A stretch of DNA of 64,000 nucleotides from Acidipila sp. (GTDB lineage: Bacteria; Acidobacteriota; Terriglobia; Acidiferrales; UBA7541): assembly GCA_010365215.1 (NCBI GenBank), contig JAAFGT010000002.1, positions 1 through 64,000 of the forward strand, read 5' to 3'. A program made the position numbers and the translations under genes. Shown piece after piece: positions 1 through 64,000 of this stretch; positions within the stretch are counted from its first letter, which is position 1; every line of letters starts with the position of its first letter. The notes below the pieces were generated by a model. That model was not told the origin of the DNA. It did no database searches and was given only the letters and a program-made list of their open reading frames with translations.

Positions 1-336
1 TGCTCTGCTTTGTATCTCTTCATCGGCATGTCCAGCTCTCCTTTAGAGTGATTCTCTCTCACTCCCGCTGGACACATTCAACCCGGTCACGTCATTCAAA
101 GTTGGTCCACGCCGAGGGGTTTCTATCTGGCTTGGATGCAGTGTTGCCAAAGAGCGAACACAGCGATCTCTACCTGAAACTGGAATCACTCTTGCGAATG
201 ACGGTTAGACGATGTCTGCTCGATGAGAGCTTTGGTGCTTTCTTCAGTGATAATGCTACAGTGAAAGCACGCTGGCCACTCAGTCCCAAACCTTAGTAAA
301 GATAGAGGTCGATGTAGTCGCTATGTGAGTCATTTC
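1..336. other. Left-edge stretch without a supported gene
   Basis: An open frame of 82 codons exists on the plus strand (48-296). Its composition is rich in Arg, Ser and His, it has no clear ribosome binding site and I recognise no family. I see no RNA gene or repeat. It lies downstream of the minus-strand DUF2971 gene and may be the edge of a neighbouring locus. Confidence 0.3.
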
Positions 337-963
337 TTACTTTGCCTTTTCTCCGAGAGTCTTCCATTCTTCATTCCCGATGAGAGTAGACCGCACAATC
401 TTAAGTCTTCCACAACCCTCGGTGGACTTGAGTAATTCCCTGAGATCCAAAGCCAATGAACGCGGAATCCACGGACTGAGCTTTATTCTGTCGATGCTTG
501 AGAGGTGGATTGGAATATCGAGCTTTCGTAGTCCGAGTGTCTCCGATTCGTAGATCATCCGGAACTCATTTTCATCCTCGAAGCCAGATCGCTTCAGAAA
601 AGGAAGCTCTTGGATTGCGGGTGTCTTTTCACGGATTACAGCTAATTTACGGTAAAGAACGGTACCGGCTGTGAGACCTTCTTGTTTCATTGCAATCTTA
701 AGTAGCTGCGGGCGATTGAACCTGACACAAACTCCGCTTGATCCGCCCGCAAACACTCGCCAATGGTGATATTTTTCTGTAGCTTGAGTGAAGCATAGCG
801 CCAACAAAGACTTAAGGTGTTTCTTCTCGCGATACAACGCGAGGTAATGAGAATCGTTGCTGTCCTCCCAAGACTGAGGGTCAAGCAATGAGATTGCCCG
901 TTGTCTTAGGGCATAAATCAGAGCAGGAATGTTAGTGTAGCGCCGAAGATATCGCTCGCTCAT
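337..963 (-). CDS. DUF2971 family protein
   Basis: The 208-residue product resembles the DUF2971 family. An N-terminal segment reads like 'YLRRYTNIPALIYALRQR', followed by 'SLLDPQSWEDSND' (the family's hallmark of a Leu/Pro then W-x-D), a Cys in 'LALCFTQ' and a W-R-V-F-A-GG-S-G-V motif. DUF2971 proteins are uncharacterised and often sit in accessory or defence-like regions; no catalytic role is assigned. The start codon overlaps the stop of the upstream reading frame as ATGA, which suggests translational coupling with a small upstream gene. Family assignment is by pattern memory only. Confidence 0.6.
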   Translation of the reverse strand: MSERYLRRYTNIPALIYALRQRAISLLDPQSWEDSNDSHYLALYREKKHLKSLLALCFTQATEKYHHWRVFAGGSSGVCVRFNRPQLLKIAMKQEGLTAGTVLYRKLAVIREKTPAIQELPFLKRSGFEDENEFRMIYESETLGLRKLDIPIHLSSIDRIKLSPWIPRSLALDLRELLKSTEGCGRLKIVRSTLIGNEEWKTLGEKAK

Positions 964-1254
964 CTGCTATCCATGCTCGCTTTGTCGTCCCACTCAGCCA
1001 GCATTTCAACAAAGCGGCGCAGCAGCCCTAGTTCGCCGGAATCCAGCAACCTGCGGTCCAGAGGGCGTATCACCATAGCTTGCCGGTCGGGCGATCCGCG
1101 ATTAACGGGGGCAACAACTTGCGGAAACTCCATAAGGGGAGCACGCGTGAATTCATGATTGCGAGCGCACATGACGGCCCATATCTTGTGCCTCGCGGAC
1201 CGTGTTGTTCCACTTCGTATCATCAGGCATTGGGCCTTGAATCTCGACGACCAT
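960..1254 (-). pseudogene. Small gene upstream of DUF2971, probably frameshifted
   Basis: Two minus-strand frames each look coding in part. One begins at an ATG at 1254 and reads MVVEIQGPMPDDTKWNNTV onward for 33 codons before a TGA at 1153. The adjoining frame then continues in protein-like sequence (HEFTRAPLMEF ... LLRRFVEMLAEWDDKAS) to a TGA at 960. Joining them needs one single-base shift near 1155-1160. The last codons overlap the DUF2971 start by ATGA. The full-length open frame in one phase (960-1265) has an implausible N-terminus. It could be one broken gene, a sequencing error or two small genes. No family is recognised. Confidence 0.4.
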
Positions 1255-1265
1255 CTAATCCTCAT

Positions 1266-1565
1266 CAGGTATCACCAGCCAGAAAGAATTCTGTTCGCGC
1301 GTCACTTTTAGACTCTCATTCGCTAGTCGCTAGAAAGATTATAAGCGCCCATGATGTCGGGACGGAAGGGTTCTGATTGGCGCTCGCGTTTCCGAATTGC
1401 GAAGAAGAGAGTGCAAGCGCGGGCAGTCGGATTGCGATCTTAGCGCGCGACACGCCAGCGCCCGCCCCACGCGGCTGCGCGCCCACCTGACATCGAGACA
1501 GTCGAAAGCGCCGGAGGGCAGGGTGTAGCAGTTTTCCCGTTCGTATAGCCTACCCCCGCGTTGCG
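1266..1565. other. Intergenic stretch, mostly unassigned
   Basis: This gap lies between the minus-strand DUF2971 pair and the plus-strand BNR propeller. On the minus strand there is a TATAAT at 1338-1343 that could be the -10 of the DUF2971 transcript, although no convincing -35 is seen. A very short minus-strand frame (about 1261-1310, ending just before the ATG at 1254) reads like protein but is too short to call. The plus-strand promoter of the next gene starts at the right edge. Confidence 0.35.
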
Positions 1566-1594
1566 TTGACATGTTCGTTCGGGCGGCCTAACAT
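1566..1594 (+). promoter_or_regulatory. Sigma-70-type promoter of the BNR propeller gene
   Basis: TTGACA at 1566-1571 is followed after 17 bases by TAACAT at 1589-1594. The predicted start point near 1601 leaves a leader of about 34 bases with GAGGA just before the ATG at 1635. The TTG at 1566 that opens the longer frame is therefore part of the -35 box and not a start codon. Confidence 0.65.
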
Positions 1595-1634
1595 GCGACG
1601 CACTAAATCCAGGGATATTGATACGAGGAACACG

Positions 1635-4352
1635 ATGCGCAGATGGATGATTTTCTTCCTTGCTGCTTTCTCTATTCTCTCGATGGCTCCCGCGATGCGC
1701 GCGCAGAAATCGAAGAAGAAGACTGCTACGACGCAGCCTGCCGCGGCGGTGGCGTCCTCAACAGTGGCGTTTCCTGCGGGGCCGGTGATCGATTCCGTTT
1801 TGTTGAAAAGCCTGAAGGCGCGCAGCATCGGGCCCGCAGAAATGGGCGGCCGCGTCTCGGAGGTGGCCTACGATCCGTCCGATCCCGGCACCTTTTTCGT
1901 GGCCCTCGGCACGGGCGGGCTGATGAAGACCACCAGCGACGGAGCGGCGTTCGACGCGGTCTTTGAGAAGGAAAGCGTGGCGTCGATCGGCGCGGTGGCG
2001 GTGGCCCCATCTGATCCCAAGGTAGTGTGGGTGGGCACTGGCGAGGCCAACGACCGCAACAGCTCGAGCTGGGGAAATGGTGTCTATCGCTCATCGGACG
2101 GTGGCGATACGTGGATCCATGTGGGCCTGGAAAATAGCAAGTCCATTGCCAGAATCGTCGTACATCCCACCGACCCGAACACGGCGTGGGTGGCCGTGGC
2201 AGGTGAATTGTGGTTTCCAAGCGCCGAGCGCGGGCTTTACAAAACCACGGATGGCGGAAAGAGCTGGAAGGCCGTGCTTACGGCTGCCGGTCCTGACACC
2301 GACAAGGTGGGATGCGGCGAGGTGGCCATCGATCCCTCTAATCCCAATATCGTTTATGCGGTGCTTTACGCGCGGCAGCGAACGCCGTGGTCGTTTTCCG
2401 CCGGCGCCGACTACACGAGCGGAAAAGACGCCGGTGGTATTTTTAAAAGCGCCGACGGCGGAAATACGTGGAAAAAGCTGGAAAAAGGCTTGCCTGCACT
2501 GCTCGGGCGCATCGGCTTGTCGGTGTACAGCAAAAACTCGAAAATCGTGTACGCCGTGGTGCAAAGCGGAGAGGGCGGCACCGGCGATATCGTTGACGTG
2601 AATAGCAAGCGCGGCGGAGTGTTCCGCTCGGACGACGCCGGGGAAACCTGGACGCGTATGAGCGGACTCGATCCGCGGCCGTTCTATTTCAGCCAGATTC
2701 GCGTGGATCCCGATAACGACCAGCGCGTTTACGTTTTGGGATTTGCACTCCACGTTTCCGAAGACGGCGGGCGCACGTGGCGCGAAGATAAATTCGGTAA
2801 AGTCCACCCGGACTGCCATGCCCTGGCCATCGACCCCCGAAATCCAAAGCACTTGCTGCTTGGTACCGATGGCGGAGTCTACGAGAGCTACAACCGCGGC
2901 AGCGACTGGGCGCATTTAAGCCGCTTTGCTGCCGGGGAATATTACCGGATCAATGTGGACATGGGGAATCCGTATCACATCTGCGGAGGCTTACAAGACA
3001 ATGAGAATTGGGTAGGGCCAAGCCAAACGCTCACCAAGGAAGGGATACTGAACAGCGATTGGACTGCGCTGGCGGGCGGCGATGGTTTTTCTTGTGTATT
3101 CGATTCCGAAGACGCGCAGACAATTTTCACGGAGTCGCAATCCGGTTTCATTCATCGCATCAATTTACACAACGGCCAGATCAAACAATTACGCCCAGAG
3201 CCATCCGAGGGCGCCACTGGATTCCGCTATCACTGGAATGCGCCGCTGATTGGCAGCCGGCATGAGAAGGGCGTGCTTTATCTTGCCGGCAACCACGTTT
3301 TCCGGCTCTCAACACAAGGCGAGCAATGGAAGGTGATCAGCCCGGACCTTTCGACGCGCGAACTGGAGAAAATGGTCGCCGTGGGCAGCGGCGCGGAAAC
3401 GTATGGGGTGGTGTACACCCTGGCGGAATCAGGCGTGAAGGCCGGTCTGCTGTGGGCGGGTACCGACGATGGCAAAGTGTGGATGACCAGTGACGAAGGC
3501 GCGCACTGGACGGACCTGACCGCGAACCTTCCGGCGGCGGCCAAAGGTCAATGGATAAGCCGGATCGAGCCGAGCTGGAAAGATGCTGGCGTGGCCTACC
3601 TCGCGGTGGATGCACATCGCTCGGGAAACTATTCTCCGCTCGCTTATCGCACCGGCGATAACGGCAAGACGTGGGAAGCGATCTCGTCCAACTTGCCGGC
3701 TGGCGGACCGGTGAAAGTGATTCGCGAAGATCCCAAGAATCCCAACCTGCTGTACGCGGGCACCGAGTTCGCGCTGTTTGTCAGCTTCGACCGCGGCGGC
3801 CACTGGGCGAAATTCGGCGACCTTCCAACAGTGGCTGTAGACGATATCCTGGTACACCCGCGAGACCTCGATCTGGTGATCGCGACGCACGGGCGCAGCC
3901 TGTTCATCGCGGATGACATCCGGCCGCTTGAGGAGATGTCATTGGAGATTCAGCAAAAGCCGGCATACCTTTTTCCGCCCCGGCCTGCGCACGGCATTCA
4001 TCTGCTTCCGGGTTTCGCGGATTCAACCGGTAAGGCCATCTTTCGCGGTGACAATCCGCCGCCGGGCGCGCTGCTCACGTTCTATCTCAAAACCTTCACG
4101 GGCGACGAGGCCAAAATCAAAATTGCCAATAGCGCCGGCCAGCCCGTGGCGAAATTCAAATTGCCGGGAACGCCGGGCTTCAACCGCATCAATTGGGATC
4201 TGACACCGACCAAGGACCTGCTGACGCAGTACGGGGGGCAGGGACAGAAATTCGTGCCTGCTGGCGAGTACACGATCACGCTGACGTACGGAGAGGCTAC
4301 CTCAACGCAGAAAATCCAGGTCACCATCGAGCCGGGCGTGGAGACTCGCTGA
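1635..4352 (+). CDS. Secreted BNR/Asp-box (VPS10/sortilin-like) beta-propeller protein
   Basis: The 905-residue protein has a signal peptide (MRRWMIFFLAAFSILSM then AMRA-Q) and many BNR/Asp-box repeats of the form S-x-D-x-G-x-T-W. Examples are SSDGGDTW, TTDGGKSW, SADGGNTW, SDDAGETW and SEDGGRTW. This is the layout of the large 'WD40/YVTN/BNR-like' or sortilin-type propellers abundant in Acidobacteriota. The C-terminal 150 residues form an immunoglobulin-like beta domain, similar to the FlgD-like tail seen in such proteins. The protein is probably periplasmic or secreted. A glycosidase role is sometimes annotated for BNR proteins but nothing here proves it. The ATG at 1635 is chosen over the upstream TTG because it has GAGGA and a normal signal peptide. 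Confidence 0.8.
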   Translation: MRRWMIFFLAAFSILSMAPAMRAQKSKKKTATTQPAAAVASSTVAFPAGPVIDSVLLKSLKARSIGPAEMGGRVSEVAYDPSDPGTFFVALGTGGLMKTTSDGAAFDAVFEKESVASIGAVAVAPSDPKVVWVGTGEANDRNSSSWGNGVYRSSDGGDTWIHVGLENSKSIARIVVHPTDPNTAWVAVAGELWFPSAERGLYKTTDGGKSWKAVLTAAGPDTDKVGCGEVAIDPSNPNIVYAVLYARQRTPWSFSAGADYTSGKDAGGIFKSADGGNTWKKLEKGLPALLGRIGLSVYSKNSKIVYAVVQSGEGGTGDIVDVNSKRGGVFRSDDAGETWTRMSGLDPRPFYFSQIRVDPDNDQRVYVLGFALHVSEDGGRTWREDKFGKVHPDCHALAIDPRNPKHLLLGTDGGVYESYNRGSDWAHLSRFAAGEYYRINVDMGNPYHICGGLQDNENWVGPSQTLTKEGILNSDWTALAGGDGFSCVFDSEDAQTIFTESQSGFIHRINLHNGQIKQLRPEPSEGATGFRYHWNAPLIGSRHEKGVLYLAGNHVFRLSTQGEQWKVISPDLSTRELEKMVAVGSGAETYGVVYTLAESGVKAGLLWAGTDDGKVWMTSDEGAHWTDLTANLPAAAKGQWISRIEPSWKDAGVAYLAVDAHRSGNYSPLAYRTGDNGKTWEAISSNLPAGGPVKVIREDPKNPNLLYAGTEFALFVSFDRGGHWAKFGDLPTVAVDDILVHPRDLDLVIATHGRSLFIADDIRPLEEMSLEIQQKPAYLFPPRPAHGIHLLPGFADSTGKAIFRGDNPPPGALLTFYLKTFTGDEAKIKIANSAGQPVAKFKLPGTPGFNRINWDLTPTKDLLTQYGGQGQKFVPAGEYTITLTYGEATSTQKIQVTIEPGVETR

Positions 4353-4600
4353 TAGCGGCGGGCTCCATCGCGCGGGAGAGACGCGCGCTCAGTGCCTTTT
4401 TTCGCTGATATTAGAACCGCTTCCACTCTTTCAACTTCCTATCAAGCTTGGTAGAGACTTACAATTTGACCGGCAGTGTTTGCCTCCAGAATCGATTTTT
4501 GTTTCGCGACCAGGCGCCTCTTTCGGCCGGCCGACTTTTTTCTGCGGGCCTCTGAAGAGCACGCCTGGCGAGAAGCGCAGATCACCTCAAGGAAGAAAAA

Positions 4601-6358
4601 ATGCCGGTCTCGCGGTCCAAAACTACAGAATCGTCCATGTTTTCGTGCCCGGGCTGCGGAGCAGAGCACTCCAAAGCCAACCTGGAACACCGGCAGTACA
4701 TCTGTCCCGGGTGCCAGCGACTTCTTCCAATGCCCTGGCAAGCCAGAATCGCCATGCTGGCGGATGCAGGGTCGTTTCAGGAACTGGACAGAAAAATGGT
4801 GTCCATCGACCCGCTGCATTTCACCGATCTAAAATCCTACCGCGATCGCCTGAAAGAAGCGCGCCAGGAAACCGGAGCCCGGGAAGCAGTGACCACCGGC
4901 CTGTGCCTGATGGGGGGCCAGCGCGTCGTTCTGGTGGTGTTCGACTTTCGATTCTTGGGCGGCACGATGGGATCCGTGGTGGGTGAAAAAATTGCTAATG
5001 CCTTCGAAGAGGCAGTGAAGCGACGGATTCCGCTGGTGAGTGTGAGCGCCAGTGGAGGAGCGCGGGTGCAGGAAGGAATGTTTTCACTGATGCAGATGGC
5101 CAAAGTGGCCGCAGCGGCCTCCCGGCACGACCAAGCAGGCCTGGCGTTTGTTTCGATCCTTACGGATCCTACCTTTGGCGGCGTGATGGCGAGTTTTGCG
5201 TCGTTGGGCAATGTGGTGATCGCCGAGCCGGGCGCGCAAATCGGTTTTGTCGGTCCACGAGTAATCGAACAGACCACCGGCGTCCCACCGCCTAAAGATA
5301 CGCACCGCGCGGAGACGCTGCTTCGCGCCGGTTTAATTGACTTGGTAGTGAACCGTCAGGACCTGGCCGCGGTGGTCACTTACTTGGTGACTCATCTCAA
5401 GCGACGCAAGGCCCTGGCGAGCGGGGAGGAAAAATTACCCCGCGCGCCGAAACTTCGTCGCCTTCCAGCCTGGCAGCAAGTCGGCTTGGCGCGGCACTCC
5501 GGACGGCCCAGCGGACGGTTTTATATCGCTCGCCTGACCTCGCATTTCTTGGAACTGCACGGCGATCGCTGGCGCGGAGACGATCCGGCAATCATTGCCG
5601 GCCTGGGGGAGATGGACGGCGAGACCGTGGTGGTGATCGCGCACGAGCGCGGTTCCACGCCTGCCGAGAAAGAGGCCTCGAACCGGGGCATGGCGTTTCC
5701 TGAAGGTTATAGGAAATCGCTGCGGGTGATGCAGCTTGCCGCCAAGTTCGGAATCCCGGTGGTGACGCTGATCGACTGCCCGAATGCGCAAGCCAGCTAC
5801 GAATCCGAGCTTCGCGGAATCGCCAACGCTCTGGCGCGCAATCTGGCGGAAATGTCCCGATTGCCGACGCCTATCGTCGCCGCGATCATCGGCGAAGGAG
5901 GAAGCGGCGGCGCTTTGGCCCTGGGCGTGGCGGACCGGGTGCTCATGCTCGAGCACGCAATTTATTCGGTGATTTCTCCGGAAGGTGCGGCGGCCATTCT
6001 CTACCGCGATGCCGGGCGGGCCGAGGCAGTCTCCGAGGTGCTGAAGCTCACGGCGCAGGATCTTCGCGGGCTCGGCATTATCGATACCGTGGTGCCTGAG
6101 CCGGAGGGCGGCGCGCACCTTGATCCCGACGGCATGGCCGCAGCCCTGAAGAATCACATTCTCGCGGCACTGCGCGAGATACGGGACACGCCAGTTCGTC
6201 GGCTAGTGGCGAATCGATACAAGAAATTCCGTCACATCGGGCGCGGTGGCGTGCACTGGCGCGAGTTGATTCGAGGCGGCATCAGAGACGCCGCGGGAGC
6301 CCTGGTTCGATACTTGCCGGGCCAGGAAAAAGCGCGCAAGCAACGGCGGGCAAGCTAG
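4601..6358 (+). CDS. accDA: Fused acetyl-CoA carboxylase carboxyltransferase (AccD-AccA)
   Basis: This 585-residue protein carries both halves of the carboxyltransferase that moves CO2 from carboxybiotin to acetyl-CoA, the first step of fatty acid synthesis. The N-terminal half is AccD-like: a four-Cys zinc ribbon (C16, C19, C35, C38), then LDRKMVSIDPL and the crotonase core with SASGGARVQEG and DPTFGGVMASFA. The C-terminal half (from about residue 300) is AccA-like, with FLELHGDRWRGDDPAI, GxGSGGALAL and the ISPEGAAAILYRD motif. The usual bacterial arrangement is two separate genes. The start at 4601 has AAGGAAG upstream. The biotin carboxylase and BCCP genes are not nearby. The 248-base gap before it holds nothing recognisable. 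Confidence 0.9.
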   Translation: MPVSRSKTTESSMFSCPGCGAEHSKANLEHRQYICPGCQRLLPMPWQARIAMLADAGSFQELDRKMVSIDPLHFTDLKSYRDRLKEARQETGAREAVTTGLCLMGGQRVVLVVFDFRFLGGTMGSVVGEKIANAFEEAVKRRIPLVSVSASGGARVQEGMFSLMQMAKVAAAASRHDQAGLAFVSILTDPTFGGVMASFASLGNVVIAEPGAQIGFVGPRVIEQTTGVPPPKDTHRAETLLRAGLIDLVVNRQDLAAVVTYLVTHLKRRKALASGEEKLPRAPKLRRLPAWQQVGLARHSGRPSGRFYIARLTSHFLELHGDRWRGDDPAIIAGLGEMDGETVVVIAHERGSTPAEKEASNRGMAFPEGYRKSLRVMQLAAKFGIPVVTLIDCPNAQASYESELRGIANALARNLAEMSRLPTPIVAAIIGEGGSGGALALGVADRVLMLEHAIYSVISPEGAAAILYRDAGRAEAVSEVLKLTAQDLRGLGIIDTVVPEPEGGAHLDPDGMAAALKNHILAALREIRDTPVRRLVANRYKKFRHIGRGGVHWRELIRGGIRDAAGALVRYLPGQEKARKQRRAS

Positions 6359-6383
6359 AAGCACGCGGAGCAATAACGAAACC

Positions 6384-9374
6384 TTATGGTTTTTCGGGGC
6401 GCATGGCGAGCTGCAGGGCTTCCGCCAGGTGAAGGGCCTGCCGCCCGGTGGCTTGCAGGATCTGCTCGCGGCAACTGAAACCATCGCTAACGATTAGAGT
6501 GTTCGCCGGGACTTTTCGTACGGCGGGCAGCAGCACGCGCTCTCCCACCGCTTGCGAAACCGCGTACTTATCTTTCTCGAAGCCGAACGGCCCGGCCATT
6601 CCGCAGCAGCCCGAATCGATGGAGCTCAAGTCAGCGCCCATTTTTCGAAGCAGAGATTCTGCGTGACCCATTTTCATCAATGCTTTCTGATGGCAGTGAC
6701 CGTGGAGCAGCACTTTTCGCGCAAGCGCCGGAGGCTGATATCCGGGGGCGCGGCGTTCCAGAAATTCGCTGAGCAGAAAAGTCTGGCTGCGCAGCCGTTC
6801 CGCACGCGCGTCGGTGGGGAATAAATTGCGCAGCTCGTCACGAAACACGGAGGCGCAGCTTGGCTCCAAAACAACCACGGGCAGCCCGGCGTCTATCTGC
6901 GGCCCGAGAGCCTGGAGGATGCGCTGCAAATATTCCTTGGCCTTCTCGATCATGCCGAAATCGTAGAGCGGCCGTCCGCAGCACAGGTGATTCCGTGGAA
7001 CCGTGACATGGAAACCCGCCGCTTGCAGCACGTCCAGGGCGGCGCGGCTGGTCTGCGGATGAAAATAATTATTGAAAGTATCCGCCCACAAGATGACCTC
7101 GCGCCCATTTGGAGCCGCACTTGGGACCTCGCCCGCGCAAAGCGAAACGCCATTTTTGCGGGCCCATTGCCGGAAGTTGACGGGCGCGAAGCGAGGCAAC
7201 TCTCGTTGTGGCGCAAGCTGCAACATTTCCTGGAGGACGTGGCGGAAAACAGGGGCGTGACTAAAATAATTGGCCAAACGAGGCGCGACCGACGCCAGCC
7301 TCGCCCAGCGATCAATCATCCCAAATGCATATGCGTGCAGCGGCCGGCGTCGACCCTCGTAATAATGCGATAAAAACTCCGCTTTGTAGGTAGCGATATC
7401 GACGTTCGCGGGACATTCGGATTTACACGCCTTGCACGAGAGACACAGGTCGAGCGACTTTTTGACGTGTTCATCCTTCCAGGCGTCACGCACAACTTCG
7501 CCCTGCAACATCTCGAAAAGCAGATGCGCGCGCCCGCGCGTGCTGTGCTCCTCCTCGAGGGTCGCCATATAACTGGGACACATCGATCCGCCGTCGCTCT
7601 TGCGGCACGCGCCAAGTCCAATACACCGCAGCGCGGCTTTGGCGAATGAGCCGTCATCATCCGGAAACTGAAAATGTGTGCGTGGCTCGAGCGGTTTGTA
7701 GTCGGCGCCCAGGCGCAGGTTTTCCGTCGGCAAGTAAGCGTTCACGACTTTGTGTGGATTGAGTTTGTTGCCCGGATCCCACACCGCTTTAAATTCGCCG
7801 AACGCCTTCATCAGCTCGGGTCCGAACATCTTGGGGAGCAGTGCTCCACGCGACTGCCCGTCGCCGTGCTCTCCTGAGAGCGAACCTCCATAACTTACCA
7901 CCAGGTCTGCCGCGCGCTCGATGAATTCGCCGTATTTGCGGATTCCGTTTTCACTTTGCAAATCGAAGCTGACGCGCATATGGATGCAACCGTGCCCAAA
8001 ATGCCCGTAGAACGCGCCGCGGTAATTGTATTCATTCATCAGCTTGCGGATATCGCGCAGGTAGCCGCCAAGCTTTTCCGGAGCGACGGCGGCATCGTCC
8101 CATCCCTCCCACTCGGCAGGCGCGCCGGGCGCGAAGGCCGCTGCTCGCGGACCTGCCTCGCGAATCTGCCAGACTGCCCGCGCCTCTTGCTTGGTATAAA
8201 TTCGCGCGCTGGGAGCATCCGGCAAGCCCTTAAGCCGCTCCAGCAGGCGCAGCGCCAGGTCATTGGACATCGCTGGATCGTCGGAACCGAATTCAACCAG
8301 CAAATAACCGCGCCCCTCGGGGAGAAGGTCCAGATGAGGCGCGCCCTTTTTTTTCAGACCGTCAACAATGCTCCCCTCAAAGCCTTCCAGGCCGATGGGC
8401 TGGAATTCCAAGATTTCCGGGACATGATCGGCCGCCTGGAAAGCATCCGCATAACCAAGTCCCACTAAAGTACGGTGCTGCGGGCTGTGGATGAGCTTCA
8501 GTCTGGCTTCGAGCACAATCGCGCAGGTGCCTTCCGTGCCCACCAGCGCGCGGGCGACGTTAAAACCACTCTCCGGGAGCAGCTCGTCGAGGTTATAACC
8601 GGAAACACGGCGAGGGATTTTGGGGAAACGTGCGCGTATCAGGTCGCCATACTGGTCGCGGATAGCGCGCAGTCGGGAATAGATTTCGCCGCGCCGGTCG
8701 TGCTGGTTGCCCTGCTGATTTGTGCCCTGCTGATTAGTGATGCGGTCGAACTCGGTGTCGCTGGTGGCGCCCACCGTCAACTGCGTACCGTCGTAGAGCA
8801 GGATTCGCAACTCCTCGACGTTATCGACGGTCTTGCCGCCCAATAGCGAATGCGTGCCACAAGAGTTGTTTCCGATCATCCCGCCGATAGTGCAACGATT
8901 GTGCGTCGAAGGGTCTGGCGCAAAGGTGAGTTGGTGAGCCTCGGCACGATTGCGCAAAGTGTCCAGAACCACACCCGGCTGCACGCGAGCAAACTTTTGC
9001 ACGGGATCGATTTCCAGAATCTGATTCATGTAAGGGGTAAAGTCCAGGATGACGGCGACATTGCAACACTGCCCGGCCAGGCTGGTGCCCGCGCCGCGCG
9101 CCAGGACAGGAGCGTCAAACTTTCTGCACGCCGCTACGGTGGCAATAACGTCGTCGGCATCGCGTGGCACCACCAGGCCGATGGGGATCTGCCGGTAGTT
9201 AGATCCATCGGTGGCGTAGAGCGCGCGACTTCCGCGATCGAACCGTACTTGGCCCCGCAGCGTTCGCTTGAGTTCGGCCTCGAGGTCTGCTGCCTGCAAA
9301 AAAACATCAACAGGCTTGGCGTGCGAACTTAGTGGCAGCGGCGCCGGCATATGCAAAGTATTTTCTGAAGTCAT
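6384..9374 (-). CDS. FAD-binding and (4Fe-4S) oxidoreductase, GlcD-GlcF/D-lactate dehydrogenase type fusion
   Basis: About 996 residues. The N-terminal half is a VAO/PCMH FAD-binding oxidase (VVPRDADDVIATV, LARGAGTSLAGQ, IGGMIGNNSCGTHS). The C-terminal half has two ferredoxin-type cysteine clusters (CIGLGACRKSDGGSMCP and CLSCKACKSECP) and two CCG-type domains (HLCCGRPLYDFG and SGCCGMAGPFG). It should oxidise a 2-hydroxy acid such as glycolate or D-lactate and pass electrons to the respiratory chain. Its neighbours, an MFS carrier and a serine-glyoxylate aminotransferase in the same direction, favour glycolate. The longer frame begins at a TTG (9419); the first ATG at 9374 is preferred, but neither has a good ribosome binding site. 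A short Asn-Gln-Gln-Gly repeat sits in a loop near residue 220. Confidence 0.85.
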   Translation of the reverse strand: MTSENTLHMPAPLPLSSHAKPVDVFLQAADLEAELKRTLRGQVRFDRGSRALYATDGSNYRQIPIGLVVPRDADDVIATVAACRKFDAPVLARGAGTSLAGQCCNVAVILDFTPYMNQILEIDPVQKFARVQPGVVLDTLRNRAEAHQLTFAPDPSTHNRCTIGGMIGNNSCGTHSLLGGKTVDNVEELRILLYDGTQLTVGATSDTEFDRITNQQGTNQQGNQHDRRGEIYSRLRAIRDQYGDLIRARFPKIPRRVSGYNLDELLPESGFNVARALVGTEGTCAIVLEARLKLIHSPQHRTLVGLGYADAFQAADHVPEILEFQPIGLEGFEGSIVDGLKKKGAPHLDLLPEGRGYLLVEFGSDDPAMSNDLALRLLERLKGLPDAPSARIYTKQEARAVWQIREAGPRAAAFAPGAPAEWEGWDDAAVAPEKLGGYLRDIRKLMNEYNYRGAFYGHFGHGCIHMRVSFDLQSENGIRKYGEFIERAADLVVSYGGSLSGEHGDGQSRGALLPKMFGPELMKAFGEFKAVWDPGNKLNPHKVVNAYLPTENLRLGADYKPLEPRTHFQFPDDDGSFAKAALRCIGLGACRKSDGGSMCPSYMATLEEEHSTRGRAHLLFEMLQGEVVRDAWKDEHVKKSLDLCLSCKACKSECPANVDIATYKAEFLSHYYEGRRRPLHAYAFGMIDRWARLASVAPRLANYFSHAPVFRHVLQEMLQLAPQRELPRFAPVNFRQWARKNGVSLCAGEVPSAAPNGREVILWADTFNNYFHPQTSRAALDVLQAAGFHVTVPRNHLCCGRPLYDFGMIEKAKEYLQRILQALGPQIDAGLPVVVLEPSCASVFRDELRNLFPTDARAERLRSQTFLLSEFLERRAPGYQPPALARKVLLHGHCHQKALMKMGHAESLLRKMGADLSSIDSGCCGMAGPFGFEKDKYAVSQAVGERVLLPAVRKVPANTLIVSDGFSCREQILQATGRQALHLAEALQLAMRPEKP

Positions 9375-9461
9375 CGAATCGGGAAGCGACGGTTGATGAA
9401 CCGATGTTGGATAGTCCAATGTTGGGCGGTTCGATGTTTATCTCGGGATTCGTCCTTCAAC

Positions 9462-10748
9462 CTACGCACCTTCTGCCAATGGTTGTTCGGGCTTCATCCA
9501 GAACGCCATTACCGCACCGAAAAGCAGCAGGGCGATGTTACCAATGAACGGCAAAGTCCAATTCCCGGTTTTGTCGACCACGTAGCCGAAGATTGGCGGG
9601 CAAAGGATGGCGGCCAGCGCTGAACCTGTATTCATCAAGCCGCTCGCCGAACCTGCGAAGCGCGGCGCAATATCCATGGGAATGGCCCACATCGGGCCAA
9701 TGGTGAATTCGGTGAAGAAAAAGGCGGAACTCAGAAACACTGCAGCCCACACAAGGTTATGCAGAAACAGGATGGGTATCATCGAGACCAGCGAACAAAG
9801 AAATCCCAACACGACCAGATTGCGGCGCGCCTTATTGCGGCTGCCGGTTTTGGCCAGAACACGATCACTGAGGATCCCGCCGAAAGCGTCGCCTCCTACA
9901 CCGGCAAAGAAAACGCCGGCCGAGAACAGCGCGGAATGCGCCAAATCAAGACCGTAGCTGTGAAGAAAGAATGAAGGTATCCAGGCCAGGTAGAGCCAAA
10001 GCGTCCAGCCATAGCAAAAATAAACGATGGTGACGGGAAGCATGCGGCGAACCAGGAGAGCCCAGGGCACCGCTTCTGCTTTTCTTTGCGCGCGCAACCC
10101 ATAACCCGGCAATGCTTCCAGTTCTTTCGGCGTGATGGCGCGATGCTCGCTGGGATTATTGCGAAAGTAGAAGCACCAGATCAGAGCCCACGAAAAACTT
10201 ACGATTCCGAGGATGTAAAACGACTGCCGCCAGGAGTAAGCCGCAATCAGCCAGGCCACCAGCGGCGGGGTTAGCGCGTTGCCTAAACGGGCGCTGGCAT
10301 GCGTGATGCCCTGCGCAAATGCGCGCTCGTTTGGCGATGTCCAGTCCGACATCGCCCGCGTGGCAATGGGGAAGGTTGCGCCCTCTCCGAAGCCCAGCAG
10401 CACGCGGGCAAAGAGCATGGCCGTCAGGCTGCCGGCGAGCCCGGTCAAAAGTGTTGCACCAGCCCAAATAATTGCCGAGACAGTCAGTGCCAGTCGCGCG
10501 CCAAAGCGGTCACCTACCCACCCGCCGAAGATTTGGAAGAACAGATAAGGATAAGCAAACGCAGAAAATACAAAACCTACTTGAGTGCTCGAGAGATGCA
10601 GCTCCTTTCTGAAAACCGTTGCGGCCGTGCTGACATTCATCCGGTCGATATACGTGATGAGGTACATCAGGCAGATCAGAATCAGCACTCCGGTAGTGGC
10701 AGGCAGACGGGGGAAACGAAAGGAGGACGGAGAGGAATCAGCTTCCAT
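9462..10748 (-). CDS. MFS transporter, anion:cation symporter (ACS) family
   Basis: A 12-segment major facilitator of about 428 residues. The first helix ends with YIDRMNVS, and the motif GGWVGDRFGARL between helices 2 and 3 and FGEGATFPIATRAMSDW are typical of the ACS family (hexuronate, galactonate, 2-hydroxyacid and dicarboxylate carriers). It lies between the GlcDF-type oxidoreductase and the serine-glyoxylate aminotransferase, all on one strand, so it may import glycolate or a related acid; the substrate is inferred. The ATG at 10748 has AGGA eight bases upstream and is preferred to the TTG six bases earlier. Confidence 0.85.
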   Translation of the reverse strand: MEADSSPSSFRFPRLPATTGVLILICLMYLITYIDRMNVSTAATVFRKELHLSSTQVGFVFSAFAYPYLFFQIFGGWVGDRFGARLALTVSAIIWAGATLLTGLAGSLTAMLFARVLLGFGEGATFPIATRAMSDWTSPNERAFAQGITHASARLGNALTPPLVAWLIAAYSWRQSFYILGIVSFSWALIWCFYFRNNPSEHRAITPKELEALPGYGLRAQRKAEAVPWALLVRRMLPVTIVYFCYGWTLWLYLAWIPSFFLHSYGLDLAHSALFSAGVFFAGVGGDAFGGILSDRVLAKTGSRNKARRNLVVLGFLCSLVSMIPILFLHNLVWAAVFLSSAFFFTEFTIGPMWAIPMDIAPRFAGSASGLMNTGSALAAILCPPIFGYVVDKTGNWTLPFIGNIALLLFGAVMAFWMKPEQPLAEGA

Positions 10749-10800
10749 CAGCAATTCCTGGTCGCGCGCAAAAATGCTTTGGTGAGGTAATCGGCGGCCA

Positions 10801-11997
10801 TTAACGGGCCAGCGGCACGGACTCTACACTCTTGCTTGCTGGGGCCAGGGATTCGAGAGCGGCCGCGACCCCGCCATCGCGATGCGGCACGCCAGCCAGC
10901 CGAAGGCCCATTTCGATTCCACTGAGCGTTCCAGCCAGCATAAGGTCGTTGAAGTGACCGAGGTGACCTATGCGAATTGCTCTGCCGGCGAGCTTGCCAA
11001 GGCCAGCGCCGAGCGACATGTCGAAATGATCTAGGATCACCTGCCGCAGCTTATCTGCGTCGTGACCAGCCGGCAGAAGCGCAGCGGTGATGGAACTGGA
11101 ATACTCACGAGCATCTTCACACACAATTTCCAGGCCCCAGCCCCGGACGGCTGCGCGCGCCGCCTCCGCATGACGATCGTGACGCCGGTAAACATTTTCC
11201 AGCCCTTCTTCGCGCATCATCTGCAGCGCTTCCCGCAGGCCGTAGATCAAATTGATCGCGGGCGTGTAAGGAAAAAATCCTTCCGGGAGCAGCTTTAGCG
11301 CGGGCTGCCAATCCCAGTAGGCGCGCGGCAATTTAGCGATCTTGTTGGCGGCAAGCGCCTTTTCGGAAATCGCATTAAAGCCTAGCCCTGGAGGAATCAT
11401 CAAACCTTTCTGAGAGCCGGCAATGGTGACGTCCACCTGCCACTCGTCATGGCGATACTCGATGGAGCCCAGCGAGGAAACCGCGTCCACAATCAACAGG
11501 GCGGGATGGCGAATCTGATCCATGACGCGGCGAATTTCCGGGAGCACGCTGGTAACGCCGCTGGAAGTTTCGTTGTGGACTACAACTACCGCTTTAATGG
11601 CGTGGCGCACGTCCGCACCAAGCCGCGCCTGGGCGTCCGCGGGAGATGCGCCACGGCGCCAGTTACCCGGAACGTAATCCACCTGGAGCCCGAGCTTTCC
11701 ACCCACTTGTTGCCACAACTGCGAAAAATGCCCGGTCTCAAACATCAACACGCGATCGCCTGGGGAAAGAGTGTTCACCAGCGCTGCTTCACCGGCACCC
11801 GTGCCGGAAGACGGATACATCACTACCGGGCCCTTGGTTTGAAAAACGGCGCGTATATTTTCCAGGACTTGCGCGGCTATTCTGGCGAATTCCTGACCTC
11901 GGTGATCCATGACCGCGCCGGCGATGGCGCGCAGAACTCGGTCGGGAACATTTGTGGGACCGGGAATTTGAAGAAAATGACGACCTGTATGAACCAT
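10801..11997 (-). CDS. Class V aminotransferase, serine/alanine-glyoxylate type
   Basis: The 398-residue PLP enzyme opens with HFLQIPGPTNVPDRVL, has a PSSGTGAGEAAL cofactor loop, DAVSSLGS, and the PLP lysine in IAGSQKGLMIPPG. These are the marks of the serine-glyoxylate/alanine-glyoxylate aminotransferase group, which turns glyoxylate into glycine. It is the first gene of a likely three-gene minus-strand unit with the MFS carrier and the hydroxyacid oxidoreductase. Together they would import glycolate, oxidise it to glyoxylate and transaminate it. Purine-catabolic (ureidoglycine-glyoxylate) aminotransferases are close relatives, but no purine genes are seen here. Confidence 0.85.
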   Translation of the reverse strand: MVHTGRHFLQIPGPTNVPDRVLRAIAGAVMDHRGQEFARIAAQVLENIRAVFQTKGPVVMYPSSGTGAGEAALVNTLSPGDRVLMFETGHFSQLWQQVGGKLGLQVDYVPGNWRRGASPADAQARLGADVRHAIKAVVVVHNETSSGVTSVLPEIRRVMDQIRHPALLIVDAVSSLGSIEYRHDEWQVDVTIAGSQKGLMIPPGLGFNAISEKALAANKIAKLPRAYWDWQPALKLLPEGFFPYTPAINLIYGLREALQMMREEGLENVYRRHDRHAEAARAAVRGWGLEIVCEDAREYSSSITAALLPAGHDADKLRQVILDHFDMSLGAGLGKLAGRAIRIGHLGHFNDLMLAGTLSGIEMGLRLAGVPHRDGGVAAALESLAPASKSVESVPLAR

Positions 11998-12109
11998 AGT
12001 GTTTTATTAGCCGAACTTATTGACGCGGCAACCTCTCTAAGAAGCTATCACAATCCTCGACGGAAGAAATGAAGACTTTGCGGCAGTTACACTGAATAAA
12101 GGCTGGGCG

Positions 12110-12757
12110 CTACGAATTACGCTTTTTTGCTGCTTTGACAATGCGACGTGAAAGTTTGGGCAGCTTGGGAGGCCGCGCGCCGTGTCGCGAAGCTCCGGCT
12201 ACAGGGATATAAGTAAGCTGAACTTGCTCGCGCGCGCATCGCAGCAGCAGCCCACCCCGGCTCATGTCTCCGCGTCCCGTGAATTCGGCTGGAAACATAA
12301 GGCGCTCACCAAAGATGGGAAGCAGCGGCTCGGCATACTTGGATGTCGCGATGCTTCCCAGCAGTACAACTTCGCAATGCGCTCCCATTTCCTCGGCCAG
12401 CAGCCGCGCGTTATGTTCCAGAGGGAGGCGGTATTCCGGCTCGGATGCGTCCACACGGCCAGCCGCGACCGCGCGTAATTCTTCCAGCGTGAAAAGTTTG
12501 TCCGGCGAAATCAGCCCTCCCGAAGCAGTGATCACCACAATGCCGGGCATTCCCGGCGGAGGAGCTGCGTACTCACGCGCATAAGCCAATTTGCCGCGGA
12601 AATACAGTCCGCTGATGAAACTGAAAATCTCCCCCAAGGGAACGGCCTCACTGCGCAGGCGTAGTGCCAACTGAGAACGCCCGGACTCACCCAAAATTAA
12701 TTTTGCGCGCACGCCTGAGGCGTTTGCGGGCGAAAGCAAAAAAATACGGTGGCGCAT
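12110..12757 (-). CDS. Conserved protein of unknown function
   Basis: A 215-residue soluble protein whose start (MRHRIFLLSPANASGVRA) matches my recollection of a conserved bacterial family of unknown role. Conserved-looking blocks are PLGEIFSFISGLYFRGKLAYA, HCEVVLLGSIATSKY, FGERLMFPAEFTGRGDMSRGG and YIPVAGASRHG. There is no signal peptide or membrane segment. The frame is open 26 codons further upstream to 12835, but the shorter start fits the family. It is followed by a DNA ligase gene on the same strand further upstream. I assign no function. Confidence 0.6.
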   Translation of the reverse strand: MRHRIFLLSPANASGVRAKLILGESGRSQLALRLRSEAVPLGEIFSFISGLYFRGKLAYAREYAAPPPGMPGIVVITASGGLISPDKLFTLEELRAVAAGRVDASEPEYRLPLEHNARLLAEEMGAHCEVVLLGSIATSKYAEPLLPIFGERLMFPAEFTGRGDMSRGGLLLRCAREQVQLTYIPVAGASRHGARPPKLPKLSRRIVKAAKKRNS

Positions 12758-12909
12758 GGCGTCTCGGGGATGCTCATTCGCAGCAAGGCACGCGCGGGGA
12801 TCAGTACTGCCCGGAGTAAGAGTCTTGGTTTGCATTCCGTTTTGGTGACGACACCGGCCGACGAACGTTCAATGATAACGCAGCGCCGGAAGAAACAAAA
12901 ACACGCGAG

Positions 12910-13935
12910 CTAGAGCAGGCCGAGGGCGGAGCGACTTTCGCGATGCACCTGCTTCATGGTGCAGTCACCGGGCGTCTTATCGGGGCGCCAGCGCAAGAAT
13001 TTTGTTCCGTGACGAAAGCGCCCGCCGGTAAAGTGATCGAATTGCACCTCCGCAACCAGCTTATTTTGAAGCGGCTGCCATTCCATGGAGTGCTTGGTGC
13101 TCCAGCGGCTGAGTCCACCCGGGGCCTTGCCGGTAAAGCCCGGCGGCTTGATGATCTTCTCGAGCTTCTTGGTGAGCGCTGCGCGATCATCGGCCTGAAT
13201 GGAGGACGTATACCCGACGTGATCGAGGAGTCCTTGCTCGTTGTAGAGACCGAGCAGCAGCGAGCCCACCAGAGGCTTCTTTTCCAGGTAACGAAAGCCG
13301 CCCACTACGCAATCGGCGGTGCGCTGTTTTTTAATTTTCTGCATCCCCGATCGCTTTCCGGACTGATACGGCAAGTCCTTGCGTTTTGCCACAATCCCGT
13401 CAAGGCCTACACCCATGTGAAACCACTTCCGCGCCATGGCCAGATCATTTGTAGCGGGGGAAAGATGTACCGATCCTTTCTCGTCAAAATATCGCTTCGC
13501 GAAACTTTCCAAAAGTTTGCGGCGCTCCTGGAGCGGAAGCTGCACCAGACTTTTGCCTTTATCGTCCGACAACAAGTCGAAGACGATGAAAACCGATGGT
13601 GTGGCCTGGCTCAATTTTTGAATGCGGCTCGCCGCCGGATGAATCCGCATCAACAGATCATCGAAGGAGAGATCTCCATTTACTGGAATGACGATCTCAC
13701 CGTCGAGGACAAACGTTTTGGCTTTTAGCCCTGCCAGTGCACTGACAAGTTCGGGGAAATAGCGCGTCAACGGTTTCTGCGATTTTGATTGCAGATCAAT
13801 TTTGGCGCCATCCCGGAAAGCGATGCAGCGGAAGCCGTCCCACTTGGGCTCGTAATGCCATTGCGGGCCTGCAGGCAATTCCGAAGCAGGTTCCGCTTCC
13901 ATCGGCAAGTAGTTCTTGTGAACGGATAGCGTCAT
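12910..13935 (-). CDS. ATP-dependent DNA ligase (LigC/LigD ligase-domain type)
   Basis: The 341 residues form a nucleotidyltransferase domain with the adenylated lysine in EPKWDGFR (K31). Further motifs are LDGEIVI, FDLL and DGIVAKRKD, followed by an OB-fold region ending in HFTGGRFRHGTKFLRWRPDK. This matches the ligase part of LigD or stand-alone LigC enzymes of the bacterial end-joining or excision-repair pathways. No Ku, polymerase or phosphoesterase module is fused or adjacent, so it acts alone or with partners elsewhere. The 223-base gap upstream (13936-14158) holds no gene I can support. Confidence 0.9.
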   Translation of the reverse strand: MTLSVHKNYLPMEAEPASELPAGPQWHYEPKWDGFRCIAFRDGAKIDLQSKSQKPLTRYFPELVSALAGLKAKTFVLDGEIVIPVNGDLSFDDLLMRIHPAASRIQKLSQATPSVFIVFDLLSDDKGKSLVQLPLQERRKLLESFAKRYFDEKGSVHLSPATNDLAMARKWFHMGVGLDGIVAKRKDLPYQSGKRSGMQKIKKQRTADCVVGGFRYLEKKPLVGSLLLGLYNEQGLLDHVGYTSSIQADDRAALTKKLEKIIKPPGFTGKAPGGLSRWSTKHSMEWQPLQNKLVAEVQFDHFTGGRFRHGTKFLRWRPDKTPGDCTMKQVHRESRSALGLL

Positions 13936-14158
13936 AGAATGCGCTGCAGGTCGAACCGACCGCGATTAGAAAACATTGGCTTCCATAGGTCGCCGGTTTT
14001 TGCGAGCCGCTCTTCAAAGTGAAATCTTCGATGCGCACCACGCGCTCCACTTCTTCCAATCAGAGCGGTCTCGAGAACGGGGCTCTTTGACGGGATCCAG
14101 GTCAAAGGTGTGCGCCTTCACCCAGATAGGATGAAGCGTCAAGTCCCGCGGGCGCGGG

Positions 14159-15370
14159 CTAGGTGCGGTAGCTCGAATTAATGCGGATGTACCCGGCAGT
14201 GAAGTCGCAGGTCCACACGCTCGCGTGGCCGTGGCCGGCGTGCAGATCGACAGTCACCTTCACCTGTTTACGCAACATTTGACGATGCGCCCGGCGCTCG
14301 TCAAATGGAAGCTCGCGGCCGTTCCTGCAGACAGCGATTCCCGCAAGCCGGATATCCACACGCTCGGGAGCGAACACAACTCCGGAGCGACCCGCGGCGG
14401 CGAGGATGCGGCCCCAGTTGGGGTCGCCGCCGCTCATAGCGGTCTTCACCAGCGGTGAGTTTGCAATGGTGCGCGCGATCTGATCGGCAGCCTGATCGGA
14501 TGGCGCGCCATGGATTTCAATTTTTACCACGCGCTGCGCACCTTCACCATCCGCGACGATCGCAAGAGCGAGAGTTTTGCAGACACTCTGGAGTGCCCCT
14601 TGGAATTTATTAAACTGCTTATCTTCGCGGATGATTTTGCGCGCTCCCGATTGCCCGTTCGCAAGCAGGGTAACGGTATCGTTGGTAGAAGTATCGCCAT
14701 CGACGGTGATGGCATTGAACGTCCGGCCGACGGCGGCACGAAGTGCGCGAGAAAGAAGTGCGGAGGAGATTGCCGCATCGGTGACGAGGAACGCGAGCAT
14801 GGTGGCCATGTTCGGATGGATCATTCCCGCGCCTTTGGCACAGCCCAGGATACGAACTTGTCTGCCATCTGTGCGGAAGTTTGCGGCGGCTACTTTGGCT
14901 CGCGTGTCCGTGGTTAGGATGGCGCGGGAAAAGCGCGAGAAAGCGCTGCCCGCGCCGTCTCGTTCTTGAACCAACCGCGGGATGGCGCGCAAAATCTTTT
15001 TGACGGGCAAGGGAACTCCGATCACACCCGTAGAGCAGACGAGAATTTGCGAGGAACCGGCCTCTCCCAATTCGCGGGCTACTTTGGAAGCGGTCGCGAC
15101 TGCTGCCTCAATCCCTTCCGGACCGGTGCAACAATTTGCGTTCCCCGAGTTGACCACTACCGCCCTCATCTTGTTTCGTGAGCGCTTCCAGTGATTTCGG
15201 GAAACAGTTACCGGCGCGGCCTGTACGCGGTTGGTCGTAAAGACGGCCGCGGCTTGGGCAGGCACATCGCTGACCAGAAGCGCGAGATCAAAGCCTGCTT
15301 TTTTTAAACCGCACGCAGCAGCAGAATAGGTGAAGCCTCGAGGGCTTAAAGAAAAAGGACGCGAACTCAT
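14159..15370 (-). CDS. argJ: Bifunctional glutamate N-acetyltransferase / amino-acid acetyltransferase ArgJ
   Basis: The 403-residue ArgJ recycles the acetyl group from N-acetylornithine to glutamate and can also make N-acetylglutamate. Seen in the sequence are [13 protein letters not shown] near the N-terminus, [13 protein letters not shown], and the self-cleavage motif [16 protein letters not shown], where the chain is cut before the Thr of M-A-T to give alpha and beta subunits. It is the last gene of the argC-argB-argD-GNAT-argJ operon and its start overlaps the GNAT gene by four bases (ATGA). Confidence 0.93.
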
Positions 15371-15879
15371 CGTAAGAGGTTCCGGATGGAGGAACCAGCG
15401 AGTACGGGCAAAACTAGGTGCTGGGGATGGACGGTCGCGATAACCGCAGTTAATTTACACGAACTACGCTGCGGACATTTCCGGCAATCGCGATCTATTT
15501 TTTCGGTGAGTAACTGCCGTGAAACCGCAGTAAATCCGCTCCGCAAGAATAGCTGCGGCACATCGGTCACGGCAAAAACGCGGGCGATTTCGCGGCGCCG
15601 TGCTTCCGCCAAGGCGGATTCGAGCAGTCCGGAGCCGATTCCCCGGCCAATTATTTCGGGGGCCACAGCTATAGAGCGAATCTCACTGAGTTCTGTTCCA
15701 TAGCTTTCCAGGGAAATGCAGCCGACGACGCGGGGTCCGTCAGAATGAACCAGAAAATTGCCGATGTTCCCGCGAATCTCTTCCCTTTCGCGCCGCAAGA
15801 GGACGCCCCGCTGCGCGTAATACGCAATCAACCGATAAATTGCTGGGACATCAGCGAGTGTAGCGTGACGCACGCTCAC
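15367..15879 (-). CDS. GNAT N-acetyltransferase, short ArgA-like N-acetylglutamate synthase
   Basis: A 170-residue GNAT domain: VRHATLADVPAIYRLI at the start, the acetyl-CoA loop ISLESYG ... IRSIAVAPEIIGRGIGSGLL, and VTDVPQLFLRSGF. A C-terminal pair RDCRKCPQRSSC has three Cys residues that may bind metal. Its place between argD and argJ argues for N-acetylglutamate synthase activity, as for the short 'argA-like' acetyltransferases of several bacterial lineages. The GTG at 15879 is chosen because GGAG lies eight bases upstream; an ATG at 15924 would add 15 unlikely residues. Confidence 0.8.
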   Translation of the reverse strand: MSVRHATLADVPAIYRLIAYYAQRGVLLRREREEIRGNIGNFLVHSDGPRVVGCISLESYGTELSEIRSIAVAPEIIGRGIGSGLLESALAEARRREIARVFAVTDVPQLFLRSGFTAVSRQLLTEKIDRDCRKCPQRSSCKLTAVIATVHPQHLVLPVLAGSSIRNLLR

Positions 15880-15952
15880 TGCCGTTGCTCCGCGAGCAAA
15901 TCCAAGCCGGCAGCAGGAAGCCACAGATGGGATTCTTGCATTTGGCCCGTGT

Positions 15953-17308
15953 TCATGCCGTTGCAGCCAGTGCGGCCGCGGGCGTTTTCGCTTGTGTATT
16001 CCCGGGCTTCGCTTGAGCTTTCATTTTAGACACTCGAGATACGACAGCCTCGAACTTGGCAAGGAACTCTGCAACGTCCCGCCGGCGAATAATGAACGGG
16101 GGAAGCAGGCGCAGCACATGTCCGTGCGTGCAGTTAATGAGCAGGCCGCTGCGCAGCGCCTCGCGAACGAACGGTGCACCCTCCCGCGAAAGATCGATGC
16201 CGAGCATGAGGCCCTCCCCGCGAATCTCACGAATAAACGGGTAATGCGCGGCAATCTTTTCAATACCCGTGCGCAATTCGGCGCTGCGCTCGCGGATATT
16301 GGCAAGCAGCTTGGCCTCTTGCACGACCGCAAGAAATTCCAGAGCCGCAGCACACACTAGCGGGCCGCCACCGAAAGTAGTTCCATGCAACCCGGGGACA
16401 AACGCTCCGGCAAAATTATCATTTGCCAGCAGCGCCCCGAGCGGGAGCCCACCGGCCAAAGGTTTTGCGATCGCGACAATATCGGGAGAAGCGTCAAATT
16501 TCTGGTATGCGAAATAGCGGCCGGTGCGGCCCAAGCCGCATTGAATTTCATCTGCAATTAGGGCCGCGTCATGGCGGGTGGCCAGGGCGCGTGCACTTTG
16601 CCAAAATTCACTGCTCACCGGGTAGACGCCGCCTTCTCCCTGAATGGTTTCGAGGACGATGGCGCAAACCGAGCTATCGAATTTCGCCTCGAGATCATTC
16701 ACATCGTTAAACCGCACGAACTTAACACCGGGAACCAGGGGAGCGAACGGGTTGCGGTATTTCGCGTTGTCGGTGATTGAGAGCGCTCCAAAAGTACGTC
16801 CGTGAAATGAATTCTCCAGCGCCAGGATGCTGCTCTTGGGGCTTCCGGCCGCCTCATACGCGCCTTTGCCGCCTTTTGCATGTGCGTACCCTCGGGCAAG
16901 CTTTAAGGCGGCGTCGATCGCTTCGGTACCGCTGTTGGTAAAGAAAACGCGATCCAGTCCGGAGAGCTCGGCGAGCTTGCGGGCAAGCAGGCCCTGGTAG
17001 CGGTGGCGATAGAGATTTGAAACGTGAATCGCCCGTCCGGCTTCGCGCCGGATCACACGCACCATGCGCGGATGCGCATGGCCGAGCGCATTAACGGCAA
17101 TGCCTCCCAGAAAATCGAGATACTCGCGCCCTTGCGAGTCGTAGAGACGGCAACCATGCCCATGTGTAAATACGATGGGCGGCCGCTCATAAGTATTCAT
17201 TAAGTAGCGGGTTTCATTCGCGACAATACGGTCCGTCACGGCTTTCGCAGGGATACGAGCTTTCCCGCCAATGGCGATCTTTTGCTTGATAATTTTGTTT
17301 GAGCTCAT
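15953..17308 (-). CDS. argD: Acetylornithine aminotransferase ArgD
   Basis: A class III PLP aminotransferase of 451 residues. Markers are TRYLMNTYERPPIVFTHG, LDFLGGIAVNALGHAHP, FFTNSGTEAIDAALKLAR, DEIQCGLGRTG and the PLP lysine in IVAIAKPLAGGLPLGA. It interconverts N-acetylglutamate semialdehyde and N-acetylornithine. It starts two bases after the argB stop, so the two are co-transcribed. The N-terminus has about 25 extra basic residues and the C-terminus carries a Lys/Ala-rich tail beyond the family core. Confidence 0.93.
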   Translation of the reverse strand: MSSNKIIKQKIAIGGKARIPAKAVTDRIVANETRYLMNTYERPPIVFTHGHGCRLYDSQGREYLDFLGGIAVNALGHAHPRMVRVIRREAGRAIHVSNLYRHRYQGLLARKLAELSGLDRVFFTNSGTEAIDAALKLARGYAHAKGGKGAYEAAGSPKSSILALENSFHGRTFGALSITDNAKYRNPFAPLVPGVKFVRFNDVNDLEAKFDSSVCAIVLETIQGEGGVYPVSSEFWQSARALATRHDAALIADEIQCGLGRTGRYFAYQKFDASPDIVAIAKPLAGGLPLGALLANDNFAGAFVPGLHGTTFGGGPLVCAAALEFLAVVQEAKLLANIRERSAELRTGIEKIAAHYPFIREIRGEGLMLGIDLSREGAPFVREALRSGLLINCTHGHVLRLLPPFIIRRRDVAEFLAKFEAVVSRVSKMKAQAKPGNTQAKTPAAALAATA

Positions 17309-17309
17309 T

Positions 17310-18149
17310 TTACGGCGCTATTTCCTGAGTCTCCGCGAGCGGCAGCCTTGCGCTATTGAGCACCATCGGAAGAACGCGTGTCCCCAGGCATCGCAGGCCG
17401 TTCCCGGCAGAAAAAACCGCGCGCGGAAGCGCCCCGCCGACGATCAGCACCTCCGCCACACCGCCCGCGAGGGCGCGGCGGGCAGCTTCCAGCTTCAGGA
17501 TCATTCCGCCGGATATTTTATTCTGTCGAACCAGATTTTCGATTTCGCTTCCGCATACCGCATGCAGAAGTGAATTGCCGTCGAGAACGCCTGGAACGTC
17601 CGTGAGGAAAAGCAGGCGGTCAGCGCCGATGAATTCCGCCGCCGCCGCGGCCATGTGATCGGCGTTAATGTTATAGAGTTCGCCGTCGGGCCCGAGGCCA
17701 AGACATGACGCCACGGGAACAATGCCGGAATGCCACATGGCTTTCAGAAAATGTAGATTTACTTCCGTAAGATAACCTACGAACCCGAGACCGCAGGGCT
17801 GATCTTCAAACTTAATGGGTTCCGCAAGAAAACAGGAAGCGTCGGAGGCGCTGATGCCGACGGCCGGCTGCCCGGCTCTGGAAATGGCACCGGCCAATCT
17901 CTTGTTCAAGAGTCCTGCGAAAACCATCACAGCGACGTCGCGTGTTTCCCGGTCGGTCACGCGCAATCCATTGACGAAAAAGCTGGCGATTCCCATCCGG
18001 CTTAACGTGGCCGTGAATATTTTCCCGCCACCATGGATCACTAGCAGCTCGTGACCCGAGTTGCAGAGCTCGGCGATCTGGCCGGCGATTTCCTGCACCG
18101 TCTCGGGACAATCCAGCAGCGCCCCTGCAATCTTAATTACCAGTCTCAT
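17310..18149 (-). CDS. argB: Acetylglutamate kinase ArgB
   Basis: The 279-residue amino-acid kinase begins MRLVIKIAGALLDCPE, with IHGGGKIFTATLSRMG for the glycine-rich loop, INADHMAAAAAEF and LFLTDVPGVLDG, followed by a GGMILKLEAA motif. It phosphorylates N-acetylglutamate, the second step of arginine synthesis. It overlaps argC by four bases (ATGA) and is followed two bases later by argD. Confidence 0.93.
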   Translation of the reverse strand: MRLVIKIAGALLDCPETVQEIAGQIAELCNSGHELLVIHGGGKIFTATLSRMGIASFFVNGLRVTDRETRDVAVMVFAGLLNKRLAGAISRAGQPAVGISASDASCFLAEPIKFEDQPCGLGFVGYLTEVNLHFLKAMWHSGIVPVASCLGLGPDGELYNINADHMAAAAAEFIGADRLLFLTDVPGVLDGNSLLHAVCGSEIENLVRQNKISGGMILKLEAARRALAGGVAEVLIVGGALPRAVFSAGNGLRCLGTRVLPMVLNSARLPLAETQEIAP

Positions 18150-19186
18150 AGCAGCCCCGCTGTTTGCGGATAGCCACGCATGACGTTCATATTTTGCACC
18201 GCCTGTCCCGCCGCACCCTTACCCAGGTTGTCGAGCGCCGAGACAATTACCAGGCGCTCACCCGACGGATCCAGCGCGAATCCGATGTCGCAGAAATTCG
18301 TGTGCCGCACGTGCTGCAATTCGGGCAGGCTCCCGGCAGGTAAAATCCGCATCAGCGAACGCTGCGCGTAGAAACTTCGATAGAGCGCCTCGATTTCGTG
18401 CGCATCCCGCGGCGCATCGAGCCACACGTAGAGAGTGGAGAGAATGCCGCGCTCCACGGGAATGAGGTGCGTAGTAAAAACGAAATCCCTCAACGCAAGC
18501 TGCGCATGCTCGCTGATCTCGGGAGTATGCCGATGGCTGAACACCCCGTAGGCGCGGGCATTTTCATTTATCTCTACGAAATGCGTTTCGCGCTTGGGCT
18601 CTTTTCCCGCGCCGCTGACTCCCGATTTGCAGTCACACACAATCCCGCGAGCCCGATTAATCCAGCCTGCTTGGATGAGCGGACGCAAGCCGAGAATTAC
18701 AGACGTGGAATAGCAGCCGGGATTCGCTACAAGCTGTGCTTTGCCTAACGAATCTTCATACAGCTCCGGCAGGCCATACACGGCCTGGCAATCGGTTGGT
18801 TTCTGAGTGGGAACCTCCGTGTACCATTTCGCAAAGGTATGCGGCTCCCGGAATCGAAAGGCAGCGCTCAAGTCCACGATGCGGAGCCGCGGATTGGCGG
18901 CAAACAATGCCGGCACAAGCGCAAGCGATGCCTCGTGCGGGGTCGAAAGAAACACGACGTCCGCGCCGCTCTCCGCAATAGCGGTTGCCGAGAGTGGCTT
19001 ACAGGGAGCTTCGCCCCACCCGCGAAACTGTGGGAACAATTCCGAGAGGCAGCGGATGCCGGCATCACCGTTGCGCAGGTAGAACGTGGGCTTTTGCACA
19101 TGCGGGTGCCTTAAGAGCAGCCGCGCCAGCTCGAGCCCGGCATACCCGGTCGCGCCGACCACCGCAACAGAGGCCGGTCCACTCAT
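18146..19186 (-). CDS. argC: N-acetyl-gamma-glutamyl-phosphate reductase ArgC
   Basis: A 346-residue NADPH-dependent reductase: VAVVGATGYAGLELARLLLRHP at the N-terminus, VFLSTPHEASLALVP, and the catalytic Cys in LVANPGCYSTSVILGL. It converts N-acetylglutamyl phosphate to the semialdehyde. It is the first gene of the arginine operon and lies about 60 bases downstream of a strong promoter and ArgR-like operator. Confidence 0.94.
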   Translation of the reverse strand: MSGPASVAVVGATGYAGLELARLLLRHPHVQKPTFYLRNGDAGIRCLSELFPQFRGWGEAPCKPLSATAIAESGADVVFLSTPHEASLALVPALFAANPRLRIVDLSAAFRFREPHTFAKWYTEVPTQKPTDCQAVYGLPELYEDSLGKAQLVANPGCYSTSVILGLRPLIQAGWINRARGIVCDCKSGVSGAGKEPKRETHFVEINENARAYGVFSHRHTPEISEHAQLALRDFVFTTHLIPVERGILSTLYVWLDAPRDAHEIEALYRSFYAQRSLMRILPAGSLPELQHVRHTNFCDIGFALDPSGERLVIVSALDNLGKGAAGQAVQNMNVMRGYPQTAGLL

Positions 19187-19235
19187 CGAAGTGGTCCTTC
19201 GCTGTTCCCAAAGCCAGTCTTCCGGTATGCCTTAA

Positions 19236-19253
19236 TATGCATGAGAATGCATA
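19236..19253. promoter_or_regulatory. ArgR-box-like operator over the arginine operon start
   Basis: TATGCATGAGAATGCATA is an 18-base palindrome with a four-base centre. Its layout is that of the ArgR box (half-sites TGAAT/ATTCA around four bases); each half differs only by A to C (TGCAT/ATGCA). It touches the -10 and covers the predicted start point, the position expected for repression by arginine-bound ArgR. A weaker second half-site pair (TGCAT AAGA ATACA) overlaps it upstream. No argR gene is in the window. Confidence 0.6.
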
Positions 19254-19282
19254 AGAATACAGACTGCACATTGGGCTGTCAA
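19254..19282 (-). promoter_or_regulatory. Promoter of the arginine operon
   Basis: Reading on the minus strand, TTGACA (19282-19277) is followed by 17 bases and TATTCT (19259-19254). This is a near-consensus sigma-70 promoter, and the start point would fall near 19247, about 60 bases upstream of the argC ATG. Confidence 0.75.
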
Positions 19283-19488
19283 GGGCGGACAAGCAAATAG
19301 TTTGACTGGATGTTGTCGTTTCGATGCACTGCCGCATAGCTTCCTCGTCCCGCCCGGACCGCTGGAGCGTCGCCGGCCGGTGAAGATACTTTCTGTTCGG
19401 CGTGACAAACATCCAATAATTTAGAGGGGTCGACTTTTACAGTGCTAAACTCCTGGAAGAAATTTAATCACTGCATCGAGGAGATAAG

Positions 19489-20535
19489 ATGAAGAAATGT
19501 TCATTTTTGTTGGCGCTGGGTGCGCTTGCACTGCTCGGGACCGTTGCTCTAGCGAGTCCGCCCGCGCCGGGTTACCACCTGATTAAAAAAGTCTCGTTGG
19601 GCGCGGCACCCGGCGGCGGAGAATATTTCGACTACGTCACTGTAGACGCCGCTTCGCGGCGCGTCTATCTCTCGCATGGCGCCGAAGTGAAAGTACTCGA
19701 CGCTGATACTTTTGCCGTCGTGGGCACCATAACGGGCTTGAAGCGCTGCCACGGCGTCGTCGTCCTTCCGGAGCTGGGCAAGGGATTCATCACCGATGGC
19801 GATGGAGAAAGCGTGGAGGTGTTCGATCTAAAGACCCTGAAGATCACGAACCAGATCAAAAGCTATCCGGACACGGACTCCATCACTTACGATCCCGCGT
19901 CCAAGTACGTTTTTAGCTTTAATGGCGACAGCAAGAACTCCACGGTTATCGATCCGGTCAAGGAAACTGTAGTGAAGGCCATCGACATGGGCGGCGCGGT
20001 GGAACAGCCCGTGGCCGACGGCAAGGGTATGCTATACGACAACAACGAAGAGAAAAATGACGTGGCCGTCGTGGACACGCAAACTCTCACCGTGAAAGCT
20101 CGCTGGCCGGTAGCGCCCGCGGGAACCCCGGTGGCCCTGGAAATGGATCGCGAGCACCGGCGGTTATTTTCGAGCGGCCGAAATCCCGCGATCCTCGTGG
20201 TGATGGACGCGGACAACGGCAAAATCGTGCAGTCATTGCCTATCACCGAAGGCGTGGACGCCAACGTATTTGACCCTGAAGCCGGGCTGTTATTTGTCTC
20301 CACACGCGCTGGTAAAATCCACGTTATTCACGAGGATTCTCCAGACAAGTTCACCGAAGTTCAAACGGTTGATACCCAGTATGGCGCCAAAACGATGGCC
20401 ATCGATTTAAAGACGCACAATCTTTTTCTGACCACGGCGGATTTTGGTCCGGCTCCTGCCGCCACGAAGGAGCAACCGCATCCGGGACGAAAGCCGATTC
20501 CCGGGACATTCCGCGTGCTGGTTTACGGGCGCTAG
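19489..20535 (+). CDS. Secreted YncE-like beta-propeller protein
   Basis: The 348-residue protein has a signal peptide (KKCSFLLALGALALLGTVALA-S). It then has YVTN/YncE-type repeats of the form VTVDAASRRVYLSHG, VFDLKTLKITNQI, VVDTQTLTVKARW and VMDADNGKIVQSL, making a seven-bladed propeller. Such proteins are common in Acidobacteriota; the role is unknown. It begins after GAGGAGATAAG. It is monocistronic and is followed by a remnant on the other strand. Confidence 0.8.
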   Translation: MKKCSFLLALGALALLGTVALASPPAPGYHLIKKVSLGAAPGGGEYFDYVTVDAASRRVYLSHGAEVKVLDADTFAVVGTITGLKRCHGVVVLPELGKGFITDGDGESVEVFDLKTLKITNQIKSYPDTDSITYDPASKYVFSFNGDSKNSTVIDPVKETVVKAIDMGGAVEQPVADGKGMLYDNNEEKNDVAVVDTQTLTVKARWPVAPAGTPVALEMDREHRRLFSSGRNPAILVVMDADNGKIVQSLPITEGVDANVFDPEAGLLFVSTRAGKIHVIHEDSPDKFTEVQTVDTQYGAKTMAIDLKTHNLFLTTADFGPAPAATKEQPHPGRKPIPGTFRVLVYGR

Positions 20536-20735
20536 TAAAATTGGCCTGACGCAGGGGGCGGTCGTTGCCGCCCCTGCGCAGAGTTTGAGCATTCGCACGG
20601 CATTGCCGCCCACGATCAACTTCCGTTGCACGCTGGTTAGATCCACGTGCTCCCAGAAATTGCACCGGTTTTTCGTACTCCACGTCGAAGCAGTGGTCGC
20701 TGCGCACCCTAGAGCATCCATCCTGTGGCAGCGGT
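20536..20735 (-). pseudogene. Remnant of an amidohydrolase_2 (metal-dependent hydrolase) C-terminus
   Basis: On the minus strand, 20707 to about 20670 reads SDHCFDVEYEK. After a single-base shift at an AAAAA run near 20670, the other frame reads FWEHVDLTSVQRKLIVGGNA then VRMLKL. The ending 'L-T-x-x-Q-R-K-L-I-V-x-G-N-A-V-R-M-L-K-L' is the usual C-terminus of the amidohydrolase_2 family. There is no N-terminal part because the YncE gene occupies the other side. I judge it a decayed fragment. Confidence 0.5.
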
Positions 20736-21302
20736 TCAGTAATTAGAGAGTTTCAAATTCGAAGGAAGACAGAAGTGGGAAGCGCGGATCACAAGATTCC
20801 CGTCGGGGGCACGTTAACACGCAAAATTCCTAACTCTCTGAACACAGTTGGTGGGCCCGCCTGGACTCGAACCAGGGACCGACGGATTATGAGTTCCGAA
20901 AACGGCGATGACGACTGAGTGAGATGATTAGCGATGGTCTTGTTCCGTCGCGCAGTTACAGGCGATTCCGGACCTCTAGGCGTTGCTACCAAATACGACC
21001 ATTTTCTACCGGGGGTACCTACAGAAGTCTCCAAGTCATTCCGGACCAATTGATTCCCCCGAGTCGTTGAGCCCCTGCCGGAGCACATTCAGACCGGCAA
21101 GCAGCCGGTGCAGACCGAAGAATTTTGATCTACTTGACCGTCCGAAGCAGTGATTTCATTGCTATCGGTAGCGATTCTAAAGGTACCGTCGACGAGGCCC
21201 GCGACTCCCGGTACGCGCATTGCTTAACCAAATAGAATTGCTGTTGACAGGTTCGTTCCGTAGAAGATACTCTCCGCGTTGGTATAAGAAATTATATTCG
21301 GA
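20735..21302. other. Gene-free stretch with the displaced tRNA fragment
   Basis: Apart from the tRNA fragment at 20829-20894, I see no gene here. The minus-strand frame 20789-21088 runs through the tRNA fragment and is not a protein signal. No integrase remnant can be recognised in any frame. The right part is AT-richer, and the promoter of the YheO-like regulator probably lies there. Confidence 0.4.
20829..20894 (-). repeat. Displaced 3' tRNA fragment, left 66-bp direct repeat (att-like)
   Basis: These 66 bases match 58965-59030 at 64 positions in the same orientation. They contain the 3' part of a CAT-anticodon tRNA, from the anticodon loop through the T arm to an encoded CCA (20849), plus 20 bases beyond it. 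The 5' half of the tRNA is missing. This is the expected product of integration at the 3' end of a tRNA gene. Confidence 0.75.
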
Positions 21303-22043
21303 ATGACCATGAGACTCGGTGCGCATCTAAGGGGCGTTCGCCAGAAGTACGGCTCGCTGGTGAACTGTATAGCTGACCTTCTGGGTCCGCACGCCGAGGT
21401 CGTACTCCATGACACTAGCCATGCCGACCATTCCATCGTGATGATCCGGAATGGCCAAGTGACCGGGCGATCGGTAGGTGCACCGCTGACCGATCTAGGT
21501 TTCTACATGCTGCGGGAATCGGCACGGCGTATCGAGACGTTGGGCGTGTACCAAGGAAAGACCGATAACGGAAAACTGCTTAGGTGCAATGCCGTCAACC
21601 TACGCAACTCTCAGGGAAAGATCGAAGCAATCCTCTGCATCAATATTGACGTTAACGGCGACAACCTGTCTTCCGTGGGAAAGAACGATTTACAGTTCAA
21701 GGAGCATTATCAGACTTCGATCAATCAGGTGATCGACAGCCAAATTGCGGAAGCCTCTGGCGGGCAAGCTGGTGACCTAGCGGCCGAAGCGAAATTTGAA
21801 GTCATCTGCGAATTGGAGAGCCGCGGTATCTTCCTCGCGCGCGGGTCCGTCAAACAGGTCGCAGCCTCGTTGAACATCGCGACTCCAACTGTCTACAAAT
21901 ACATCAAGTTGGCGCGACGCAAGAAAGCAGTCATGGAGCATCACTCGAAGGTTAGGCCTGCGAAACAGGCTCGCTTGAACAACCCTAAGCAAATAAGTCG
22001 AAATCGTTCCGGCAGTCTACCACGGCAGGAGGCGAGGCGCTGA
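21303..22043 (+). CDS. YheO-like PAS domain and helix-turn-helix transcriptional regulator
   Basis: The 246-residue protein has an N-terminal YheO-type PAS domain (IADLLGPHAEVVLHDTSHAD, SIVMIRNGQVTGRSVGAPLTD, AILCINIDV). Its C-terminal helix-turn-helix reads FLARGSVKQVAASLNIATPTVYKYIK. The last 35 residues are a basic tail. Proteins of this kind act as transcriptional regulators, probably sensing a small ligand in the PAS fold. The next gene, a dipeptidase homologue, begins two bases after its stop, so it probably controls the dipeptidase/TonB receptor unit. Confidence 0.8.
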   Translation: MTMRLGAHLRGVRQKYGSLVNCIADLLGPHAEVVLHDTSHADHSIVMIRNGQVTGRSVGAPLTDLGFYMLRESARRIETLGVYQGKTDNGKLLRCNAVNLRNSQGKIEAILCINIDVNGDNLSSVGKNDLQFKEHYQTSINQVIDSQIAEASGGQAGDLAAEAKFEVICELESRGIFLARGSVKQVAASLNIATPTVYKYIKLARRKKAVMEHHSKVRPAKQARLNNPKQISRNRSGSLPRQEARR

Positions 22044-22044
22044 C

Positions 22045-23172
22045 ATGGATCCCACACGCAGAGATATGCTGAAAGGAATGGCGATCGCCGGTTTCGCGAA
22101 GGCTGTCCCCGGCGCCCAGGCTGCGCCGATCGGTCCTGTACCGTCTTCATTTTCTAGTATCGATGACATTTTCGAGCACAGCATTATTATCGACGACATT
22201 TCCGGTTTCGATCCCAAGCCTTTGTTGCCGGATGCGGGCTTCTCCGTCGTGAAGGAATCGGGCATAACCATCGTCGGTCCCACGCTCGGCGAGGTCGTGC
22301 CCGAGAAAGCATTCCAGGACACGGTGAAAGAGATCGGAAAAGCGGCCGCAGACGTCTCCCGCTATCCCGACCGCATGTTGTTCATCCGGAACTTTTCGGA
22401 CATCGAGAAAGCGAAGCGAGAAAAGAAGCTCGGCGTTCTCATCAACGTGCAGAACAGCGCCTGCATTGAGCGCGACCTCAAGAACCTGGACTTGTTCTAC
22501 GACCTCGGCCTCCGACAGATCCAGCTTACATTCAACTGGCGGAACTGGGTCGGCGACGGTTGTACGGAGCGGACCCAAGCCGGTCTGAGTTACTACGGTG
22601 TGGATATGGTCCACCGCATGAATGAACTGGGGATGATCGTCGACGTTGGTCACACGGGCTATCAAAGCACGCTGGACGCAGTGGAAGTTTCGGGCAAGCC
22701 CATCGTTTACTCGCACACAAACTGCAAAGCGCTTTGCGACCACCCGCGTAACAAGACGGATGACCAGATCAAGGCCCTCGCGCGCAAGGGCGGCGTGATC
22801 GGTCTCTCCTGTTTCAACTGGTTCGTCAGTGATAAGCCCCGGTCCACGCTCGAGGACCTACTGAACCATTTCGACCACGCCGCCAAGCTGGTCGGCCCGG
22901 AATTCATCGGAATCGGATCGGATTTTTCGGTGGCTGGCTGGGCCGGAAGGGAGCCGGACGCCGAGTGGGAGTCCCACAAGTACATCTACGGTGAGCGTGA
23001 ATGGAAACAGCTGAAGGGCCGCTTCCCCCCCTACATAGATGAGGTCAACGGCCCGCGGCGCTACCGCACGATCGCCGAAGGACTCCAGAAACGTGGATGG
23101 AAAGTCAACGACATTGCGAAGGTCTTGGGCCTCAACTTCATCCGTGTTTATAAAGAGGTCTTGGCCGCCTAG
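22045..23172 (+). CDS. Membrane dipeptidase (peptidase M19) homologue with a Tat-like signal
   Basis: The 375 residues begin with a twin-arginine-type leader (PTRRDMLKGMAIAGFAKAV). They then follow the M19 fold: IVDVGHTGYQS (metal His), PIVYSHTNCKALCDHPRNKTDD (metal His, very typical), GVIGLSCFNWF and IGIGSDFSVAG. The classical N-terminal HxD and bridging Glu of renal dipeptidase are not evident: the equivalent stretches read IIIDDISGFDPK and LINVQNSACIE. Activity on ordinary dipeptides is therefore uncertain. AGGAGG precedes the start and the gene is tightly linked to the YheO-like regulator and a TonB receptor, which suggests handling of imported or exported small peptides. Confidence 0.75.
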   Translation: MDPTRRDMLKGMAIAGFAKAVPGAQAAPIGPVPSSFSSIDDIFEHSIIIDDISGFDPKPLLPDAGFSVVKESGITIVGPTLGEVVPEKAFQDTVKEIGKAAADVSRYPDRMLFIRNFSDIEKAKREKKLGVLINVQNSACIERDLKNLDLFYDLGLRQIQLTFNWRNWVGDGCTERTQAGLSYYGVDMVHRMNELGMIVDVGHTGYQSTLDAVEVSGKPIVYSHTNCKALCDHPRNKTDDQIKALARKGGVIGLSCFNWFVSDKPRSTLEDLLNHFDHAAKLVGPEFIGIGSDFSVAGWAGREPDAEWESHKYIYGEREWKQLKGRFPPYIDEVNGPRRYRTIAEGLQKRGWKVNDIAKVLGLNFIRVYKEVLAA

Positions 23173-23210
23173 CGAAATCGGGAAGAGGTCACAGCTGAGG
23201 GAGAACGATC

Positions 23211-26200
23211 ATGACGATCCGAAAGATGACATGGGGATTGATTCCCCTCCTGGTAGTGCTGTTTGCAATGAATGCGACGGGCCAGTTGACCGGCGGCTCC
23301 GTGGTGGGCAACGTCAAAGACCCGAGCGGCGCGCTCGTGCCAGAAGCGCAAATCACCATCAATAACGCGAGCAACGGCGCGTCGTACTCGACTTCTAGTT
23401 CCAGCGATGGCCTGTTCACCTTCGGCACCGTGCCCGTGGGCGAATACGACTTTACGGCAAGGGCGAAAGGCTTCAGCACCGCGAAGGGAACCTTCACGGT
23501 GGAACTCAACACGGTTCGCAACCTCAACGTGCAACTGAAAATTGGAGAGGCTTCGGAGACGATTAACGTGACGGATGCGGGCACCCCGGTCGAGACTACC
23601 AGTACGCAGCTGTCGGGCACTTTCACAAACCGCGAAGTGCTGGATCTGCCGCTGGCCTCAACGGGGGTCAACAACCTTGGGCTGCTCACGCCCAACGTGG
23701 CAGATATCACCACGACGGGATTAAATCGAGCGCAAGTATTGCAGAAGGTGAGTTTCCCGGTGGGCGGTGCGGTGGCCGGAGTGGGAGGAAATCGCGCGCG
23801 CAACAACAGTTTCTTCCTCGACGGCGTGGACAACAATAACCCGATCGAGACCGGCCCCCAGGGTGTGGTGATTCAGGACGCCGTGCAGGAATTCACAGTG
23901 GTCAAGAATAACTTCGATGCTGAGTTCGGCCAATTTTCAGGCGGATTATTCAACATCGTCACGAAGACCGGCACGAACAAGCTTCACGGCAATGCCTTCT
24001 GGTACAGTCAGAATCGCCACCTTAACGCTACGGATTTCGGCGTACAGCAGCAGATTCAGCACGGCGCCATCACGGACAAGCCGCGGTACGACTACAACCG
24101 CTTGGGCGGTACCTTGGGCGGGCCCATCGTCCGAGACAAGCTGTTTTTCTTCGGCGGATACGAATTCGAAAACCTAGGTTCGGCCAGCAGCACAACCTCG
24201 GCTACCTTTCCGACGCAGACAGGATTTCAGACGCTCGCAACGCTCCCCCAGGTGAGCCCGTTCATCTTGACTTTCCTTCAGCAATTCGGCGCCACGGCTT
24301 CGCAGCCCAATGGGACTGCCACGGCGTTTGGCACACCGTTTGAAGTGGGCCAGGTGAGTCGCAGTTTTCCCACATACGCGACAAGCCAGCGTTTCCTGGC
24401 CAGCGTGGACTGGCTCGCGACGAATAAGGACCAGGTGCATTTCCGCTTCAACTTCGACCACGGCCCTAACCAACTCGTGCCGGGATTTCCCATCGCGGGT
24501 CTGAATGCAAACCAGCGCACCGACAATGAGCTCTTTTCCGTGACGCACGTGCATACGTTTACGCCCGCGGTTCTGAACGAACTACGCCTCTCCTACCATC
24601 ACCAGATTACTAGCGACGCATTTGCCAGCAGTGCCGGCGCCACGCTGCCGAACATTGTCGTGGCCAGCGGACCGCTGATTGGACCGAGCGCAAACGCCCC
24701 CAGCGGCTCCTTCAACCACATTTACCAGCTCGGTGAAAACGTCAGTTGGCAGCGCGGGCGTCATATCTTCAAGTTCGGCACCGACCTGCGGAACAATATC
24801 TTCGCGGATCGCAGTCGCCCCGCACCTCGGGGTGACTACGAGTACAGTTCATGGGATCTGTTCCTATCCGACTCGGTGCCCGACATCAACGGCCAGCGGG
24901 GTCTCGGCAATGCCGAGCTTTCCCTTAACAACTACTCTCTTAATTTCTTTGCGCAGGACCACTTTCGGTGGACACCGCGGCTCACCCTCTATCTTGGCGT
25001 GCGTTATGAATACAACTCGCTGCTGCGGGACCTCGGTGCACAGGCCGGCGAGGCAATCGCCGACGTGCCCAACGTGATTGCGTTCAAGAAGCCCTCGGTC
25101 GAGAAGAACAACTGGGCACCGCGCATCGGTTTTGCGTGGGACGTTTTCGGCAACGGCAAGACCGCCGTGCGGGGCGGATACGGGATTGCTTTCGCTCCCA
25201 TTTTCGGCGCTTACGCTGGTGGCGGGCTGCTGCCGACGACGATTCAGCAGGTCTTCTTCACGGATTGCCTGCCGAACTGCCCGATTCCGATTCCTACAAC
25301 GAATTTCCTTCAGAACGGGGCGATCCCAAACATTTTGGCGCCGCTCGATACAACAGCAAATGCACGTGCCGCGATCGCTACATTCATTCCTGACATCAAG
25401 CGGCCATACGCGCAAACGGCGACTCTTGGCGTGGAACATGAGTTCTGGCGCGGCTGGACGGTCAGCGCGCGCTATCTGCATACCCAGGGCACGCATCTCA
25501 GCGTTCAGGCGCGCTTGAACGCCGGCATCGTGCCTCCGCTCTCGGCATTCCTGCCGACGTATTTCAGCCCAGGCCAGGTGCCCGCGCAGGCCGTCCTCGA
25601 CACCATGCCAACGCTCACACAATTCAGTTCACAAGTCGTATTTCCGTTTGCGCAATACGGCTTTACCAGTTTCCTGACGACACACCTGCCGATCGGGACT
25701 TCCCACTACGACGCAGGATCTGTGGAGGTCGAGCGGCACTTCTCGGGTGGTTTCCAGTTCGACGCCAACTATACCTACAGCAAATCCATCGACGTCGCGA
25801 CGAACGAGTTCTTCAATAGCTTCATAAATCCGCGCCGTCCGCAAGACTGGAGAAATCTCCGTAATGAGCGCGGCAGGTCTGTGCTGGACGTTCCGCACAG
25901 ATTTGTCCTGGAATTCGTGTGGGATACTCCCTGGTACCGCAGTAGCTCGGGCTGGACCCACCAGGTGCTCGGGAACTGGACGTTTTCTGGGACCTATATG
26001 ACTTCGTCGGGCCAGCCGTTCACGCCGATCAGCCTGGCGAACGCTCAAGGGAACGGCGACCGGGGCGTGCAAAGGACAATCTTTAATCGCAATGGGACCA
26101 GTGACACCGGGACGAATGTGACTCCAATCACCAACACCCTGGGAGACGTGGTCGGTTATCTGGCCCAGGATCCTAATGCGCGCTACGTGCGGGCTCAGAC

Positions 26201-26495
26201 GGGATCATTCCCAACGACGCCACGCAACAGCCTGCGCGCCCCAGGGATCAACAATATAGACTTGATGGTGGGCAAGAACTTTAATTTAGGCGAGGAAAGG
26301 AGACTGCAGTTCGGCGCCCAGTTCTTTAATCTGCTCAATCACCCGCAATTCACGGCGGCCAATCTCCTCGCCGTGGACCAGAACATGGGCTTGAATTACG
26401 GGTTCGTATTAAGCCCGGCGTTCAACAACATCAGGGCGGCTGGCGGGACGGGCGGCGCGCGAATCGTGCAACTCTTGTTAAAACTCTACTTCTGA
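23211..26495 (+). CDS. TonB-dependent receptor, Oar-like with carboxypeptidase-regulatory N-domain
   Basis: A 1094-residue outer-membrane receptor. After a signal peptide (ending NATG-Q), residues 25-110 form a carboxypeptidase-regulatory-like domain (GNVKDPSGALVPEAQITI). It is followed by a plug (NSFFLDGVDNNNPI, VQEFTVVKNNFDAEFGQFSGG, NIVTKTGTNKLHGNAFWY) and a long barrel ending in aromatic LLLKLYF. This is the expanded Oar-type receptor family of Acidobacteriota, thought to import oligomeric substrates. Here it follows a dipeptidase homologue and precedes a small DUF4440 protein, so a peptide ligand is a fair guess. The substrate cannot be read from sequence. Confidence 0.88.
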   Translation: MTIRKMTWGLIPLLVVLFAMNATGQLTGGSVVGNVKDPSGALVPEAQITINNASNGASYSTSSSSDGLFTFGTVPVGEYDFTARAKGFSTAKGTFTVELNTVRNLNVQLKIGEASETINVTDAGTPVETTSTQLSGTFTNREVLDLPLASTGVNNLGLLTPNVADITTTGLNRAQVLQKVSFPVGGAVAGVGGNRARNNSFFLDGVDNNNPIETGPQGVVIQDAVQEFTVVKNNFDAEFGQFSGGLFNIVTKTGTNKLHGNAFWYSQNRHLNATDFGVQQQIQHGAITDKPRYDYNRLGGTLGGPIVRDKLFFFGGYEFENLGSASSTTSATFPTQTGFQTLATLPQVSPFILTFLQQFGATASQPNGTATAFGTPFEVGQVSRSFPTYATSQRFLASVDWLATNKDQVHFRFNFDHGPNQLVPGFPIAGLNANQRTDNELFSVTHVHTFTPAVLNELRLSYHHQITSDAFASSAGATLPNIVVASGPLIGPSANAPSGSFNHIYQLGENVSWQRGRHIFKFGTDLRNNIFADRSRPAPRGDYEYSSWDLFLSDSVPDINGQRGLGNAELSLNNYSLNFFAQDHFRWTPRLTLYLGVRYEYNSLLRDLGAQAGEAIADVPNVIAFKKPSVEKNNWAPRIGFAWDVFGNGKTAVRGGYGIAFAPIFGAYAGGGLLPTTIQQVFFTDCLPNCPIPIPTTNFLQNGAIPNILAPLDTTANARAAIATFIPDIKRPYAQTATLGVEHEFWRGWTVSARYLHTQGTHLSVQARLNAGIVPPLSAFLPTYFSPGQVPAQAVLDTMPTLTQFSSQVVFPFAQYGFTSFLTTHLPIGTSHYDAGSVEVERHFSGGFQFDANYTYSKSIDVATNEFFNSFINPRRPQDWRNLRNERGRSVLDVPHRFVLEFVWDTPWYRSSSGWTHQVLGNWTFSGTYMTSSGQPFTPISLANAQGNGDRGVQRTIFNRNGTSDTGTNVTPITNTLGDVVGYLAQDPNARYVRAQTGSFPTTPRNSLRAPGINNIDLMVGKNFNLGEERRLQFGAQFFNLLNHPQFTAANLLAVDQNMGLNYGFVLSPAFNNIRAAGGTGGARIVQLLLKLYF

Positions 26496-26557
26496 TCCAA
26501 ACCACCGCTGCAGCTCGTTCTGGTGTGGCCGTGCGCGATTCCAAAAGGACATAGGTC

Positions 26558-27034
26558 ATGACCAAGCTGGCAGTGGTTTCCGTGGTGGGTGCGCTCGCCT
26601 TCTGCATCTTAAGTTCGAAGCAGTTGCAGAAGAATCCTGCGACGGCGGAGGGCAATTCTTCCGCTTCGAGAGAGGCCATTTCCGAAATGACCAACAACGA
26701 AAGAGCTGTCTGGGAAGCAGCCAAACAAAAGGACATGGTACGTTTCGCTTCTTTGGTGGGTGACGATGCACGCATGATTTTCACATCGGGCATTGTCACT
26801 CGGGACGAATACATTCGCTCAATCGCTGACCGCAACATCACCAACTACTCGCTCAAAAACTTCCAGGTGTTCACGCCCAGCGCGGACACTGCGATCGTCG
26901 TTTATGATGCGACCATCGCTGGTATATTCAAAGGGAATGCTGTGTCCTCGTACACGGTGCGTGAAGCGTCGGTCTGGGTGAAGCGCTCGGGCAAATGGAT
27001 TGCGGTGCTGAATCAGGAGACGCCGATGTTTTGA
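26558..27034 (+). CDS. Secreted DUF4440/SnoaL-like (NTF2-fold) protein
   Basis: The 158 residues start with a short hydrophobic signal (VVSVVGALAFCILSS, possibly a lipoprotein-like Cys). An NTF2-like domain follows: ISEMTNNERAVWEAAKQKDM, FASLVGDDARMIFTSGIVTRDEYIRSI, and WVKRSGKWIAVLNQETP. This is the DUF4440 pattern. The function is unknown. It is the last gene of the regulator-dipeptidase-receptor group. Confidence 0.75.
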   Translation: MTKLAVVSVVGALAFCILSSKQLQKNPATAEGNSSASREAISEMTNNERAVWEAAKQKDMVRFASLVGDDARMIFTSGIVTRDEYIRSIADRNITNYSLKNFQVFTPSADTAIVVYDATIAGIFKGNAVSSYTVREASVWVKRSGKWIAVLNQETPMF

Positions 27035-27284
27035 ATCAATTCACGATGGCCTTGTCTCGCGACGCCTTTTCCGTTCTGGCTGATGCCAGTCGCCGTCCAC
27101 TATCCCCTCGCTTCATTGCTCGATCAAGTTAATCTGGCTCCCACGGGTTTCGCAAAAAACCCCGTGTATACTGAGCTGTGAGCGTGATCCTGAATGCGTA
27201 CTGCCGCCCCATGGGCGTACGGCTCGGTTGGACACGGCGCAGGGCGCGCGCGAAAATGTGATGGTCTGAAGGTTACGTCGCTTT

Positions 27285-30200
27285 ATGGCGCAAGAAGATC
27301 TCGCCCCGGCATTCGGGTTGACCGAACATCTGTACTCCGCGCTGTCGCTGGCCGAGCGGGCGTCGTATCTCCGGCGAGCCGGGGAATGCTGGATGGGATT
27401 TAAAGCGGACGCCAGCCGCGCGGCCGCTACCCTGGATCGCTGGAAATCGCAAAAGTCATTCCCGACCTGTGATTCCTTCGAAAAACGGCTTCGCCTGGAC
27501 GGCCTGACCAAGGAAGACCTGCTGGCGATACTCGAGCTGCCGCCGGAAGTCTACTCCGAGCTGATCACGTCACCGCCCGATTGGGTCCGGGAGTTGGAGC
27601 GGCTGTACCTCACGCCGCGCCCCCTTGACGATGATTTAGAGTTTTTGCGCTACGCCGAGGAAGGAACAAACGGATTCCTGTGGATCGCCTACCCGCTGTT
27701 CCAGGAAGGGCTGCGCCGGTTTAGGGAGGGAGCGTGCCGGCTTCCGACCGACGGTATTCTGTTCGATAAAATAACCGCGGAGCACCTGGTCCTGCCGTAC
27801 CTGTTAGAGACACTCAAAGGGGCGCTGGACTTGGTGATGGTGCTCGAGTTGAACGTCGCCCGCCTGCAAGGAGTGCTGAAGGGCGACACCCCGGAAGAGC
27901 GGTTCCATAGCTTCTGCGACCGCCTCCGCCGGATGGACGTACAGTTGTCGATCGCACGGGAGTACCCGGTCTTGTTCCGGTCTCTACACATCATAATGAT
28001 GAACTGGGTGGACTACAGTCTAGAGTTGCTGGATCGTTTATCCAAGGATTGGGATCTTATTCGGGAGAGCCTGGCTGTGGGTGGGGAGCCGGGCAGCCTT
28101 AAATCCATTGCAGCGGGAGTGGGCGACACTCATCGCGGCGGCAGGACGGTGGCGATTCTCGAGTTCTCAACTGGCTTCAAACTGGTGTACAAGCCACACA
28201 GCCAGTCAGTGGACGTCCATTTCGGGAAGTTCCTCGAATGGGTCAACCAGGCCGGCTTCGAAACTCCGTTTCGCATTCTTAAAATAATTGACCGAGGCTG
28301 CTACGGGTGGTCCGAGTTTGTGGCTCACCAGCCGTGTTCCAGCCGCAGCGAGGTGGAGCGATTCTATCAGAGGCTCGGAGGGTACCTGGCCGCCTTCTAC
28401 GTCACGAGAGCCATGGACATGCATTTCGAGAATCTGCTCGCGGCCTCGGAATTTCCCGTACCGGTGGATCTCGAGACCCTGTTTCATGGTGCCGTGGTTG
28501 CTGAGAAGGACGATCCCGCCATCAACGCTTTCCAGTTATCAGTCATGCGAGTGCTGCTGCTTCCTCAGCGAAGTTACGGGTCCGAAACATACGAAGGTAT
28601 CGACATGAGTGGGTTCGGCGCCAAGAGCGGTCAACACTTTCCGGCAGGGAGAGCCTCATCATGGGAAAGGCTTGGAACGGACGAAATGCGGCTAGTCCGC
28701 AACAAAACGGCGCCGATGAAGGTGGAGGGGAATCGTCCGAAACTGGAGGGACAGGACGTCGCCGCGGGAGAGTATGTGGAAGCCTTTATTACAGGGTTCC
28801 GATGGGTATACCGATTGCTCCAAGAACGCCGCGACGAACTCCAGGTGACCGGGGGGATACTGGACCGCTTCGGGGAAGACGAGGTGCGTTTTATCGCGCG
28901 AGCCACCGCCGCATACTCCGTATTGCTCAGGGCTTGCCAGCACCCCGACTTGTTGAGAAACGCCATCGACCGGGACCAGATGCTCGACGGTCTATGGCTG
29001 GGCGCCTGGCAGCGAACTCATCTGACCCGGCTCATCCCTGCGGAACTGAGGGATCTACAAAGCGGCGATATCCCAGTGTTTACTTCCCGCCCCAATTCCC
29101 GTGATCTGTGGACCAGCAAAGGCGAACGGATCCCAGACGTCTTCGAACAGCCAGCCTTGGCGCTGGTTCGGGAACAGGTGACCCGGTTAGGAGAAGAGGA
29201 CCTGGCGCGACAGGTAAGTTTCATCCGCACAGCCATCGCTTCCGCCGGTGAAGGCGCCCCATCACGGGCCTATGCCCCGGCCCCGCGCAAACTGCGGCTC
29301 TCGGACCAGCGGGAAGCGATCGATATGGCGCGTGCGGTTGGAGATATGCTCTGCCGGGATGCTCTGGAAAACGAATTCTGTGCCAGTTGGATCGGAATAA
29401 CGCCCGTGGGAGCCCGCGAGCGTTCGGCGTCGCTTCAGCCCCTGGATTTACCATTGTACAACGGCCTTTCGGGGTGTTCCTTGTTTCTGGCCTATCTGGC
29501 TACGGCAACCGGAGACAAGTCATATGAACGGATTGCAAGAAAGACGCTCACCCTGGTCCAGCGGACTATTGATCGCGGGCGCGCCGGCGGCGTGCCGGTT
29601 CGGAACTTGGGCGCATTCTCGGGGCTGGGAGGCATAATCTACACGCTGGCACATCTGGCGGTGCTTTGGGAAGATGCCTCATTGATTGACGAGGCTAGAG
29701 CGCTGGCGGCCGACGTGCCGGCTTTGATCGAAGCGGATGAAACACTGGATGTGGTAGGCGGCTCGGCCGGCACGATTGCCGCTCTCGAGGTTCTAAACAG
29801 GATCAGCGCCAGCGAAAAACTGCTGAATGCCGCAGTGCTTTGCGGCGACCGGCTTTTGCTAAAGCAGCAGCCACAAGGCAGGGGTGTGGGCTGGAAAACC
29901 GAGGTCGAGTCGAGCCAGCCGCTGACCGGATTCTCCCATGGCGCCGCCGGAATCGCGTGGGCGCTTCTCAAGCTCGCGGCGTGGAGCCGGGAGGCCCGAT
30001 TCCGCGAAGCGGCCGAATCGGCCATCGCTTACGAGAGGAGCACCTTCGTGGCGGAGGAGGCCAACTGGCCGGATTATCGCACGGGGGCGGGAGAAGCTCA
30101 GTCCGACCCTCGATTCATGGTGGCCTGGTGCCACGGCGCGCCCGGAATCGGTTTGGCGCGCATCGATAGCCTGCAATATATGGACGACCGCGAGACTCGC

Positions 30201-30533
30201 GAGGAAATCCGTATCGCGCTCCGCAAAACGGTCGAATCGAACTTTGGGACGAACCACTGCCTCTGTCACGGCGATCTTGGCAATTTGGATATTCTGCTCT
30301 ACGCCTCCCATCACGTGGATAATTTCTGGTGGAGTGAAGCAGGCAAGCGGCTGGCGTCCGAGACTCTGGTCGGGATCGCGGAGAGAGGATGCCTCTGCGG
30401 TACTACGCAGACTTCCCTGGAGTCGCCGGGGTTGATGACTGGCCTCGCCGGGATCGGCTACGGCCTGCTGCGGCTGGCTTGCCCGGAACGAGTTCCCTCG
30501 GTGCTGGTTCTGGCGCCGCCGGTGCAGGTCTGA
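27285..30533 (+). CDS. lanM: Type II lanthipeptide synthetase LanM
   Basis: The 1082-residue bifunctional enzyme dehydrates Ser/Thr of a precursor by phosphorylation-elimination and then adds Cys thiols to form (methyl)lanthionine rings. The dehydratase half has FKLVYKPHSQSVDVHF near residue 300 and MDMHFENLLAASEFPVPVDLE near 378-400. The LanC-like cyclase half (from about 720) has the zinc site: C949 in AWCHGAPG, and C994-H995 in CLCHGDLGN. All expected ligands are present, so it should be active. A LanM-type precursor with four Cys lies 510 bases downstream. No strong ribosome binding site precedes the ATG, and upstream are a hairpin at 27142-27166 and a TATACT at 27167. Confidence 0.95.
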   Translation: MAQEDLAPAFGLTEHLYSALSLAERASYLRRAGECWMGFKADASRAAATLDRWKSQKSFPTCDSFEKRLRLDGLTKEDLLAILELPPEVYSELITSPPDWVRELERLYLTPRPLDDDLEFLRYAEEGTNGFLWIAYPLFQEGLRRFREGACRLPTDGILFDKITAEHLVLPYLLETLKGALDLVMVLELNVARLQGVLKGDTPEERFHSFCDRLRRMDVQLSIAREYPVLFRSLHIIMMNWVDYSLELLDRLSKDWDLIRESLAVGGEPGSLKSIAAGVGDTHRGGRTVAILEFSTGFKLVYKPHSQSVDVHFGKFLEWVNQAGFETPFRILKIIDRGCYGWSEFVAHQPCSSRSEVERFYQRLGGYLAAFYVTRAMDMHFENLLAASEFPVPVDLETLFHGAVVAEKDDPAINAFQLSVMRVLLLPQRSYGSETYEGIDMSGFGAKSGQHFPAGRASSWERLGTDEMRLVRNKTAPMKVEGNRPKLEGQDVAAGEYVEAFITGFRWVYRLLQERRDELQVTGGILDRFGEDEVRFIARATAAYSVLLRACQHPDLLRNAIDRDQMLDGLWLGAWQRTHLTRLIPAELRDLQSGDIPVFTSRPNSRDLWTSKGERIPDVFEQPALALVREQVTRLGEEDLARQVSFIRTAIASAGEGAPSRAYAPAPRKLRLSDQREAIDMARAVGDMLCRDALENEFCASWIGITPVGARERSASLQPLDLPLYNGLSGCSLFLAYLATATGDKSYERIARKTLTLVQRTIDRGRAGGVPVRNLGAFSGLGGIIYTLAHLAVLWEDASLIDEARALAADVPALIEADETLDVVGGSAGTIAALEVLNRISASEKLLNAAVLCGDRLLLKQQPQGRGVGWKTEVESSQPLTGFSHGAAGIAWALLKLAAWSREARFREAAESAIAYERSTFVAEEANWPDYRTGAGEAQSDPRFMVAWCHGAPGIGLARIDSLQYMDDRETREEIRIALRKTVESNFGTNHCLCHGDLGNLDILLYASHHVDNFWWSEAGKRLASETLVGIAERGCLCGTTQTSLESPGLMTGLAGIGYGLLRLACPERVPSVLVLAPPVQV

Positions 30534-31044
30534 CACACGATGGCCACTCGTTGGCGGCCTGGGTTAGTCATCGGCTTATCGGTCGGCGCTTTCCTCGGCT
30601 TCCCTGCAGTCATTCTCCTCGAGCCTACCGTAGCCGAGGGCACTAACGGCCCCGAACGCGCCTGATGACTTATCATTCATCCAGTATCAGCATGCAGATG
30701 CTGAGCATGCTGAGGCTTGCCTGCAGACCAGAGCAGGTTTTTGGGAGTAACTAAAACAAACTGAGTCCGGATAAGGATCTTGAGCTAAATTCGGCCAATA
30801 CCTACACGAGGTTGGCATAGTTTGAAGATGCGCCAACGACGCGCAGCAGTTAGTCCGTTCCTCTCCTCATTCTTCCGTCGATGCGCGCTTCCGATACAGC
30901 ACTAAGACTAACCTAGACCTCCGAAACCGACGGCGCGCCACAAATCCGTTGACACTGCATGACGTCTTATGAATACAATCTCGCATTGAGGGCGGAGGGA
31001 ATTGCGACGCCGCTCCAGTAGTTCAAGAGAGAGTGGAGGGCCAA
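30534..31044. other. lanM-lanA intergenic region with inverted repeat
   Basis: No gene is supported in these 510 bases. They hold a 9-base inverted repeat (TCAGCATGC at 30687-30695 and GCATGCTGA at 30705-30713) without a following T run, so an operator or RNA stem is more likely than a standard terminator. The promoter of the precursor gene lies at 30949-30979. I searched all frames for further leader peptides ending in a Gly-Gly motif and found none. Confidence 0.45.
30949..30979 (+). promoter_or_regulatory. Candidate promoter of the lanthipeptide precursor
   Basis: TTGACA at 30949-30954 and TACAAT at 30974-30979 are separated by 19 bases, slightly long but with two good boxes. The start point near 30986 leaves about 59 bases of leader before the precursor ATG. 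A separate promoter would let the precursor be made in excess over LanM. Confidence 0.5.
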
Positions 31045-31266
31045 ATGATCCTTGATATCCTGCGCGCGTGGAAGGATCCCGAATATCGCAAAAGCTTGAC
31101 CCCGGCGCAATTGGCGAGCCTGCCCGAAAATCCCGCTGGTAAAGCGGAGCTAAGCCCCGAGGACCTAGCCAGTGTCGCCGGCGGCGTAGTCGGATACCAC
31201 GACTCCATCGGCACCTGTGCGGCATCTTGTGTTTGCACCATTGTTTGCACGGTAATTAAAAAGTAG
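31045..31266 (+). CDS. lanA: Mersacidin/lichenicidin-family type II lanthipeptide precursor
   Basis: A 73-residue precursor. The leader (1-47) carries the family pattern ILRAWKDPEYRKSL, LPENPAG and ELSPEDLASVAGG, ending in the Gly-Gly cleavage site at 46-47. The core (48-73, 26 residues) has Ser54, Thr57, Ser61, Thr65, Thr69 and Cys58, Cys62, Cys64, Cys68, and ends in two Lys. Up to four lanthionine or methyllanthionine rings are possible, with one Ser/Thr left over. The ATG at 31045 follows GGAGG by five bases; the GTG at 31033 in the same frame sits across that site and is not the start. The C39 peptidase of the exporter downstream should remove the leader. Confidence 0.92.
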   Translation: MILDILRAWKDPEYRKSLTPAQLASLPENPAGKAELSPEDLASVAGGVVGYHDSIGTCAASCVCTIVCTVIKK

Positions 31267-31605
31267 TCCGCTTACTTCTCCCAAGGGCCTGTTAAGCGTT
31301 TCCGAGACCATCGGCGGCGGGCGTGTGTCCGGCGTTTTGGTGCCGGGCTGGTGGTTTTCCGCCATCCGCGCTACTCTCCAGCCAGTATAAAATCTCAAAA
31401 AGTTGGCAAATGATCGCGGTGTCGATCCGCCGGCACTTTATCAGAGCCAAAGGCGCGTCGCTGGCTGAGAAATCTGACCGAAGGGCGCTGTGAAAGTGAA
31501 AGGTCGAAGCGACCACGTATTCCACGAAAATGCTGAAGCGGTCTAGGCCGGATTACGCAGCACGCTCTACGGACTCAAGAATCAGTAGACCCGCTTAATC
31601 GCGAT
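31267..31605. other. Gap between the precursor and the export operon
   Basis: These 339 bases carry no frame that looks like protein on either strand. I see no strong terminator or repeat. A promoter for the cNMP-domain/NHLM export genes may be here, but no boxes stand out. Confidence 0.3.
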
Positions 31606-32184
31606 GTGGCAAACTACCTGCCGGGACCCGCCCGCGACGACATGCGAAAAGCCTTACTTTTTCTCGGCATCTTAAACGATTCAGATATCGACTGGATGGT
31701 CGCTGCGGCCACCAAGCGGGAAGTGCCGGCAGGCGAGATACTCATTCAGGAAGGGAAGGCTGTTGACTCGGTGTTTCTGGTGCTTGATGGCCAACTGGTT
31801 GTATCAGTCAGCGCGCTAGGCAACCGCGAAGTAGCCCGCCTGCGTAGCGGCGAAGTAGTTGGCGAAATGTCGTTCGTTGATTCCCGGCCACCATCGGCGA
31901 CCGTAAGGGCTTTGGAGACGAGCAGGGTGCTGGCGATTCCGCGTGTTCGCCTGGAAACCAAACTCGCTCAAGATATCGCGTTCAGCGCGCGATTTTATAA
32001 GGCAATCGCTACTTTTCTATCCGATCGCCTTCGCGGTACGGTGGGTTTGCTCGGTTACGGGCCTGGGCAGTCACTCGACGAAGCTACCGCCTACTCCGAC
32101 GAAATATCCACGGGGACTTTGGATAAGCTCTCGCTGGCAGGCGCCCGTTTTGACCTGTTGCAACGCCGCCTGCGGAGCATTTGA
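31606..32184 (+). CDS. Cyclic-nucleotide-binding-domain (Crp/PKA-R fold) protein of the NHLM locus
   Basis: The 192 residues have one cNMP-binding beta-roll: ALLFLGILNDSDIDWMVAAA, GEILIQEGKAVDSVFLVLDG, RSGEVVGEMSFVDSRPPSATV and the helices after it. There is no DNA-binding helix-turn-helix and no membrane span. Genes of this kind are regular neighbours of NHLM-type bacteriocin exporters, where their role is unknown; a regulatory or scaffold role at the exporter is likely. The phosphate-binding Arg is replaced, with the cassette reading GEMSFVDSRPPSATV and Arg before the PPSA. The start is a GTG; an ATG at 31642 is an alternative. Confidence 0.8.
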   Translation: MANYLPGPARDDMRKALLFLGILNDSDIDWMVAAATKREVPAGEILIQEGKAVDSVFLVLDGQLVVSVSALGNREVARLRSGEVVGEMSFVDSRPPSATVRALETSRVLAIPRVRLETKLAQDIAFSARFYKAIATFLSDRLRGTVGLLGYGPGQSLDEATAYSDEISTGTLDKLSLAGARFDLLQRRLRSI

Positions 32185-32219
32185 TTTAACAGTGTCTTGA
32201 ACACATCTTGCGACTAGCC

Positions 32220-33536
32220 ATGGCTGCCCCCCGCCAACAACTTTTTCGCCCCGAAGCACTTGAACGGTACTCCTCGCCAGACAATCTCGACCAGCTCATG
32301 CGGGTGGTAAGCGCTAAGGACTGGGTTCCCTTGGCGGTGATTGCCGGACTGTTCATCGCATTTTCGACCTGGTGTGTTTTTGGTTCCTTGCCCACGACCG
32401 TAACCGCCCGGGGTGTGCTGCTCCGGCCACGTAAATTGGTACAGGTTCAGGTCCTGGGTGGCGGGCGACTTGAGTCGCTCAGTGCGCGCGTGGGTGACTC
32501 AGTTCATACGGGGCAACTGATCGCCCGTGTGGATCAGTCCGAGCTCCACCGGAAAATCGAAGATGACCGGCAATTTCTGAACACGCTGCTGATGCAGGAG
32601 CGTCTGAAAACATCTACGCAGAATGTTCAAGTGAACCTGCAAACTCAGCAGGACCGGCTGGAGAGAAAGTCTCTCGAAGCGCAGCGGGTAAGTCTTCAAC
32701 ATGGCCTGGATGATGCGGTAGCCCTGGATCCCATGCTCAAGCGTCGCCTCGAGAGCCTGCGAAAGCTGAAGGAGTCAGGGCTGATTGCGGAAGCGTCGCA
32801 GGAATATATCCAGGGCGAACTCAGCTACCGCGACAATAATGCGAAGCTTTCGGAGTTTAAAGCCAAACTCGAGCAGATCGACAGCCAGTTGAAGCAGCTG
32901 GAGACGCGCTTCAGCGCACTCGGCAGGGAAAATCTTGAATCCTCCACAACGCGCCAAAACCAGATTAGCGATCTGCGCTCGCGGATTGCCATGAGCGAAC
33001 TACAGCTTTCCAAGAGCGGCGATATCGTCAGCGACTATAGCGGCCAGGTGTCAGAAATATTCGCGACGGCTGGACAAGTGCTCCCCGCCGGAGGGCGCCT
33101 GCTCTCCCTGGACGTTGAAGGCCGGGCAACGCCGCCGATCAGCCTTACGTATTTCCCCATCAAAGACGGGAAAAAAATTCAACCGGGTATGGATGTGCAA
33201 GTGACTCCCGACACAGTTCAGCGCCAGCGATTCGGCGGCATCGTAGGCAAAGTCATTTCTGTCACGACACTGCCGGTAACGCGCGAGGGCGCGAACAACA
33301 CCATCGGAAATGCCGACCTGGTACAGGGCATCATGGGTGAAGGCGCGTTTATTGAAGTCACCGCGCAGCTCGAGCAGGATGGGTCGACCTACAGCGGCTA
33401 TCGCTGGTCTTCTTCAAGAGGGCCGCAACTCAAGATCACTTCCGGGCTTACAACGGTTTCCCGCGTCACCGTCGAACGCCGTGCGCCTATCACTTATGTT
33501 TTCCCGATCTTGAGAGAGGCCATCGGTGCCTACTGA
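32220..33536 (+). CDS. NHLP bacteriocin system secretion protein (HlyD-family membrane fusion protein)
   Basis: About 438 residues: a short cytosolic N-terminus (LFRPEALERYSSPDNLDQLM), one transmembrane helix (VPLAVIAGLFIAFSTWCVFG), a lipoyl-like half (VLGGRLESLSARVGDSVHTGQLIARV with intervening Gly), a long coiled coil (about 120-270) and a beta-barrel part. This is the periplasmic adaptor of the NHLM export system that links the ABC transporter to the outer membrane. The start is taken at the ATG 32220 (TTG at 32208 is possible). It overlaps the next gene by 11 bases if that starts at GTG 33526. Confidence 0.9.
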   Translation: MAAPRQQLFRPEALERYSSPDNLDQLMRVVSAKDWVPLAVIAGLFIAFSTWCVFGSLPTTVTARGVLLRPRKLVQVQVLGGGRLESLSARVGDSVHTGQLIARVDQSELHRKIEDDRQFLNTLLMQERLKTSTQNVQVNLQTQQDRLERKSLEAQRVSLQHGLDDAVALDPMLKRRLESLRKLKESGLIAEASQEYIQGELSYRDNNAKLSEFKAKLEQIDSQLKQLETRFSALGRENLESSTTRQNQISDLRSRIAMSELQLSKSGDIVSDYSGQVSEIFATAGQVLPAGGRLLSLDVEGRATPPISLTYFPIKDGKKIQPGMDVQVTPDTVQRQRFGGIVGKVISVTTLPVTREGANNTIGNADLVQGIMGEGAFIEVTAQLEQDGSTYSGYRWSSSRGPQLKITSGLTTVSRVTVERRAPITYVFPILREAIGAY

Positions 33537-35736
33537 GGCAATGCCCGGGCCAGTGGCGCTTCCCACAGGGCGTGTTCGCACTCCCACAATTTTACAAATG
33601 GAAGCCGTCGAGTGCGGAGCTGCGGCGTTGGCCATTATCCTTCATCACTACGGCCGGCTGGTCCCCTTGGCGCAACTTCGCAAGGATTGTGGGGTGTCAC
33701 GCGATGGCTCGAAGGCCTCCAACATCGTAATCGCCGCGCACGCTTACGGCCTTCAATGCAAGGGCTTTCGAAAAGAGATCGCCGACCTCAAAGACGTAAA
33801 ATATCCCTACATTATTTTTTGGAACTTCAACCATTTTTTGGTGGTGGAGGGGTGCCGCAAAGGAATGGTCTATCTGAACGATCCCGCCAGCGGTCCGCGC
33901 CAGGTGACGCTGGAGGAATTCGATGAAGCCTACACGGGTGTGGTGCTGGCGATGGAACCGGGTCCGGAATTTACTCGGGCCGGCAGCAAACCCAGCGTTC
34001 TAGCGAGCCTAGGCGGTCGGCTGCGGAACTCGATGGGTGCGGTCGCGCTATGCGCCTTCGCCGGGCTATTGCTGGTGATTCCGGGCCTTCTCGCCGCCGC
34101 ATTGATCGAACTTTTCATTGACAAAGTGCTGGTGCAGCAGTTTCAAGACTGGGCCCGGCCGATTATCATCGGCATGTTGCTGACCACCCTGCTTCGAGGA
34201 TATCTCACCGCGTTGCAGGCAGGCATGCTGCGACGATTGGATATTAAGCTTGCCGTGGCCATGTCTAGCCGTTTCGTGTGGCACCTGCTCCACCTGCCCG
34301 CCTCCTATTATGCGCAGCGTTATAGCGGCGAAATCAGCGATCGAATCTATCTGAATGACAAAGTGGCCCGGGTTCTTTCGAGCCGTTTGGCGACGACGAT
34401 CATCGATGTGGTGATGATGATCTTTTATCTTTTTGTGATGATTCAATTTGACGCTGTACTTACCGCGATCGGCGTATCTTTCGCGCTGTTGAATTTTCTC
34501 CTGCTGCGCTGGATTGCGCGTGAGCGCCTGGACAGCAATTACCGCCTGGCTCACTACGGCGGAAAGGCCGCGGGTGTCGCCATCTCGGGGCTGCAAAGCA
34601 TCCGCACGATCAAGGCCAGCGCCCTAGAATCCGATTTCTTCGAACGCTGGGCGGGACACTTTGCCAAACTGATAAATGCAAAACAAAAACTTGGGCTAAC
34701 GAATCAATATTTCAACGTGCTCCCTCCTTTTCTGACGGGCCTCATGACTCTCTTGATTCTGGTTACGGGTGGCCTGAGAGTCATGAATGGGATGTTGACG
34801 ATAGGCCAGCTAGTGGCCTTCCAGTCGCTCATGCTGAGTTTCCTTCTTCCGGTTAACAACCTTGTGGCATTGGGCTCGGAGTTGCAGGAACTCGAGGGCG
34901 ACCTTAGCCGGCTGGATGATGTTCTACGCAATCCGACCGACTCCAACTTCGTGCCAAAGGGCGACGGGCCCCAAGGTTATGAGGCAGCGGGAATGCAACC
35001 TGCCCGCCTCTCCGGCCATCTCGAGTTGCGCGGGGTGTCCTTCGGGTATAACCCGCTTACCCCGCCGTTGATTGAAAATCTGTCCCTTACCGTACGGCCC
35101 GGCCAGCGCGTAGCATTTGTAGGCGCCAGCGGCTCGGGAAAATCGACCCTGGCGAAGCTGGTGGCCGGCCTGTACGAACCGACGGAAGGAGAGATTCTAT
35201 TCGACGGTACACCGCGTTCGAACCTTTCCCGTGAATTAATCACCGGCTCGCTCGGGATGATCGAGCAGGACATCCTGATGTTCGGAGGCAGCGTAAAAGA
35301 TAATCTGACTCTGTGGGATTCCTCAGCGCCTGAGGAGAGAATCTTGTCGGCGTGCCAGGATGCTCTGATACATCAGGTAATCTCCGCGCTGCCGGACGGG
35401 TACCGCGGACAATTGCTGGAAAACGCGGCCAATATGAGCGGGGGCCAGCGACAACGTCTGGAGATAGCTCGCGCCCTGGTCAACAATCCCTCAATCCTGG
35501 TGATGGATGAAGCCACCAGTGCGCTCGATGCAGAGACTGAAAACTTGATCGACCAGAACATCCGCCGCCGCGACTGTACGTGCGTCATCGTAGCCCACCG
35601 CTTGAGCACGATTCGTGACTGCGACGAGATTATCGTTTTGAATTTTGGAAAGGTCGTCCAACGAGGCAGTCACGAAGAATTGATCAAACAGGATGGCGAG
35701 TATTTGCGCTTGCTCTCCTATGAAGGCATGACCTGA
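33526..35736 (+). CDS. NHLM-family ABC exporter 1 with C39 leader peptidase
   Basis: The 736-residue protein has an N-terminal C39 peptidase (catalytic Cys in QMEAVECGAAAL near residue 30, His in FNHFLVVEG), six membrane helices and an ATPase. The ATPase reads GASGSGKST for Walker A, NMSGGQRQRLEIARAL for the signature, VMDEATSALD for Walker B and VAHRLST for the H-loop. All sites are canonical. It should cut Gly-Gly leaders, such as that of the precursor at 31045, while exporting the peptide. It works with the HlyD adaptor upstream and a partner ABC subunit downstream, in one operon. An ATG at 33541 is an alternative to the GTG start. Confidence 0.93.
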   Translation: MPTEAMPGPVALPTGRVRTPTILQMEAVECGAAALAIILHHYGRLVPLAQLRKDCGVSRDGSKASNIVIAAHAYGLQCKGFRKEIADLKDVKYPYIIFWNFNHFLVVEGCRKGMVYLNDPASGPRQVTLEEFDEAYTGVVLAMEPGPEFTRAGSKPSVLASLGGRLRNSMGAVALCAFAGLLLVIPGLLAAALIELFIDKVLVQQFQDWARPIIIGMLLTTLLRGYLTALQAGMLRRLDIKLAVAMSSRFVWHLLHLPASYYAQRYSGEISDRIYLNDKVARVLSSRLATTIIDVVMMIFYLFVMIQFDAVLTAIGVSFALLNFLLLRWIARERLDSNYRLAHYGGKAAGVAISGLQSIRTIKASALESDFFERWAGHFAKLINAKQKLGLTNQYFNVLPPFLTGLMTLLILVTGGLRVMNGMLTIGQLVAFQSLMLSFLLPVNNLVALGSELQELEGDLSRLDDVLRNPTDSNFVPKGDGPQGYEAAGMQPARLSGHLELRGVSFGYNPLTPPLIENLSLTVRPGQRVAFVGASGSGKSTLAKLVAGLYEPTEGEILFDGTPRSNLSRELITGSLGMIEQDILMFGGSVKDNLTLWDSSAPEERILSACQDALIHQVISALPDGYRGQLLENAANMSGGQRQRLEIARALVNNPSILVMDEATSALDAETENLIDQNIRRRDCTCVIVAHRLSTIRDCDEIIVLNFGKVVQRGSHEELIKQDGEYLRLLSYEGMT

Positions 35737-35768
35737 TGTGCGCGCAGGCAAGTACAGGCTAAAAGCCT

Positions 35769-38618
35769 TTGAGTCCATTTACTGAACAACGCGTTGGGGG
35801 TCCAAGCCAGCTCTTACCGGGTAAGGGCCCCTTTTCATTGGGCAGCCGGGATGTCGCCTGGGTGGTGGATCACGGCTCGGCAGCGGTGTCCGTTGTCGAT
35901 TTTGAAAATGGCGAGCCGAAGGGAGTGCGGCGTTATCTCTTTACCGTTAAGAGCGGAGACGTCCTCCTGGGGATGTCAGGAGCTCGGGGTAGCAGACATA
36001 AAGAACTGATTGCCGTGGCCATTGAATCCGCGCGAGTGTCACCGATCGCTGCCGACGAAGTTGCCGTAACAGCCTGGGTGTCTAGTCTCTCTTCGGCTCT
36101 CGCCGGACTTGCTCCCCCGGACGGCGCTGCGCCTTTGCCCGTTGATCGTCAGATCTATATCGAGGCGGGTGATTCCGCCTTTGCCAACGACACAGTAGCG
36201 TGGCTGCGCACCATTAAAGGCAGCATCCGACTGCTTGGATATCCTGAAGGCAAAATTGACCAACCAGGCGTGCCCTTTCTGCTCGGCCCTGGCATGTGGA
36301 TCGAGGCGGACGAGCCCACCGAGCTTGAACGCGTTGCAGGAGGGGAAAAAGCGCTCGAGTCACTAGCAGTGTTGGAGCCTATCATTTTCCGGGCCTTTGA
36401 CGATCTCGATCACAGACGAGAAGAGGAAAACCGCTCACACTTACGCCGGCGCCAGGAGTTGGACCGTCGCCTGGCAGCGCAAACTGAGCGGGACCTCGCC
36501 TCCCTCACGAGCGGCGAAGTTACACGAATTGAATTTTCGTCCGACCCACCCCTGCTCGCCGCCGCACGAACGGTTGGACAAGCCGAAGGCATTGTAATCA
36601 AGCCAGCAAGCTCGGACAGTTACCAACGCGACCCCCTGGAAGCTATCGCCATCGCCTCGGCGGTACGCACGCGCAGAGTTTTGCTGGCGGCGCGGTGGTG
36701 GCAAGGCGAAAACGGCTCTCTGCTTGCCTACCAGGGGGAACAAAATCGCCCGGTGGCGCTTATCCAGGTACGTTATGGGCGGAGCCACGGGTACGACTTG
36801 TTCGATCCGGCCGCAGGTAGCGTCACTCCGGTTGACGCCTCGGTTGCTGCCGCGCTTCACCCGGTGGCCTATTCCTTTTACCGCCCGCTCGGTCCGGCGC
36901 TCGGCACTTGGGACCTCATCAAGCTCAGTACCGAATTTCATAGAAAAGACATTGCTACGATTGTCTTGTGCGGCATTGCGGCCAGCCTGTTGGGTATGGC
37001 CGCCCCCGAGGCCAGCTCCATCCTCTTTTCGCAGGCCATCCCGGACGGAGATCGCAGCCTTTTATGGCAGGTGGCAATTGGTATGGGAGTGGCCCTGCTG
37101 GGAGGAATGCTCTTCGAAGTTACCCAGTCTGTGTCCATGCTGCGGGTCCAAACAGCTGCGGGAATTTTACTGCAAACGGGAATGTGGGACCGGCTGCTGA
37201 AGCTCAGTCCGGCATTTTTCCGCAAGTTCACGATTGGCGATTTGCGCGCGCGGGTCGAAGGTGTGAGCACGATTCAACACCTCCTGACGCTGGAAGGATT
37301 CCGCACCATCGTGGCGGGAGTGTTTTCCTCTTTATATCTTCTACTGATGCTTTATTACAGTATACCGCTGGGGCTAATCGCGTTGGCCGCCGGTATAGTG
37401 GTCATAGGCGGTACGGCTTTTGCGGCGCACGCGCTGACGGAGCTGGAAGGGAGCTTGCAAGCGATGGAAGGCGATCTCTCTGGCCTGACGATCCAGTTAA
37501 TCAACGCCGTGCCCAAACTCCGCGTCGCTGGGGCCGAGCGGAGAGCTTATGCCTTTTGGGGAAAGTCTTACACCAGCAAGCAGAAAGTTATGGCGCGAAT
37601 TCGGGCCGTGCTCGATCGCATGCGCGTCCTGAACGTTTCGGTGCCTCTCCTGGCTATTGGGTTTTCCTTTTGGTTTGCGTTGAGTTCGTTGTCCGACGCG
37701 TCCGGCAGCCTGCCACTCGGAACTTTTATCGCTTTTAACTTGGCGCTAGGCGTTTTCATGTCCGCGGTGACCAACTTGAGCGGCACCCTCATCGGGCTGG
37801 TACCCATTCTCAGCATTTGGAGGAGGACAAGAAGTATTCTCGACGCTACACCGGACGTAGAGGACGGCCAAGCCTACCCCGGACGTCTGCAAGGACGCAT
37901 TGTGTTCGATCGCGTCAGCTTTCGCTACCGTAAGGACGGCCCACTGACGCTCGAGGACATCAACATTTCTGTGCAACCCGGCGAGTGCGTTGCTCTGGTC
38001 GGCCCTTCGGGCTCAGGCAAGTCAACGATTGTCAATCTCATCCTCCGCTTCGAGACACCGTCTGCCGGCGCGATCTATGTCGATGGCCAGAATCTCGCAG
38101 GCATCGATATCTCCGCCGTCCGGAGGCAGATGGGAGTGGTCAGTCAAGACAGCAAGCTGATGTCCGAATCTATTTTTGAGAACATCGTCTGCGGAGGCCT
38201 CAGCACAATGGAAGATGCGTGGGAAGCGGCCCGCGCCGCAGGGTTGGCGGAGGACATTGAGCAAATGCCCATGGGCATGCACACAATCGTTTCGGAAGGC
38301 GGCTCCAACCTTTCCGGCGGCCAGCGCCAAAGAATAATGATCGCGCGAGCCCTGGTGATGAAAGCCGCCGTGCTGATTTTCGACGAAGCCACCAGCGCGC
38401 TGGACAATCAAACGCAGAATATCGTGACGGAGAGTTTAAACCAGCTAAAGGTGACCCGCGTGGTTGTGGCGCACCGCCTGAGCACCATCCGAAATGCAGA
38501 TAAAATCTATGTGATCGAGAACGGCCGTGTAGTCCAGCAGGGCAAGTACGAACAATTGATGGACGAGCCAGGCTTATTTGCCCAGCTTATGAAGCGGCAG
38601 ATGGTTGCGCCCGAATAG
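35769..38618 (+). CDS. NHLM-family ABC exporter subunit 2 (permease/ATPase with large N-terminal domain)
   Basis: The 949 residues comprise about 400 of an N-terminal region typical of the second NHLM ABC subunit, including a cytosolic part (ARVSPIAADEVAVTAW, coiled segment DHRREEENRSHLRRRQELDRRL). Six membrane helices and a canonical ATPase follow (GPSGSGKSTIVNL, NLSGGQRQRIMIARAL, IFDEATSALD, VAHRLSTIRN). No C39 domain is present. It pairs with the peptidase-bearing subunit upstream. The start is a TTG 32 bases after that gene; the ribosome binding site is weak. Confidence 0.9.
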   Translation: MSPFTEQRVGGPSQLLPGKGPFSLGSRDVAWVVDHGSAAVSVVDFENGEPKGVRRYLFTVKSGDVLLGMSGARGSRHKELIAVAIESARVSPIAADEVAVTAWVSSLSSALAGLAPPDGAAPLPVDRQIYIEAGDSAFANDTVAWLRTIKGSIRLLGYPEGKIDQPGVPFLLGPGMWIEADEPTELERVAGGEKALESLAVLEPIIFRAFDDLDHRREEENRSHLRRRQELDRRLAAQTERDLASLTSGEVTRIEFSSDPPLLAAARTVGQAEGIVIKPASSDSYQRDPLEAIAIASAVRTRRVLLAARWWQGENGSLLAYQGEQNRPVALIQVRYGRSHGYDLFDPAAGSVTPVDASVAAALHPVAYSFYRPLGPALGTWDLIKLSTEFHRKDIATIVLCGIAASLLGMAAPEASSILFSQAIPDGDRSLLWQVAIGMGVALLGGMLFEVTQSVSMLRVQTAAGILLQTGMWDRLLKLSPAFFRKFTIGDLRARVEGVSTIQHLLTLEGFRTIVAGVFSSLYLLLMLYYSIPLGLIALAAGIVVIGGTAFAAHALTELEGSLQAMEGDLSGLTIQLINAVPKLRVAGAERRAYAFWGKSYTSKQKVMARIRAVLDRMRVLNVSVPLLAIGFSFWFALSSLSDASGSLPLGTFIAFNLALGVFMSAVTNLSGTLIGLVPILSIWRRTRSILDATPDVEDGQAYPGRLQGRIVFDRVSFRYRKDGPLTLEDINISVQPGECVALVGPSGSGKSTIVNLILRFETPSAGAIYVDGQNLAGIDISAVRRQMGVVSQDSKLMSESIFENIVCGGLSTMEDAWEAARAAGLAEDIEQMPMGMHTIVSEGGSNLSGGQRQRIMIARALVMKAAVLIFDEATSALDNQTQNIVTESLNQLKVTRVVVAHRLSTIRNADKIYVIENGRVVQQGKYEQLMDEPGLFAQLMKRQMVAPE

Positions 38619-38625
38619 ATCTGAG

Positions 38626-39978
38626 TCACAGCATGTTTCTTTTTTGTAGATCATGGTACGTACGGTCGAGGCCATTCTTAATCAGCCCAATCATCTCGTC
38701 GATTTCGGCAAAGCTGATTACCAGGGGTGGGGCGATCATCATCCGGCTTCCAGCGGCTTGGACCACGATACCTTCATCGAAGCAGATGTCGCGGCACAGC
38801 TTTCCTACCTTGCTATCCACATCGAATAACTGACCGCTCTGCGCGTTCTTAACCAGAACCAACGCCGCAGTCATGCCGCAGGTTTCTATCGCTCCCACGA
38901 GAGGGTGATCCTTTAGTTCGAGAAAGCGCTTTCGCAAAAAAGGTCCGGACTCCTCGGCGACGCGGCGAATAAGGCCGTCGCGCTGCATCAGGCGGATGTT
39001 GGCGATCGCTACGGCGCACGCGACGGGATGTCCTGAACAGGAAAAGCCGTGGTCAAACACACCTCCACGGTCAATCAACGATTCGGCAACGCGATCGCTC
39101 ACGCCAACGCCGCCCAAGGGAATATACCCGGAGGTTACTCCCTTACCGAAAGTAATCAGGTCGGGCCGGAATCCGAAGTGCCCACACCCGAACCATGTTC
39201 CGAGTCGTCCAAAGCCGCAAACAACCTCATCCGAAACCAGGAGGACGTCGTATTTCTCACAGATACGCTGGATCTCTGGCCAGTAGCTTGCTGGAGGGAC
39301 GATGAAGCCTCCCCCGCCCTGGACGGGTTCGCCAATAAACGCCGCAACCTTGTCCGGACCAGACTTGAGAATCTGCTGCTCGAGCCACAAGGCCGCCCGG
39401 ATGCCGAACAGCTCCGGTGCGAGGGCGTTTCCGTAGCAAAAGTAATACGGTTGGCCGATCAGCTCGGTGTGGGTCACCGGCAAGTCGCGCCGCTGCCGCA
39501 CCTCTTCCGTCCCACCGAGAGCGGCCGCGAAGACCGTGCTCCCGTGGATCGAATTCTGGCAGGAGATGATGATCTTCTTTTGCGGCTGCCCGGCCAACTC
39601 CCAGTAGCGGCGCACCATGCGTAAAACGGTGTCGGTCGCTTCGGAGCCGGAGTTAGTAAAGAAAAAATGGTTAATTGCGGGCGGGGTGACCTCGCAGAGC
39701 AGGTCCGCGAGATTGACTGCGGGCACAACAGAACTACCGGAAAAATTGCTGTAAAACGACAACTCCTCTAATTGCGTTCTCGCGGCATCGATCAGTTCCT
39801 GCCGGCCGTATCCGACGTTAACGCAGGCAACGCCTGACATCGCATCCAAGAGCTTGCGGCCCTTTGCGTCCCAGATGTAAATACCCTTGCCACGAGTGAT
39901 TACCCGGGCGTCTTTTTGGCTTAGCGCCTTCTCGTCGGTGAACGGGTGCAAGAAGTGGGACCGGTCGGGGCACATCAT
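38626..39978 (-). CDS. Class III (omega) PLP aminotransferase in the NHLP locus
   Basis: The 450-residue enzyme shows MSGVACVNVGYGRQEL, FFFTNSGSEATDTVLRM, SIHGSTVFAAALGG, SDEVVCGFGRLGTWFG and the PLP lysine in LITFGKGVTSGYIPLGG. This is the subgroup of omega-aminotransferases that use polyamines, beta-alanine or lysine-like amines with pyruvate as usual acceptor. It lies directly downstream of three NHLP precursor genes on the same strand (190-base gap) and converges with the exporter operon on the other strand. A polyamine role is possible. Its position makes a role in modifying the lysine-ended precursor cores an attractive inference. Confidence 0.85.
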   Translation of the reverse strand: MMCPDRSHFLHPFTDEKALSQKDARVITRGKGIYIWDAKGRKLLDAMSGVACVNVGYGRQELIDAARTQLEELSFYSNFSGSSVVPAVNLADLLCEVTPPAINHFFFTNSGSEATDTVLRMVRRYWELAGQPQKKIIISCQNSIHGSTVFAAALGGTEEVRQRRDLPVTHTELIGQPYYFCYGNALAPELFGIRAALWLEQQILKSGPDKVAAFIGEPVQGGGGFIVPPASYWPEIQRICEKYDVLLVSDEVVCGFGRLGTWFGCGHFGFRPDLITFGKGVTSGYIPLGGVGVSDRVAESLIDRGGVFDHGFSCSGHPVACAVAIANIRLMQRDGLIRRVAEESGPFLRKRFLELKDHPLVGAIETCGMTAALVLVKNAQSGQLFDVDSKVGKLCRDICFDEGIVVQAAGSRMMIAPPLVISFAEIDEMIGLIKNGLDRTYHDLQKRNML

Positions 39979-40168
39979 GGGGCGGGTATCTTGCGTACGC
40001 CCGTCGTTACAAACGAAGCGTTATCGGACGATTTGTGTCGCTCAGCAGGTTGGAATGATTGCACGTCTTAGAGCCGCTTTGCGGCTTCCCGGGCACAGGG
40101 ATAAAAATTGACGCTTCGCCTACCAGTTCGCGCGGACACGGGATCTGTAGATTTGGTGAAACAGGTCC

Positions 40169-40450
40169 CTACTTTACGGGCAACATCCCTGCCACGGCCT
40201 TACCGCCCGCTACCTTTGCTAGTTCATCCTTCAATTCGCCGTCGGCGGATAGGGCCGGTATTACGAAATGCCGCGTCGTGGGAGTGTCCTCGATGAACTT
40301 ATAATTCACGCCTTCAGGCACCTTAATCCCCAAACTGGCTAACGCGTCTTTCGAGTTCGTTACAAGCTTGGCCTTAAATCCGGGGTCAGACCATGCCTTC
40401 GAAATTACGACCTTGAGGGCATCGCTGCTGAACTCTTGTCGATCGCTCAT
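40169..40450 (-). CDS. NHLP (nitrile hydratase leader) RiPP precursor 1
   Basis: A 93-residue precursor with the nitrile-hydratase-alpha-like leader (ALKVVISKAWSDPGFKAKLV, ALASLGIKVPEG, YKFIEDTPTTRHFVIP), ending ELAKVAGG. The predicted core is only KAVAGMLPVK: no Ser, Thr or Cys, and Lys at both ends. It is the last of three tandem copies, nearly identical to copy 2 in the leader. The start follows AGGAGAAT. It belongs to a locus with an ABC exporter pair upstream and an aminotransferase downstream. Confidence 0.9.
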   Translation of the reverse strand: MSDRQEFSSDALKVVISKAWSDPGFKAKLVTNSKDALASLGIKVPEGVNYKFIEDTPTTRHFVIPALSADGELKDELAKVAGGKAVAGMLPVK

Positions 40451-40496
40451 ATTATTCTCCTATCCGTTGCGGGGTAGATTCAACTATGCAAATAGG

Positions 40497-40778
40497 TTAC
40501 TTATAGAAGATCGCCCCTGCCACGGCCTTTCCGCCCGCCACCTTGGCCAGTTCGTCTTTCAACTCGCCATCTGCGGACATTGCCGGTAATACAAAGTGGC
40601 GCGTAGTGGGGGTGTCCTCAACGAACTTATAATTCACGCCTTCAGGCACCTTAATTCCCAAACCGGCTAACGCGTCTTTCGAGTTCGTTACAAGCTTGGC
40701 CTTAAATCCGGGATCCGACCATGCCTTCGAAATTACGACCTTGAGGGCATCACTGCTGAACTCTTGCCGATCGCTCAT
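40497..40778 (-). CDS. NHLP (nitrile hydratase leader) RiPP precursor 2
   Basis: A 93-residue copy that differs from precursor 1 at a handful of leader positions, with core KAVAGAIFYK after the VAGG. The true start is the ATG at 40778, where AAGGAGAAT lies just upstream; a longer open frame to 40880 runs into the intergenic spacer and copy 3 and is not real. The core again lacks Ser, Thr and Cys. Confidence 0.9.
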   Translation of the reverse strand: MSDRQEFSSDALKVVISKAWSDPGFKAKLVTNSKDALAGLGIKVPEGVNYKFVEDTPTTRHFVLPAMSADGELKDELAKVAGGKAVAGAIFYK

Positions 40779-40824
40779 ATTATTCTCCTTATGGTTGCGG
40801 GGTAGATTCAAAACTGCGAATAGG

Positions 40825-41103
40825 TCACTTATAGAAGGCCCCTGCCACGGCCTTACCGCCCGCCACCTTAGCCAGTTCATCTTTCAACTCGCCGTCCGCG
40901 GACATTGCCGGTATTACGAAGTGCCGAGTAGTGGGAGTATCCTCGATAAACTTATAGGTCACGTCTTCGGGCAGCTTAATTCCCAAAGTGGCCAGTGCTT
41001 CCTTGGCGTTCGTCACAAGCTTGGCCTTAAATCCGGGATCCGACCATGCCTTAGACAATATGACCTTCAGGTCGTCATTTCTGATTTCTTGTTGATCGTT
41101 CAT
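40825..41103 (-). CDS. NHLP (nitrile hydratase leader) RiPP precursor 3
   Basis: The first and most diverged copy, 92 residues: leader MNDQQEIRNDDLKVILSKAW onward, ALATLGIKLPED, YKFIEDTPTTRHFVIP, ending VAGG, and core KAVAGAFYK (nine residues). The ATG at 41103 follows AAGGAGA by a normal distance; an upstream ATG at 41139 in the same frame has no such site. It lies 237 bases downstream of the second exporter pair on the same strand. Confidence 0.9.
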   Translation of the reverse strand: MNDQQEIRNDDLKVILSKAWSDPGFKAKLVTNAKEALATLGIKLPEDVTYKFIEDTPTTRHFVIPAMSADGELKDELAKVAGGKAVAGAFYK

Positions 41104-41340
41104 GGAAAAATCTCCTTCACTTTTCAGGGCATCGTTCAAGTGAGGCGCCCGAAGATACAGGGTGGTTGGTAAATAATTCTAGGCCACTATCCGGAGGATT
41201 TCAACGCAAATCGAAAATACAACAGCCATAAACAGCCGCGGCGATTGAGATCGTAACTCTACGGTCAACTTATCGTTCCCATTATCATGCCGGCTGACCT
41301 GCGCACCGCGGGAGGGCGGGTAAAACGGGGCAGGACGCCG

Positions 41341-43308
41341 TCATGGAAGCATTCGACCGTGCTCGAGCCTGATGACCCGGGTTGCGAGCGCCATGGTAGA
41401 TGGGCGGTGCGTGCAGATGACAACCATTGTCCCGGCCGCTTGAAGATCAGCGATCAAGCCCGACTGCACCGTTTCGTCGAGATTCGAAAGCGCTTCGTCG
41501 AAAACCAGAATCTCCGGCCGGCGCACGAGCGCCCGCGCGATCAGCAGTTGGTTGACCATCGCCGAAGGCACCGTCGCTCGAGCCACCAGAGTTTGCATTC
41601 CCATCGGAAGGCTGGCGATCCTGTCCGAAATGCGCGCGAGGCGCGCCGCTGCCCATGCCTGCTCTTCGGGAATGGGAGTCGTTCCCAAAATCGTTCTGCG
41701 TATCGTGGCAACCTCAACGTGCTGATCCTGAAAAACCGCACCGACGCGGCGCCGATAGTCCGCGACGTCTGCAACGCGAAGGTCGAATCCATTCACCCGG
41801 ATTTTGCCGTGAGTTGGGTGTTCGAGACCCGTCAGCAGTCGCACGAGCGTCGTTTTGCCGCTGCCTGAGGGTCCGACCACGGCCACACAATCTCCTTTAC
41901 GCAATTCAAAACTGACATCCTCGAGGCTCGGCTGCGCTGCACCCGAATAGACAAAGCTCGCCCTTTCGAAGACCACGGTTGCGATTTCCCCTAATCTAGA
42001 CTGTTGGGGAGGCATTGCAGGTTCTGGTTCCATTAGCGAAGACTGAGCCGGCGTGCGCTTGTTAGCTTCGCGTAGGCCAGCCCATGCTGAGGCCACACGG
42101 CAGACCTCCGAGCCGAGCCAAAGACCGGAGAAAAGAATCACGGAGAGGCTCGAGAACGTCAAATTTCTTCCCGCTCCCGCAGCCAAGCTGATCACAATAG
42201 CAAGAACGACGAAAATCGGCCCGAAGCGCCGCAGCGATTCGTCACTGAGGCGCAGCACTTCAGAATGCGCCCTAGCGGTCAACTCCTCATTCGCAGCGAC
42301 ACGCCCCACATCGAGCGCCCAGTCAAGAGCGCCCAGAGAACGCAACCCAGGCAGGTGGGAGGCAAGCAGATTTCGCGTTCGCAGGATTCTGGGAGCCTGG
42401 GTGTTCTCAAACCGCACGCACGTTTCAAACGCACGCGTCAAGGCGTACTGCGCCCCGAAGAGGATTATCAGCGTCGCGCCGGCAAGCGCCGTCAGGCCGG
42501 GCGACACCAAGACGAGGACCAAAAAGGCGGCGCAGGCTCCCGGGACGGCAAGTCGAAGGACAAACTTCTGGGCGTCAGCATCATTGCCAGCGGTGATTGC
42601 GTCGTCAATTCTCGCCGCAAAGTCGGTCGAGGGAAGTACGCGGAAGCGCGCAAACGGAAAACCGAGCACGCGATTCCAAATAAAGGCGTGGCGCAAAATG
42701 TTTGCTTGCACTCGCCACCGCAATCCCGCGATAACGGCGATATATTCTGCCGTGGCAACTGCAGCAGCAAGCGCCATCCAAACGAACATCCCTGCGCGGA
42801 GCAGCGCAAAATCATAACTTGGAAAATACTTCCGGGCAAAAAGCGGGCCGAGCACCATAAAACTTACGAGAAAAACAGCCACCGTGGCATATCCGATCTG
42901 AAACAATGCGTCCGCGTGGGATCCACTGACGAATCGGGAGTAGCGGCGATCCTTGGGGGCGGGACCAGGGTAAGGCATGAAAGCCTCGTACTTCAATGTC
43001 GCCGCCATTGCGGCATCGACAACAACTGAATCGCTGCGGCTGGATGGTTCGAACGCGCGGTATTCGCGCCGGCGCCCTCGAATGAGAACCACTGGCATTC
43101 CGTCCGCTCGCCGGAATGCGAGGATTGGTCCGTTATCGAATAGCCACCAGCGGCGCTTGCGCAGGCGCACAAGGCGTAACCGAATACTAAAATCGGCAGC
43201 CGCATCGCGCCAATCCACGATGGTCCTACCCGCCCGGGCCGACTCCACCGACGCGTGAACCATGTTGAGCAACGCCGTCCCTAGACCGGTCACCGGGTCT
43301 GAAGTCAC
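41341..43308 (-). CDS. Second NHLM-type ABC exporter subunit 2, with degenerate signature motif
   Basis: About 655 residues, the counterpart of the 949-residue subunit but lacking roughly 250 N-terminal residues. A soluble N-domain (WWLFDNGPILAF, PVVLIRGRRREYRAFEP) is followed by about six helices and an ATPase. Walker A (GPSGSGKTTLV), Q-loop (VFQDQ), Walker B (LVFDEALSNLD) and H-loop (CTHRPST) are intact. The signature LSGGQ is replaced by VPSAMVNQ just before LLIARAL. The GTG at 43308 overlaps the upstream stop as GTGA and is preferred to the ATG at 43362, which would give a 58-base overlap. Confidence 0.85.
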   Translation of the reverse strand: MTSDPVTGLGTALLNMVHASVESARAGRTIVDWRDAAADFSIRLRLVRLRKRRWWLFDNGPILAFRRADGMPVVLIRGRRREYRAFEPSSRSDSVVVDAAMAATLKYEAFMPYPGPAPKDRRYSRFVSGSHADALFQIGYATVAVFLVSFMVLGPLFARKYFPSYDFALLRAGMFVWMALAAAVATAEYIAVIAGLRWRVQANILRHAFIWNRVLGFPFARFRVLPSTDFAARIDDAITAGNDADAQKFVLRLAVPGACAAFLVLVLVSPGLTALAGATLIILFGAQYALTRAFETCVRFENTQAPRILRTRNLLASHLPGLRSLGALDWALDVGRVAANEELTARAHSEVLRLSDESLRRFGPIFVVLAIVISLAAGAGRNLTFSSLSVILFSGLWLGSEVCRVASAWAGLREANKRTPAQSSLMEPEPAMPPQQSRLGEIATVVFERASFVYSGAAQPSLEDVSFELRKGDCVAVVGPSGSGKTTLVRLLTGLEHPTHGKIRVNGFDLRVADVADYRRRVGAVFQDQHVEVATIRRTILGTTPIPEEQAWAAARLARISDRIASLPMGMQTLVARATVPSAMVNQLLIARALVRRPEILVFDEALSNLDETVQSGLIADLQAAGTMVVICTHRPSTMALATRVIRLEHGRMLP

Positions 43309-45410
43309 TGGAGTGATCCTGCCGATGGCACGTAGTCGTCGAGATTTACGACGGCTTCGCATTGCGCGAGGCTTTCGGCGCGGCGGGAAATCAGCACTAG
43401 AGTAATGCCGCGGCGTCTGATCGCACTACGAATGACCATTTCGAGCTGCCAGTCGACACCGTCAAGCGCTTCATCGATCACCAGGACACTGGGTGACCGG
43501 GCGAGGGCGCGCGCGATTTCCAGGCGTCGCTGCTGTCCTCCGCTGAGTTCAAGCCCGGCTTGATCCAAGTACAGGTCTAATCCGCCGCGAGCGTCCAATT
43601 CGACGTCAAGACCAACTTCCGCGAGCACTTCCAACAACTGGGCGTCCGCTAAGCCAAGTCCCAGGAGAAGATTTTCGCGCACTGTAGCCGCGATAATCGG
43701 CCCTCGCCCTGCTACCAGCAGAGCTCCGGCTTGCGCGGGCGCTGAGCAGCTTGTGCCGTCAAACAGAATGTCTCCCTCGGTGGGTTCCAGGAATCCGCAA
43801 ATAAGCTGCGACAGCGCCGATTTTCCGGATAACGATTGCCCGGTTACGCCTATTTGCCCGCCGGCTGGAACGTCCAAGCTAAACTTGGAAAACACGAACG
43901 GCTGGTCTGGGGACGGCCGCCACGCCAGGTGATCGACCGAAACCCGTACACCCTTCCGGACGATGCTGGAAGTCTCACTGTGCAATGCAGGTTGCGCGTC
44001 CTCGAGATCGGCAAGCTGGTGTATGGCTCCGCGAAAGTCTCGAAGCCCATCAAGCCTCGCTAAACGTTCCAGTGGAATACCCACCACAAGGGACAAGACC
44101 AACAATTCACCTACCGAGCCTATAGAAAGTCGCGCTCGTTCGAGGGCAAGTATGCCGGCAATTAAGGTGGCACCCAACCGTGCGAACCTGACGACGAGGC
44201 GAACAGCGTCGAGACGGAGACGCGAGACTGTGGCTCGGATGGCGGCATTTGAGGCACGCGCGTGAAGTCCAGCAAGACGCGAAAAAAGTTCCGATTCGCC
44301 TCCAGACACCAGATGGGGCTCCATCCGTCCGAGCGTGTCGGGGTCGAAGCCAACGCACGCCAAAGGTCGTGCCGCTTGGCCAGCAACTACGCCACCGCGC
44401 CGCCGCCACACCGCACTGACCACCGCGACTTCGAGCGCAGCGATGCCAACGATAAGACTCCCGATCCAAGGATCGATCCAGAACGCATAGACACAAGGCG
44501 CAACCAGTCCCGAAAAGTCGAGTCCAGCGGCGAGAGCGTGTCCCTTCCGAACGATTTCACCGGGGGCGCTGAGCTTAGCGACGATTTGGGACGAAAGCCG
44601 ATTGCTGAAGAAGCGCTCCGGTAATCGACTGAGCCGATCCAGACCCTTGAGTGACGCTTCCGTCGCAAGGCCGAAGGCTGCTGCCACTGCGGCCCGATCC
44701 CGCATCCATCCGGCCCCGAAGGCCACGCCGGCAGCAAGGCAGAGCGCGACCAGATCCGGCCAGACCACAGATCCCCCGCTGACACGATCGATCAGCCGGC
44801 CGGCAAAAAATGCAAATGCCAAAATGGCTGCAACTACTACCCAGGAAAATGCTGCTGCCCCCACTAACTGCGGGACTACCGTATCAATTCTGTCCTTGAA
44901 CCATCGCCTCAAGGAGAACGAGCATCCCTGTCTGGTCAATATCGGACCCGGAGAAAGGGTCAAAACAAGGCCCGTGAAATCGTCGGCGAAATCTTCAATG
45001 GGAATCCGGGCTGGACCAACGGCTGGGTCGTTGACTTGCACTTCGTCTGCGGTGATGTCTTCGACCACCACAAAGTGGATGAAACGGCAGTAGGCGATCA
45101 TCGGAAATCCCACCGTCTGCATGTCCTCCATTTCTCTACGAAAAAGACGTGCGACGAATCCGTAGTGTTCTGCAAGCTGCATGAGCATCAGCGCACTCAC
45201 CCCCAACCGGGTCGACCCTGCCAAAAGCCTCAACTCTTCTAGGGTTACGTGCGTGCCTTGATATCCGAGCAAGATGGCGAGCGCTGCCAGCCCACATTCC
45301 GTGGTCTCGGCCTGCAGAACCAAGGGGGTCCGAACGGTACTTACGCACTTGCTAGCTCGGGCAAACCCCGACTCCATAGCATTAGCGGTGCGTTCAAACA
45401 TCGTTACCAT
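43305..45410 (-). CDS. Second NHLM-type C39-peptidase ABC exporter, with degenerate H-loop
   Basis: The 701-residue protein has a C39 peptidase with catalytic Cys (QAETTECGLAALAI) and His (RFIHFVVVED), membrane helices and an ATPase. Walker A (GQSLSGKSALS), signature (ELSGGQQRRLEIARAL) and Walker B (VIDEALDGVD) are kept. The H-loop His is Arg (LISRRAESLA) and the Q-loop Gln appears lost (LLVAGRGPI). With the next gene it should form a heterodimer with one working and one dead ATP site. Its ATG follows immediately after the stop of a 65-codon gene (TAG-ATG). It is probably the exporter for the three NHLP peptides downstream. Confidence 0.88.
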   Translation of the reverse strand: MVTMFERTANAMESGFARASKCVSTVRTPLVLQAETTECGLAALAILLGYQGTHVTLEELRLLAGSTRLGVSALMLMQLAEHYGFVARLFRREMEDMQTVGFPMIAYCRFIHFVVVEDITADEVQVNDPAVGPARIPIEDFADDFTGLVLTLSPGPILTRQGCSFSLRRWFKDRIDTVVPQLVGAAAFSWVVVAAILAFAFFAGRLIDRVSGGSVVWPDLVALCLAAGVAFGAGWMRDRAAVAAAFGLATEASLKGLDRLSRLPERFFSNRLSSQIVAKLSAPGEIVRKGHALAAGLDFSGLVAPCVYAFWIDPWIGSLIVGIAALEVAVVSAVWRRRGGVVAGQAARPLACVGFDPDTLGRMEPHLVSGGESELFSRLAGLHARASNAAIRATVSRLRLDAVRLVVRFARLGATLIAGILALERARLSIGSVGELLVLSLVVGIPLERLARLDGLRDFRGAIHQLADLEDAQPALHSETSSIVRKGVRVSVDHLAWRPSPDQPFVFSKFSLDVPAGGQIGVTGQSLSGKSALSQLICGFLEPTEGDILFDGTSCSAPAQAGALLVAGRGPIIAATVRENLLLGLGLADAQLLEVLAEVGLDVELDARGGLDLYLDQAGLELSGGQQRRLEIARALARSPSVLVIDEALDGVDWQLEMVIRSAIRRRGITLVLISRRAESLAQCEAVVNLDDYVPSAGSLQ

Positions 45411-45608
45411 CTAGGCGCTCATCCAGATCACGATCAACGCGAAACAGAGAAGCAACGCTAGGGCTAGCAGGCCCGCGCGATTGTCAGCCTTCGGCAGCGT
45501 TAACAACTCGTCGAGCGGTTCGGCCGAAGCCAGACGATCCCAGGCGACACGCCGGAATAATGATCCCGCGTCTGGAGTGGGCATCCGTTTCGGCACGACC
45601 TTCGTCAT
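45411..45608 (-). CDS. Truncated HlyD-like N-terminal stump (cytosolic tail plus one TM helix)
   Basis: The 65-residue product resembles only the first 50 or so residues of the NHLM HlyD adaptor encoded at 32220. Compare SLFRRVAWDRLASAEPLDEL with LFRPEALERYSSPDNLDQLM; each is followed by one hydrophobic helix (LLALALLLCFALIVIWM here). It then stops, with no coiled coil or barrel part anywhere nearby. The stop TAG is immediately followed by the ATG of the C39 exporter, which suggests translational coupling. It may be a decayed adaptor or a functional mini-subunit. Confidence 0.6.
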   Translation of the reverse strand: MTKVVPKRMPTPDAGSLFRRVAWDRLASAEPLDELLTLPKADNRAGLLALALLLCFALIVIWMSA

Positions 45609-46332
45609 GATGCAAGTTGCCGTGGGGCAGAATCCTGGATTGCGACCCCGGTGTTTGAGCCGCCACCAAGAATCTGGCCTCCTGACCGTACAAGCGCAAA
45701 TAAGAAGTCGCTGGCGTCAGTTCTCTCGCGTACGATCGTGGTCATTTATCGGCTCCCACTGCGAACCATCGTTTGATAACGCGTTGACCTTTTTTCAAGT
45801 AATGAGCTTTTGCGGGCTTGGGCATGTCAATAGCAGGATTTCAAGAGTTACCTTTCAATTGCAAAGCACATTGTGACATGTTGGATCCATGAATATTCCT
45901 GCTACTTCCGGGCGGCTCTAGTCCGGATAATTGTTGCATGCTTCTTGAATCTTGGTGAACTTAACACCCTTCTTCGCGAGCGATGCCAGGTGCTTCAGCT
46001 CTCAGACAGAACGTTCTCGGCGTGAATGAAGAACATAGAAGAGCTTCGCCCCTGTTGGCGTCGTGATCTCCCAGACATAGCGCCAGAACTCGCGCTGGAG
46101 GAGTCCACCGCGGCTTTTCTGGCCAGCTTCTGCAACTCTCGCTGGCAAAACACCCGGAACTTTGGTCCTAAACTATCGGCCTACTCGGCGCCCTACGAAC
46201 GTCCCATCGACTTCGTACGGCACGGCCCATACCCTGATCATACGATCCGAAAAAGCGCGTTCATCAGGGCCGGTAAAGGAGTTGGCACGCCCCCGGAGGT
46301 AGATGCGCTGTGGCTGGCGGGGAGCAGGAAAC
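45609..46332. other. Divergent intergenic region between NHLP locus and peptide importer
   Basis: About 720 bases between two divergent operons. A plus-strand open frame (46026-46385) is not convincing, since it overlaps the importer start in another phase. A TTGACA on the minus strand (45830-45825) may be a -35 for the NHLP operon, but its -10 is poor. A decayed minus-strand fragment lies at about 45925-46125. Confidence 0.4.
45925..46125 (-). pseudogene. Possible decayed gene fragment
   Basis: One minus-strand frame reads LQREFWRYVWEITTPTGAKL then FYVLHSRRERSV, a TGA, then ELKHLASLAKKGVKFTKIQE and a further stop. The residue make-up looks like real protein interrupted by a stop. I recognise no family. 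Confidence 0.35.
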
Positions 46333-47175
46333 ATGGAAAAGCTGCTTCAAGTGCGGGACCTGACCATCGACTACTGCTCGGCTGAGCTGCGCACGCATCG
46401 CGCGGTGGCCGGCGCCAGTTTCGATATCGCCCCCGGGGAAGTTGTGGGTTTAATGGGGGAATCAGGGTGTGGAAAGACCAGTATCGCGCTGGCTCTGCTC
46501 AATGTGTTGCCCAAGGATCGGACTCGCGTCACCGGTTCGATATTGTTTCGCGGGCAGGAACTGCTCACCATGCGGGAAACTTCGCTGCGAAAAATTCGCG
46601 GCGCTGCGCTTTCCATCATTTTTCAAGAGCCGGAAGCTGCGCTGAGCCCGGTGATGCGCGTGGGAAATCAGATTGCCGAAGTGATTCACGCGCACCGGAG
46701 ATGGAGCTGGAAACGCTGCCGGGACGAGGCCGCATCGGCGATCGCGGCGGTCGGGCTTCCTGCTACGGAGCGAATCTACCTCGCCTATCCGCACCAATTG
46801 AGCGGCGGGCAGCGGCAGCGCATCGTCCTCGCACAAGCGCTGGCGTGCGAGCCGGCGCTGGTGATCGCGGACGAACCCACGGCTTCGCTCGACGCGCAAA
46901 GCCAGGCCGATTTTCTGGTTCTGCTGCGCAATTTGAAGAGTGAGTCTAATGTTTCGGTGCTGCTCATCAGCCACTCGCCGGAAGTGCAAGCCAGCCTGGC
47001 TGATCGTCTGCTGGTGATGCAGTCGGGAAAGATTGCCGTAGACACAGCCTTCGCAAATCTTAATAGGCATCCCTCTCACGCCGGCACAAGAACCGTGCTG
47101 CATCCGAATCGTCGACCAGAAGTCGAGCGCGTTGCCAAGTCTGCCTTGGTCAGCCAGGGATCGTCCGTCCGATGA
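46333..47175 (+). CDS. Oligopeptide ABC transporter ATP-binding protein (DppD/OppD type)
   Basis: About 280 residues starting MEKLLQVRDLTIDYC. It has GLMGESGCGKTSIALALL for Walker A, SIIFQEPEAALSPVMRVG for the Q-loop in the peptide-importer form, QLSGGQRQRIVLAQAL for the signature and VIADEPTASLD for Walker B. It powers uptake of di/oligopeptides. AGGAAAC precedes the ATG at 46333; the frame's earlier ATG (46303) lacks a site. It is the first of five importer genes linked by four-base overlaps. Confidence 0.88.
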   Translation: MEKLLQVRDLTIDYCSAELRTHRAVAGASFDIAPGEVVGLMGESGCGKTSIALALLNVLPKDRTRVTGSILFRGQELLTMRETSLRKIRGAALSIIFQEPEAALSPVMRVGNQIAEVIHAHRRWSWKRCRDEAASAIAAVGLPATERIYLAYPHQLSGGQRQRIVLAQALACEPALVIADEPTASLDAQSQADFLVLLRNLKSESNVSVLLISHSPEVQASLADRLLVMQSGKIAVDTAFANLNRHPSHAGTRTVLHPNRRPEVERVAKSALVSQGSSVR

Positions 47176-48029
47176 GTATTGGCTCAAATCGAGCGGGTGG
47201 CACTTTGCCACCAACGTTGATGTGCGTCCGCAATTTGAGCAAGCAATATTCCCAGAGGCGTCCCCTGAATGGTGAAAAATTCATCATTCACGCTCTGAAA
47301 AATGTGAATTTGACGATTGCGCGCGGAGCTACCCTGGCCATCATTGGTGAGTCTGGCGCCGGGAAATCGACTCTAGCCCGCTGCCTGGCCCTGCTGGAAG
47401 AACCCACGCAGGGCGAAATCCATTTCGAGGGGAGCAACCTGCTGACTCTCGGACGGAAGAACCTGATTCCGATTCGCCGCAGGATTCAGCTTATCTTTCA
47501 AGATCCGGCTTCGGCACTGAATCCTCGCTTCACCGCAGAAGAGATCATCGCCGAGCCGATGTTGGTGCAAGGCCTTTCCACAAAGACTCAGCGGAGGCAA
47601 AGAGTTTCTGAATTATTCGACGAGGTCGGATTGCCCGCGCAGTGCGGGCAGAAGCGGCCCAGTGAGTTTAGCGGCGGGCAGCGCCAGCGCCTGGCCATCG
47701 CCAGAGCTCTGGCTCTCCGGCCAGCGCTGCTGATTCTTGATGAAGCGCTTTCACATCTCGATGTGGCCAATCAGCAACTAATTGTACAGCTTCTGGCGGA
47801 TCTTCAGTCGGCGCACTCGCTCACCTATCTGCACATCTCGCACGATGTGCGGATGGTTTCCAAGTTTGCAGATGAAATTGCCGTGATGCATGATGGAGCG
47901 ATCGTCGAGCTGCGGCCCGCCACGCAACTGCGCGCACACCCAGCTCACTTCCCTACCGGAGAACTCGTTAGGGCGACGCCCGCGCTGACAAGCGTCAGGC
48001 AGGGGCGCTTCCCCAGGCAGGCGCCATGA
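47172..48029 (+). CDS. Oligopeptide ABC transporter ATP-binding protein (DppF/OppF type)
   Basis: The 285-residue second ATPase: VRNLSKQYSQRRPL, AIIGESGAGKSTLARCLALLEEPT, LIFQDPASALNPRFTAEEII, EFSGGQRQRLAIARAL, LILDEALSHLD and HISHDVRMVSKFAD. It pairs with the ATPase upstream. It overlaps its neighbours by four bases on both sides (ATGA). Confidence 0.88.
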   Translation: MSIGSNRAGGTLPPTLMCVRNLSKQYSQRRPLNGEKFIIHALKNVNLTIARGATLAIIGESGAGKSTLARCLALLEEPTQGEIHFEGSNLLTLGRKNLIPIRRRIQLIFQDPASALNPRFTAEEIIAEPMLVQGLSTKTQRRQRVSELFDEVGLPAQCGQKRPSEFSGGQRQRLAIARALALRPALLILDEALSHLDVANQQLIVQLLADLQSAHSLTYLHISHDVRMVSKFADEIAVMHDGAIVELRPATQLRAHPAHFPTGELVRATPALTSVRQGRFPRQAP

Positions 48030-48997
48030 GATATCTCAGCCGAAGACTCCTCCACGCCGTCCTGCTGCTGGGTGCGGTATCTTTTTTTTCATTCGCGTTG
48101 CTGCAAATGGCGCCGGGGGATTTTTTTGACAGTATGCGGCTGAATCCTCAGATTTCCAGCCTCACGGTGAATGATTTCCGCGCGCAATACGGGCTCGACC
48201 GTCCACTGCCGGTGCGCTACGAGCGCTGGTTGGTTTCCGTTTTCAAGGGGCAATTCGGATTGTCGCTCACCTATGGCACTCCCGTAGCTCCACTGCTTTG
48301 GGTGCGCGCGCGCAATACGCTTCTTTTGACGGTCACTGCGACGCTGCTGGCGTGGCTGCTCGCTTTGCCACTGGGAATCTTCAGCGCCGCAAACAAAGGA
48401 ACGTGGTGCGACCGTCTGGGCGGAATGGCAACCTCCACATTGCTCACCGTGCCTGACCTGCTGCTCTTCCTCGGCCTGCTGTTGCTTGCCGTACGCACGG
48501 GATGGTTTCCAACCGGCGGAATGGTTTCGTCAGGGAGCTCTGATCTGAGCCGGTGGGCGCAGGCCAAAGATATTGCCGCCCACCTCTTCCTGCCGGCTCT
48601 GGGTCTGGCGCTGGTTATTCTTCCGCCCCTGGTGCGGCACATTCGCTCGGCAATGATCGAAGTGCTGGACTCGTCCTTTATCCGCAGCGCGCGCGCCCAC
48701 GGAATTCCCACACAGCGAGTGCTTTTTTGCTACGCGCTTCCGGTGGCGGCGAATCCGCTAATTTCGCTGCTGGGTTTTTCGATAGGCTCGATGCTCAGTG
48801 CTTCTGTGCTGGTGGAAGTAGTGCTCAGCTGGCCGGGTCTTGGGCCGCTGCTGGTGGAAGCGATATTGGCCCGCGACACTTACGTGATCGTCGGAATCGC
48901 CATGCTTGGATCGGTATTCCTTGTGGCGGGAAATCTCATCGCTGACTTGCTGTTGTTTGCGAACGATCCGCGAATCCGTGACGGAGTGAACGCGTGA
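48026..48997 (+). CDS. Oligopeptide ABC transporter permease (OppB/DppB type)
   Basis: A 323-residue permease with six predicted helices. It begins MRYLSRRLLHAVLLLGAVSF, has FRAQYGLDRPLPVRYERWL, and the EAA loop SSFIRSARAHGIPTQRVLFC facing the ATPases, then PLISLLGFSIGSMLSASVLVE. It is part of the overlapping importer operon. Confidence 0.88.
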   Translation: MRYLSRRLLHAVLLLGAVSFFSFALLQMAPGDFFDSMRLNPQISSLTVNDFRAQYGLDRPLPVRYERWLVSVFKGQFGLSLTYGTPVAPLLWVRARNTLLLTVTATLLAWLLALPLGIFSAANKGTWCDRLGGMATSTLLTVPDLLLFLGLLLLAVRTGWFPTGGMVSSGSSDLSRWAQAKDIAAHLFLPALGLALVILPPLVRHIRSAMIEVLDSSFIRSARAHGIPTQRVLFCYALPVAANPLISLLGFSIGSMLSASVLVEVVLSWPGLGPLLVEAILARDTYVIVGIAMLGSVFLVAGNLIADLLLFANDPRIRDGVNA

Positions 48998-50025
48998 CGC
49001 CGCGCCGCAAACTCTGTTGCGCGTTGCTCTTACTCGGCGGGTTTCACGTTGTAGTACTTTTCGCCGGGTTTTTTGCGCCTTACAATTTCGCCGCTCAGAA
49101 TCGAAATTACGTATTTGCCCCGCCCAGCCGATTACACTTCATCGCCGGCGACGGGGTATTTCATTTTCGCCCGTTTGTTTACGGATTGAAGACTGCGCCG
49201 CAAAACTCCGCCAGACCGGAAGAGGATCTTACCCGTGTCTACCCCGTGCGCTTCTTTGTCGACGGCGCCCTTTACAAGATTGCCGGGATCCTCCCTTCCC
49301 ATTCGCATCTTTACGGCGTGGCCATCCCGGGCAGAATCTTTCTAATGGGCACGGATGGCTACGGCCGGGACCAGTTCTCGCGTTTTCTCTACGGCGGCCA
49401 GCTTTCTCTGCTAGCCGGTTTGCTCGCTGCGGCTTTAGCGCTTTCGCTGGGAATTGTCGTGGGAGCTTTGGCGGGTTTTTATGGCGGCTGGCTGGACGAA
49501 GTGCTGATGCGCTGTTCTGAGCTTTTTCTCGCGCTGCCCTGGCTCTATCTCCTGTTCGCGGTACGCGCCGCACTTCCGCTGCATCTGGGGGAGTGGCAGG
49601 TATTTCTTCTGCTCGTCGCGGTAATCGGAATGATTGGCTGGGCGCGTCCGGCGCGGCTGGTCCGCGGCATAGTGCTCAGCGCCAAGAAACGCAACTTTGT
49701 GCTGGCGGCGCGCGGTTTTGGAGCGTCTGACAGATACCTGCTGATGCGTCACGTGCTTCCGCAGACGTATGGCGTAGTTCTTACTCAGATCGCTTTGTTG
49801 ATCCCTCAATACATCCTGGCGGAAGTCACGCTATCGTTTCTGGGCCTGGGTGTGGGCGAGCCGATGCCCAGCTGGGGTAGCCTGTTCGCCGCTTTACAGC
49901 AGTATTACGTCCTCTCGTCTTACTGGTGGATGTTTTTGCCGGCATTAATCCTGATCCCCTTGTTTCTCGCGTATCATGCGACCGCTGATGCCATGCAGGA
50001 ACGCTTGAAGTCCATGGCGCTGTAA
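48994..50025 (+). CDS. Oligopeptide ABC transporter permease (OppC/DppC type)
   Basis: A 343-residue second permease. One N-terminal helix is followed by an unusually long extracytoplasmic stretch (about residues 30-110, with HFIAGDGVFHFRPFVYGLK) before GTDGYGRDQFSRFLYGGQLS, the typical OppC motif. The EAA loop is NFVLAARGFGASDRYLLMRHV and the last helices end at YHATADAMQERL. The extended periplasmic loop is seen in some acidobacterial OppC proteins, by my recollection. Confidence 0.87.
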   Translation: MTPRRKLCCALLLLGGFHVVVLFAGFFAPYNFAAQNRNYVFAPPSRLHFIAGDGVFHFRPFVYGLKTAPQNSARPEEDLTRVYPVRFFVDGALYKIAGILPSHSHLYGVAIPGRIFLMGTDGYGRDQFSRFLYGGQLSLLAGLLAAALALSLGIVVGALAGFYGGWLDEVLMRCSELFLALPWLYLLFAVRAALPLHLGEWQVFLLLVAVIGMIGWARPARLVRGIVLSAKKRNFVLAARGFGASDRYLLMRHVLPQTYGVVLTQIALLIPQYILAEVTLSFLGLGVGEPMPSWGSLFAALQQYYVLSSYWWMFLPALILIPLFLAYHATADAMQERLKSMAL

Positions 50026-50057
50026 AACCGGCCGAATCTCTGCTAAAAAGTGGCGGT

Positions 50058-51821
50058 ATGAAGAGAGTCTTCTTGGGGTGTCCGCCTGCGCGAATTGCTG
50101 TGCTCATCCTTTGGGCCCAATTCCTTACTGTCCCTTGCGCAGTGGCGCGGCCGCGCGCGGCAGGCGAAGAGCGCATGGTCACGGCAAGTGCTCCTGGCCG
50201 CACCGGCGGAAAGCTGGTCATTGCGCTGCGCTCGGAACCCAAAACCCTGAATCCCATTCTCGCCGTGGATGCCTCGTCTCGCGACGTAATCCGCTGCCTT
50301 ACCGCCGACCTGATTCACATCAATCGCGCTTCGCAAAAGACCGAACCGGCACTGGCAAAATCGTGGAACGTTTCCGCTGACGGACGCAGCTACACCCTGC
50401 ATTTGCGGAAAGGCCTGCAATTTTCCGATGGCCGCCCGGTCGATGCGGATGACGTGGTATTCAGCTTCGCGCTTTATGTGGACGAAAAAGTACATTCGCC
50501 GCAGCGGGATCTCCTGGTGATAGGCGGCAAGCCGATTACCGCGCGCAAATTGGACGCCTACACGGTGCTCTTTGAACTGGCCAAGCCTTACGCCGCTGCC
50601 GAACGGCTGTTCGATAGCCTGGCCATCGTTCCGCGTCACCTGCTCGAAACCGCTTACCAACTGGGCAAACTTTCGGAAAGTTGGACGCTGAGCGCTCCGG
50701 CGAGTCAGTTTGCGGGTCTCGGACCTTTCCGGCTGAAAGAATACGTTCCGGGCACGCGCATCGTTCTCGAGAGAAATCCCTATTACTGGAAGGAAGACAG
50801 CAAGGGAAAGCGGCTGCCGTATCTCGATGAAGTTGTTTTTCTATTTGTAGCCACTGAGGACGCGCAGGTCATACGCTTTCAGGCCGGCGAGACGGACATC
50901 CTCAGCAGGTTCAGTGCGGAAAATTTCGATGTCCTGGAGAAACAGCGCGCCGCCAAAAAGTACACGCTGTATGACCTGGGGCCTGGACTCGAATACAATT
51001 TTATATTTTTCAATTTGAACGATCTGCCTGCTAAACAACCGCCAGACAGCCTGAAACAGAAGCAGGCGTGGTTTGAAGATATACGTTTTCGCCAAGCCGT
51101 CTCCGCGGCCATCGACCGCGATAGCATCGTGCGCCTTGCTTACAACGGCCGCGCAACCCCGCTCTGGGGACATGTAACTCCCGGGAATAAGCTGTGGCTC
51201 GACGCCAACCTTCCTCATCCCGAGCGCTCCATTCCCCGCGCGCGCCAGCTGCTGCAGTCTGCCGGATTCAAATGGAACAGCGACGGCGCGCTTTTGGACG
51301 CTCACGGCAGCAGCGTGGAATTTTCCGTGCTGACCAGTTCGTCAAACGCGCAACGCACAAAAATCGCCACTTTGCTGCAGGACGATCTGCGCGAACTGGG
51401 GATGAACGTCCACGTGGTGCCTCTTGAATTTCGCGCGATGGTGGATCGCCTGCTGAATACCCATGATTATGAGGCGGCGATCATGGGCCTGGCCAGCGGC
51501 GACGCGGATCCGAATCCGGAAATGAATGTGTGGCTGTCGAGCGGGGGAACGCATCTCTGGCACCCCAACCAGACCAAACCGGCGACCACCTGGGAAGCTG
51601 AAATCGACCGGCTGATGGAAGAACAGCTCACCACGCTCAATTATGCCAAGCGCAAACGCATGTTCGATCGCGTGCAGGAAATTGTCGCGGAAAATGTGCC
51701 CATCATCTGCGTGGTTAGCCCCAATATTCTGGTGGGCGCGGGAAATCGCCTGGGAAATGTTCGTCCGGTCATAATCGACCCGTACGCGCTGTGGAATATC
51801 GAAGAGCTATATATCCGTTGA
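50058..51821 (+). CDS. Family 5 extracellular solute-binding protein (peptide-binding, OppA/DppA type)
   Basis: The 587-residue protein has a signal peptide (RIAVLILWAQFLTVPCAVA). The SBP family 5 fold follows: LVIALRSEPKTLNPIL, LAKSWNVSADGRSYTLHLRK, GLQFSDGRPVDADDVVFSF, YVPGTRIVLERNPYYWK and FRQAVSAAIDRDSIVRLAYN. It captures peptides for the preceding permeases. The stop is directly followed by the ATG of a sigma factor gene (TGA-ATG), so importer and sigma factor are on one message. Confidence 0.9.
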   Translation: MKRVFLGCPPARIAVLILWAQFLTVPCAVARPRAAGEERMVTASAPGRTGGKLVIALRSEPKTLNPILAVDASSRDVIRCLTADLIHINRASQKTEPALAKSWNVSADGRSYTLHLRKGLQFSDGRPVDADDVVFSFALYVDEKVHSPQRDLLVIGGKPITARKLDAYTVLFELAKPYAAAERLFDSLAIVPRHLLETAYQLGKLSESWTLSAPASQFAGLGPFRLKEYVPGTRIVLERNPYYWKEDSKGKRLPYLDEVVFLFVATEDAQVIRFQAGETDILSRFSAENFDVLEKQRAAKKYTLYDLGPGLEYNFIFFNLNDLPAKQPPDSLKQKQAWFEDIRFRQAVSAAIDRDSIVRLAYNGRATPLWGHVTPGNKLWLDANLPHPERSIPRARQLLQSAGFKWNSDGALLDAHGSSVEFSVLTSSSNAQRTKIATLLQDDLRELGMNVHVVPLEFRAMVDRLLNTHDYEAAIMGLASGDADPNPEMNVWLSSGGTHLWHPNQTKPATTWEAEIDRLMEEQLTTLNYAKRKRMFDRVQEIVAENVPIICVVSPNILVGAGNRLGNVRPVIIDPYALWNIEELYIR

Positions 51822-52430
51822 ATGGCTGGGGCGAGTCGCATGGCTGTATGGAAAGAATTGGACGCGGACTCGAAGCTCCTGGCTTGGTCCAACACGCGGC
51901 TGGTGAAGGAATGCATCAACAGAAACGAAGAAGCCTGGTCCGCGCTAATCGATAAGTACAAGAGCCTGATCTTTTCCATTCCCATCAAATACGGTTTTTC
52001 CGTTGACGATGCCAGCGACATTTTCCAGTCCGTTTGCCTGGAGCTGCTCGCCGAGCTGCCGAATCTCCGCAAGGCGGAAGCTCTGCCGAAATGGATCATG
52101 CAAGTAACCGCGCACAAGTGTTTCCGCGGCAGGCGCCAGCAACAGCGCACGGAAAGCGTGGACCCGGGAGACACGCGCATCGATCGAGCGACGCCCGCCC
52201 GGGCGGAAGCGATTTTGCGCGAGGCCGAGGAGGAGCAGAATTTGCAACAGGCGTTGGCGGAACTTCCGCCGCGCTGCCGTCAACTGGTCCATCTCCTCTT
52301 TTACGAAGATCCGCCTCGCGAGTACCGGAAAGTAGCGGAGGAATTGGGAATCGCCGTCGGCTCTATCGGGTTTATCCGCCAGCGGTGTCTTGATAAACTT
52401 CGCCAGCGCCTCACCGAAGTGGGTTTCTGA
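51822..52430 (+). CDS. Sigma-70 family (ECF-like) RNA polymerase sigma factor
   Basis: The 202 residues have a region 2 (WSNTRLVKECINRNEEAWSA, LIDKYKSLIFSIPIKYGFSV, DDASDIFQSVCLELLAELPN, WIMQVTAHKC) and region 4 (LQQALAELPPRCRQLVHLLF, VAEELGIAVGSIGFIRQRCL, DKLRQRL). It joins the importer message upstream and overlaps the TPR-CHAT gene by one base. An ATG at 51840 is also possible. A small Cys-containing protein two genes on could be its control partner. Its target promoters are unknown. Confidence 0.88.
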   Translation: MAGASRMAVWKELDADSKLLAWSNTRLVKECINRNEEAWSALIDKYKSLIFSIPIKYGFSVDDASDIFQSVCLELLAELPNLRKAEALPKWIMQVTAHKCFRGRRQQQRTESVDPGDTRIDRATPARAEAILREAEEEQNLQQALAELPPRCRQLVHLLFYEDPPREYRKVAEELGIAVGSIGFIRQRCLDKLRQRLTEVGF

Positions 52431-55330
52431 TGCCGACTGCGCCAACGAAGCCCGATTCCGAAGTCGCGGCACCAGCCGGTGCACGACTGAATCTGCTCGA
52501 AAAAATATCCAATCTCACCAGCGACGCAGCGCGCCAGGCTTTTTTAGCGCGTCACCGTCGGCTGGCCACTCCCAAATTTGCCCGGCGGTTGGTCGATGCG
52601 GTGTTAGCCCAGGGCAGGGTGGATACGCAGCGCGCGCTTAGACTGGCACAAGCTGCCGTTTTTCTGTCGAAACACCTGCGCGACGATGAGGCGCTAGGTC
52701 TAAGTTTGCGGGCGCACGGCAACGCCTTAAACCTCGCGGGTGAGAACCAGCAGGCGCTGGAGCTGTATCAACAGGCCCTGGAGTTGTTCGCATCCCTGGA
52801 GAATAAAGAACAGACCGCGCGTACCCTGACCAACTCCATTCAGGCGCTGATCCTGATCGGCGAATATGACCGCGCCTTCGCCGCCGCCGAGCGCGCACGC
52901 GCCATTTTTAATACGCTTGGAGACGTCCGGCGCATCGCCCGCCTCGATAACAATGTCGGCAATATTTACCACCGGCAGGATCGTTTTGAGGAAGCCTTCG
53001 CCAATTACGAACGCGCCTACCAGCAGTTTTTGCCCTTGGGAGATTCCGAAGAGTTAGTGGCCGCGCTCTCGAACATGGCCATGTGCCTGATCACGCTGAA
53101 TGATTTCCCGCGGGCTCAGGCCTTCTACGAGCAGACCCGCGCGTTTTGCGATGAACACAAGCTCCCGCTTCTTCGCGCTCAAGCCGATTACAATATCGCT
53201 TACCTGTATTATCTGCGCGGGGAATACAGCCGCGCGATTGAAATGCTTCATGCGGCGCGGCGGCGCTGCGCGGAGACGGGCGACCATTATCACTTCGCTC
53301 TCTGCCATCTGGACCTCTCGGAAATTTACCTGGAATTGAACCTCAGTAAGGAAGCCCGCGAAACAGCTCATGAAGGCAGTCTACTCTTTCAGAAACTGGG
53401 CATGGGATATGAGGGGGCGAAGTGCATGGCTTACGAGGCCATGGCCTTCAGTCAAACCGGGAAAGGCCTCAGGTCCCTCGAGCTGTTCACCCAGGCGCGG
53501 GCACAATTCGTCCGGGAAAAAAATCTTGTCTGGCCCTGGCTGATCGATCTCTACCATGCCCTGGTGCTTTTCAACGAAGGACGACTCTTCGAGGCGCGCC
53601 GTCTGTGCGCCAGGGCTGCCGCTTTCTTCGACACTTCCTTTCTTCCGGGTAAAGCAGTCCTTTGCCATCTCCTGCTGGCGCGCCTGGCGCTACGAACTGG
53701 GGATTTAGATTTAGCGGAAAAGGAATGTGCCCGAGCGCTGGAGGCGGTCCCTGCAACTCATTCTCTGGTGCTGACTTACCAGGCCCAGTTCCTGCGGGGT
53801 GAAATTCAGAGCGCTTGCGGCGATCTTTCCGCCGCGTACCGCTCCTATCAAGAGGCGCGCGAAGCGCTGGAGGCTTTGCGCAGCAGTCTGCGCGGCGAAG
53901 AACTCAAAATCGCGTTCATGAAAAACCGCCTGGAAGTGTACGAAAATCTGGTGAGCATTTGCATGGGAGGCGGCGACCAGAAGTATTCCCTTGAAGAATC
54001 GTTTCGCTATATCGAGCTGGCCAAATCCCGAAGCCTGGCTGAACTCCTGATGCGCGAGGGACACGCCATTCCCGCGACGGATGCGGGACAAAGCGGATTG
54101 GTGCGGCGCATCCGCGAGATGCGAGAAGAGCTGAACTGGTATTACCGCCGCATCGAGCTCGAACAACTTCGCGCCACGTCGCCTTCTCCAGAACGCATCG
54201 GAAAGCTGCAAGAGCAGGCTCTGCAACATGAAAACGAGCTGCTGCGCGCACTGCGCGAGCTTCCCGCGCCGGAGCTGGAAGCAAGCGGCACGCCGGTCCC
54301 CAATGTGGCGTCGCTGGCCAGCGTGCGCGAGTGTCTGCCTGCCGATGCGGCGCTGATCGAATATTTCAGCGTTCACGACCAGTTTATCGCCGCGGTGGTG
54401 ACGCGTGATGGTATCGAGATCGTTCCGCTTACGCCGGTCTCGCGGGTGGCTAATCTTTTGCGCCTGCTCAACTTTCAGATGTCCAAATTCCGCTTAGGCG
54501 CCGAATATCTCCGGGCGTTTGAGAAGAATCTTCTGGCGGCGGCGCGCTCGCACCTGTTTGAGCTGTATCAGGAGCTGCTCGCCCCTCTGCGCGAACGCCT
54601 GCACGCCAAACATTTGATCATCGTTCCTCACGGAGTGTTGCATTACTTGCCGTTTCACGCGCTCTTCGATGGAGAGCGATACATTATTGACTCCTTCACA
54701 ATTTCCTACGCACCCAGCGCAGGCATTTATGCGTTTTGTCACCGGAAATCAACGGAGGCCTTTTCTTCCTCGCTGGTGCTGGGAGTGCCTGATTCGCGCG
54801 CCCCATTCATTGAGGATGAAGTGAAATCGGTGGCCGGGATTCTCTCCGGCGCCGAATTGGTGCTGGGCGCGGAAGAGAGCGAAACCGCTTTGAGGGAGAA
54901 AGGTCTGCGCAGCCGCGTTATTCATATCGCCACGCACGGCAATTTTCGACAGGACAATCCACTCTTTTCCGGAATCCGTTTGGGCAGCTCATACCTGAAT
55001 CTCTACGATCTTTACCAATTGAAGCTGGGCGCCGAACTGGTGACCTTGAGCGGATGCGCCACGGGCATGAACGTGGTGGCCGCGGGTGATGAGCTGCTGG
55101 GCCTGATCCGCGGGCTGCTTCATGCCGGAGCGCAAACGCTGCTGCTGACTCTTTGGGATGTTCACGACCGCAGCACGGCGGAATTTATGGCCAGCTTTTA
55201 CCGCCGCGCTCAGGCCGGCGGCGGCAGGCCTCTGGCGTTGCAAGGAGCCATGCAGGAACTGCGGGAACGGTATCCTCACCCCTATTTCTGGGCTCCTTTC
55301 TTGTTGATAGGAAAGGCCTTCCCGGCGTAA
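52430..55330 (+). CDS. TPR-CHAT caspase-like protease
   Basis: The 966-residue cytosolic protein has an N-terminal helical part, then tetratricopeptide repeats from about 65 to 480 (LRAHGNALNLAGENQQALELY, RLDNNVGNIYHRQDRFEEAF, AQADYNIAYLYYLRGEYSRA). A coiled segment follows near 555-610, then a C-terminal CHAT domain from about 680. The catalytic pair is present: H836 in HIATHGNF and C876 in LSGCATG, followed by GDELLGLIRGLLHAGAQTLL. It should be a cysteine protease of the caspase/gingipain clan whose TPRs recognise a partner. It is translationally linked to the sigma factor by a TGATG overlap. It is not tied to any CRISPR genes here. Confidence 0.9.
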   Translation: MPTAPTKPDSEVAAPAGARLNLLEKISNLTSDAARQAFLARHRRLATPKFARRLVDAVLAQGRVDTQRALRLAQAAVFLSKHLRDDEALGLSLRAHGNALNLAGENQQALELYQQALELFASLENKEQTARTLTNSIQALILIGEYDRAFAAAERARAIFNTLGDVRRIARLDNNVGNIYHRQDRFEEAFANYERAYQQFLPLGDSEELVAALSNMAMCLITLNDFPRAQAFYEQTRAFCDEHKLPLLRAQADYNIAYLYYLRGEYSRAIEMLHAARRRCAETGDHYHFALCHLDLSEIYLELNLSKEARETAHEGSLLFQKLGMGYEGAKCMAYEAMAFSQTGKGLRSLELFTQARAQFVREKNLVWPWLIDLYHALVLFNEGRLFEARRLCARAAAFFDTSFLPGKAVLCHLLLARLALRTGDLDLAEKECARALEAVPATHSLVLTYQAQFLRGEIQSACGDLSAAYRSYQEAREALEALRSSLRGEELKIAFMKNRLEVYENLVSICMGGGDQKYSLEESFRYIELAKSRSLAELLMREGHAIPATDAGQSGLVRRIREMREELNWYYRRIELEQLRATSPSPERIGKLQEQALQHENELLRALRELPAPELEASGTPVPNVASLASVRECLPADAALIEYFSVHDQFIAAVVTRDGIEIVPLTPVSRVANLLRLLNFQMSKFRLGAEYLRAFEKNLLAAARSHLFELYQELLAPLRERLHAKHLIIVPHGVLHYLPFHALFDGERYIIDSFTISYAPSAGIYAFCHRKSTEAFSSSLVLGVPDSRAPFIEDEVKSVAGILSGAELVLGAEESETALREKGLRSRVIHIATHGNFRQDNPLFSGIRLGSSYLNLYDLYQLKLGAELVTLSGCATGMNVVAAGDELLGLIRGLLHAGAQTLLLTLWDVHDRSTAEFMASFYRRAQAGGGRPLALQGAMQELRERYPHPYFWAPFLLIGKAFPA

Positions 55331-55500
55331 GCAGTTCCTGCCTTCTTTATTTTCGATCCCCTATATTTTATTCACCCTTGCCTGCCCTTATGAGTTGTAG
55401 AAGCGAGAAATGCTTACCTCACTCAGTTCGGACCAGAAGCCAGCAATCGGATCTTCGAGAAATCAATTGCCGGGGGAAATCGAGATGTCGGGGGGACAGA

Positions 55501-56220
55501 ATGCGACATTTTTCAATTGAAGATTGGGCAGACTTCGCTCGCAACGTAGCGGAAGCGAACAAAAAGGAAGCGATGCAGAGCCACCTCAACGACGGATGCA
55601 AGAAATGCGCACAAGCCTTTGGCCTGTGGCGTCGCGTCAGCGAAGTGGCCGGCCGGCAGGCCGCTCAGCAGGACGCGCATCGATTGCCTGGCAGCGCTCT
55701 GCGACAGGTTAAAGGGCTATTCGCCCTCCACACGGTCAGAAATCCACGTCCTGCAGGCCGGGCGATTGTCGAGTTGCTCTTCGACAGCTTTAGTAGTCCG
55801 CTGCTGGCTGGCGTTCGTTCAGCGGGAATCAGTCCACGACAGTTGCTCTTCGGTGCTGGAGACTACCGGCTGGATATGCGCTTTGAGCCCCAAGACGACT
55901 CGGAAAAGGTTTTGCTGGTCGGCCAGATACTAAACTCGCGCGATCCGGAAAAGGCGCCGGCAGCCGTTCCGGTGACATTGTTGAAAGGGCGCAAAGTTCT
56001 GGCCAAGTCGGCCACTAACAAGTTCGGTGAATTCCAGATGTCCTGTGATCTGGAACCGAGCCTTCAATTAACCGTCGAGTTGCCGGGAGAAGCGGCCATA
56101 CGCATCACGCTGGTGGAACCGACCGGCGCGGAACTGCAAAGCAGCTTTAATCCACAACAATCGTCGCCGGTTCGCAGAACGGTGCGAAGCTCGAAGAAAA
56201 GTACTAGGAAGAAGGTTTGA
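55501..56220 (+). CDS. Small protein with HxxxxCxxC zinc-finger-like head, possible anti-sigma or regulatory partner
   Basis: The 239-residue product begins MRHFSIEDWADFARNVA and carries HLNDGCKKC near residue 27-35, like the ZAS zinc site of anti-sigma factors. The remainder (about 95-225) is a beta-rich region resembling carboxypeptidase-regulatory or Ig-like domains (VPVTLLKGRKVLAKSATNKF, GEFQMSCDL), ending in a Ser/Arg/Lys-rich tail. There is no transmembrane helix. The ATG at 55501 follows GGGGGGACAGA; a longer frame begins inside the CHAT gene and is not used. Position after the sigma and CHAT genes suggests regulation of the sigma factor or being a CHAT substrate. Confidence 0.65.
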   Translation: MRHFSIEDWADFARNVAEANKKEAMQSHLNDGCKKCAQAFGLWRRVSEVAGRQAAQQDAHRLPGSALRQVKGLFALHTVRNPRPAGRAIVELLFDSFSSPLLAGVRSAGISPRQLLFGAGDYRLDMRFEPQDDSEKVLLVGQILNSRDPEKAPAAVPVTLLKGRKVLAKSATNKFGEFQMSCDLEPSLQLTVELPGEAAIRITLVEPTGAELQSSFNPQQSSPVRRTVRSSKKSTRKKV

Positions 56221-56344
56221 TGCCACGAGCCCTTAACCCGGCCATCTGTACCATTGCCGCCGATGGTTCGCCTTGCGAAACTCAAGAAGTCCCAAAGCAA
56301 GGCCGCGTGTTCCGAGTAGTCTCTATAAAAGGAGCAATTCGACC

Positions 56345-57691
56345 ATGAAGCGCACCTCTTTACTTCTGCTTCTTATCGCGACACTTTGCGGCCAAACAGC
56401 TTCGGCTCAGCTACTTACGGGCCTTCTCGGGGGTTCTACCACATCGGCTACGGCCGCATTGGGCGGGCCTCAGAGCGGGGTCATTGTGCGCACAAACCTG
56501 GGACCTTTGGGATTAAATGCGGTCTGCTTGCTCCAGGGGTGCACCGTAGTCGGCAGCTTGGACGGCGAATTGAACCGGGTATTCCTCGTTAAGCCAGCCG
56601 CAGGCCTGCTGCCCGAAATTCTCGCCGGTACGCTGCGACTGGTGACCGGGATCCTCAACGTTGAGGTAGATCACCCTCTTTTGATCCCCAGGAATTCTCC
56701 GAACGTCACGACGATTCCGCCGGGACTCTACGACCGGACACCAGTTACCTATTATGGCTCCACTGTCTGGAATGGATATGCCAACCAGCCGGCCGCGCAG
56801 ATCGTCGGCGTTTCGGAATCGAGAGCATTCAGAGTGAGCGGAGCTGGAATTGTTGCAGATATCGATACGGGCGTGGATCCAAATCATCCAGCACTGAAGG
56901 GCGTCTTGCTGCCGGGATATGACTTTACGAGGAATCAGGCAGGCGGATCGGAGATGAACGACGTCAGCCACTACACGGGCACCTCGTGCAGCTCCTGCCA
57001 GTCCGCATTCGTCACGCAATCGTCGGTCGCTCTCTTGGACCAGTCCTCCGTAGCATTGTTGGACGGCTCGCCTTTGGTGGCGTTCGGTCACGGCACGGAA
57101 GTCATGGGTGTGATTCACCTGGTCGCTCCCACCGCGCGCCTGATGCCGCTGAAAGCGTTTCGCCCTGATGGAACCGGCAATCTCTCCGACATCGTTCGCG
57201 CCATTTACTATGCCGTGCAAAACCGCGCCAACGTCATCAACATGAGTTTTGACTTGACCTCCAGCTCTTCGGAGCTTTCGAGCGCACTGAACTACGCCAC
57301 GGGACGGAATGTGTTGTGCGTGGCGGCCGCGGGAAATGCCGGACGCCGCGAAATCGTCTATCCCGCCGCCCTGCAGAGCAACGTTGTGGGCGTGGCCTCC
57401 ACCAGCGATTTCGATGCACGTTCGAGCTTCTCGAATTATGGCAATCAGATCGTCTGGGTGGCCGCACCGGGAGAAGAAATCATTACCACTTACCCGTTTG
57501 GAACCTATGCCGCAGCCTCGGGCACTTCGTTCAGCGCGCCATTCGTTTCCGGCACAGCCTCCCTGCTGCTGAATCTTCGCCCCGGAATAAATCAGTCCCA
57601 GCTGGCCTCAGCGCTGACCCATGAGAAGTATGTGGGTCCAGATATGGGATATGGGCGGCTGGATATTTACCGCACGCTGGCGGGCCGTTAA
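56345..57691 (+). CDS. Secreted S8 (subtilisin-family) serine peptidase
   Basis: The 448-residue protein has a signal peptide (KRTSLLLLLIATLCGQTASA-Q), a propeptide-like region, and a complete S8 triad: D174 in ADIDTGVDPNHP, H249 in FGHGTEVMG and S395 in SGTSFSAPFVSG. Between the Asp and His blocks lie a C-S-S-C cluster and a tandem QSSVALLDQSSVALLDG repeat just before the His block. The start at 56345 has GGAG upstream. It follows the sigma/CHAT/zinc-protein genes and would release peptides outside the cell that the importer could take up. Confidence 0.9.
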   Translation: MKRTSLLLLLIATLCGQTASAQLLTGLLGGSTTSATAALGGPQSGVIVRTNLGPLGLNAVCLLQGCTVVGSLDGELNRVFLVKPAAGLLPEILAGTLRLVTGILNVEVDHPLLIPRNSPNVTTIPPGLYDRTPVTYYGSTVWNGYANQPAAQIVGVSESRAFRVSGAGIVADIDTGVDPNHPALKGVLLPGYDFTRNQAGGSEMNDVSHYTGTSCSSCQSAFVTQSSVALLDQSSVALLDGSPLVAFGHGTEVMGVIHLVAPTARLMPLKAFRPDGTGNLSDIVRAIYYAVQNRANVINMSFDLTSSSSELSSALNYATGRNVLCVAAAGNAGRREIVYPAALQSNVVGVASTSDFDARSSFSNYGNQIVWVAAPGEEIITTYPFGTYAAASGTSFSAPFVSGTASLLLNLRPGINQSQLASALTHEKYVGPDMGYGRLDIYRTLAGR

Positions 57692-57738
57692 GCATTTATA
57701 TTGCGAATCATGACCGGCAAAAACACCAGCCCGAAAAC

Positions 57739-58503
57739 ATGAACAATCAGAACAATTCAGTACAAGGCCCTTCCGGCGGTGATCTCGACAGTTGGATCCT
57801 GCCGGGAGCGGCCGTTAAAGTTTCTGCCTCCACGAGGCAATTGTCGGAGTGGAATCCCTCCACGCTGCGCGTAAAAGAAATTGAGGAACAGCTTCTCAAC
57901 TTGCGCGGTTCTTTAATCTGCGCATTCAATCAGCTCCTGGATCTCAAGGACCTCAACACCGGTGTGCATAGCACCAGGCTGGCGGAGTGGGCCATTCACG
58001 TTGCCAGCGAACTGGGACTAGGGGAACGCGCCCTCGCAGACATTGAAGTAGCTGCCCTGCTGCACGACATCGGGAAAGTGGGCATCCCTGATGCGATTCT
58101 CAATAAACCCGCGAAATTAACCAGCGAAGAATACGACCTGATGAAAAAACATCCCGAGTATGGCTGGGCGGTATTGCACCAGATGCCCGGATTTGAGCAG
58201 GCCAGCCTGTTGATTCTTCATCATCACGAAAGCTTCGACGGCAAGGGGTATCCGGGAGGCCTCAAGGGTGAAGAAATTCCCATGGGCTCGCGCATCGTCT
58301 CGGTGATCGATGCATTCGATGCCATGGTGTCATCGCGCCCGTACCGCAGCGGACTGCCGGTGGAAGAAGCCATTCGCCGCCTGGTCGAATCCAGCGGCAC
58401 GCAATTCGATCCCGGAGTAGTGACCAAGTTTCTGCCGCTCGCGCGCGCCGAGATGTCCGCTGTATTTGCAGCCGCCGGTACGTCGGTAACTGCCGCTCTG
58501 TAA
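57739..58503 (+). CDS. HD-GYP domain protein (c-di-GMP phosphodiesterase-like)
   Basis: The 254-residue protein has an HD-GYP domain from about residue 55: LNTGVHSTRLAEWAIHVASE, ALLHDIGKVGIPDAILNKP, HPEYGWAVL, ILHHHESFDGKGYPGGLKGEE and IVSVIDAFDAMVSSRPYR. The HD dyad and GYP signature are intact, so hydrolysis of cyclic di-GMP is likely. There is no receiver or other sensor domain; the first 50 residues are undefined. It is the last gene of this block. Confidence 0.88.
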   Translation: MNNQNNSVQGPSGGDLDSWILPGAAVKVSASTRQLSEWNPSTLRVKEIEEQLLNLRGSLICAFNQLLDLKDLNTGVHSTRLAEWAIHVASELGLGERALADIEVAALLHDIGKVGIPDAILNKPAKLTSEEYDLMKKHPEYGWAVLHQMPGFEQASLLILHHHESFDGKGYPGGLKGEEIPMGSRIVSVIDAFDAMVSSRPYRSGLPVEEAIRRLVESSGTQFDPGVVTKFLPLARAEMSAVFAAAGTSVTAAL

Positions 58504-58984
58504 CTTGCAACTCACAGGTCGAATTTTAATCGTGAGCCGCCGCAAACTTGGGCAATGCCCGAACGTAGTCGCTCTGCGCGCACCGGAACGAAAGATTGAT
58601 CTCACTCATGGGTCCGCTCATCGCATTCCCCGCGCTGGAACAGTGCAGCCGGTGTCCGTGGGTGAAGCTTGCTACTGATTGCGCGGTTGGAGACCGCGAG
58701 CAGCCGGGGGAAGAAGCGATTCAATAGTGACTCACGCTTCTGGTCTGACGATTCGGAATCTGGAAAAAAGCGGAGTACCTTGCGGACCTGCTTGGAGAGG
58801 GCGTAGCACATCTTGTAAACGAGTCGAACGGCATCCTGGGGAACTCCCAAAGGAGGTCTGCTTCTACGCAGCTCCCCACCCGAGTTGCACTAGGGGAAAT
58901 CAATCGCTTGATGTCTTTCCCCGCTTTTTCGTACACTCCCCCACCCGCGGAGCATGCCAAAGCGCCTAACTCGCTGAAAACAGT
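58504..58984. other. Non-coding stretch next to the tRNA gene
   Basis: About 480 bases with no confident gene. A minus-strand frame at 58526-58609 encodes a 27-residue peptide (see separate entry). Another minus frame (58602-58850) is rich in Arg, Ser and Phe and is unconvincing. No integrase is seen. The right 66-bp repeat begins at 58965. Confidence 0.4.
58526..58609 (-). pseudogene. N-terminal fragment of an unidentified protein
   Basis: A 27-codon frame reads MSEINLSFRCAQSDYVRALP then KFAAAHD and a stop. The start looks like a genuine protein N-terminus (beta strand, then an amphipathic D-Y-V-R-A-L helix) that has been cut short. It could be a very small gene, but truncation near an island edge is the simpler reading. 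Confidence 0.3.
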
Positions 58985-59030
58985 TGGTGGGCCCGCCTGG
59001 ACTCGAACCAGGGACCGACGGATTATGAGT
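58965..59030 (-). repeat. Right 66-bp direct repeat (att-like) within the tRNA 3' half
   Basis: It matches 20829-20894 at 64 of 66 positions. It runs from 20 bases beyond the CCA of the tRNA, through the acceptor 3' strand and T arm, to the anticodon loop. Confidence 0.75.
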
Positions 59031-59061
59031 CCGCTGCTCTAACCAGCTGAGCTACAGGCCC
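58985..59061 (-). tRNA. tRNA with CAT anticodon (elongator Met or lysidine-type Ile2)
   Basis: A 77-base cloverleaf on the minus strand with an encoded CCA. The acceptor stem is GGGCCTG/CGGGCCC, the D arm reads AGCTCAGCTGGTTAGAGC, the anticodon stem is CGGA/TCCG around the CTCATAA loop (anticodon CAT), and the T arm is CCTGG/TTCGAGT/CCAGG. The body resembles both elongator tRNA-Met and the CAT-reading tRNA-Ile2; I cannot separate them. It is the probable integration target of the island to its left. Confidence 0.93.
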
Positions 59062-59277
59062 ACTACTTCTAATATCCTACACCGAAAAGAGCGGATGCCT
59101 GTAAGGGTCTCGCCACGGTCTCCAATTTCACAGGTGTGAATTGAGATTTCCAACCCTCCTGTCGCGCCCATCCTTATTAAACTTTTATGTCTTCCTGAGG
59201 ACTTCCTAATCCCCCGAAGGTTAACTTGAAAGGTGCCCTGGCCGTCGGCGGACGAAATTCCGCAAGGAGGGGCTTCC

Positions 59278-60927
59278 ATGTCGAAGTTCCTGATGCGTTG
59301 CAAGTGGCTCATGTGCGTTTTCGTTTTAATACTTAACCAGACTCCGTGTCACGGCCAGAGTAGCAGCGGTGCGAATGGCAACGATGCGGCTCCCCTGCGC
59401 GCGAGCGCGACGGGTGAATCGATACCTCCAGAGCTGGCGAAAGAGCTAGATGCTTTGAAAAAGCGCATCGAGCAACTGGAAACGGAGCTCAAAGATAGAG
59501 AGGCGCCAGTGGAAGCATCTACCACCGCGACAATCGCAAAGGCGACCACTCCGGTTGCGCCTGCCAGCGAGACGCCTGCGCCCGCCAGAAGCAACCTGGC
59601 CCTTGTTATTGCGCCCCAACGGGAGCCTTTCGCGTTTGCGGACTTCACGTGGCTGAACGGCAATCCCCGAACCAAAGAGTCGCCGATGGATACGAAATTC
59701 TACACGCCGGAAATCAGGGCGGATGTGGACTACGTTTTTGATTTCAATCATCCTAAGGACGACACAATAGGCGGATCCAGTGAGGTATTTCGCTCGAACG
59801 AAGTTCACGTAACCCAGCTCGGCATCGGCGGCGATTTCCATTTCGACAACGTGCGCGCGCGCCTGATGACCCAGTTCGGCCTGTATTCACAGACAACACC
59901 ACGGAACGACGCGAGCCCGGCACGCGGCCAATGGAATCTCGACAATGCTTATCGTTACGTTTCCGAAGCCTATGGCGGCTACCACTTCAACGTGTTGAAG
60001 GGTGTCAACGTCGATGCCGGCATCTTCATGTCGTATGTGGGCCTGTTCAGCTACTACCAGTTCGACAACTGGGCGTACCAGCCCTCTTATGTTTCATCAA
60101 ATACGCCATGGTTTTTCAATGGCGTGCGCCTGCAGATTTTTCCCACCGAACATCTCAAGTTGGAGGGTTGGTTCGTTAATGGCTGGCAATCCTACGGACG
60201 ATTCAACAATAGGCCGGGATTGGGGATGCAATTCTTGTGGCGGCCGAATGGATGGCTATCTGTGCTGGGAAATCAGTACGCGCTGGGCGCGGATACGTTT
60301 GCCACACCCGGCCGCATCCGCTATCACACCGATGACAGCATCGAGATCAAGTACTACGACAAACCTGATAATTTCCTGAGTAAAGCGGCATTTTCCCTGA
60401 CCGGCGATTTGGGGTGTGAGCATGGCGGTGGCGTGAGCTGCACCCGGAATTCCGCGAAGGGGCCCAAACAGAGTTTTATCGGCTTCATGCTGTACAACCG
60501 TTTCTGGTTTCACAAAGATCAATACGGATTAACCGTGGGCGGCGGAGCAATCAACAATCCCGGCCGCTACCTGGTGCTGCTGCCGCCGATCAACGGCATG
60601 ACCGCGGCGACAGCCGCAGTCAATTCGCCCTACTTTACGGAGAATCCCGGCGATCCCTACAAAGCATGGGATATTTCGACAACATTTGATTACATGCCCA
60701 GCCAATACATTACGTTTCGCTGGGAATACAATCGCCGGGCAGCGAATGTCCCCTATTTCTCAGGACCTGGTGGAGTTACGCCGCCGGGCGGCAACAACGG
60801 CAGTCCCACGCAATTCGTCTGTCTTAGCGGCTTTACCACTTGCAACGGATCGCCGGCAAATACCTGGCTGCCCGATCTGCGCAAAACCGAGAACCGGCTG
60901 AATCTGGCGATACTCGTCAAGTTTTAA
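59278..60927 (+). CDS. Outer-membrane porin-like beta-barrel protein
   Basis: The 549-residue protein has a signal peptide (LMCVFVLILNQTPCHG-Q), then a short coiled coil (PELAKELDALKKRIEQLETE), a Pro/Ala/Thr linker and, from about residue 125, a barrel. Aromatic-rich strands of the barrel include NLDNAYRYVSEAYGGYHFNV, LKLEGWFVNGWQSYGRFNNR and the terminal NRLNLAILVKF. This fits acidobacterial porins with a trimerising coiled coil. GGAGG precedes the ATG at 59278, which is preferred to a start 15 codons earlier. It lies 30 bases upstream of the kdp group and may be co-transcribed, giving an outer-membrane path linked to potassium uptake. Confidence 0.78.
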   Translation: MSKFLMRCKWLMCVFVLILNQTPCHGQSSSGANGNDAAPLRASATGESIPPELAKELDALKKRIEQLETELKDREAPVEASTTATIAKATTPVAPASETPAPARSNLALVIAPQREPFAFADFTWLNGNPRTKESPMDTKFYTPEIRADVDYVFDFNHPKDDTIGGSSEVFRSNEVHVTQLGIGGDFHFDNVRARLMTQFGLYSQTTPRNDASPARGQWNLDNAYRYVSEAYGGYHFNVLKGVNVDAGIFMSYVGLFSYYQFDNWAYQPSYVSSNTPWFFNGVRLQIFPTEHLKLEGWFVNGWQSYGRFNNRPGLGMQFLWRPNGWLSVLGNQYALGADTFATPGRIRYHTDDSIEIKYYDKPDNFLSKAAFSLTGDLGCEHGGGVSCTRNSAKGPKQSFIGFMLYNRFWFHKDQYGLTVGGGAINNPGRYLVLLPPINGMTAATAAVNSPYFTENPGDPYKAWDISTTFDYMPSQYITFRWEYNRRAANVPYFSGPGGVTPPGGNNGSPTQFVCLSGFTTCNGSPANTWLPDLRKTENRLNLAILVKF

Positions 60928-60956
60928 TGAACATTTGATTTGAAGAGGAAAGTTGT

Positions 60957-61043
60957 ATGCAAGACATTCTGTTTATTTTAATCACAGTAGGCTTTTTTAT
61001 CGCAGCGATCAGCTATCTCTACGCATGCGACCGGCTTCGATAG
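60957..61043 (+). CDS. 28-residue single-pass membrane protein upstream of kdpF
   Basis: The ORF encodes MQDILFILITVGFFIAAISY then LYACDRLR: one hydrophobic helix followed by a short C-A-C-D-R-L tail. From memory, similar tiny ORFs ending in 'Cys-Asp-Arg' occur just before kdpF in many genomes, where they are usually unannotated. AGAGGAAAG lies upstream. It is 14 bases ahead of kdpF. The function is unknown. Confidence 0.65.
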   Translation: MQDILFILITVGFFIAAISYLYACDRLR

Positions 61044-61057
61044 GGAGCAGCGCCATC

Positions 61058-61144
61058 ATGTTCGGCAACGTAACTATGTTAGTGATCTGCGGGCTTGTTT
61101 TTGGATATTTGCTTTACGCACTGCTGCGTCCAGAGGACTTTTAG
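61058..61144 (+). CDS. kdpF: Potassium-transporting ATPase small subunit KdpF
   Basis: A 28-residue single-helix peptide (MFGNVTMLVICGLVFGYLLY then ALLRPEDF). The ending L-L-R-P-E-D-F is typical of KdpF, which stabilises the KdpABC complex. GGGAG is upstream, and kdpA starts two bases after its stop. Confidence 0.88.
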   Translation: MFGNVTMLVICGLVFGYLLYALLRPEDF

Positions 61145-61146
61145 CT

Positions 61147-62922
61147 ATGACCGCCAACGGCTGGTTTCAGATTGCGGTTTTCCTGCTGGTGATATTGGCA
61201 ATCACCAAGCCGCTGGGCGTTTTCATGACCAATGTTTTCACACGGAAAAAAACTTTTCTCGATACTGTGTTGCGGCCGCTGGAAAGGCTGGTTTACCGGT
61301 TGACAGGAGTCGACGAAACCAGGGAGATGAGTTGGATCGAATACGGCGCTGCGATGCTGCTTTTCAGCCTTGTCTCCATGCTCCTGCTCTACCTCATCGA
61401 GCGCACCCAACAATGGCTGCCGTTTAATCCTCAGAAGCTGGGCGCGGTGGCTCAGGACCTGGCCTTCAATACCGCCGCTTCATTCACCACGAACACCAAC
61501 TGGCAAGCTTATACGCCCGAAACTACCATGAGCTATCTCACGCAAATGGCTGGACTGGCCTATCACAACTTCGCTTCCGCAGCCGTCGGCATCGCGCTGG
61601 CCATCGCCGTCATCCGCGGAATTTCCAGCCGTGAGATGAAGACCATTGGTAATTTCTGGGTGGATGTGACGCGCTCGTTTCTCTGGGTGCTACTACCCGC
61701 GTGTCTGCTCGTTTCGCTGGTCTTCGTGTCGCAGGGCGTGGTGCAGAATTTGCGCCCGTACGACACGGCGCAGTTGATAAATCCGTATCAGACTCAAGCT
61801 ACCGGCGCGGACGGGAAGACCACCACGCAAACCGTCGCGCAGCAAACCATCGCCCAGGGGCCGGTGGCTTCGCAGGAAGCCATCAAGGAGCTGGGCACAA
61901 ATGGCGGCGGTTTTTTCAACGCCAACAGCGCTCATCCTTTTGAGAATCCGACGCCGTTTTCGAATTTCCTTCAAGTCGTCCTGATCTTCGCCATTCCCTC
62001 CGGACTGACCTACACACTTGGTCGCATGACCGGCTCACCAAAGCACGGATGGGCGGTTTGGAGCGCTATGACCGTCCTGTTCCTTGCGGGCGTGCTCACT
62101 GTCTTTTGGGCTGAGGCTCGCGGAAATCCGCTGCCTGCCGGCGTAGACCAAACTCCCAGCTCCCTGCAGGCGGGGGGAAATATGGAGGGCAAGGAAGTTC
62201 GCTTCGGCATCGCGAACTCCGCTCTCTTCGCCACGGTTACCACAGATGCGAGTTGTGGCGCCGTCAACGGCATGCACGATTCTTTCACGCCCCTGGGCGG
62301 CATGGTGCCGCTGGTCAACATCATGCTCGGAGAAGTGGTGTTCGGAGGCGTGGGATCTGGCCTGTATGGCATGTTGGTGTTCGTTATCCTGGCCGTTTTT
62401 ATCGCCGGGTTGATGGTGGGAAGAACTCCCGAATATCTTGGCAAGAAAATCGAAGCCTTCGACGTGAAGATGGCCATGCTTTCCGTGCTGGTCTTCTCGC
62501 TGGCCACGCTGGCGTTGCCGGCCATCGCCGCAGTCTCGCCAAGGTTTGGGACCTCCAGCATTTCGAACCCGGGCGCGCACGGCCTTTCACAAATTCTTTA
62601 CGCCTACGTCTCCGCTACCGGCAACAACGGCTCGGCCTTCAATGGAATTAATTCCAACACCTTCTGGTACAACACCACGCTGGCCATCTCCATGCTTATG
62701 GGCCGCTTCCTGGCGGTAATTCCTATTCTCGCGATTGCCGGCAATCTGGCGCGCAAAAAGATCTCTCCCCCCTCCTTGGGAGCTTTTCCAGTTACCACCC
62801 CGCTTTTCACGATGCTTCTGGTTTCGACCGTAGTCGTCGTCGGAGCCCTCACATTCTTCCCCGTCTTGAGTTTGGGGCCGATTCTCGAACAGGTGCTCAT
62901 GACCGCCGGGCGGAGCTTCTAA
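61147..62922 (+). CDS. kdpA: Potassium-transporting ATPase subunit KdpA
   Basis: The 591-residue channel-like subunit has the four selectivity-filter regions of the SKT superfamily: [59 protein letters not shown] and [20 protein letters not shown]. Ten or so membrane helices are apparent. It selects and conducts K+ in the high-affinity KdpFABC pump. It is followed eight bases later by kdpB. Confidence 0.95.
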
Positions 62923-62930
62923 GGTTAACG

Positions 62931-64000
62931 ATGGCAGCTCAATCCAAAGCGAAGACTGCATCTCTCAGCGACCCATCCATTGTCGGTCGTGCCGTGCTGG
63001 ACTCTTTTCGCAAACTTTCGCCGCGCCTCATGGCAAAGAATCCGGTGATGTTTGTGGTGGAGATTGGCGCGGTGATCACAACCGCCGAACTGGCGCACGA
63101 TTTTTGGGATCGCTCGCGGGGAATAGGTCCCGCTACAGGAATCGGCTTCGGGCTTCAGATCAGCTTGTGGCTCTGGTTCACGGTGCTCTTCGCAAATTTT
63201 GCCGAAGCCATGGCGGAAGGCCGCGGGAAGGCGCAAGCCGACACTCTACGGAAAGCGCGCTCGGAAACGACGGCGCATGTCATTAGAGCCAACGGCGCAA
63301 TCGAAGAAGTATCCAGTTCGAAGCTTCGCCTCAACGACATCGTGGTGGTTTCCGCCGGGGAGTTTATCCCGGGCGATGGAGACGTGATTGAAGGAGTGGC
63401 TTCCGTGGACGAATCCGCGATCACCGGCGAATCCGCCCCGGTGATCCGCGAATCGGGAGGAGACCGCTCGGCCGTCACCGGCGGCACGCGCGTGCTCTCC
63501 GACCAGATCAAAATCTGCATCAAATCCAATCCCGGCGAAACTTTTCTGGACCGCATGATCAAGCTCGTGGAAGGCGCTTCCCGCCAGAAGACTCCGAACG
63601 AGATTGCGCTGAATATTCTTCTAGCGGGATTGACCATCATTTTCCTGCTCGCCGTCGTGACCCTGGAGCCTTTCGCTATTTATTCCGGCGCGCCGCAGAC
63701 ATTATTCGTGCTGGTCTCTCTGCTGGTCTGCCTGATCCCCACGACCATCGGTGGTTTGCTTTCCGCCATCGGCATTGCCGGCATGGATCGATTAATTCAG
63801 CGCAACGTGCTGGCCATGTCGGGGCGCGCCGTGGAAGCGGCGGGGGACGTCGACACGCTGCTGCTCGATAAGACCGGGACCATCACCCTGGGCAATCGGC
63901 AAGCCACGGTGTTTACGCCTGCTCCAGGCGTTGATGAGAAACATCTCGCGCTGACCGCACAACTCGCCTCGCTCGCGGACGAAACACCCGAGGGGAGATC
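62931..64000 (+). CDS. kdpB: Potassium-transporting ATPase subunit KdpB (5' part, cut by the window edge)
   Basis: The first 356 residues of the P-type ATPase subunit are present: helices, the actuator domain with [40 protein letters not shown], and the phosphorylated Asp in [12 protein letters not shown] (D313). The nucleotide-binding half and kdpC lie beyond the window. No kdpD or kdpE sensor genes are visible here. Confidence 0.95.

Follow-up and report, generated by a model that had tools for sequence, protein, structure and literature searches.

Three small peptide genes of Acidipila sp. encode precursors with a lysine at the very end, and directly downstream of them on the same strand lies a gene for a class III aminotransferase. 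Does this enzyme act on the peptides, or is it merely their neighbor? The first-pass annotation of this DNA proposed that a polyamine-type aminotransferase converts a core lysine into an aldehyde (allysine), which then condenses with an amine to give an imine macrocycle. We analyzed the window, i.e. the whole stretch of 64,000 nucleotides (positions 1-64,000 of contig JAAFGT010000002.1, assembly GCA_010365215.1), using family models, alignments and searches of related genomes.

The minus-strand gene set and its predicted peptides

The genes form a minus-strand set that runs from 45608 to 38626 and holds a 65-aa anchor protein, two exporter halves, three NHLP precursors and the aminotransferase (Table 1). 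The arrangement described earlier was thus confirmed, and position 41103, where the annotated feature ended, is the start codon of precursor a. The aminotransferase is the sole non-exporter enzyme in the set and the only tailoring candidate in the operon of the precursors. Its 3' end lies 7 bases from the end of a convergent ABC2 gene (38618) of a LanM cluster and the precursors lie upstream, so it is enclosed by RiPP genes.

Table 1. Features of the minus-strand set in the window, with the evidence for each assignment.
Feature	Position	Strand	Basis
Class III PLP aminotransferase (PRK07480 type), rebuilt pocket	38626..39978	-	Family models, alignment
NHLP precursor c, predicted core KAVAGMLPVK	40169..40450	-	TIGR03793 above cut-off
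NHLP precursor b, predicted core KAVAGAIFYK	40497..40778	-	TIGR03793 above cut-off
NHLP precursor a, predicted core KAVAGAFYK	40825..41103	-	TIGR03793 above cut-off
Promoter-like TTGAAA-17-TAGAAT upstream of precursor a	41176..41204	-	Sigma-70-like consensus match only
Divergent NHLM-type ABC exporter half, ABC2-like	41341..43362	-	TIGR03797, 275 vs cut-off 709 bits
Divergent C39-peptidase ABC exporter half, ABC1-like	43305..45410	-	TIGR03796, 350 vs cut-off 853 bits
65-aa protein, similar to NHLM HlyD at the N-terminal membrane anchor alone	45411..45608	-	Similarity to the window's HlyD

All three precursors pass the NHLP leader model (63.5-65.2 bits, cut-off 50.9) and have a conserved GG motif, the predicted leader cleavage site, which together identify them as NHLP precursors. 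The leaders are near-identical, and the tails after GG, 9-10 residues long, share KAVAG and the final Lys with 3-4 variable residues in between. Ser, Thr and Cys are absent from all three, so that the only reactive side chain conserved among them is that of Lys. For comparison we used 36 NHLP-like reading frames, 26 of them with a GG site. In this rough comparison (the frames were picked for their resemblance to the precursors in the window, some look like subunits of nitrile hydratase and the true site of a few is not their first GG) a final Lys was found in 0/26 cores, Lys directly after GG in 4, a core of at most 12 residues in 5 and a core free of Ser, Thr and Cys in one. A short core that lacks these residues and ends in Lys thus appears unusual. 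Selection on the last Lys cannot be proved from three paralogous precursors, and the leader holds many Lys of its own, so no feature singles out a core Lys as the target. Short cores were also seen in NHLP precursors from two genomes of the class of G492 (L125 9919-10191, TVDWNNLNFPM, and L129 9926-10294, NVDWNNLHFPM), where neither an exporter nor an aminotransferase was matched within the 20 kb fetched.

Transcription of the aminotransferase together with the precursors, from a site near 41190, is plausible. The last precursor stop and the aminotransferase ATG are separated by 190 bp, and inspection of the start by eye shows no clear ribosome-binding site; co-transcription is therefore an assumption. 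A promoter scan found no sigma-70-like site in this gap, and overall it returned three sites against 3.1 expected in shuffled sequence, i.e. no excess; special structure in the gap was not supported either (fold z -0.95).

Heterodimeric ABC exporters with a single working site are well established, and the motifs of the minus-strand exporter are compatible with this arrangement. The ABC1-like half has the C39 Cys, His and Asp (by eye, from the translation) as well as Walker A, LSGGQ and Walker B, and LSGGQ is missing from the ABC2-like half, in which both Walker motifs are present. Neither half reaches the equivalog level (Table 1), and the HlyD adaptor seems to be reduced to a stub: the 65-aa protein, whose gene directly abuts the following start codon, had no family assignment in the family-model scans and is 31% identical to the window's own HlyD over 49 aa (E 6e-4). 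The ABC1-like half is 28-32% identical to its best matches in the phylum and roughly equidistant from them, and the exporter was matched at this identity in 12 of 395 other phylum genomes (E≤1e-64) and in no plasmid (E≤1e-40) or viral contig.

Two RiPP systems face one another in the window. Head-on to the minus-strand set, the plus strand (27285-38618) carries a complete type 2 lanthipeptide cluster with LanM (931 bits, cut-off 304), a mersacidin/lichenicidin-type precursor at 31033-31266 whose core ends in KK (TIGR03898, 67.6 bits, cut-off 23.5), HlyD (TIGR03794, 336 bits, cut-off 156), a cNMP-binding protein and full-scoring NHLM ABC1 and ABC2. Action of the neighboring LanM on the three minus-strand cores by the lanthionine route was rejected, as these cores have no Ser, Thr or Cys.

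The aminotransferase and its rebuilt pocket

The aminotransferase gene encodes 450 aa in a frame with no internal stop. The protein matches Pfam Aminotran_3 (257 bits, cut-off 30.5) and exceeds the family cut-off of NCBIfam PRK07480 (641 bits, cut-off 510), in agreement with the earlier assignment to the omega/polyamine subgroup that acts on terminal amines. Two members of PRK07480, 6gwi (putrescine aminotransferase) and 4a6r (Chromobacterium violaceum), match it over the full length with 520 and 518 bits. The PLP lysine that the first-pass annotation had called intact is present, as K279 aligned to K288 of the Chromobacterium enzyme, and so is the pyridine-N Asp (D250, aligned to D259). The closest relatives found are L111 (58% identity) and a second sequence at 53%; within its own genome the next-best aminotransferase match is only 34% identical and no near paralogue exists. 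A structure model built on a 7-row alignment reached a mean pLDDT of 71 with several active-site loops below 50, and with such a shallow alignment it supports no claim about the pocket.

The pocket was compared at the level of aligned residues. Twenty cofactor and substrate contacts were taken from PMC3606037 and PMC6255834 and mapped by alignment to the Chromobacterium enzyme. As reference served 16 relatives, 13 from 203 Gammaproteobacteria-class genomes (E≤1e-135) together with L103, L104 and L107; L018 duplicates L107 and was removed, and seven sequences at greater distance were excluded. Only positions with at least 60% agreement among the other members were scored. The window enzyme deviates at 10/18 contacts compared to 66/257 other positions (one-sided Fisher p 0.0092), and the relatives deviate at 0-3 of 18-19 contacts each, with enrichment in none. 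L123, on a longer branch than the window enzyme, deviates at 3/18 contacts and 90/262 positions elsewhere, so evolutionary rate alone does not explain the change in the pocket.

The ten changed contacts, in Chromobacterium numbering with the family residue first, are L59V, W60A, F89S, Y153I, A231G, I262V, T321S, Y322C, R416Q and position 423, which is Met in the window enzyme and Ile in most relatives. W60, F89, Y153, A231, T321, Y322 and R416 are thereby altered relative to 6gwi and 4a6r, which share the PLP lysine and aspartate with the window enzyme. In its own numbering A51, S80, I144 and Q407 stand where the usual Trp, Phe, Tyr and Arg would be, whereas the cofactor contacts K279, D250, H145, V252, S112 and N109 are retained (K288, D259 and H154 of the Chromobacterium enzyme among these). 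Of the 78 columns that are invariant in all other members, 11 are altered. The pocket aromatics and the carboxylate Arg are present in 15 or 16 of the 16 relatives. In the tree the window enzyme nests within canonical members, beside L111 and L123 (support 0.99-1.0), whether the pocket columns are included or not, which means that these residues are ancestral and were lost in the window enzyme.

A second PRK07480 member on a long branch also lacks the pocket Trp and has Ser there (L123, the same gene as L150 8980-10356). It lies near a HlyD-like protein, a glycosyltransferase and a GGDEF protein, is preceded by a gene for a 754-aa protein with no family match, and no RiPP context was seen around it.

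The altered residues have known roles in the Chromobacterium enzyme, described in PMC6255834. W60 is a steric barrier, and W60C raises the efficiency of the donor half-reaction up to 13-fold and lowers acceptor activity. R416 recognizes carboxylates such as that of pyruvate, and R416K gives a 40-260-fold loss with aliphatic acceptors; in a Vibrio enzyme the same Arg-to-Lys change increased activity, so the carboxylate Arg is not an absolute requirement. Y153 packs on the PLP ring, and together with T321 and Y322 it reaches the phosphate (PMC6255834). By analogy, the window enzyme should have extra room for a bulky amine and a weak hold on pyruvate. With R416 changed to Gln, plain polyamine:pyruvate catabolism cannot be transferred unchanged, and the same holds for a scheme driven by pyruvate; pyruvate itself, which the first-pass annotation had taken as the acceptor, is doubtful also from the replacement of the cofactor-packing Tyr by Ile. 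The changes fit a peptide side chain better than putrescine, yet they also fit a loss of transamination.

Without the PLP-packing Tyr, the phosphate-contact Tyr and the carboxylate Arg transamination could be weak or absent. The enzyme may have kept its fold and cofactor Lys and lost transaminase function, either in favor of another PLP reaction (lyase, racemase or decarboxylase) or because decay is under way. Y153I, Y322C, T321S and R416Q all touch cofactor or carboxylate binding, the conservative R416K is by itself costly in the Chromobacterium enzyme, and otherwise invariant columns are altered. Against this, the open reading frame of 450 codons shows no unusual codon composition (GC3 0.69), and the PLP contacts Lys, Asp, His, Ser and Asn are untouched, whereas decay would not be expected to pass over these and concentrate in the substrate pocket. 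We consider such a loss unlikely, with perhaps one chance in a handful.

Distribution and the accessory island

A lack of recurrence of the aminotransferase beside NHLP genes had been put forward as grounds to refute the proposal, and recurrence was not found. The enzyme was absent near NHLP or NHLP-like genes in all 35 regions searched, where tblastn returned only chance fragments of at most 60 residues (best E 1.1). Twenty of these regions come from 16 other phylum genomes, of 18 with precursor-model matches (G282, G174 and a second place in G300 are excluded), and 15 from eight genomes of two proteobacterial classes, of ten over the NHLP cut-off (excluded are G911 and G660, whose frames resemble nitrile hydratase). 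Since several regions consist of a short contig, and nitrile hydratase takes the place of RiPP genes in some, this is a moderate test and not an exhaustive one. Across the phylum no enzyme of the window type was found in the 395 other genomes (E≤1e-120), so it is unique among 396. A scan of genome contigs with the aminotransferase gave eight loci (best 47%), the plasmid search 456 records, all below 60% identity, and the viral contigs none. The precursors matched 11 plasmid records, again all below 60% identity and several annotated as nitrile hydratase, and no viral contig. An NHLP leader that exceeds the cut-off is found in this genome alone out of 95 in the order, with sub-threshold matches in seven others, in long frames that resemble nitrile hydratase. 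A widespread class is not supported by this lack of recurrence. The system may be a private innovation of one genome, and seen only there, the role of the enzyme is unproven.

The RiPP island adjoins a block at 46303-58503 with a peptide importer, a sigma factor, a CHAT-TPR protein, a subtilase and HD-domain proteins. Counting the present genome, 23 of 53 from the order have the solute-binding protein of this block (E≤1e-90), and in 9/9 stretches fetched the genes after it are conserved as far as the contigs or stretches extend. None of the island genes (27285-45410) was found in the stretches of these nine relatives (tblastn E≤1e-15, identity of at least 38% shown), seven of which extend 4 kb or more beyond the importer on its upstream side and so allow absence to be judged. 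A conserved flank without the island, an enzyme unique in the phylum and an NHLP leader unique in the order together place the aminotransferase in an accessory island.

A rival reading makes the enzyme a neighbor only: its gene arrived with the island or landed in it, and its substrate is a small free amine, derived from a polyamine or from other metabolism, with no relation to the peptides. Membership in PRK07480 is in line with such a role, as are the 190-bp gap, the absence of recurrence with NHLP genes and the canonical relatives L111 and L112, which adjoin potF/potG-type polyamine importer genes. That polyamine-transport context is missing around the window enzyme: no adjoining polyamine gene was recognized among the window proteins scanned, and RiPP genes lie on both sides. 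Loss of aromatics and an Arg that the relatives keep also opposes the ancestral substrates. We regard a small-amine role as rather unlikely, though a serious contender. Plain polyamine catabolism, named earlier as the dull alternative, is disfavored by the contrast between relatives at 58% and 53% identity that lie by polyamine importers and a window copy with a rebuilt pocket in a RiPP island.

A candidate pathway

The reading we prefer, tentatively and at less than even confidence, is that a polyamine-type omega-aminotransferase was recruited, had its pocket rebuilt in an accessory RiPP island and now tailors Lys-ended NHLP peptides. It draws on the operon content, the core content and the pocket. 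The enzyme would pass the epsilon-amine of a core Lys to PLP, leaving an aldehyde (allysine), with an acceptor that is unlikely to be plain pyruvate. From its motifs, the C39 exporter would cut at GG and export a peptide of 9-10 residues. Ring closure between aldehydes and amines is known chemistry in general, and an imine would result here. With the first Lys as target, the simplest outcome is a six-membered piperideine formed with the alpha-amine of that same residue once it is free, and this should outcompete a 9-residue macrocycle; modification of the last Lys would open the way to a macrocycle that includes the N-terminal amine. The imine macrocycle proposed earlier hence stands as one candidate for a product lighter by 19 Da, and at least one other, the N-terminal allysine closed on its own alpha-amine, is simpler. 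Since piperideine and macrocycle share the -19 Da shift, this shift alone is no proof of a macrocycle. The whole route, from core Lys over allysine to a cyclic imine (a macrocycle or a piperideine at the N-terminus), and with C39 taking off the leader, is improbable when taken in all its steps. We know of no leader-binding domain in this aminotransferase family, and this counts against tailoring.

Among known systems, the daptides also combine a class III aminotransferase, MpaD/DapD, acting on the RiPP C-terminus, with several small precursors. According to PMC12338566, DapD moves the epsilon-amine of free Lys to a ketone on the peptide. Free Lys is thus the donor and the peptide the acceptor, whereas here the peptide would be the donor. 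A daptide-like reaction in the window, with an amine added to a carbonyl formed at the peptide C-terminus instead of being taken from Lys, has in its favor that daptide aminotransferases are likewise class III and peptide-acting. They belong to another subfamily, however, and the window enzyme scores 246 bits with the daptide_amino model, below the cut-off of 450. The invariant C-terminal Thr is absent from the cores, and no oxidative decarboxylase, RRE fusion or methyltransferase was recognized in the island. We rejected daptide identity on these grounds and hold a daptide-like reaction to be very improbable.

Proteusins and other NHLP RiPPs, selidamides included, share the NHLP leader, the GG site and an NHLM-type exporter with the window system, in which the cores are very short and the exporter is divergent with a HlyD stub. 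Selidamides undergo acylation of the amine side chain of a core Lys or Orn by a GNAT enzyme, as described in PMC9505594. No GNAT-type acyltransferase was found among the minus-strand or LanM cluster genes scanned, which speaks against a selidamide, and no radical SAM enzyme or arginase was recognized with the window precursors. A literature search, mostly of non-subscription papers, found no publication on allysine made by an aminotransferase in RiPPs. As an idea drawn from a single genome, an allysine RiPP class is a long shot.

If the tailoring role is true, lysine-to-aldehyde chemistry by a transaminase would join the RiPP toolbox, and a very short peptide would carry a genetically encoded electrophile. 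Even if it is false, this is a natural omega-aminotransferase in which the equivalents of W60, Y153 and R416 have changed together, and its substrate is worth knowing.

Follow-up and report, generated by a model that had tools for sequence, protein, structure and literature searches.

The minus strand of the window, the whole 64,000-nucleotide stretch of DNA that was analyzed, carries a block of genes that are transcribed in the following order: a stub of a membrane-fusion (HlyD) protein (45608-45411), a peptidase-containing ABC subunit (45410-43305), a second ABC subunit (43362-41341), the three tandem NHLP precursors P3, P2 and P1, and a class III transaminase (39978-38626). We tentatively interpret P1-P3 as the precursors for a divergent form of NHLP/NHLM export that is self-contained, with the transaminase as the leading candidate for a tailoring enzyme. 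The dedicated divergent exporter and the altered pocket of the transaminase go beyond the preliminary description of this locus. No radical SAM enzyme, LanM, YcaO, GNAT or methyltransferase was seen in the minus-strand block.

Precursors and their core peptides

P3 (40825..41103), P2 (40497..40778) and P1 (40169..40450), all on the minus strand, encode peptides of 92, 93 and 93 amino acids with the cores KAVAGAFYK, KAVAGAIFYK and KAVAGMLPVK, respectively. The preliminary description had claimed three NHLP precursors with these cores and with intact leaders ending in VAGG, and the profile search bears this out: matches to the NHLP leader model TIGR03793 scored 64.0 (P3), 65.6 (P2) and 64.1 bits (P1), all above the cut-off of 50.9 bits, and stopped exactly at VAGG in all three. 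The relationship of the leaders to the nitrile hydratase alpha subunit is also detected by Pfam. P2 starts at an ATG after a ribosome-binding site (the ATG is preceded by AGGAGAATAAT), the mechanically called ORF being longer than 93 amino acids. Pairwise comparison of the 83-residue leaders of P1-P3 (NG86) gave dN/dS values of 0.045, 0.11 and 0.15; judged by sequence, P1-P3 are real genes whose leaders are under purifying selection. A promoter-like element, TTGAAA-17-TAGAAT, is located 5' of P3 at 41204-41176, and such sites occur in the region at chance level. We infer that the leader is cleaved after VAGG; VAG is repeated within KAVAG, which provides a second possible cleavage site beside it. 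A search of Rfam with positions 26500-46400 gave no match, base composition does not distinguish the island from its surroundings, and the AlphaFold model of P1 (pLDDT 48) was unusable.

The cores are 9-10 residues long, have Lys at both ends and, as described previously, contain Ser, Thr or Cys in none of the three cases. Lanthipeptides and azole-containing peptides (TOMMs) require these residues in the core, so both classes were rejected for P1-P3, and the earlier view that the LanM of the same region cannot form rings in these cores holds. Under assumed residue frequencies, a 29-residue stretch lacks Ser, Thr and Cys with a chance of ~2%, although the fairer figure is ~7%, because KAVAG is common to P1-P3 by descent and is counted as shared; the lack alone is therefore weak evidence. 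Short cores free of these residues are more telling when set beside the remaining NHLP tails with a GG end in this phylum sample, each of which has Cys and/or Ser/Thr and is 14-34 residues long.

Comparison of P1 and P2 revealed differences at 9 of the 12 nucleotides in the four variable core codons, versus 26.5% of the third positions in the leader (P=6e-4), and in P1, P2 and P3 the stop is preceded by the same Lys codon, AAG. A fast-changing middle between the fixed KAVAG and the last Lys suggests the pattern of an NHLP precursor; it is suggestive and no proof, because three paralogs are few. The constancy of the terminal Lys that had been pointed out earlier is confirmed among the three paralogs, and its retention while the neighboring residues vary suggests that Lys matters, though perhaps for activity. 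The KAVAG codons (AAGGCCGTGGCAGGG) are identical at every base in P1-P3, and many third positions in the preceding codons are not the same in P1 and P2; gene conversion or a constraint at the nucleotide level are both possible.

The LanM noted in the preliminary description (27285-30533, plus strand) is irrelevant to these cores, since it belongs to a separate lanthipeptide operon with its own precursor and canonical exporter. This complete plus-strand operon (27285-38618) consists of LanM, a mersacidin-family precursor (31033-31266, plus strand; TIGR03898) with the Cys-rich core VVGYHDSIGTCAASCVCTIVCTVIKK, a CRP-like regulator, HlyD and a canonical NHLM ABC pair.

A divergent exporter pair

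Subunit 1 of the exporter (43305..45410, minus strand) is a divergent NHLM-type peptidase-ABC protein (PF03412, 2.7e-31), and its gene overlaps by 58 nt with that of subunit 2, a divergent NHLM-type ABC protein without the peptidase (41341..43362, minus strand). Both miss the equivalog cut-offs of the NHLM export system, with 350 bits versus 853.3 for subunit 1 (TIGR03796) and 275 bits versus 709.4 for subunit 2 (TIGR03797). Similarly, a full-length HlyD-like fusion protein is absent from the minus-strand block, where similarity searches revealed only a 65-residue ORF (45411..45608, minus strand) that resembles the N-terminus and membrane helix of NHLM membrane-fusion proteins. This stub matches the HlyD of the window with 33% over 42 residues (E 6e-4) and other NHLM HlyD N-termini weakly (about 1e-4); a search for periplasmic HlyD remnants near it found none. 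The sole copy of an NHLM fusion protein above the cut-off in the genome is that of the LanM operon. Because the curated cut-offs are failed and a full fusion protein is absent, we class the exporter as an NHLM variant. The closest relatives of subunit 1 in 396 genomes of the phylum and 299 of the class are at most 33% identical to it, and no match to subunit 2 was found among the other 88 genomes of the family.

In ABC exporters, a composite ATP site is made up of Walker A/B and the Q- and H-loops of one subunit and the signature of the other, and some known heterodimeric exporters have one such site in degenerate form. The Cys/His/Asp triad of the C39 domain of subunit 1 is intact in an alignment with about 40 homologues. 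In motif alignments, LSGGQ is present in subunit 1 and its Q- and H-loop residues are gone; Walker A/B and the Q- and H-loops are present in subunit 2 and its LSGGQ signature is gone. Since both subunits contribute to a composite site, all losses fall into one site and the other is complete. This clustering is consistent with function and does not prove it, because a random draw of three losses produces it about 1/4 of the time.

The transaminase and a proposed mechanism

The class III transaminase (TRANSAMINASE; 38626..39978, minus strand) is of the putrescine/polyamine:pyruvate type and scores 641 bits against NF005682 (omega-amine/polyamine transaminase, cut-off 510 bits). It matches the structurally characterized members of this group (PDB 6gwi, 6hx9 and Cv-omega-TA, 4a6r) strongly and over the full length, and retains the PLP residues K279 and D250. 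Homologues borne on plasmids are ~50% identical, and the nearest one found, in an Aeromonas record, is 52% identical; identity in 90 relatives is at most 39%, and 396 genomes of the phylum contain no other match at 1e-110. Unlike these enzymes, the transaminase of the window has seven altered pocket residues relative to Cv-omega-TA, namely A51/W60, S80/F89, I144/Y153, G222/A231, S313/T321, C314/Y322 and Q407/R416; the canonical pocket with its carboxylate-binding Arg416 is thus not present, Gln407 standing in its place. The pocket positions rest on an alignment to Cv-omega-TA (by PDB sequence match, with 16 homologues) and not on a structural argument, because AlphaFold models were too poor (for the transaminase, run without an alignment, pLDDT 35 and unusable).

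Columns that are invariant in six proteobacterial homologues are kept by the transaminase at 100 of 118 positions overall and at 1 of 7 pocket positions (Fisher p=3.6e-5); when ten homologues define the columns, 0 of 5 pocket positions are kept (p=2e-5). The Fisher estimate is somewhat flattering, because the positions, which we took to be those of the pocket from general knowledge of the omega-TA enzyme, were chosen with the pairwise alignment in view. The literature consulted after that choice describes a salt bridge from Arg416 to the carboxylate of an inhibitor and counts Trp60, Tyr153 and Ala231 among the residues of the hydrophobic pocket; Tyr153 of the Pseudomonas enzyme packs on the PLP ring, and Thr321 is a phosphate-binding residue (PMC3606037). 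The changes could fit a larger, non-carboxylate substrate, or else a loss of activity, which the replacement of the stacking Tyr153 by Ile, most of all, could signal. An opened pocket without the carboxylate-binding Arg would suit an amine borne by a bulky chain, for example the side chain of Lys. The gene lies 190 nt beyond P1; it may have its own promoter, and its product could serve small-molecule metabolism.

The motifs suggest a mechanism in which the leader would dock on the adjoining exporter pair, the C39 domain would cut after VAGG, and the pump, with a canonical and a degenerate ATP site, would export peptides of 9-10 residues with Lys at both ends. As a further step, the downstream transaminase may act on the precursor ahead of export, in which case Lys would become the aldehyde allysine, which could react by condensation with the N-terminus or the second Lys. 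The action of the transaminase on Lys and the cyclisation are, taken jointly, the weakest steps, and we regard them as doubtful. We are equally reserved about the full scheme, a RiPP modification not described before, in which a PLP transaminase would make allysine in an NHLP core, leading to a small ring bounded by Lys that is exported by a one-site pump with a stub fusion protein. Our literature search on allysine in RiPPs found no relevant paper, and the literature searched contained no example of a transaminase that modifies Lys in an NHLP peptide.

Known systems, distribution and competing explanations

NHLP/proteusin precursors (TIGR03793) and the NHLM exporter (TIGR03794/03796/03797) were described by Haft et al. 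(2010; PMC2887384), and LanM-linked NHLPs average 26 residues in the core (PMC2887384). The locus shares with them a nitrile-hydratase-like leader extending to GG, tandem paralogs, a hypervariable core, and an adjacent peptidase-ABC with a second ABC; it differs in its cores of 9-10 residues without Ser, Thr or Cys, its ABC proteins under the cut-offs, one degenerate ATP site and the HlyD stub. The lack of Ser, Thr and Cys had previously been taken to indicate an unrecognised RiPP type. It points to no such class, because NHLP peptides have other known modifications: epimerisation by PoyD-type radical SAM enzymes (PMC8326336) and lipidation of Orn/Lys in selidamides (PMC9505594). An epimerised proteusin was rejected, the radical SAM epimerase TIGR04517 being absent from the genome of the window (best score 12.3 bits versus a cut-off of 325; assembly 97.8% complete). 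Selidamides resemble the locus in their NHLP precursor, peptidase-containing exporter and an amine side chain as the modified group, but their class-defining GNAT acyltransferase was not seen in the minus-strand block (PMC9505594). Daptides similarly have a class III aminotransferase adjoining multiple small precursors and ABC transporters, but use a C-terminal Thr, an oxidative decarboxylase, an RRE protein and a methyltransferase (PMC10036551); they were rejected, as the transaminase scores 246 bits against NF041821 (cut-off 450) and the cores of P1-P3 end in Lys.

The closest parallel to the cores is on plasmid pn1 of Nostoc sp. UHCC 0926 (5595-8800), where NHLP precursors with the short cores ATIGIYGPLQIVKS, AVIGVIGPLQYVKS and FKLVAGSYIVIKD adjoin a PoyD-family epimerase. 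Their leaders are likewise NHLP, and their cores, of 13-14 residues, are hydrophobic, have Lys near the end and lack Cys, so short Cys-free cores are not unique to the genome of the window; in contrast to the window, the neighborhood contains the TIGR04517 epimerase and LanM. The pn1 locus also encodes a 383-residue protein without an NCBIfam match. At least eight tandem NHLP precursors occur on a plasmid of Azospirillum sp. B510 (64-5900), with cores of 28-45 residues that are mostly hydrophobic and mostly end in KW or similar, and a Paenibacillus cellulosilyticus plasmid (3701-5200) carries five NHLP-like ORFs without a GG site and with an aromatic end motif such as VRKYTWV.

Orthologs of the precursors, the exporter and the transaminase were not found in the relatives searched. 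A search for precursor homologues in 150 relatives yielded, with hardly any exceptions, nitrile hydratase or unrelated NHLP-like ORFs; all eleven loci from a profile search of the genome contigs read as nitrile hydratase, and a search of viral contigs gave no match. A second genome with the combination of precursor, exporter and transaminase was not found among those searched. With the transaminase lacking in relatives and the ABC pair alone in its family, the minus-strand genes look like a single accessory island.

Unmodified double-glycine peptides provide a precedent for export without modification, and the precursors and exporter would suffice for it. The C39 pump would then remove the leader and release a linear cationic/hydrophobic peptide of 9-10 residues, and the transaminase, set apart by 190 nt, would be an unrelated passenger. 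The lack of any radical SAM enzyme, LanM, YcaO, GNAT or methyltransferase in the block favors this explanation; nevertheless, the transaminase is on the same strand, is missing from relatives as are the other island genes, and is altered above all in the pocket, and the Lys ends are kept amid changing neighbors (perhaps only for activity), so we consider it rather unlikely. Modification in trans would instead require an enzyme encoded elsewhere. The genome encodes a RiPP radical SAM C-methyltransferase on contig C91 (3931-5961; TIGR03975, 657 bits versus a cut-off of 281.9), next to which no obvious precursor is located, and acylation of Lys/Orn of NHLP peptides is known from selidamides (PMC9505594). 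However, the enzyme is physically unlinked to P1-P3 and a PoyD-type epimerase is absent (best 12 bits versus 325), which makes this route improbable.

Decay would also produce exporter scores far under the family cut-offs and a HlyD stub, and a remnant with a truncated fusion protein could account for the missing ATPase motifs and the lost stacking Tyr of the transaminase. Yet every ORF is open, the leaders are under strong purifying selection, the motif losses fit a single degenerate composite site, the C39 triad and the PLP Lys and Asp are retained, and the changes in the transaminase are concentrated in the pocket; we find decay as improbable as modification in trans. A signaling loop, in which the peptide leaves by the minus-strand pump and returns through an Opp-type oligopeptide importer (ATPases, permeases and peptide-binding protein; 46303-51821) transcribed divergently from the minus-strand block, draws on the adjacency of this operon and on the ECF-like sigma factor that comes after it. 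Ten contigs from the same family preserve all or part of the block that consists of importer, ECF-like sigma factor, CHAT-TPR protein, subtilase and HD-GYP protein (46303-58503). Because family members without the NHLP island share this synteny, the importer block is not specific to the island; it is kept vertically, and the loop was set aside as highly improbable.

If, as in our tentative interpretation, the precursors feed a divergent exporter and the transaminase works on the cores, Lys would be a further residue that RiPP enzymes can convert to a reactive group, and ring-closing chemistry would have no need for Ser, Thr or Cys. The defined cores give precise masses as search targets: the calculated [M+H]+ of the unmodified peptides is 1013.618 for KAVAGMLPVK, 1067.625 for KAVAGAIFYK and 954.541 for KAVAGAFYK, conversion of Lys to allysine would lower the mass by 1.032 Da, and closure of an imine ring would remove another 18.011 Da. 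Even if the transaminase is inactive on the cores, the locus would represent the NHLP export principle cut down to short hypervariable peptides and a dedicated pump with one degenerate site.

Follow-up and report, generated by a model that had tools for sequence, protein, structure and literature searches.

An ECF sigma factor, a TPR-CHAT protease, a predicted anti-sigma factor, and a secreted S8 subtilase are encoded by a conserved gene set in Acidobacteriota, and we propose that they form a CRISPR-free, protease-gated transcription switch. The core of this proposal is a joint claim, namely that the CHAT protease relieves the anti-sigma factor and that an octapeptide carried by the subtilase is the ligand of its TPR region, by whatever route the peptide arrives. 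We give this joint claim an even chance of being correct. It is supported computationally by conservation of the gene set, the identity of the anti-sigma factor, the intact catalytic dyad of the protease, the occurrence of identical octapeptides across unlinked genes, and covariation of the octapeptide with the TPR region.

In the proposed mechanism, the ZAS-like head of a 239-residue protein would hold the ECF sigma factor in check. Once activated, the cytosolic TPR-CHAT protease would cut this inhibitor, for which the exposed AGVR loop of the beta-sandwich is the most likely site, and degradation of the leftover fragment would then free the sigma factor. The activating ligand would be the octapeptide that the secreted subtilase carries in tandem, read by approximately residues 86-300 of the TPR region. 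The simplest route would resemble peptide quorum sensing, with the octapeptide excised outside the membrane and taken up again by the Dpp/SBP5 importer whose genes lie just upstream. We infer sigma binding, cleavage and its site, release and import of the peptide, and activation of the protease by the peptide. The predicted cleavage of the anti-sigma factor by the CHAT protease is well motivated by analogy with CRISPR type III-E, and the octapeptide is possibly an imported signal.

Organization of the locus

The window, a 64,000-nucleotide stretch of DNA, belongs to a 4.1-Mb genome of Acidobacteriota type whose nearest named relatives are Acidobacteria and Candidatus Acidiferrales MAGs. A run of co-directional genes on the + strand leads from the Dpp importer through the sigma factor, the TPR-CHAT protease, the 239-residue protein, and the subtilase to an HD-GYP gene:

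46303-47175, + strand: ABC-transporter ATPase, DppD/DppF-like, first of two (PF00005, 8e-27; contiguous with permease genes)
47172-48029, + strand: ABC-transporter ATPase, DppD/DppF-like, second of two (PF00005, 1e-34; contiguous with permease genes)
48026-48997, + strand: DppB-like peptide permease (BPD_transp_1, 1.6e-33)
48994-50025, + strand: DppC-like peptide permease (BPD_transp_1, 8.4e-24)
50058-51821, + strand: oligopeptide-binding protein, SBP family 5 (SBP5; PF00496, 6e-87)
51822-52430, + strand: ECF sigma factor, regions 2 and 4 (PF04542 and PF04545 over cut-off; TIGR02937, 78.4 bits against a cut-off of 42.9)
52430-55330, + strand: TPR-CHAT protease, 966 residues (CHAT, 1.3e-58; TPR_12, 2e-27)
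52685-53329, + strand: TPR-CHAT residues 86-300, the part that varies with the octapeptide (covariation, partial r 0.50)
54935-54937 and 55055-55057, + strand: catalytic H836 and C876 of TPR-CHAT, respectively (dyad intact)
55501-56220, + strand: predicted anti-sigma factor, 239 residues, with ZAS-like head (residues 1-78), linker, and beta-sandwich (PDB profile matches, AF2 model)
55786-55836, + strand: candidate CHAT cleavage loop with R106 (AGVR), residues 96-112, following D95 (FDS)
56345-57691, + strand: secreted S8 subtilase with signal peptide and prodomain (PF00082, 8e-33, 114 bits)
57017-57064, + strand: tandem octapeptide QSSVALLD, two copies, between the catalytic D and H regions of the S8 (repeat in sequence)
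57739-58503, + strand: HD-GYP domain protein (HD_5, 1.7e-42)

The importer is complete (46303-51821) and lies directly upstream of the sigma/CHAT block; the SBP5 stop codon abuts the sigma ATG, and the TPR-CHAT gene overlaps the sigma gene by one base (52430). Gene spacing suggests that the whole run is one operon. DppC and SBP5 also adjoin the module in most near relatives, as does the HD-GYP gene, a conserved neighbour that usually follows the S8 gene in these genomes. The initial annotation had described the sigma, TPR-CHAT, zinc-site, and S8 genes as one block, and all four are indeed found where it placed them; the importer directly upstream and the octapeptide repeat of the S8 had escaped it.

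Upstream of the importer are genes for a LanM-type lanthipeptide synthetase (DUF4135 and LANC_like), two C39-peptidase ABC exporters, and further ABC exporters. These genes, at window positions 27285-30533, 33526-38618, and 41341-45410, are likely a lanthipeptide cluster.

The sigma factor has regions 2 and 4 only and scores above the cut-off of its family model, as is characteristic of ECF sigma factors. Its neighbour is the sole CHAT gene of the host genome. The CHAT domain spans 54560-55315 and scores 199 bits with PF12770, for which the cut-off is 24, and no signal peptide is visible in the sequence of the protein. The His-Cys pair reported as intact in the initial annotation corresponds to H836 and C876, which are invariant in all 69 aligned CHAT domains from such modules.

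A predicted anti-sigma factor with a candidate cleavage loop

The 239-residue protein alone has no Pfam match and also falls below NCBIfam cut-offs. A profile built from its family, however, matches four anti-sigma factors of known structure: RsiW (5wuq), 3hug, DdvA (8rlz), and ChrR (2q1z). Its H-x4-C-x2-C motif consists of H28, C33, and C36, with H3 as the candidate for a fourth conserved ligand, and each of these four residues is at least 90% conserved in the family. The spacing is nearly the same as in ChrR, whose ligands we take to be H6, H31, C35, and C38. The AF2 model (mean pLDDT 82) begins with four helices and ends in a beta-sandwich, the linker between them being poorly predicted. 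Thus, the protein combines the helical N-terminal domain, the H plus H-x3/4-C-x2-C ligand pattern, and the kinship to known anti-sigma factors that define ZAS proteins. By profile, we consider it an anti-sigma factor of the ZAS type, extended by a beta-sandwich, that would bind the neighbouring sigma factor; the anti-sigma character of the zinc-site head had been anticipated by the initial annotation.

The C-terminal part resembles carboxypeptidase-regulatory (CarboxypepD_reg-like) beta-sandwiches, with weak matches in 15 of 32 members. Foldseek searches with the model are uninformative for the head, as the best matches concern the beta-sandwich only and none has E <0.001. A transmembrane-like stretch is rare in the family (2 of 147 members). 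In one locus (L146, in G012:C122), three full-length copies of the family lie within 7 kb, with neither a sigma nor a CHAT gene in that stretch.

Two residues of the sandwich, D95 (FDS) and R106 (AGVR), are invariant in 32 homologues, and residues 101-110 have a mean pLDDT of only 59. The presence of a conserved residue in what is probably a mobile loop makes the AGVR loop a candidate site for the CHAT protease. It should be kept in mind that the site at which Craspases cleave Csx30 is not conserved (PMC11106740), so the invariant arginine need not be the cut site.

Conservation of the gene set

In a wide search of the class, the family of the 239-residue protein (ZNP) is matched in 95 of 399 genomes at E <= 1e-25. 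We gathered 151 distinct loci, a set that includes a few sandwich-only relatives without a ZAS head, and 100 of these lie away from contig ends. Among these 100, the sigma factor (SIG) is present in 91, CHAT in 88, S8 in 87, and all four genes in 78; because loci were collected by similarity to ZNP or CHAT, these counts describe linkage rather than genome frequency. An earlier locus set had all four genes in 51 of 70 cases, in many gene orders. The orders include CHAT-ZNP-S8-SIG, SIG-ZNP-CHAT, and arrangements with a divergent S8. The set is conserved across families of Acidobacteriota, and all four genes also occur together in Chloroflexota (L046) and Actinobacteria (L044). The sigma and zinc-protein partnership that the initial annotation proposed to look for in a neighbourhood survey is conserved. 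A chance arrangement of the four genes is rejected by shuffled gene orders and by cross-phylum conservation. At CHAT loci lacking ZNP, an S8 gene is nearby in only 5 of 31. Two loci carry two complete or near-complete modules in tandem (L071 and L163), and the modules of L163 have different octapeptides.

Other CHAT clades are also encoded beside an ECF-like sigma factor (L088-L094), in most cases together with a membrane-anchored zinc-type anti-sigma factor. The association of sigma factor, anti-sigma factor, and CHAT protease is thus broader than the present module, and a comparison with Csx29, Csx30, and CASP-sigma is reasonable.

A tandem octapeptide in the secreted subtilase

The S8 gene, described as complete in the initial annotation, meets that description. 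Besides its match to the family model, the catalytic triad aligns with D174, H249, and S395, of which H249 is invariant and the other two are at least 90% conserved, and the AF2 model (pLDDT 88.5) matches thermitase and prosubtilisins in Foldseek searches. The two QSSVALLD copies differ in six of eight codons, and every change is synonymous. The host genome has one S8 of this kind and no further exact back-translated match to QSSVALLD.

Similar repeats are common in S8 proteins of the module. Of 131 module S8 proteins, 82 have a tandem repeat with a period of 8 residues and nine one with a period of 6 (one of the nine, L218, looks spurious); the scan covered periods 5-12, and no other period appeared. 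The octapeptide is present in 2-17 copies per protein and varies by lineage (QHTAAMLD, QSTAAVLD, QSTVALLN, QSTGAILD, QSDAGFLD, and more). Copies in one protein are almost the same in peptide sequence despite divergence at synonymous sites. Codon differences between copies amount to 1663 synonymous and 237 non-synonymous changes across S8 proteins, and a signal-peptide-like start is found in 93 of 93 octapeptide S8s. A structural repeat is disfavoured because the two copies in the window, in a stretch of low confidence, are modelled with different secondary structure. A literature search for the motif QSTVAIL found none. In one branch (L125-L127, L129, L133-L136), the S8 proteins of the module instead repeat a hexapeptide, G-x-S-W-(A/S)-(I/V/A), in tandem where the prodomain meets the mature enzyme.

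The octapeptide also recurs in trans. Searches of eight genomes with back-translated QSTAAVLD yield up to six separate loci per genome, and a control pattern gives 0 matches. Every QSTAAVLD locus read is a secreted S8 gene, and the exact octapeptide was found nowhere outside S8 genes, either in the host genome or in the loci read from the eight genomes. Among 56 S8 proteins from 24 genomes, chosen by a regular expression that would miss peptides of another form, all 58 within-genome pairs share their octapeptide at 45-90% identity of the catalytic domain; in a few cases (L147, L152) both members of a pair lie side by side in a single locus. Conversely, S8 genes that are 80-89% identical in other genomes often carry a different octapeptide. 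For example, a QSSVAILD gene (L238, G007) has 89% identity to one from G546 that carries QSTAAVLD. Likewise, a QSSAAILD gene (L169, G440) is 82% identical to a QSTAAVLD gene, yet shares its peptide with a paralogue of only 52% identity. As read from these sequences, the octapeptide tracks the genome and not the gene. Gene conversion as the source of this identity is disfavoured, as copies and paralogues differ at synonymous sites. The exceptions to uniformity are G443, with both QSTAAVLD and QSTVAVLD, and one differing copy in G456. In genomes with more than one CHAT module (G012, G023, G059, G356), octapeptides differ from module to module; G471 has two CHATs and one octapeptide.

Many of these unlinked genes form satellite pairs (L200-L207, L221, L223-L226, L228, L230-L232), in which a beta-sandwich protein with the FDS..GVR signature mostly lies beside a secreted octapeptide S8, with no CHAT or sigma gene nearby, and the S8 carries an octapeptide of that genome. 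The satellite sandwich proteins read have a head in place of the ZAS head that appears REC-like from sequence, and they are possibly further targets of the CHAT protease.

These patterns bear on whether the octapeptide is an input at all. The CHAT protease might instead cut the anti-sigma factor on another cue, such as stress, a metabolite, or phage, with the subtilase as an output of the regulon and the octapeptide as an autoprocessing site or regulatory loop. Distant lineages have the core set but no octapeptides in the S8 proteins of many module members. In L071 and L075 the motif also lies at the prodomain/mature junction, the site of subtilase self-processing, and the hexapeptide variant occupies the same junction in another branch. 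Sharing of one octapeptide within a genome by subtilases as little as 45% identical, when close relatives elsewhere differ, is harder to reconcile with a switch lacking peptide input, as is the weak covariation of the S8 catalytic domain with the octapeptide (partial r about -0.01 to 0.20). We consider such a switch unlikely, although it is the foremost rival to a peptide ligand.

Covariation of the octapeptide with the TPR region

We compared peptide distances with those of TPR, CHAT, SIG, ZNP, and S8, in statistics that lean on distances among related loci and are not a phylogenetic model. With 24 loci, TPR alone kept an outstanding positive partial correlation (0.42; 0 of 255 control windows), and the signal was concentrated at residues ~86-300. 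With 53 loci, TPR residues 90-290 have a partial r of 0.51 given CHAT, SIG, ZNP, S8, and TPR 320-640, and 0 of 1115 controls are as high. The value is 0.42 when F-type peptides are left out (0 of 1121 controls as high) and falls to 0.32 when QHT-type peptides are left out as well (13 of 1109). In an initial comparison of 19 loci that excluded the F-type peptides, the TPR as a whole reached only 0.14. Since the region was picked by a scan, 32 loci that were not used in its choice serve as a guard, and these give a partial r of 0.50, with 1 of 1112 control windows as high. Covariation with the anti-sigma factor is weaker (0.29; 20 of 928 controls as high), and that with the CHAT domain is negative.

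Together, covariation with the TPR region and the identity of the peptide across unlinked subtilase genes point to an input or ligand role for the octapeptide. The suggestion in the initial annotation that the subtilase is an output or a second protease is, in this light, incomplete, the subtilase probably being more than an output.

The same trans relationship could arise if the octapeptides were substrate sites. TPR-CHAT would then cut the subtilase after the last residue of the repeat before export, thereby gating it, and the TPR region would serve as an exosite. Almost every copy has D, N, or E as its last residue, and the residue that follows within an array is mostly Q; caspases and legumains, which belong to the same clan, cleave on the C-terminal side of Asp or Asn. 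This arrangement would account for co-evolution in trans with TPR-CHAT. Nevertheless, all 93 octapeptide S8s have export signals and TPR-CHAT has none, and the covariation sits in the N-terminal TPRs rather than in the protease domain. We therefore regard cleavage of the subtilase as quite improbable.

If the octapeptide is a ligand, the importer genes suggest how it might reach the cytosol. Dpp/SBP5 genes accompany 20 of 35 octapeptide-bearing modules compared with 2 of 25 other loci (Fisher p 1e-4, uncorrected for phylogeny), and both their presence and this association suggest import. Many repeat-bearing loci have no importer inside the stretch read, which would suit an export monitor: subtilase that fails to leave the cytosol would display its octapeptides to TPR-CHAT, which would then release the sigma factor with no need for import. 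Such a monitor relies on the same recognition in trans, but octapeptide modules often have Dpp/SBP5 genes next to them, and we think this explanation very improbable indeed.

Relationship to known systems

In type III-E CRISPR systems, release of CASP-sigma through cleavage has been proposed for Csx29 (TPR-CHAT) and Csx30 (PMC10028731). The present locus resembles the type III-E Craspase in placing a TPR-CHAT protease beside an ECF sigma factor and a protein that, by profile, would inhibit it. The inhibitor here differs in being a ZAS and beta-sandwich protein, and the module further includes a secreted subtilase and, in many cases, a peptide importer. Membership in type III-E is rejected: the host genome has no match to a RAMP gene (PF03787, the Cas7-11/gRAMP effector), and the Csx29 family model NF041237 gives 43.8 bits, far below its cut-off of 300. 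This agrees with the initial annotation, which saw no CRISPR genes. The CalpL-CalpT-CalpS system of type III CRISPR is similar in that a ligand-activated cytosolic protease cuts an ECF-bound anti-sigma factor, as is proposed here, but it employs a SAVED-Lon protease driven by cyclic tetra-adenylate and has no subtilase (PMC11417357).

The RRNPPA systems of Firmicutes (Rap, NprR, PlcR) use a TPR receptor, a secreted precursor, and import by an oligopeptide permease (PMC9765709), and their propeptides sometimes contain tandem peptide copies (PMC11343458). The present locus encodes a TPR protein, a secreted carrier with a repeated peptide, and an adjacent Dpp importer, which might serve corresponding roles. 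Unlike the HTH regulators or phosphatases of RRNPPA systems, its TPR region is joined to a caspase-like protease domain, and the protein that carries the peptide is a subtilase in its own right. The output domain is CHAT, and no HTH domain scores above cut-off. The inhibitor has the zinc-ligand head of soluble ZAS anti-sigma factors such as ChrR and RsrA, and ChrR also has a C-terminal domain. It differs from both in its CarboxypepD_reg-like sandwich with the FDS..AGVR loop and in the dedicated CHAT protease encoded next door.

A role in anti-phage defence is unsupported, as PADLOC matches are only to general CHAT, TPR, and subtilase models. In the open literature searched, only the Craspase paper was found to combine CHAT, sigma, and anti-sigma proteins, and judged by that literature the system described here may have no published description.

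Implications

A broader reading is a form of signalling in Gram-negative soil bacteria that would be previously undescribed. Subtilases would carry, and perhaps excise, tandem octapeptides (hexapeptides elsewhere), which would pass through Dpp to a TPR-caspase that cuts the anti-sigma factor and activates a sigma regulon, and unlinked subtilases with REC-like/beta-sandwich partners would share the code. We hold this complete pathway only tentatively, as a reasonable possibility that falls short of an even chance.

If the proposal is true, caspase-like control of sigma factors would operate outside CRISPR as a widespread regulatory device. The system offers a defined, genome-specific peptide together with a predicted receptor region. 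The idea that TPR proteins in Gram-negative bacteria may read imported peptides is directly testable with a synthetic peptide of eight residues.
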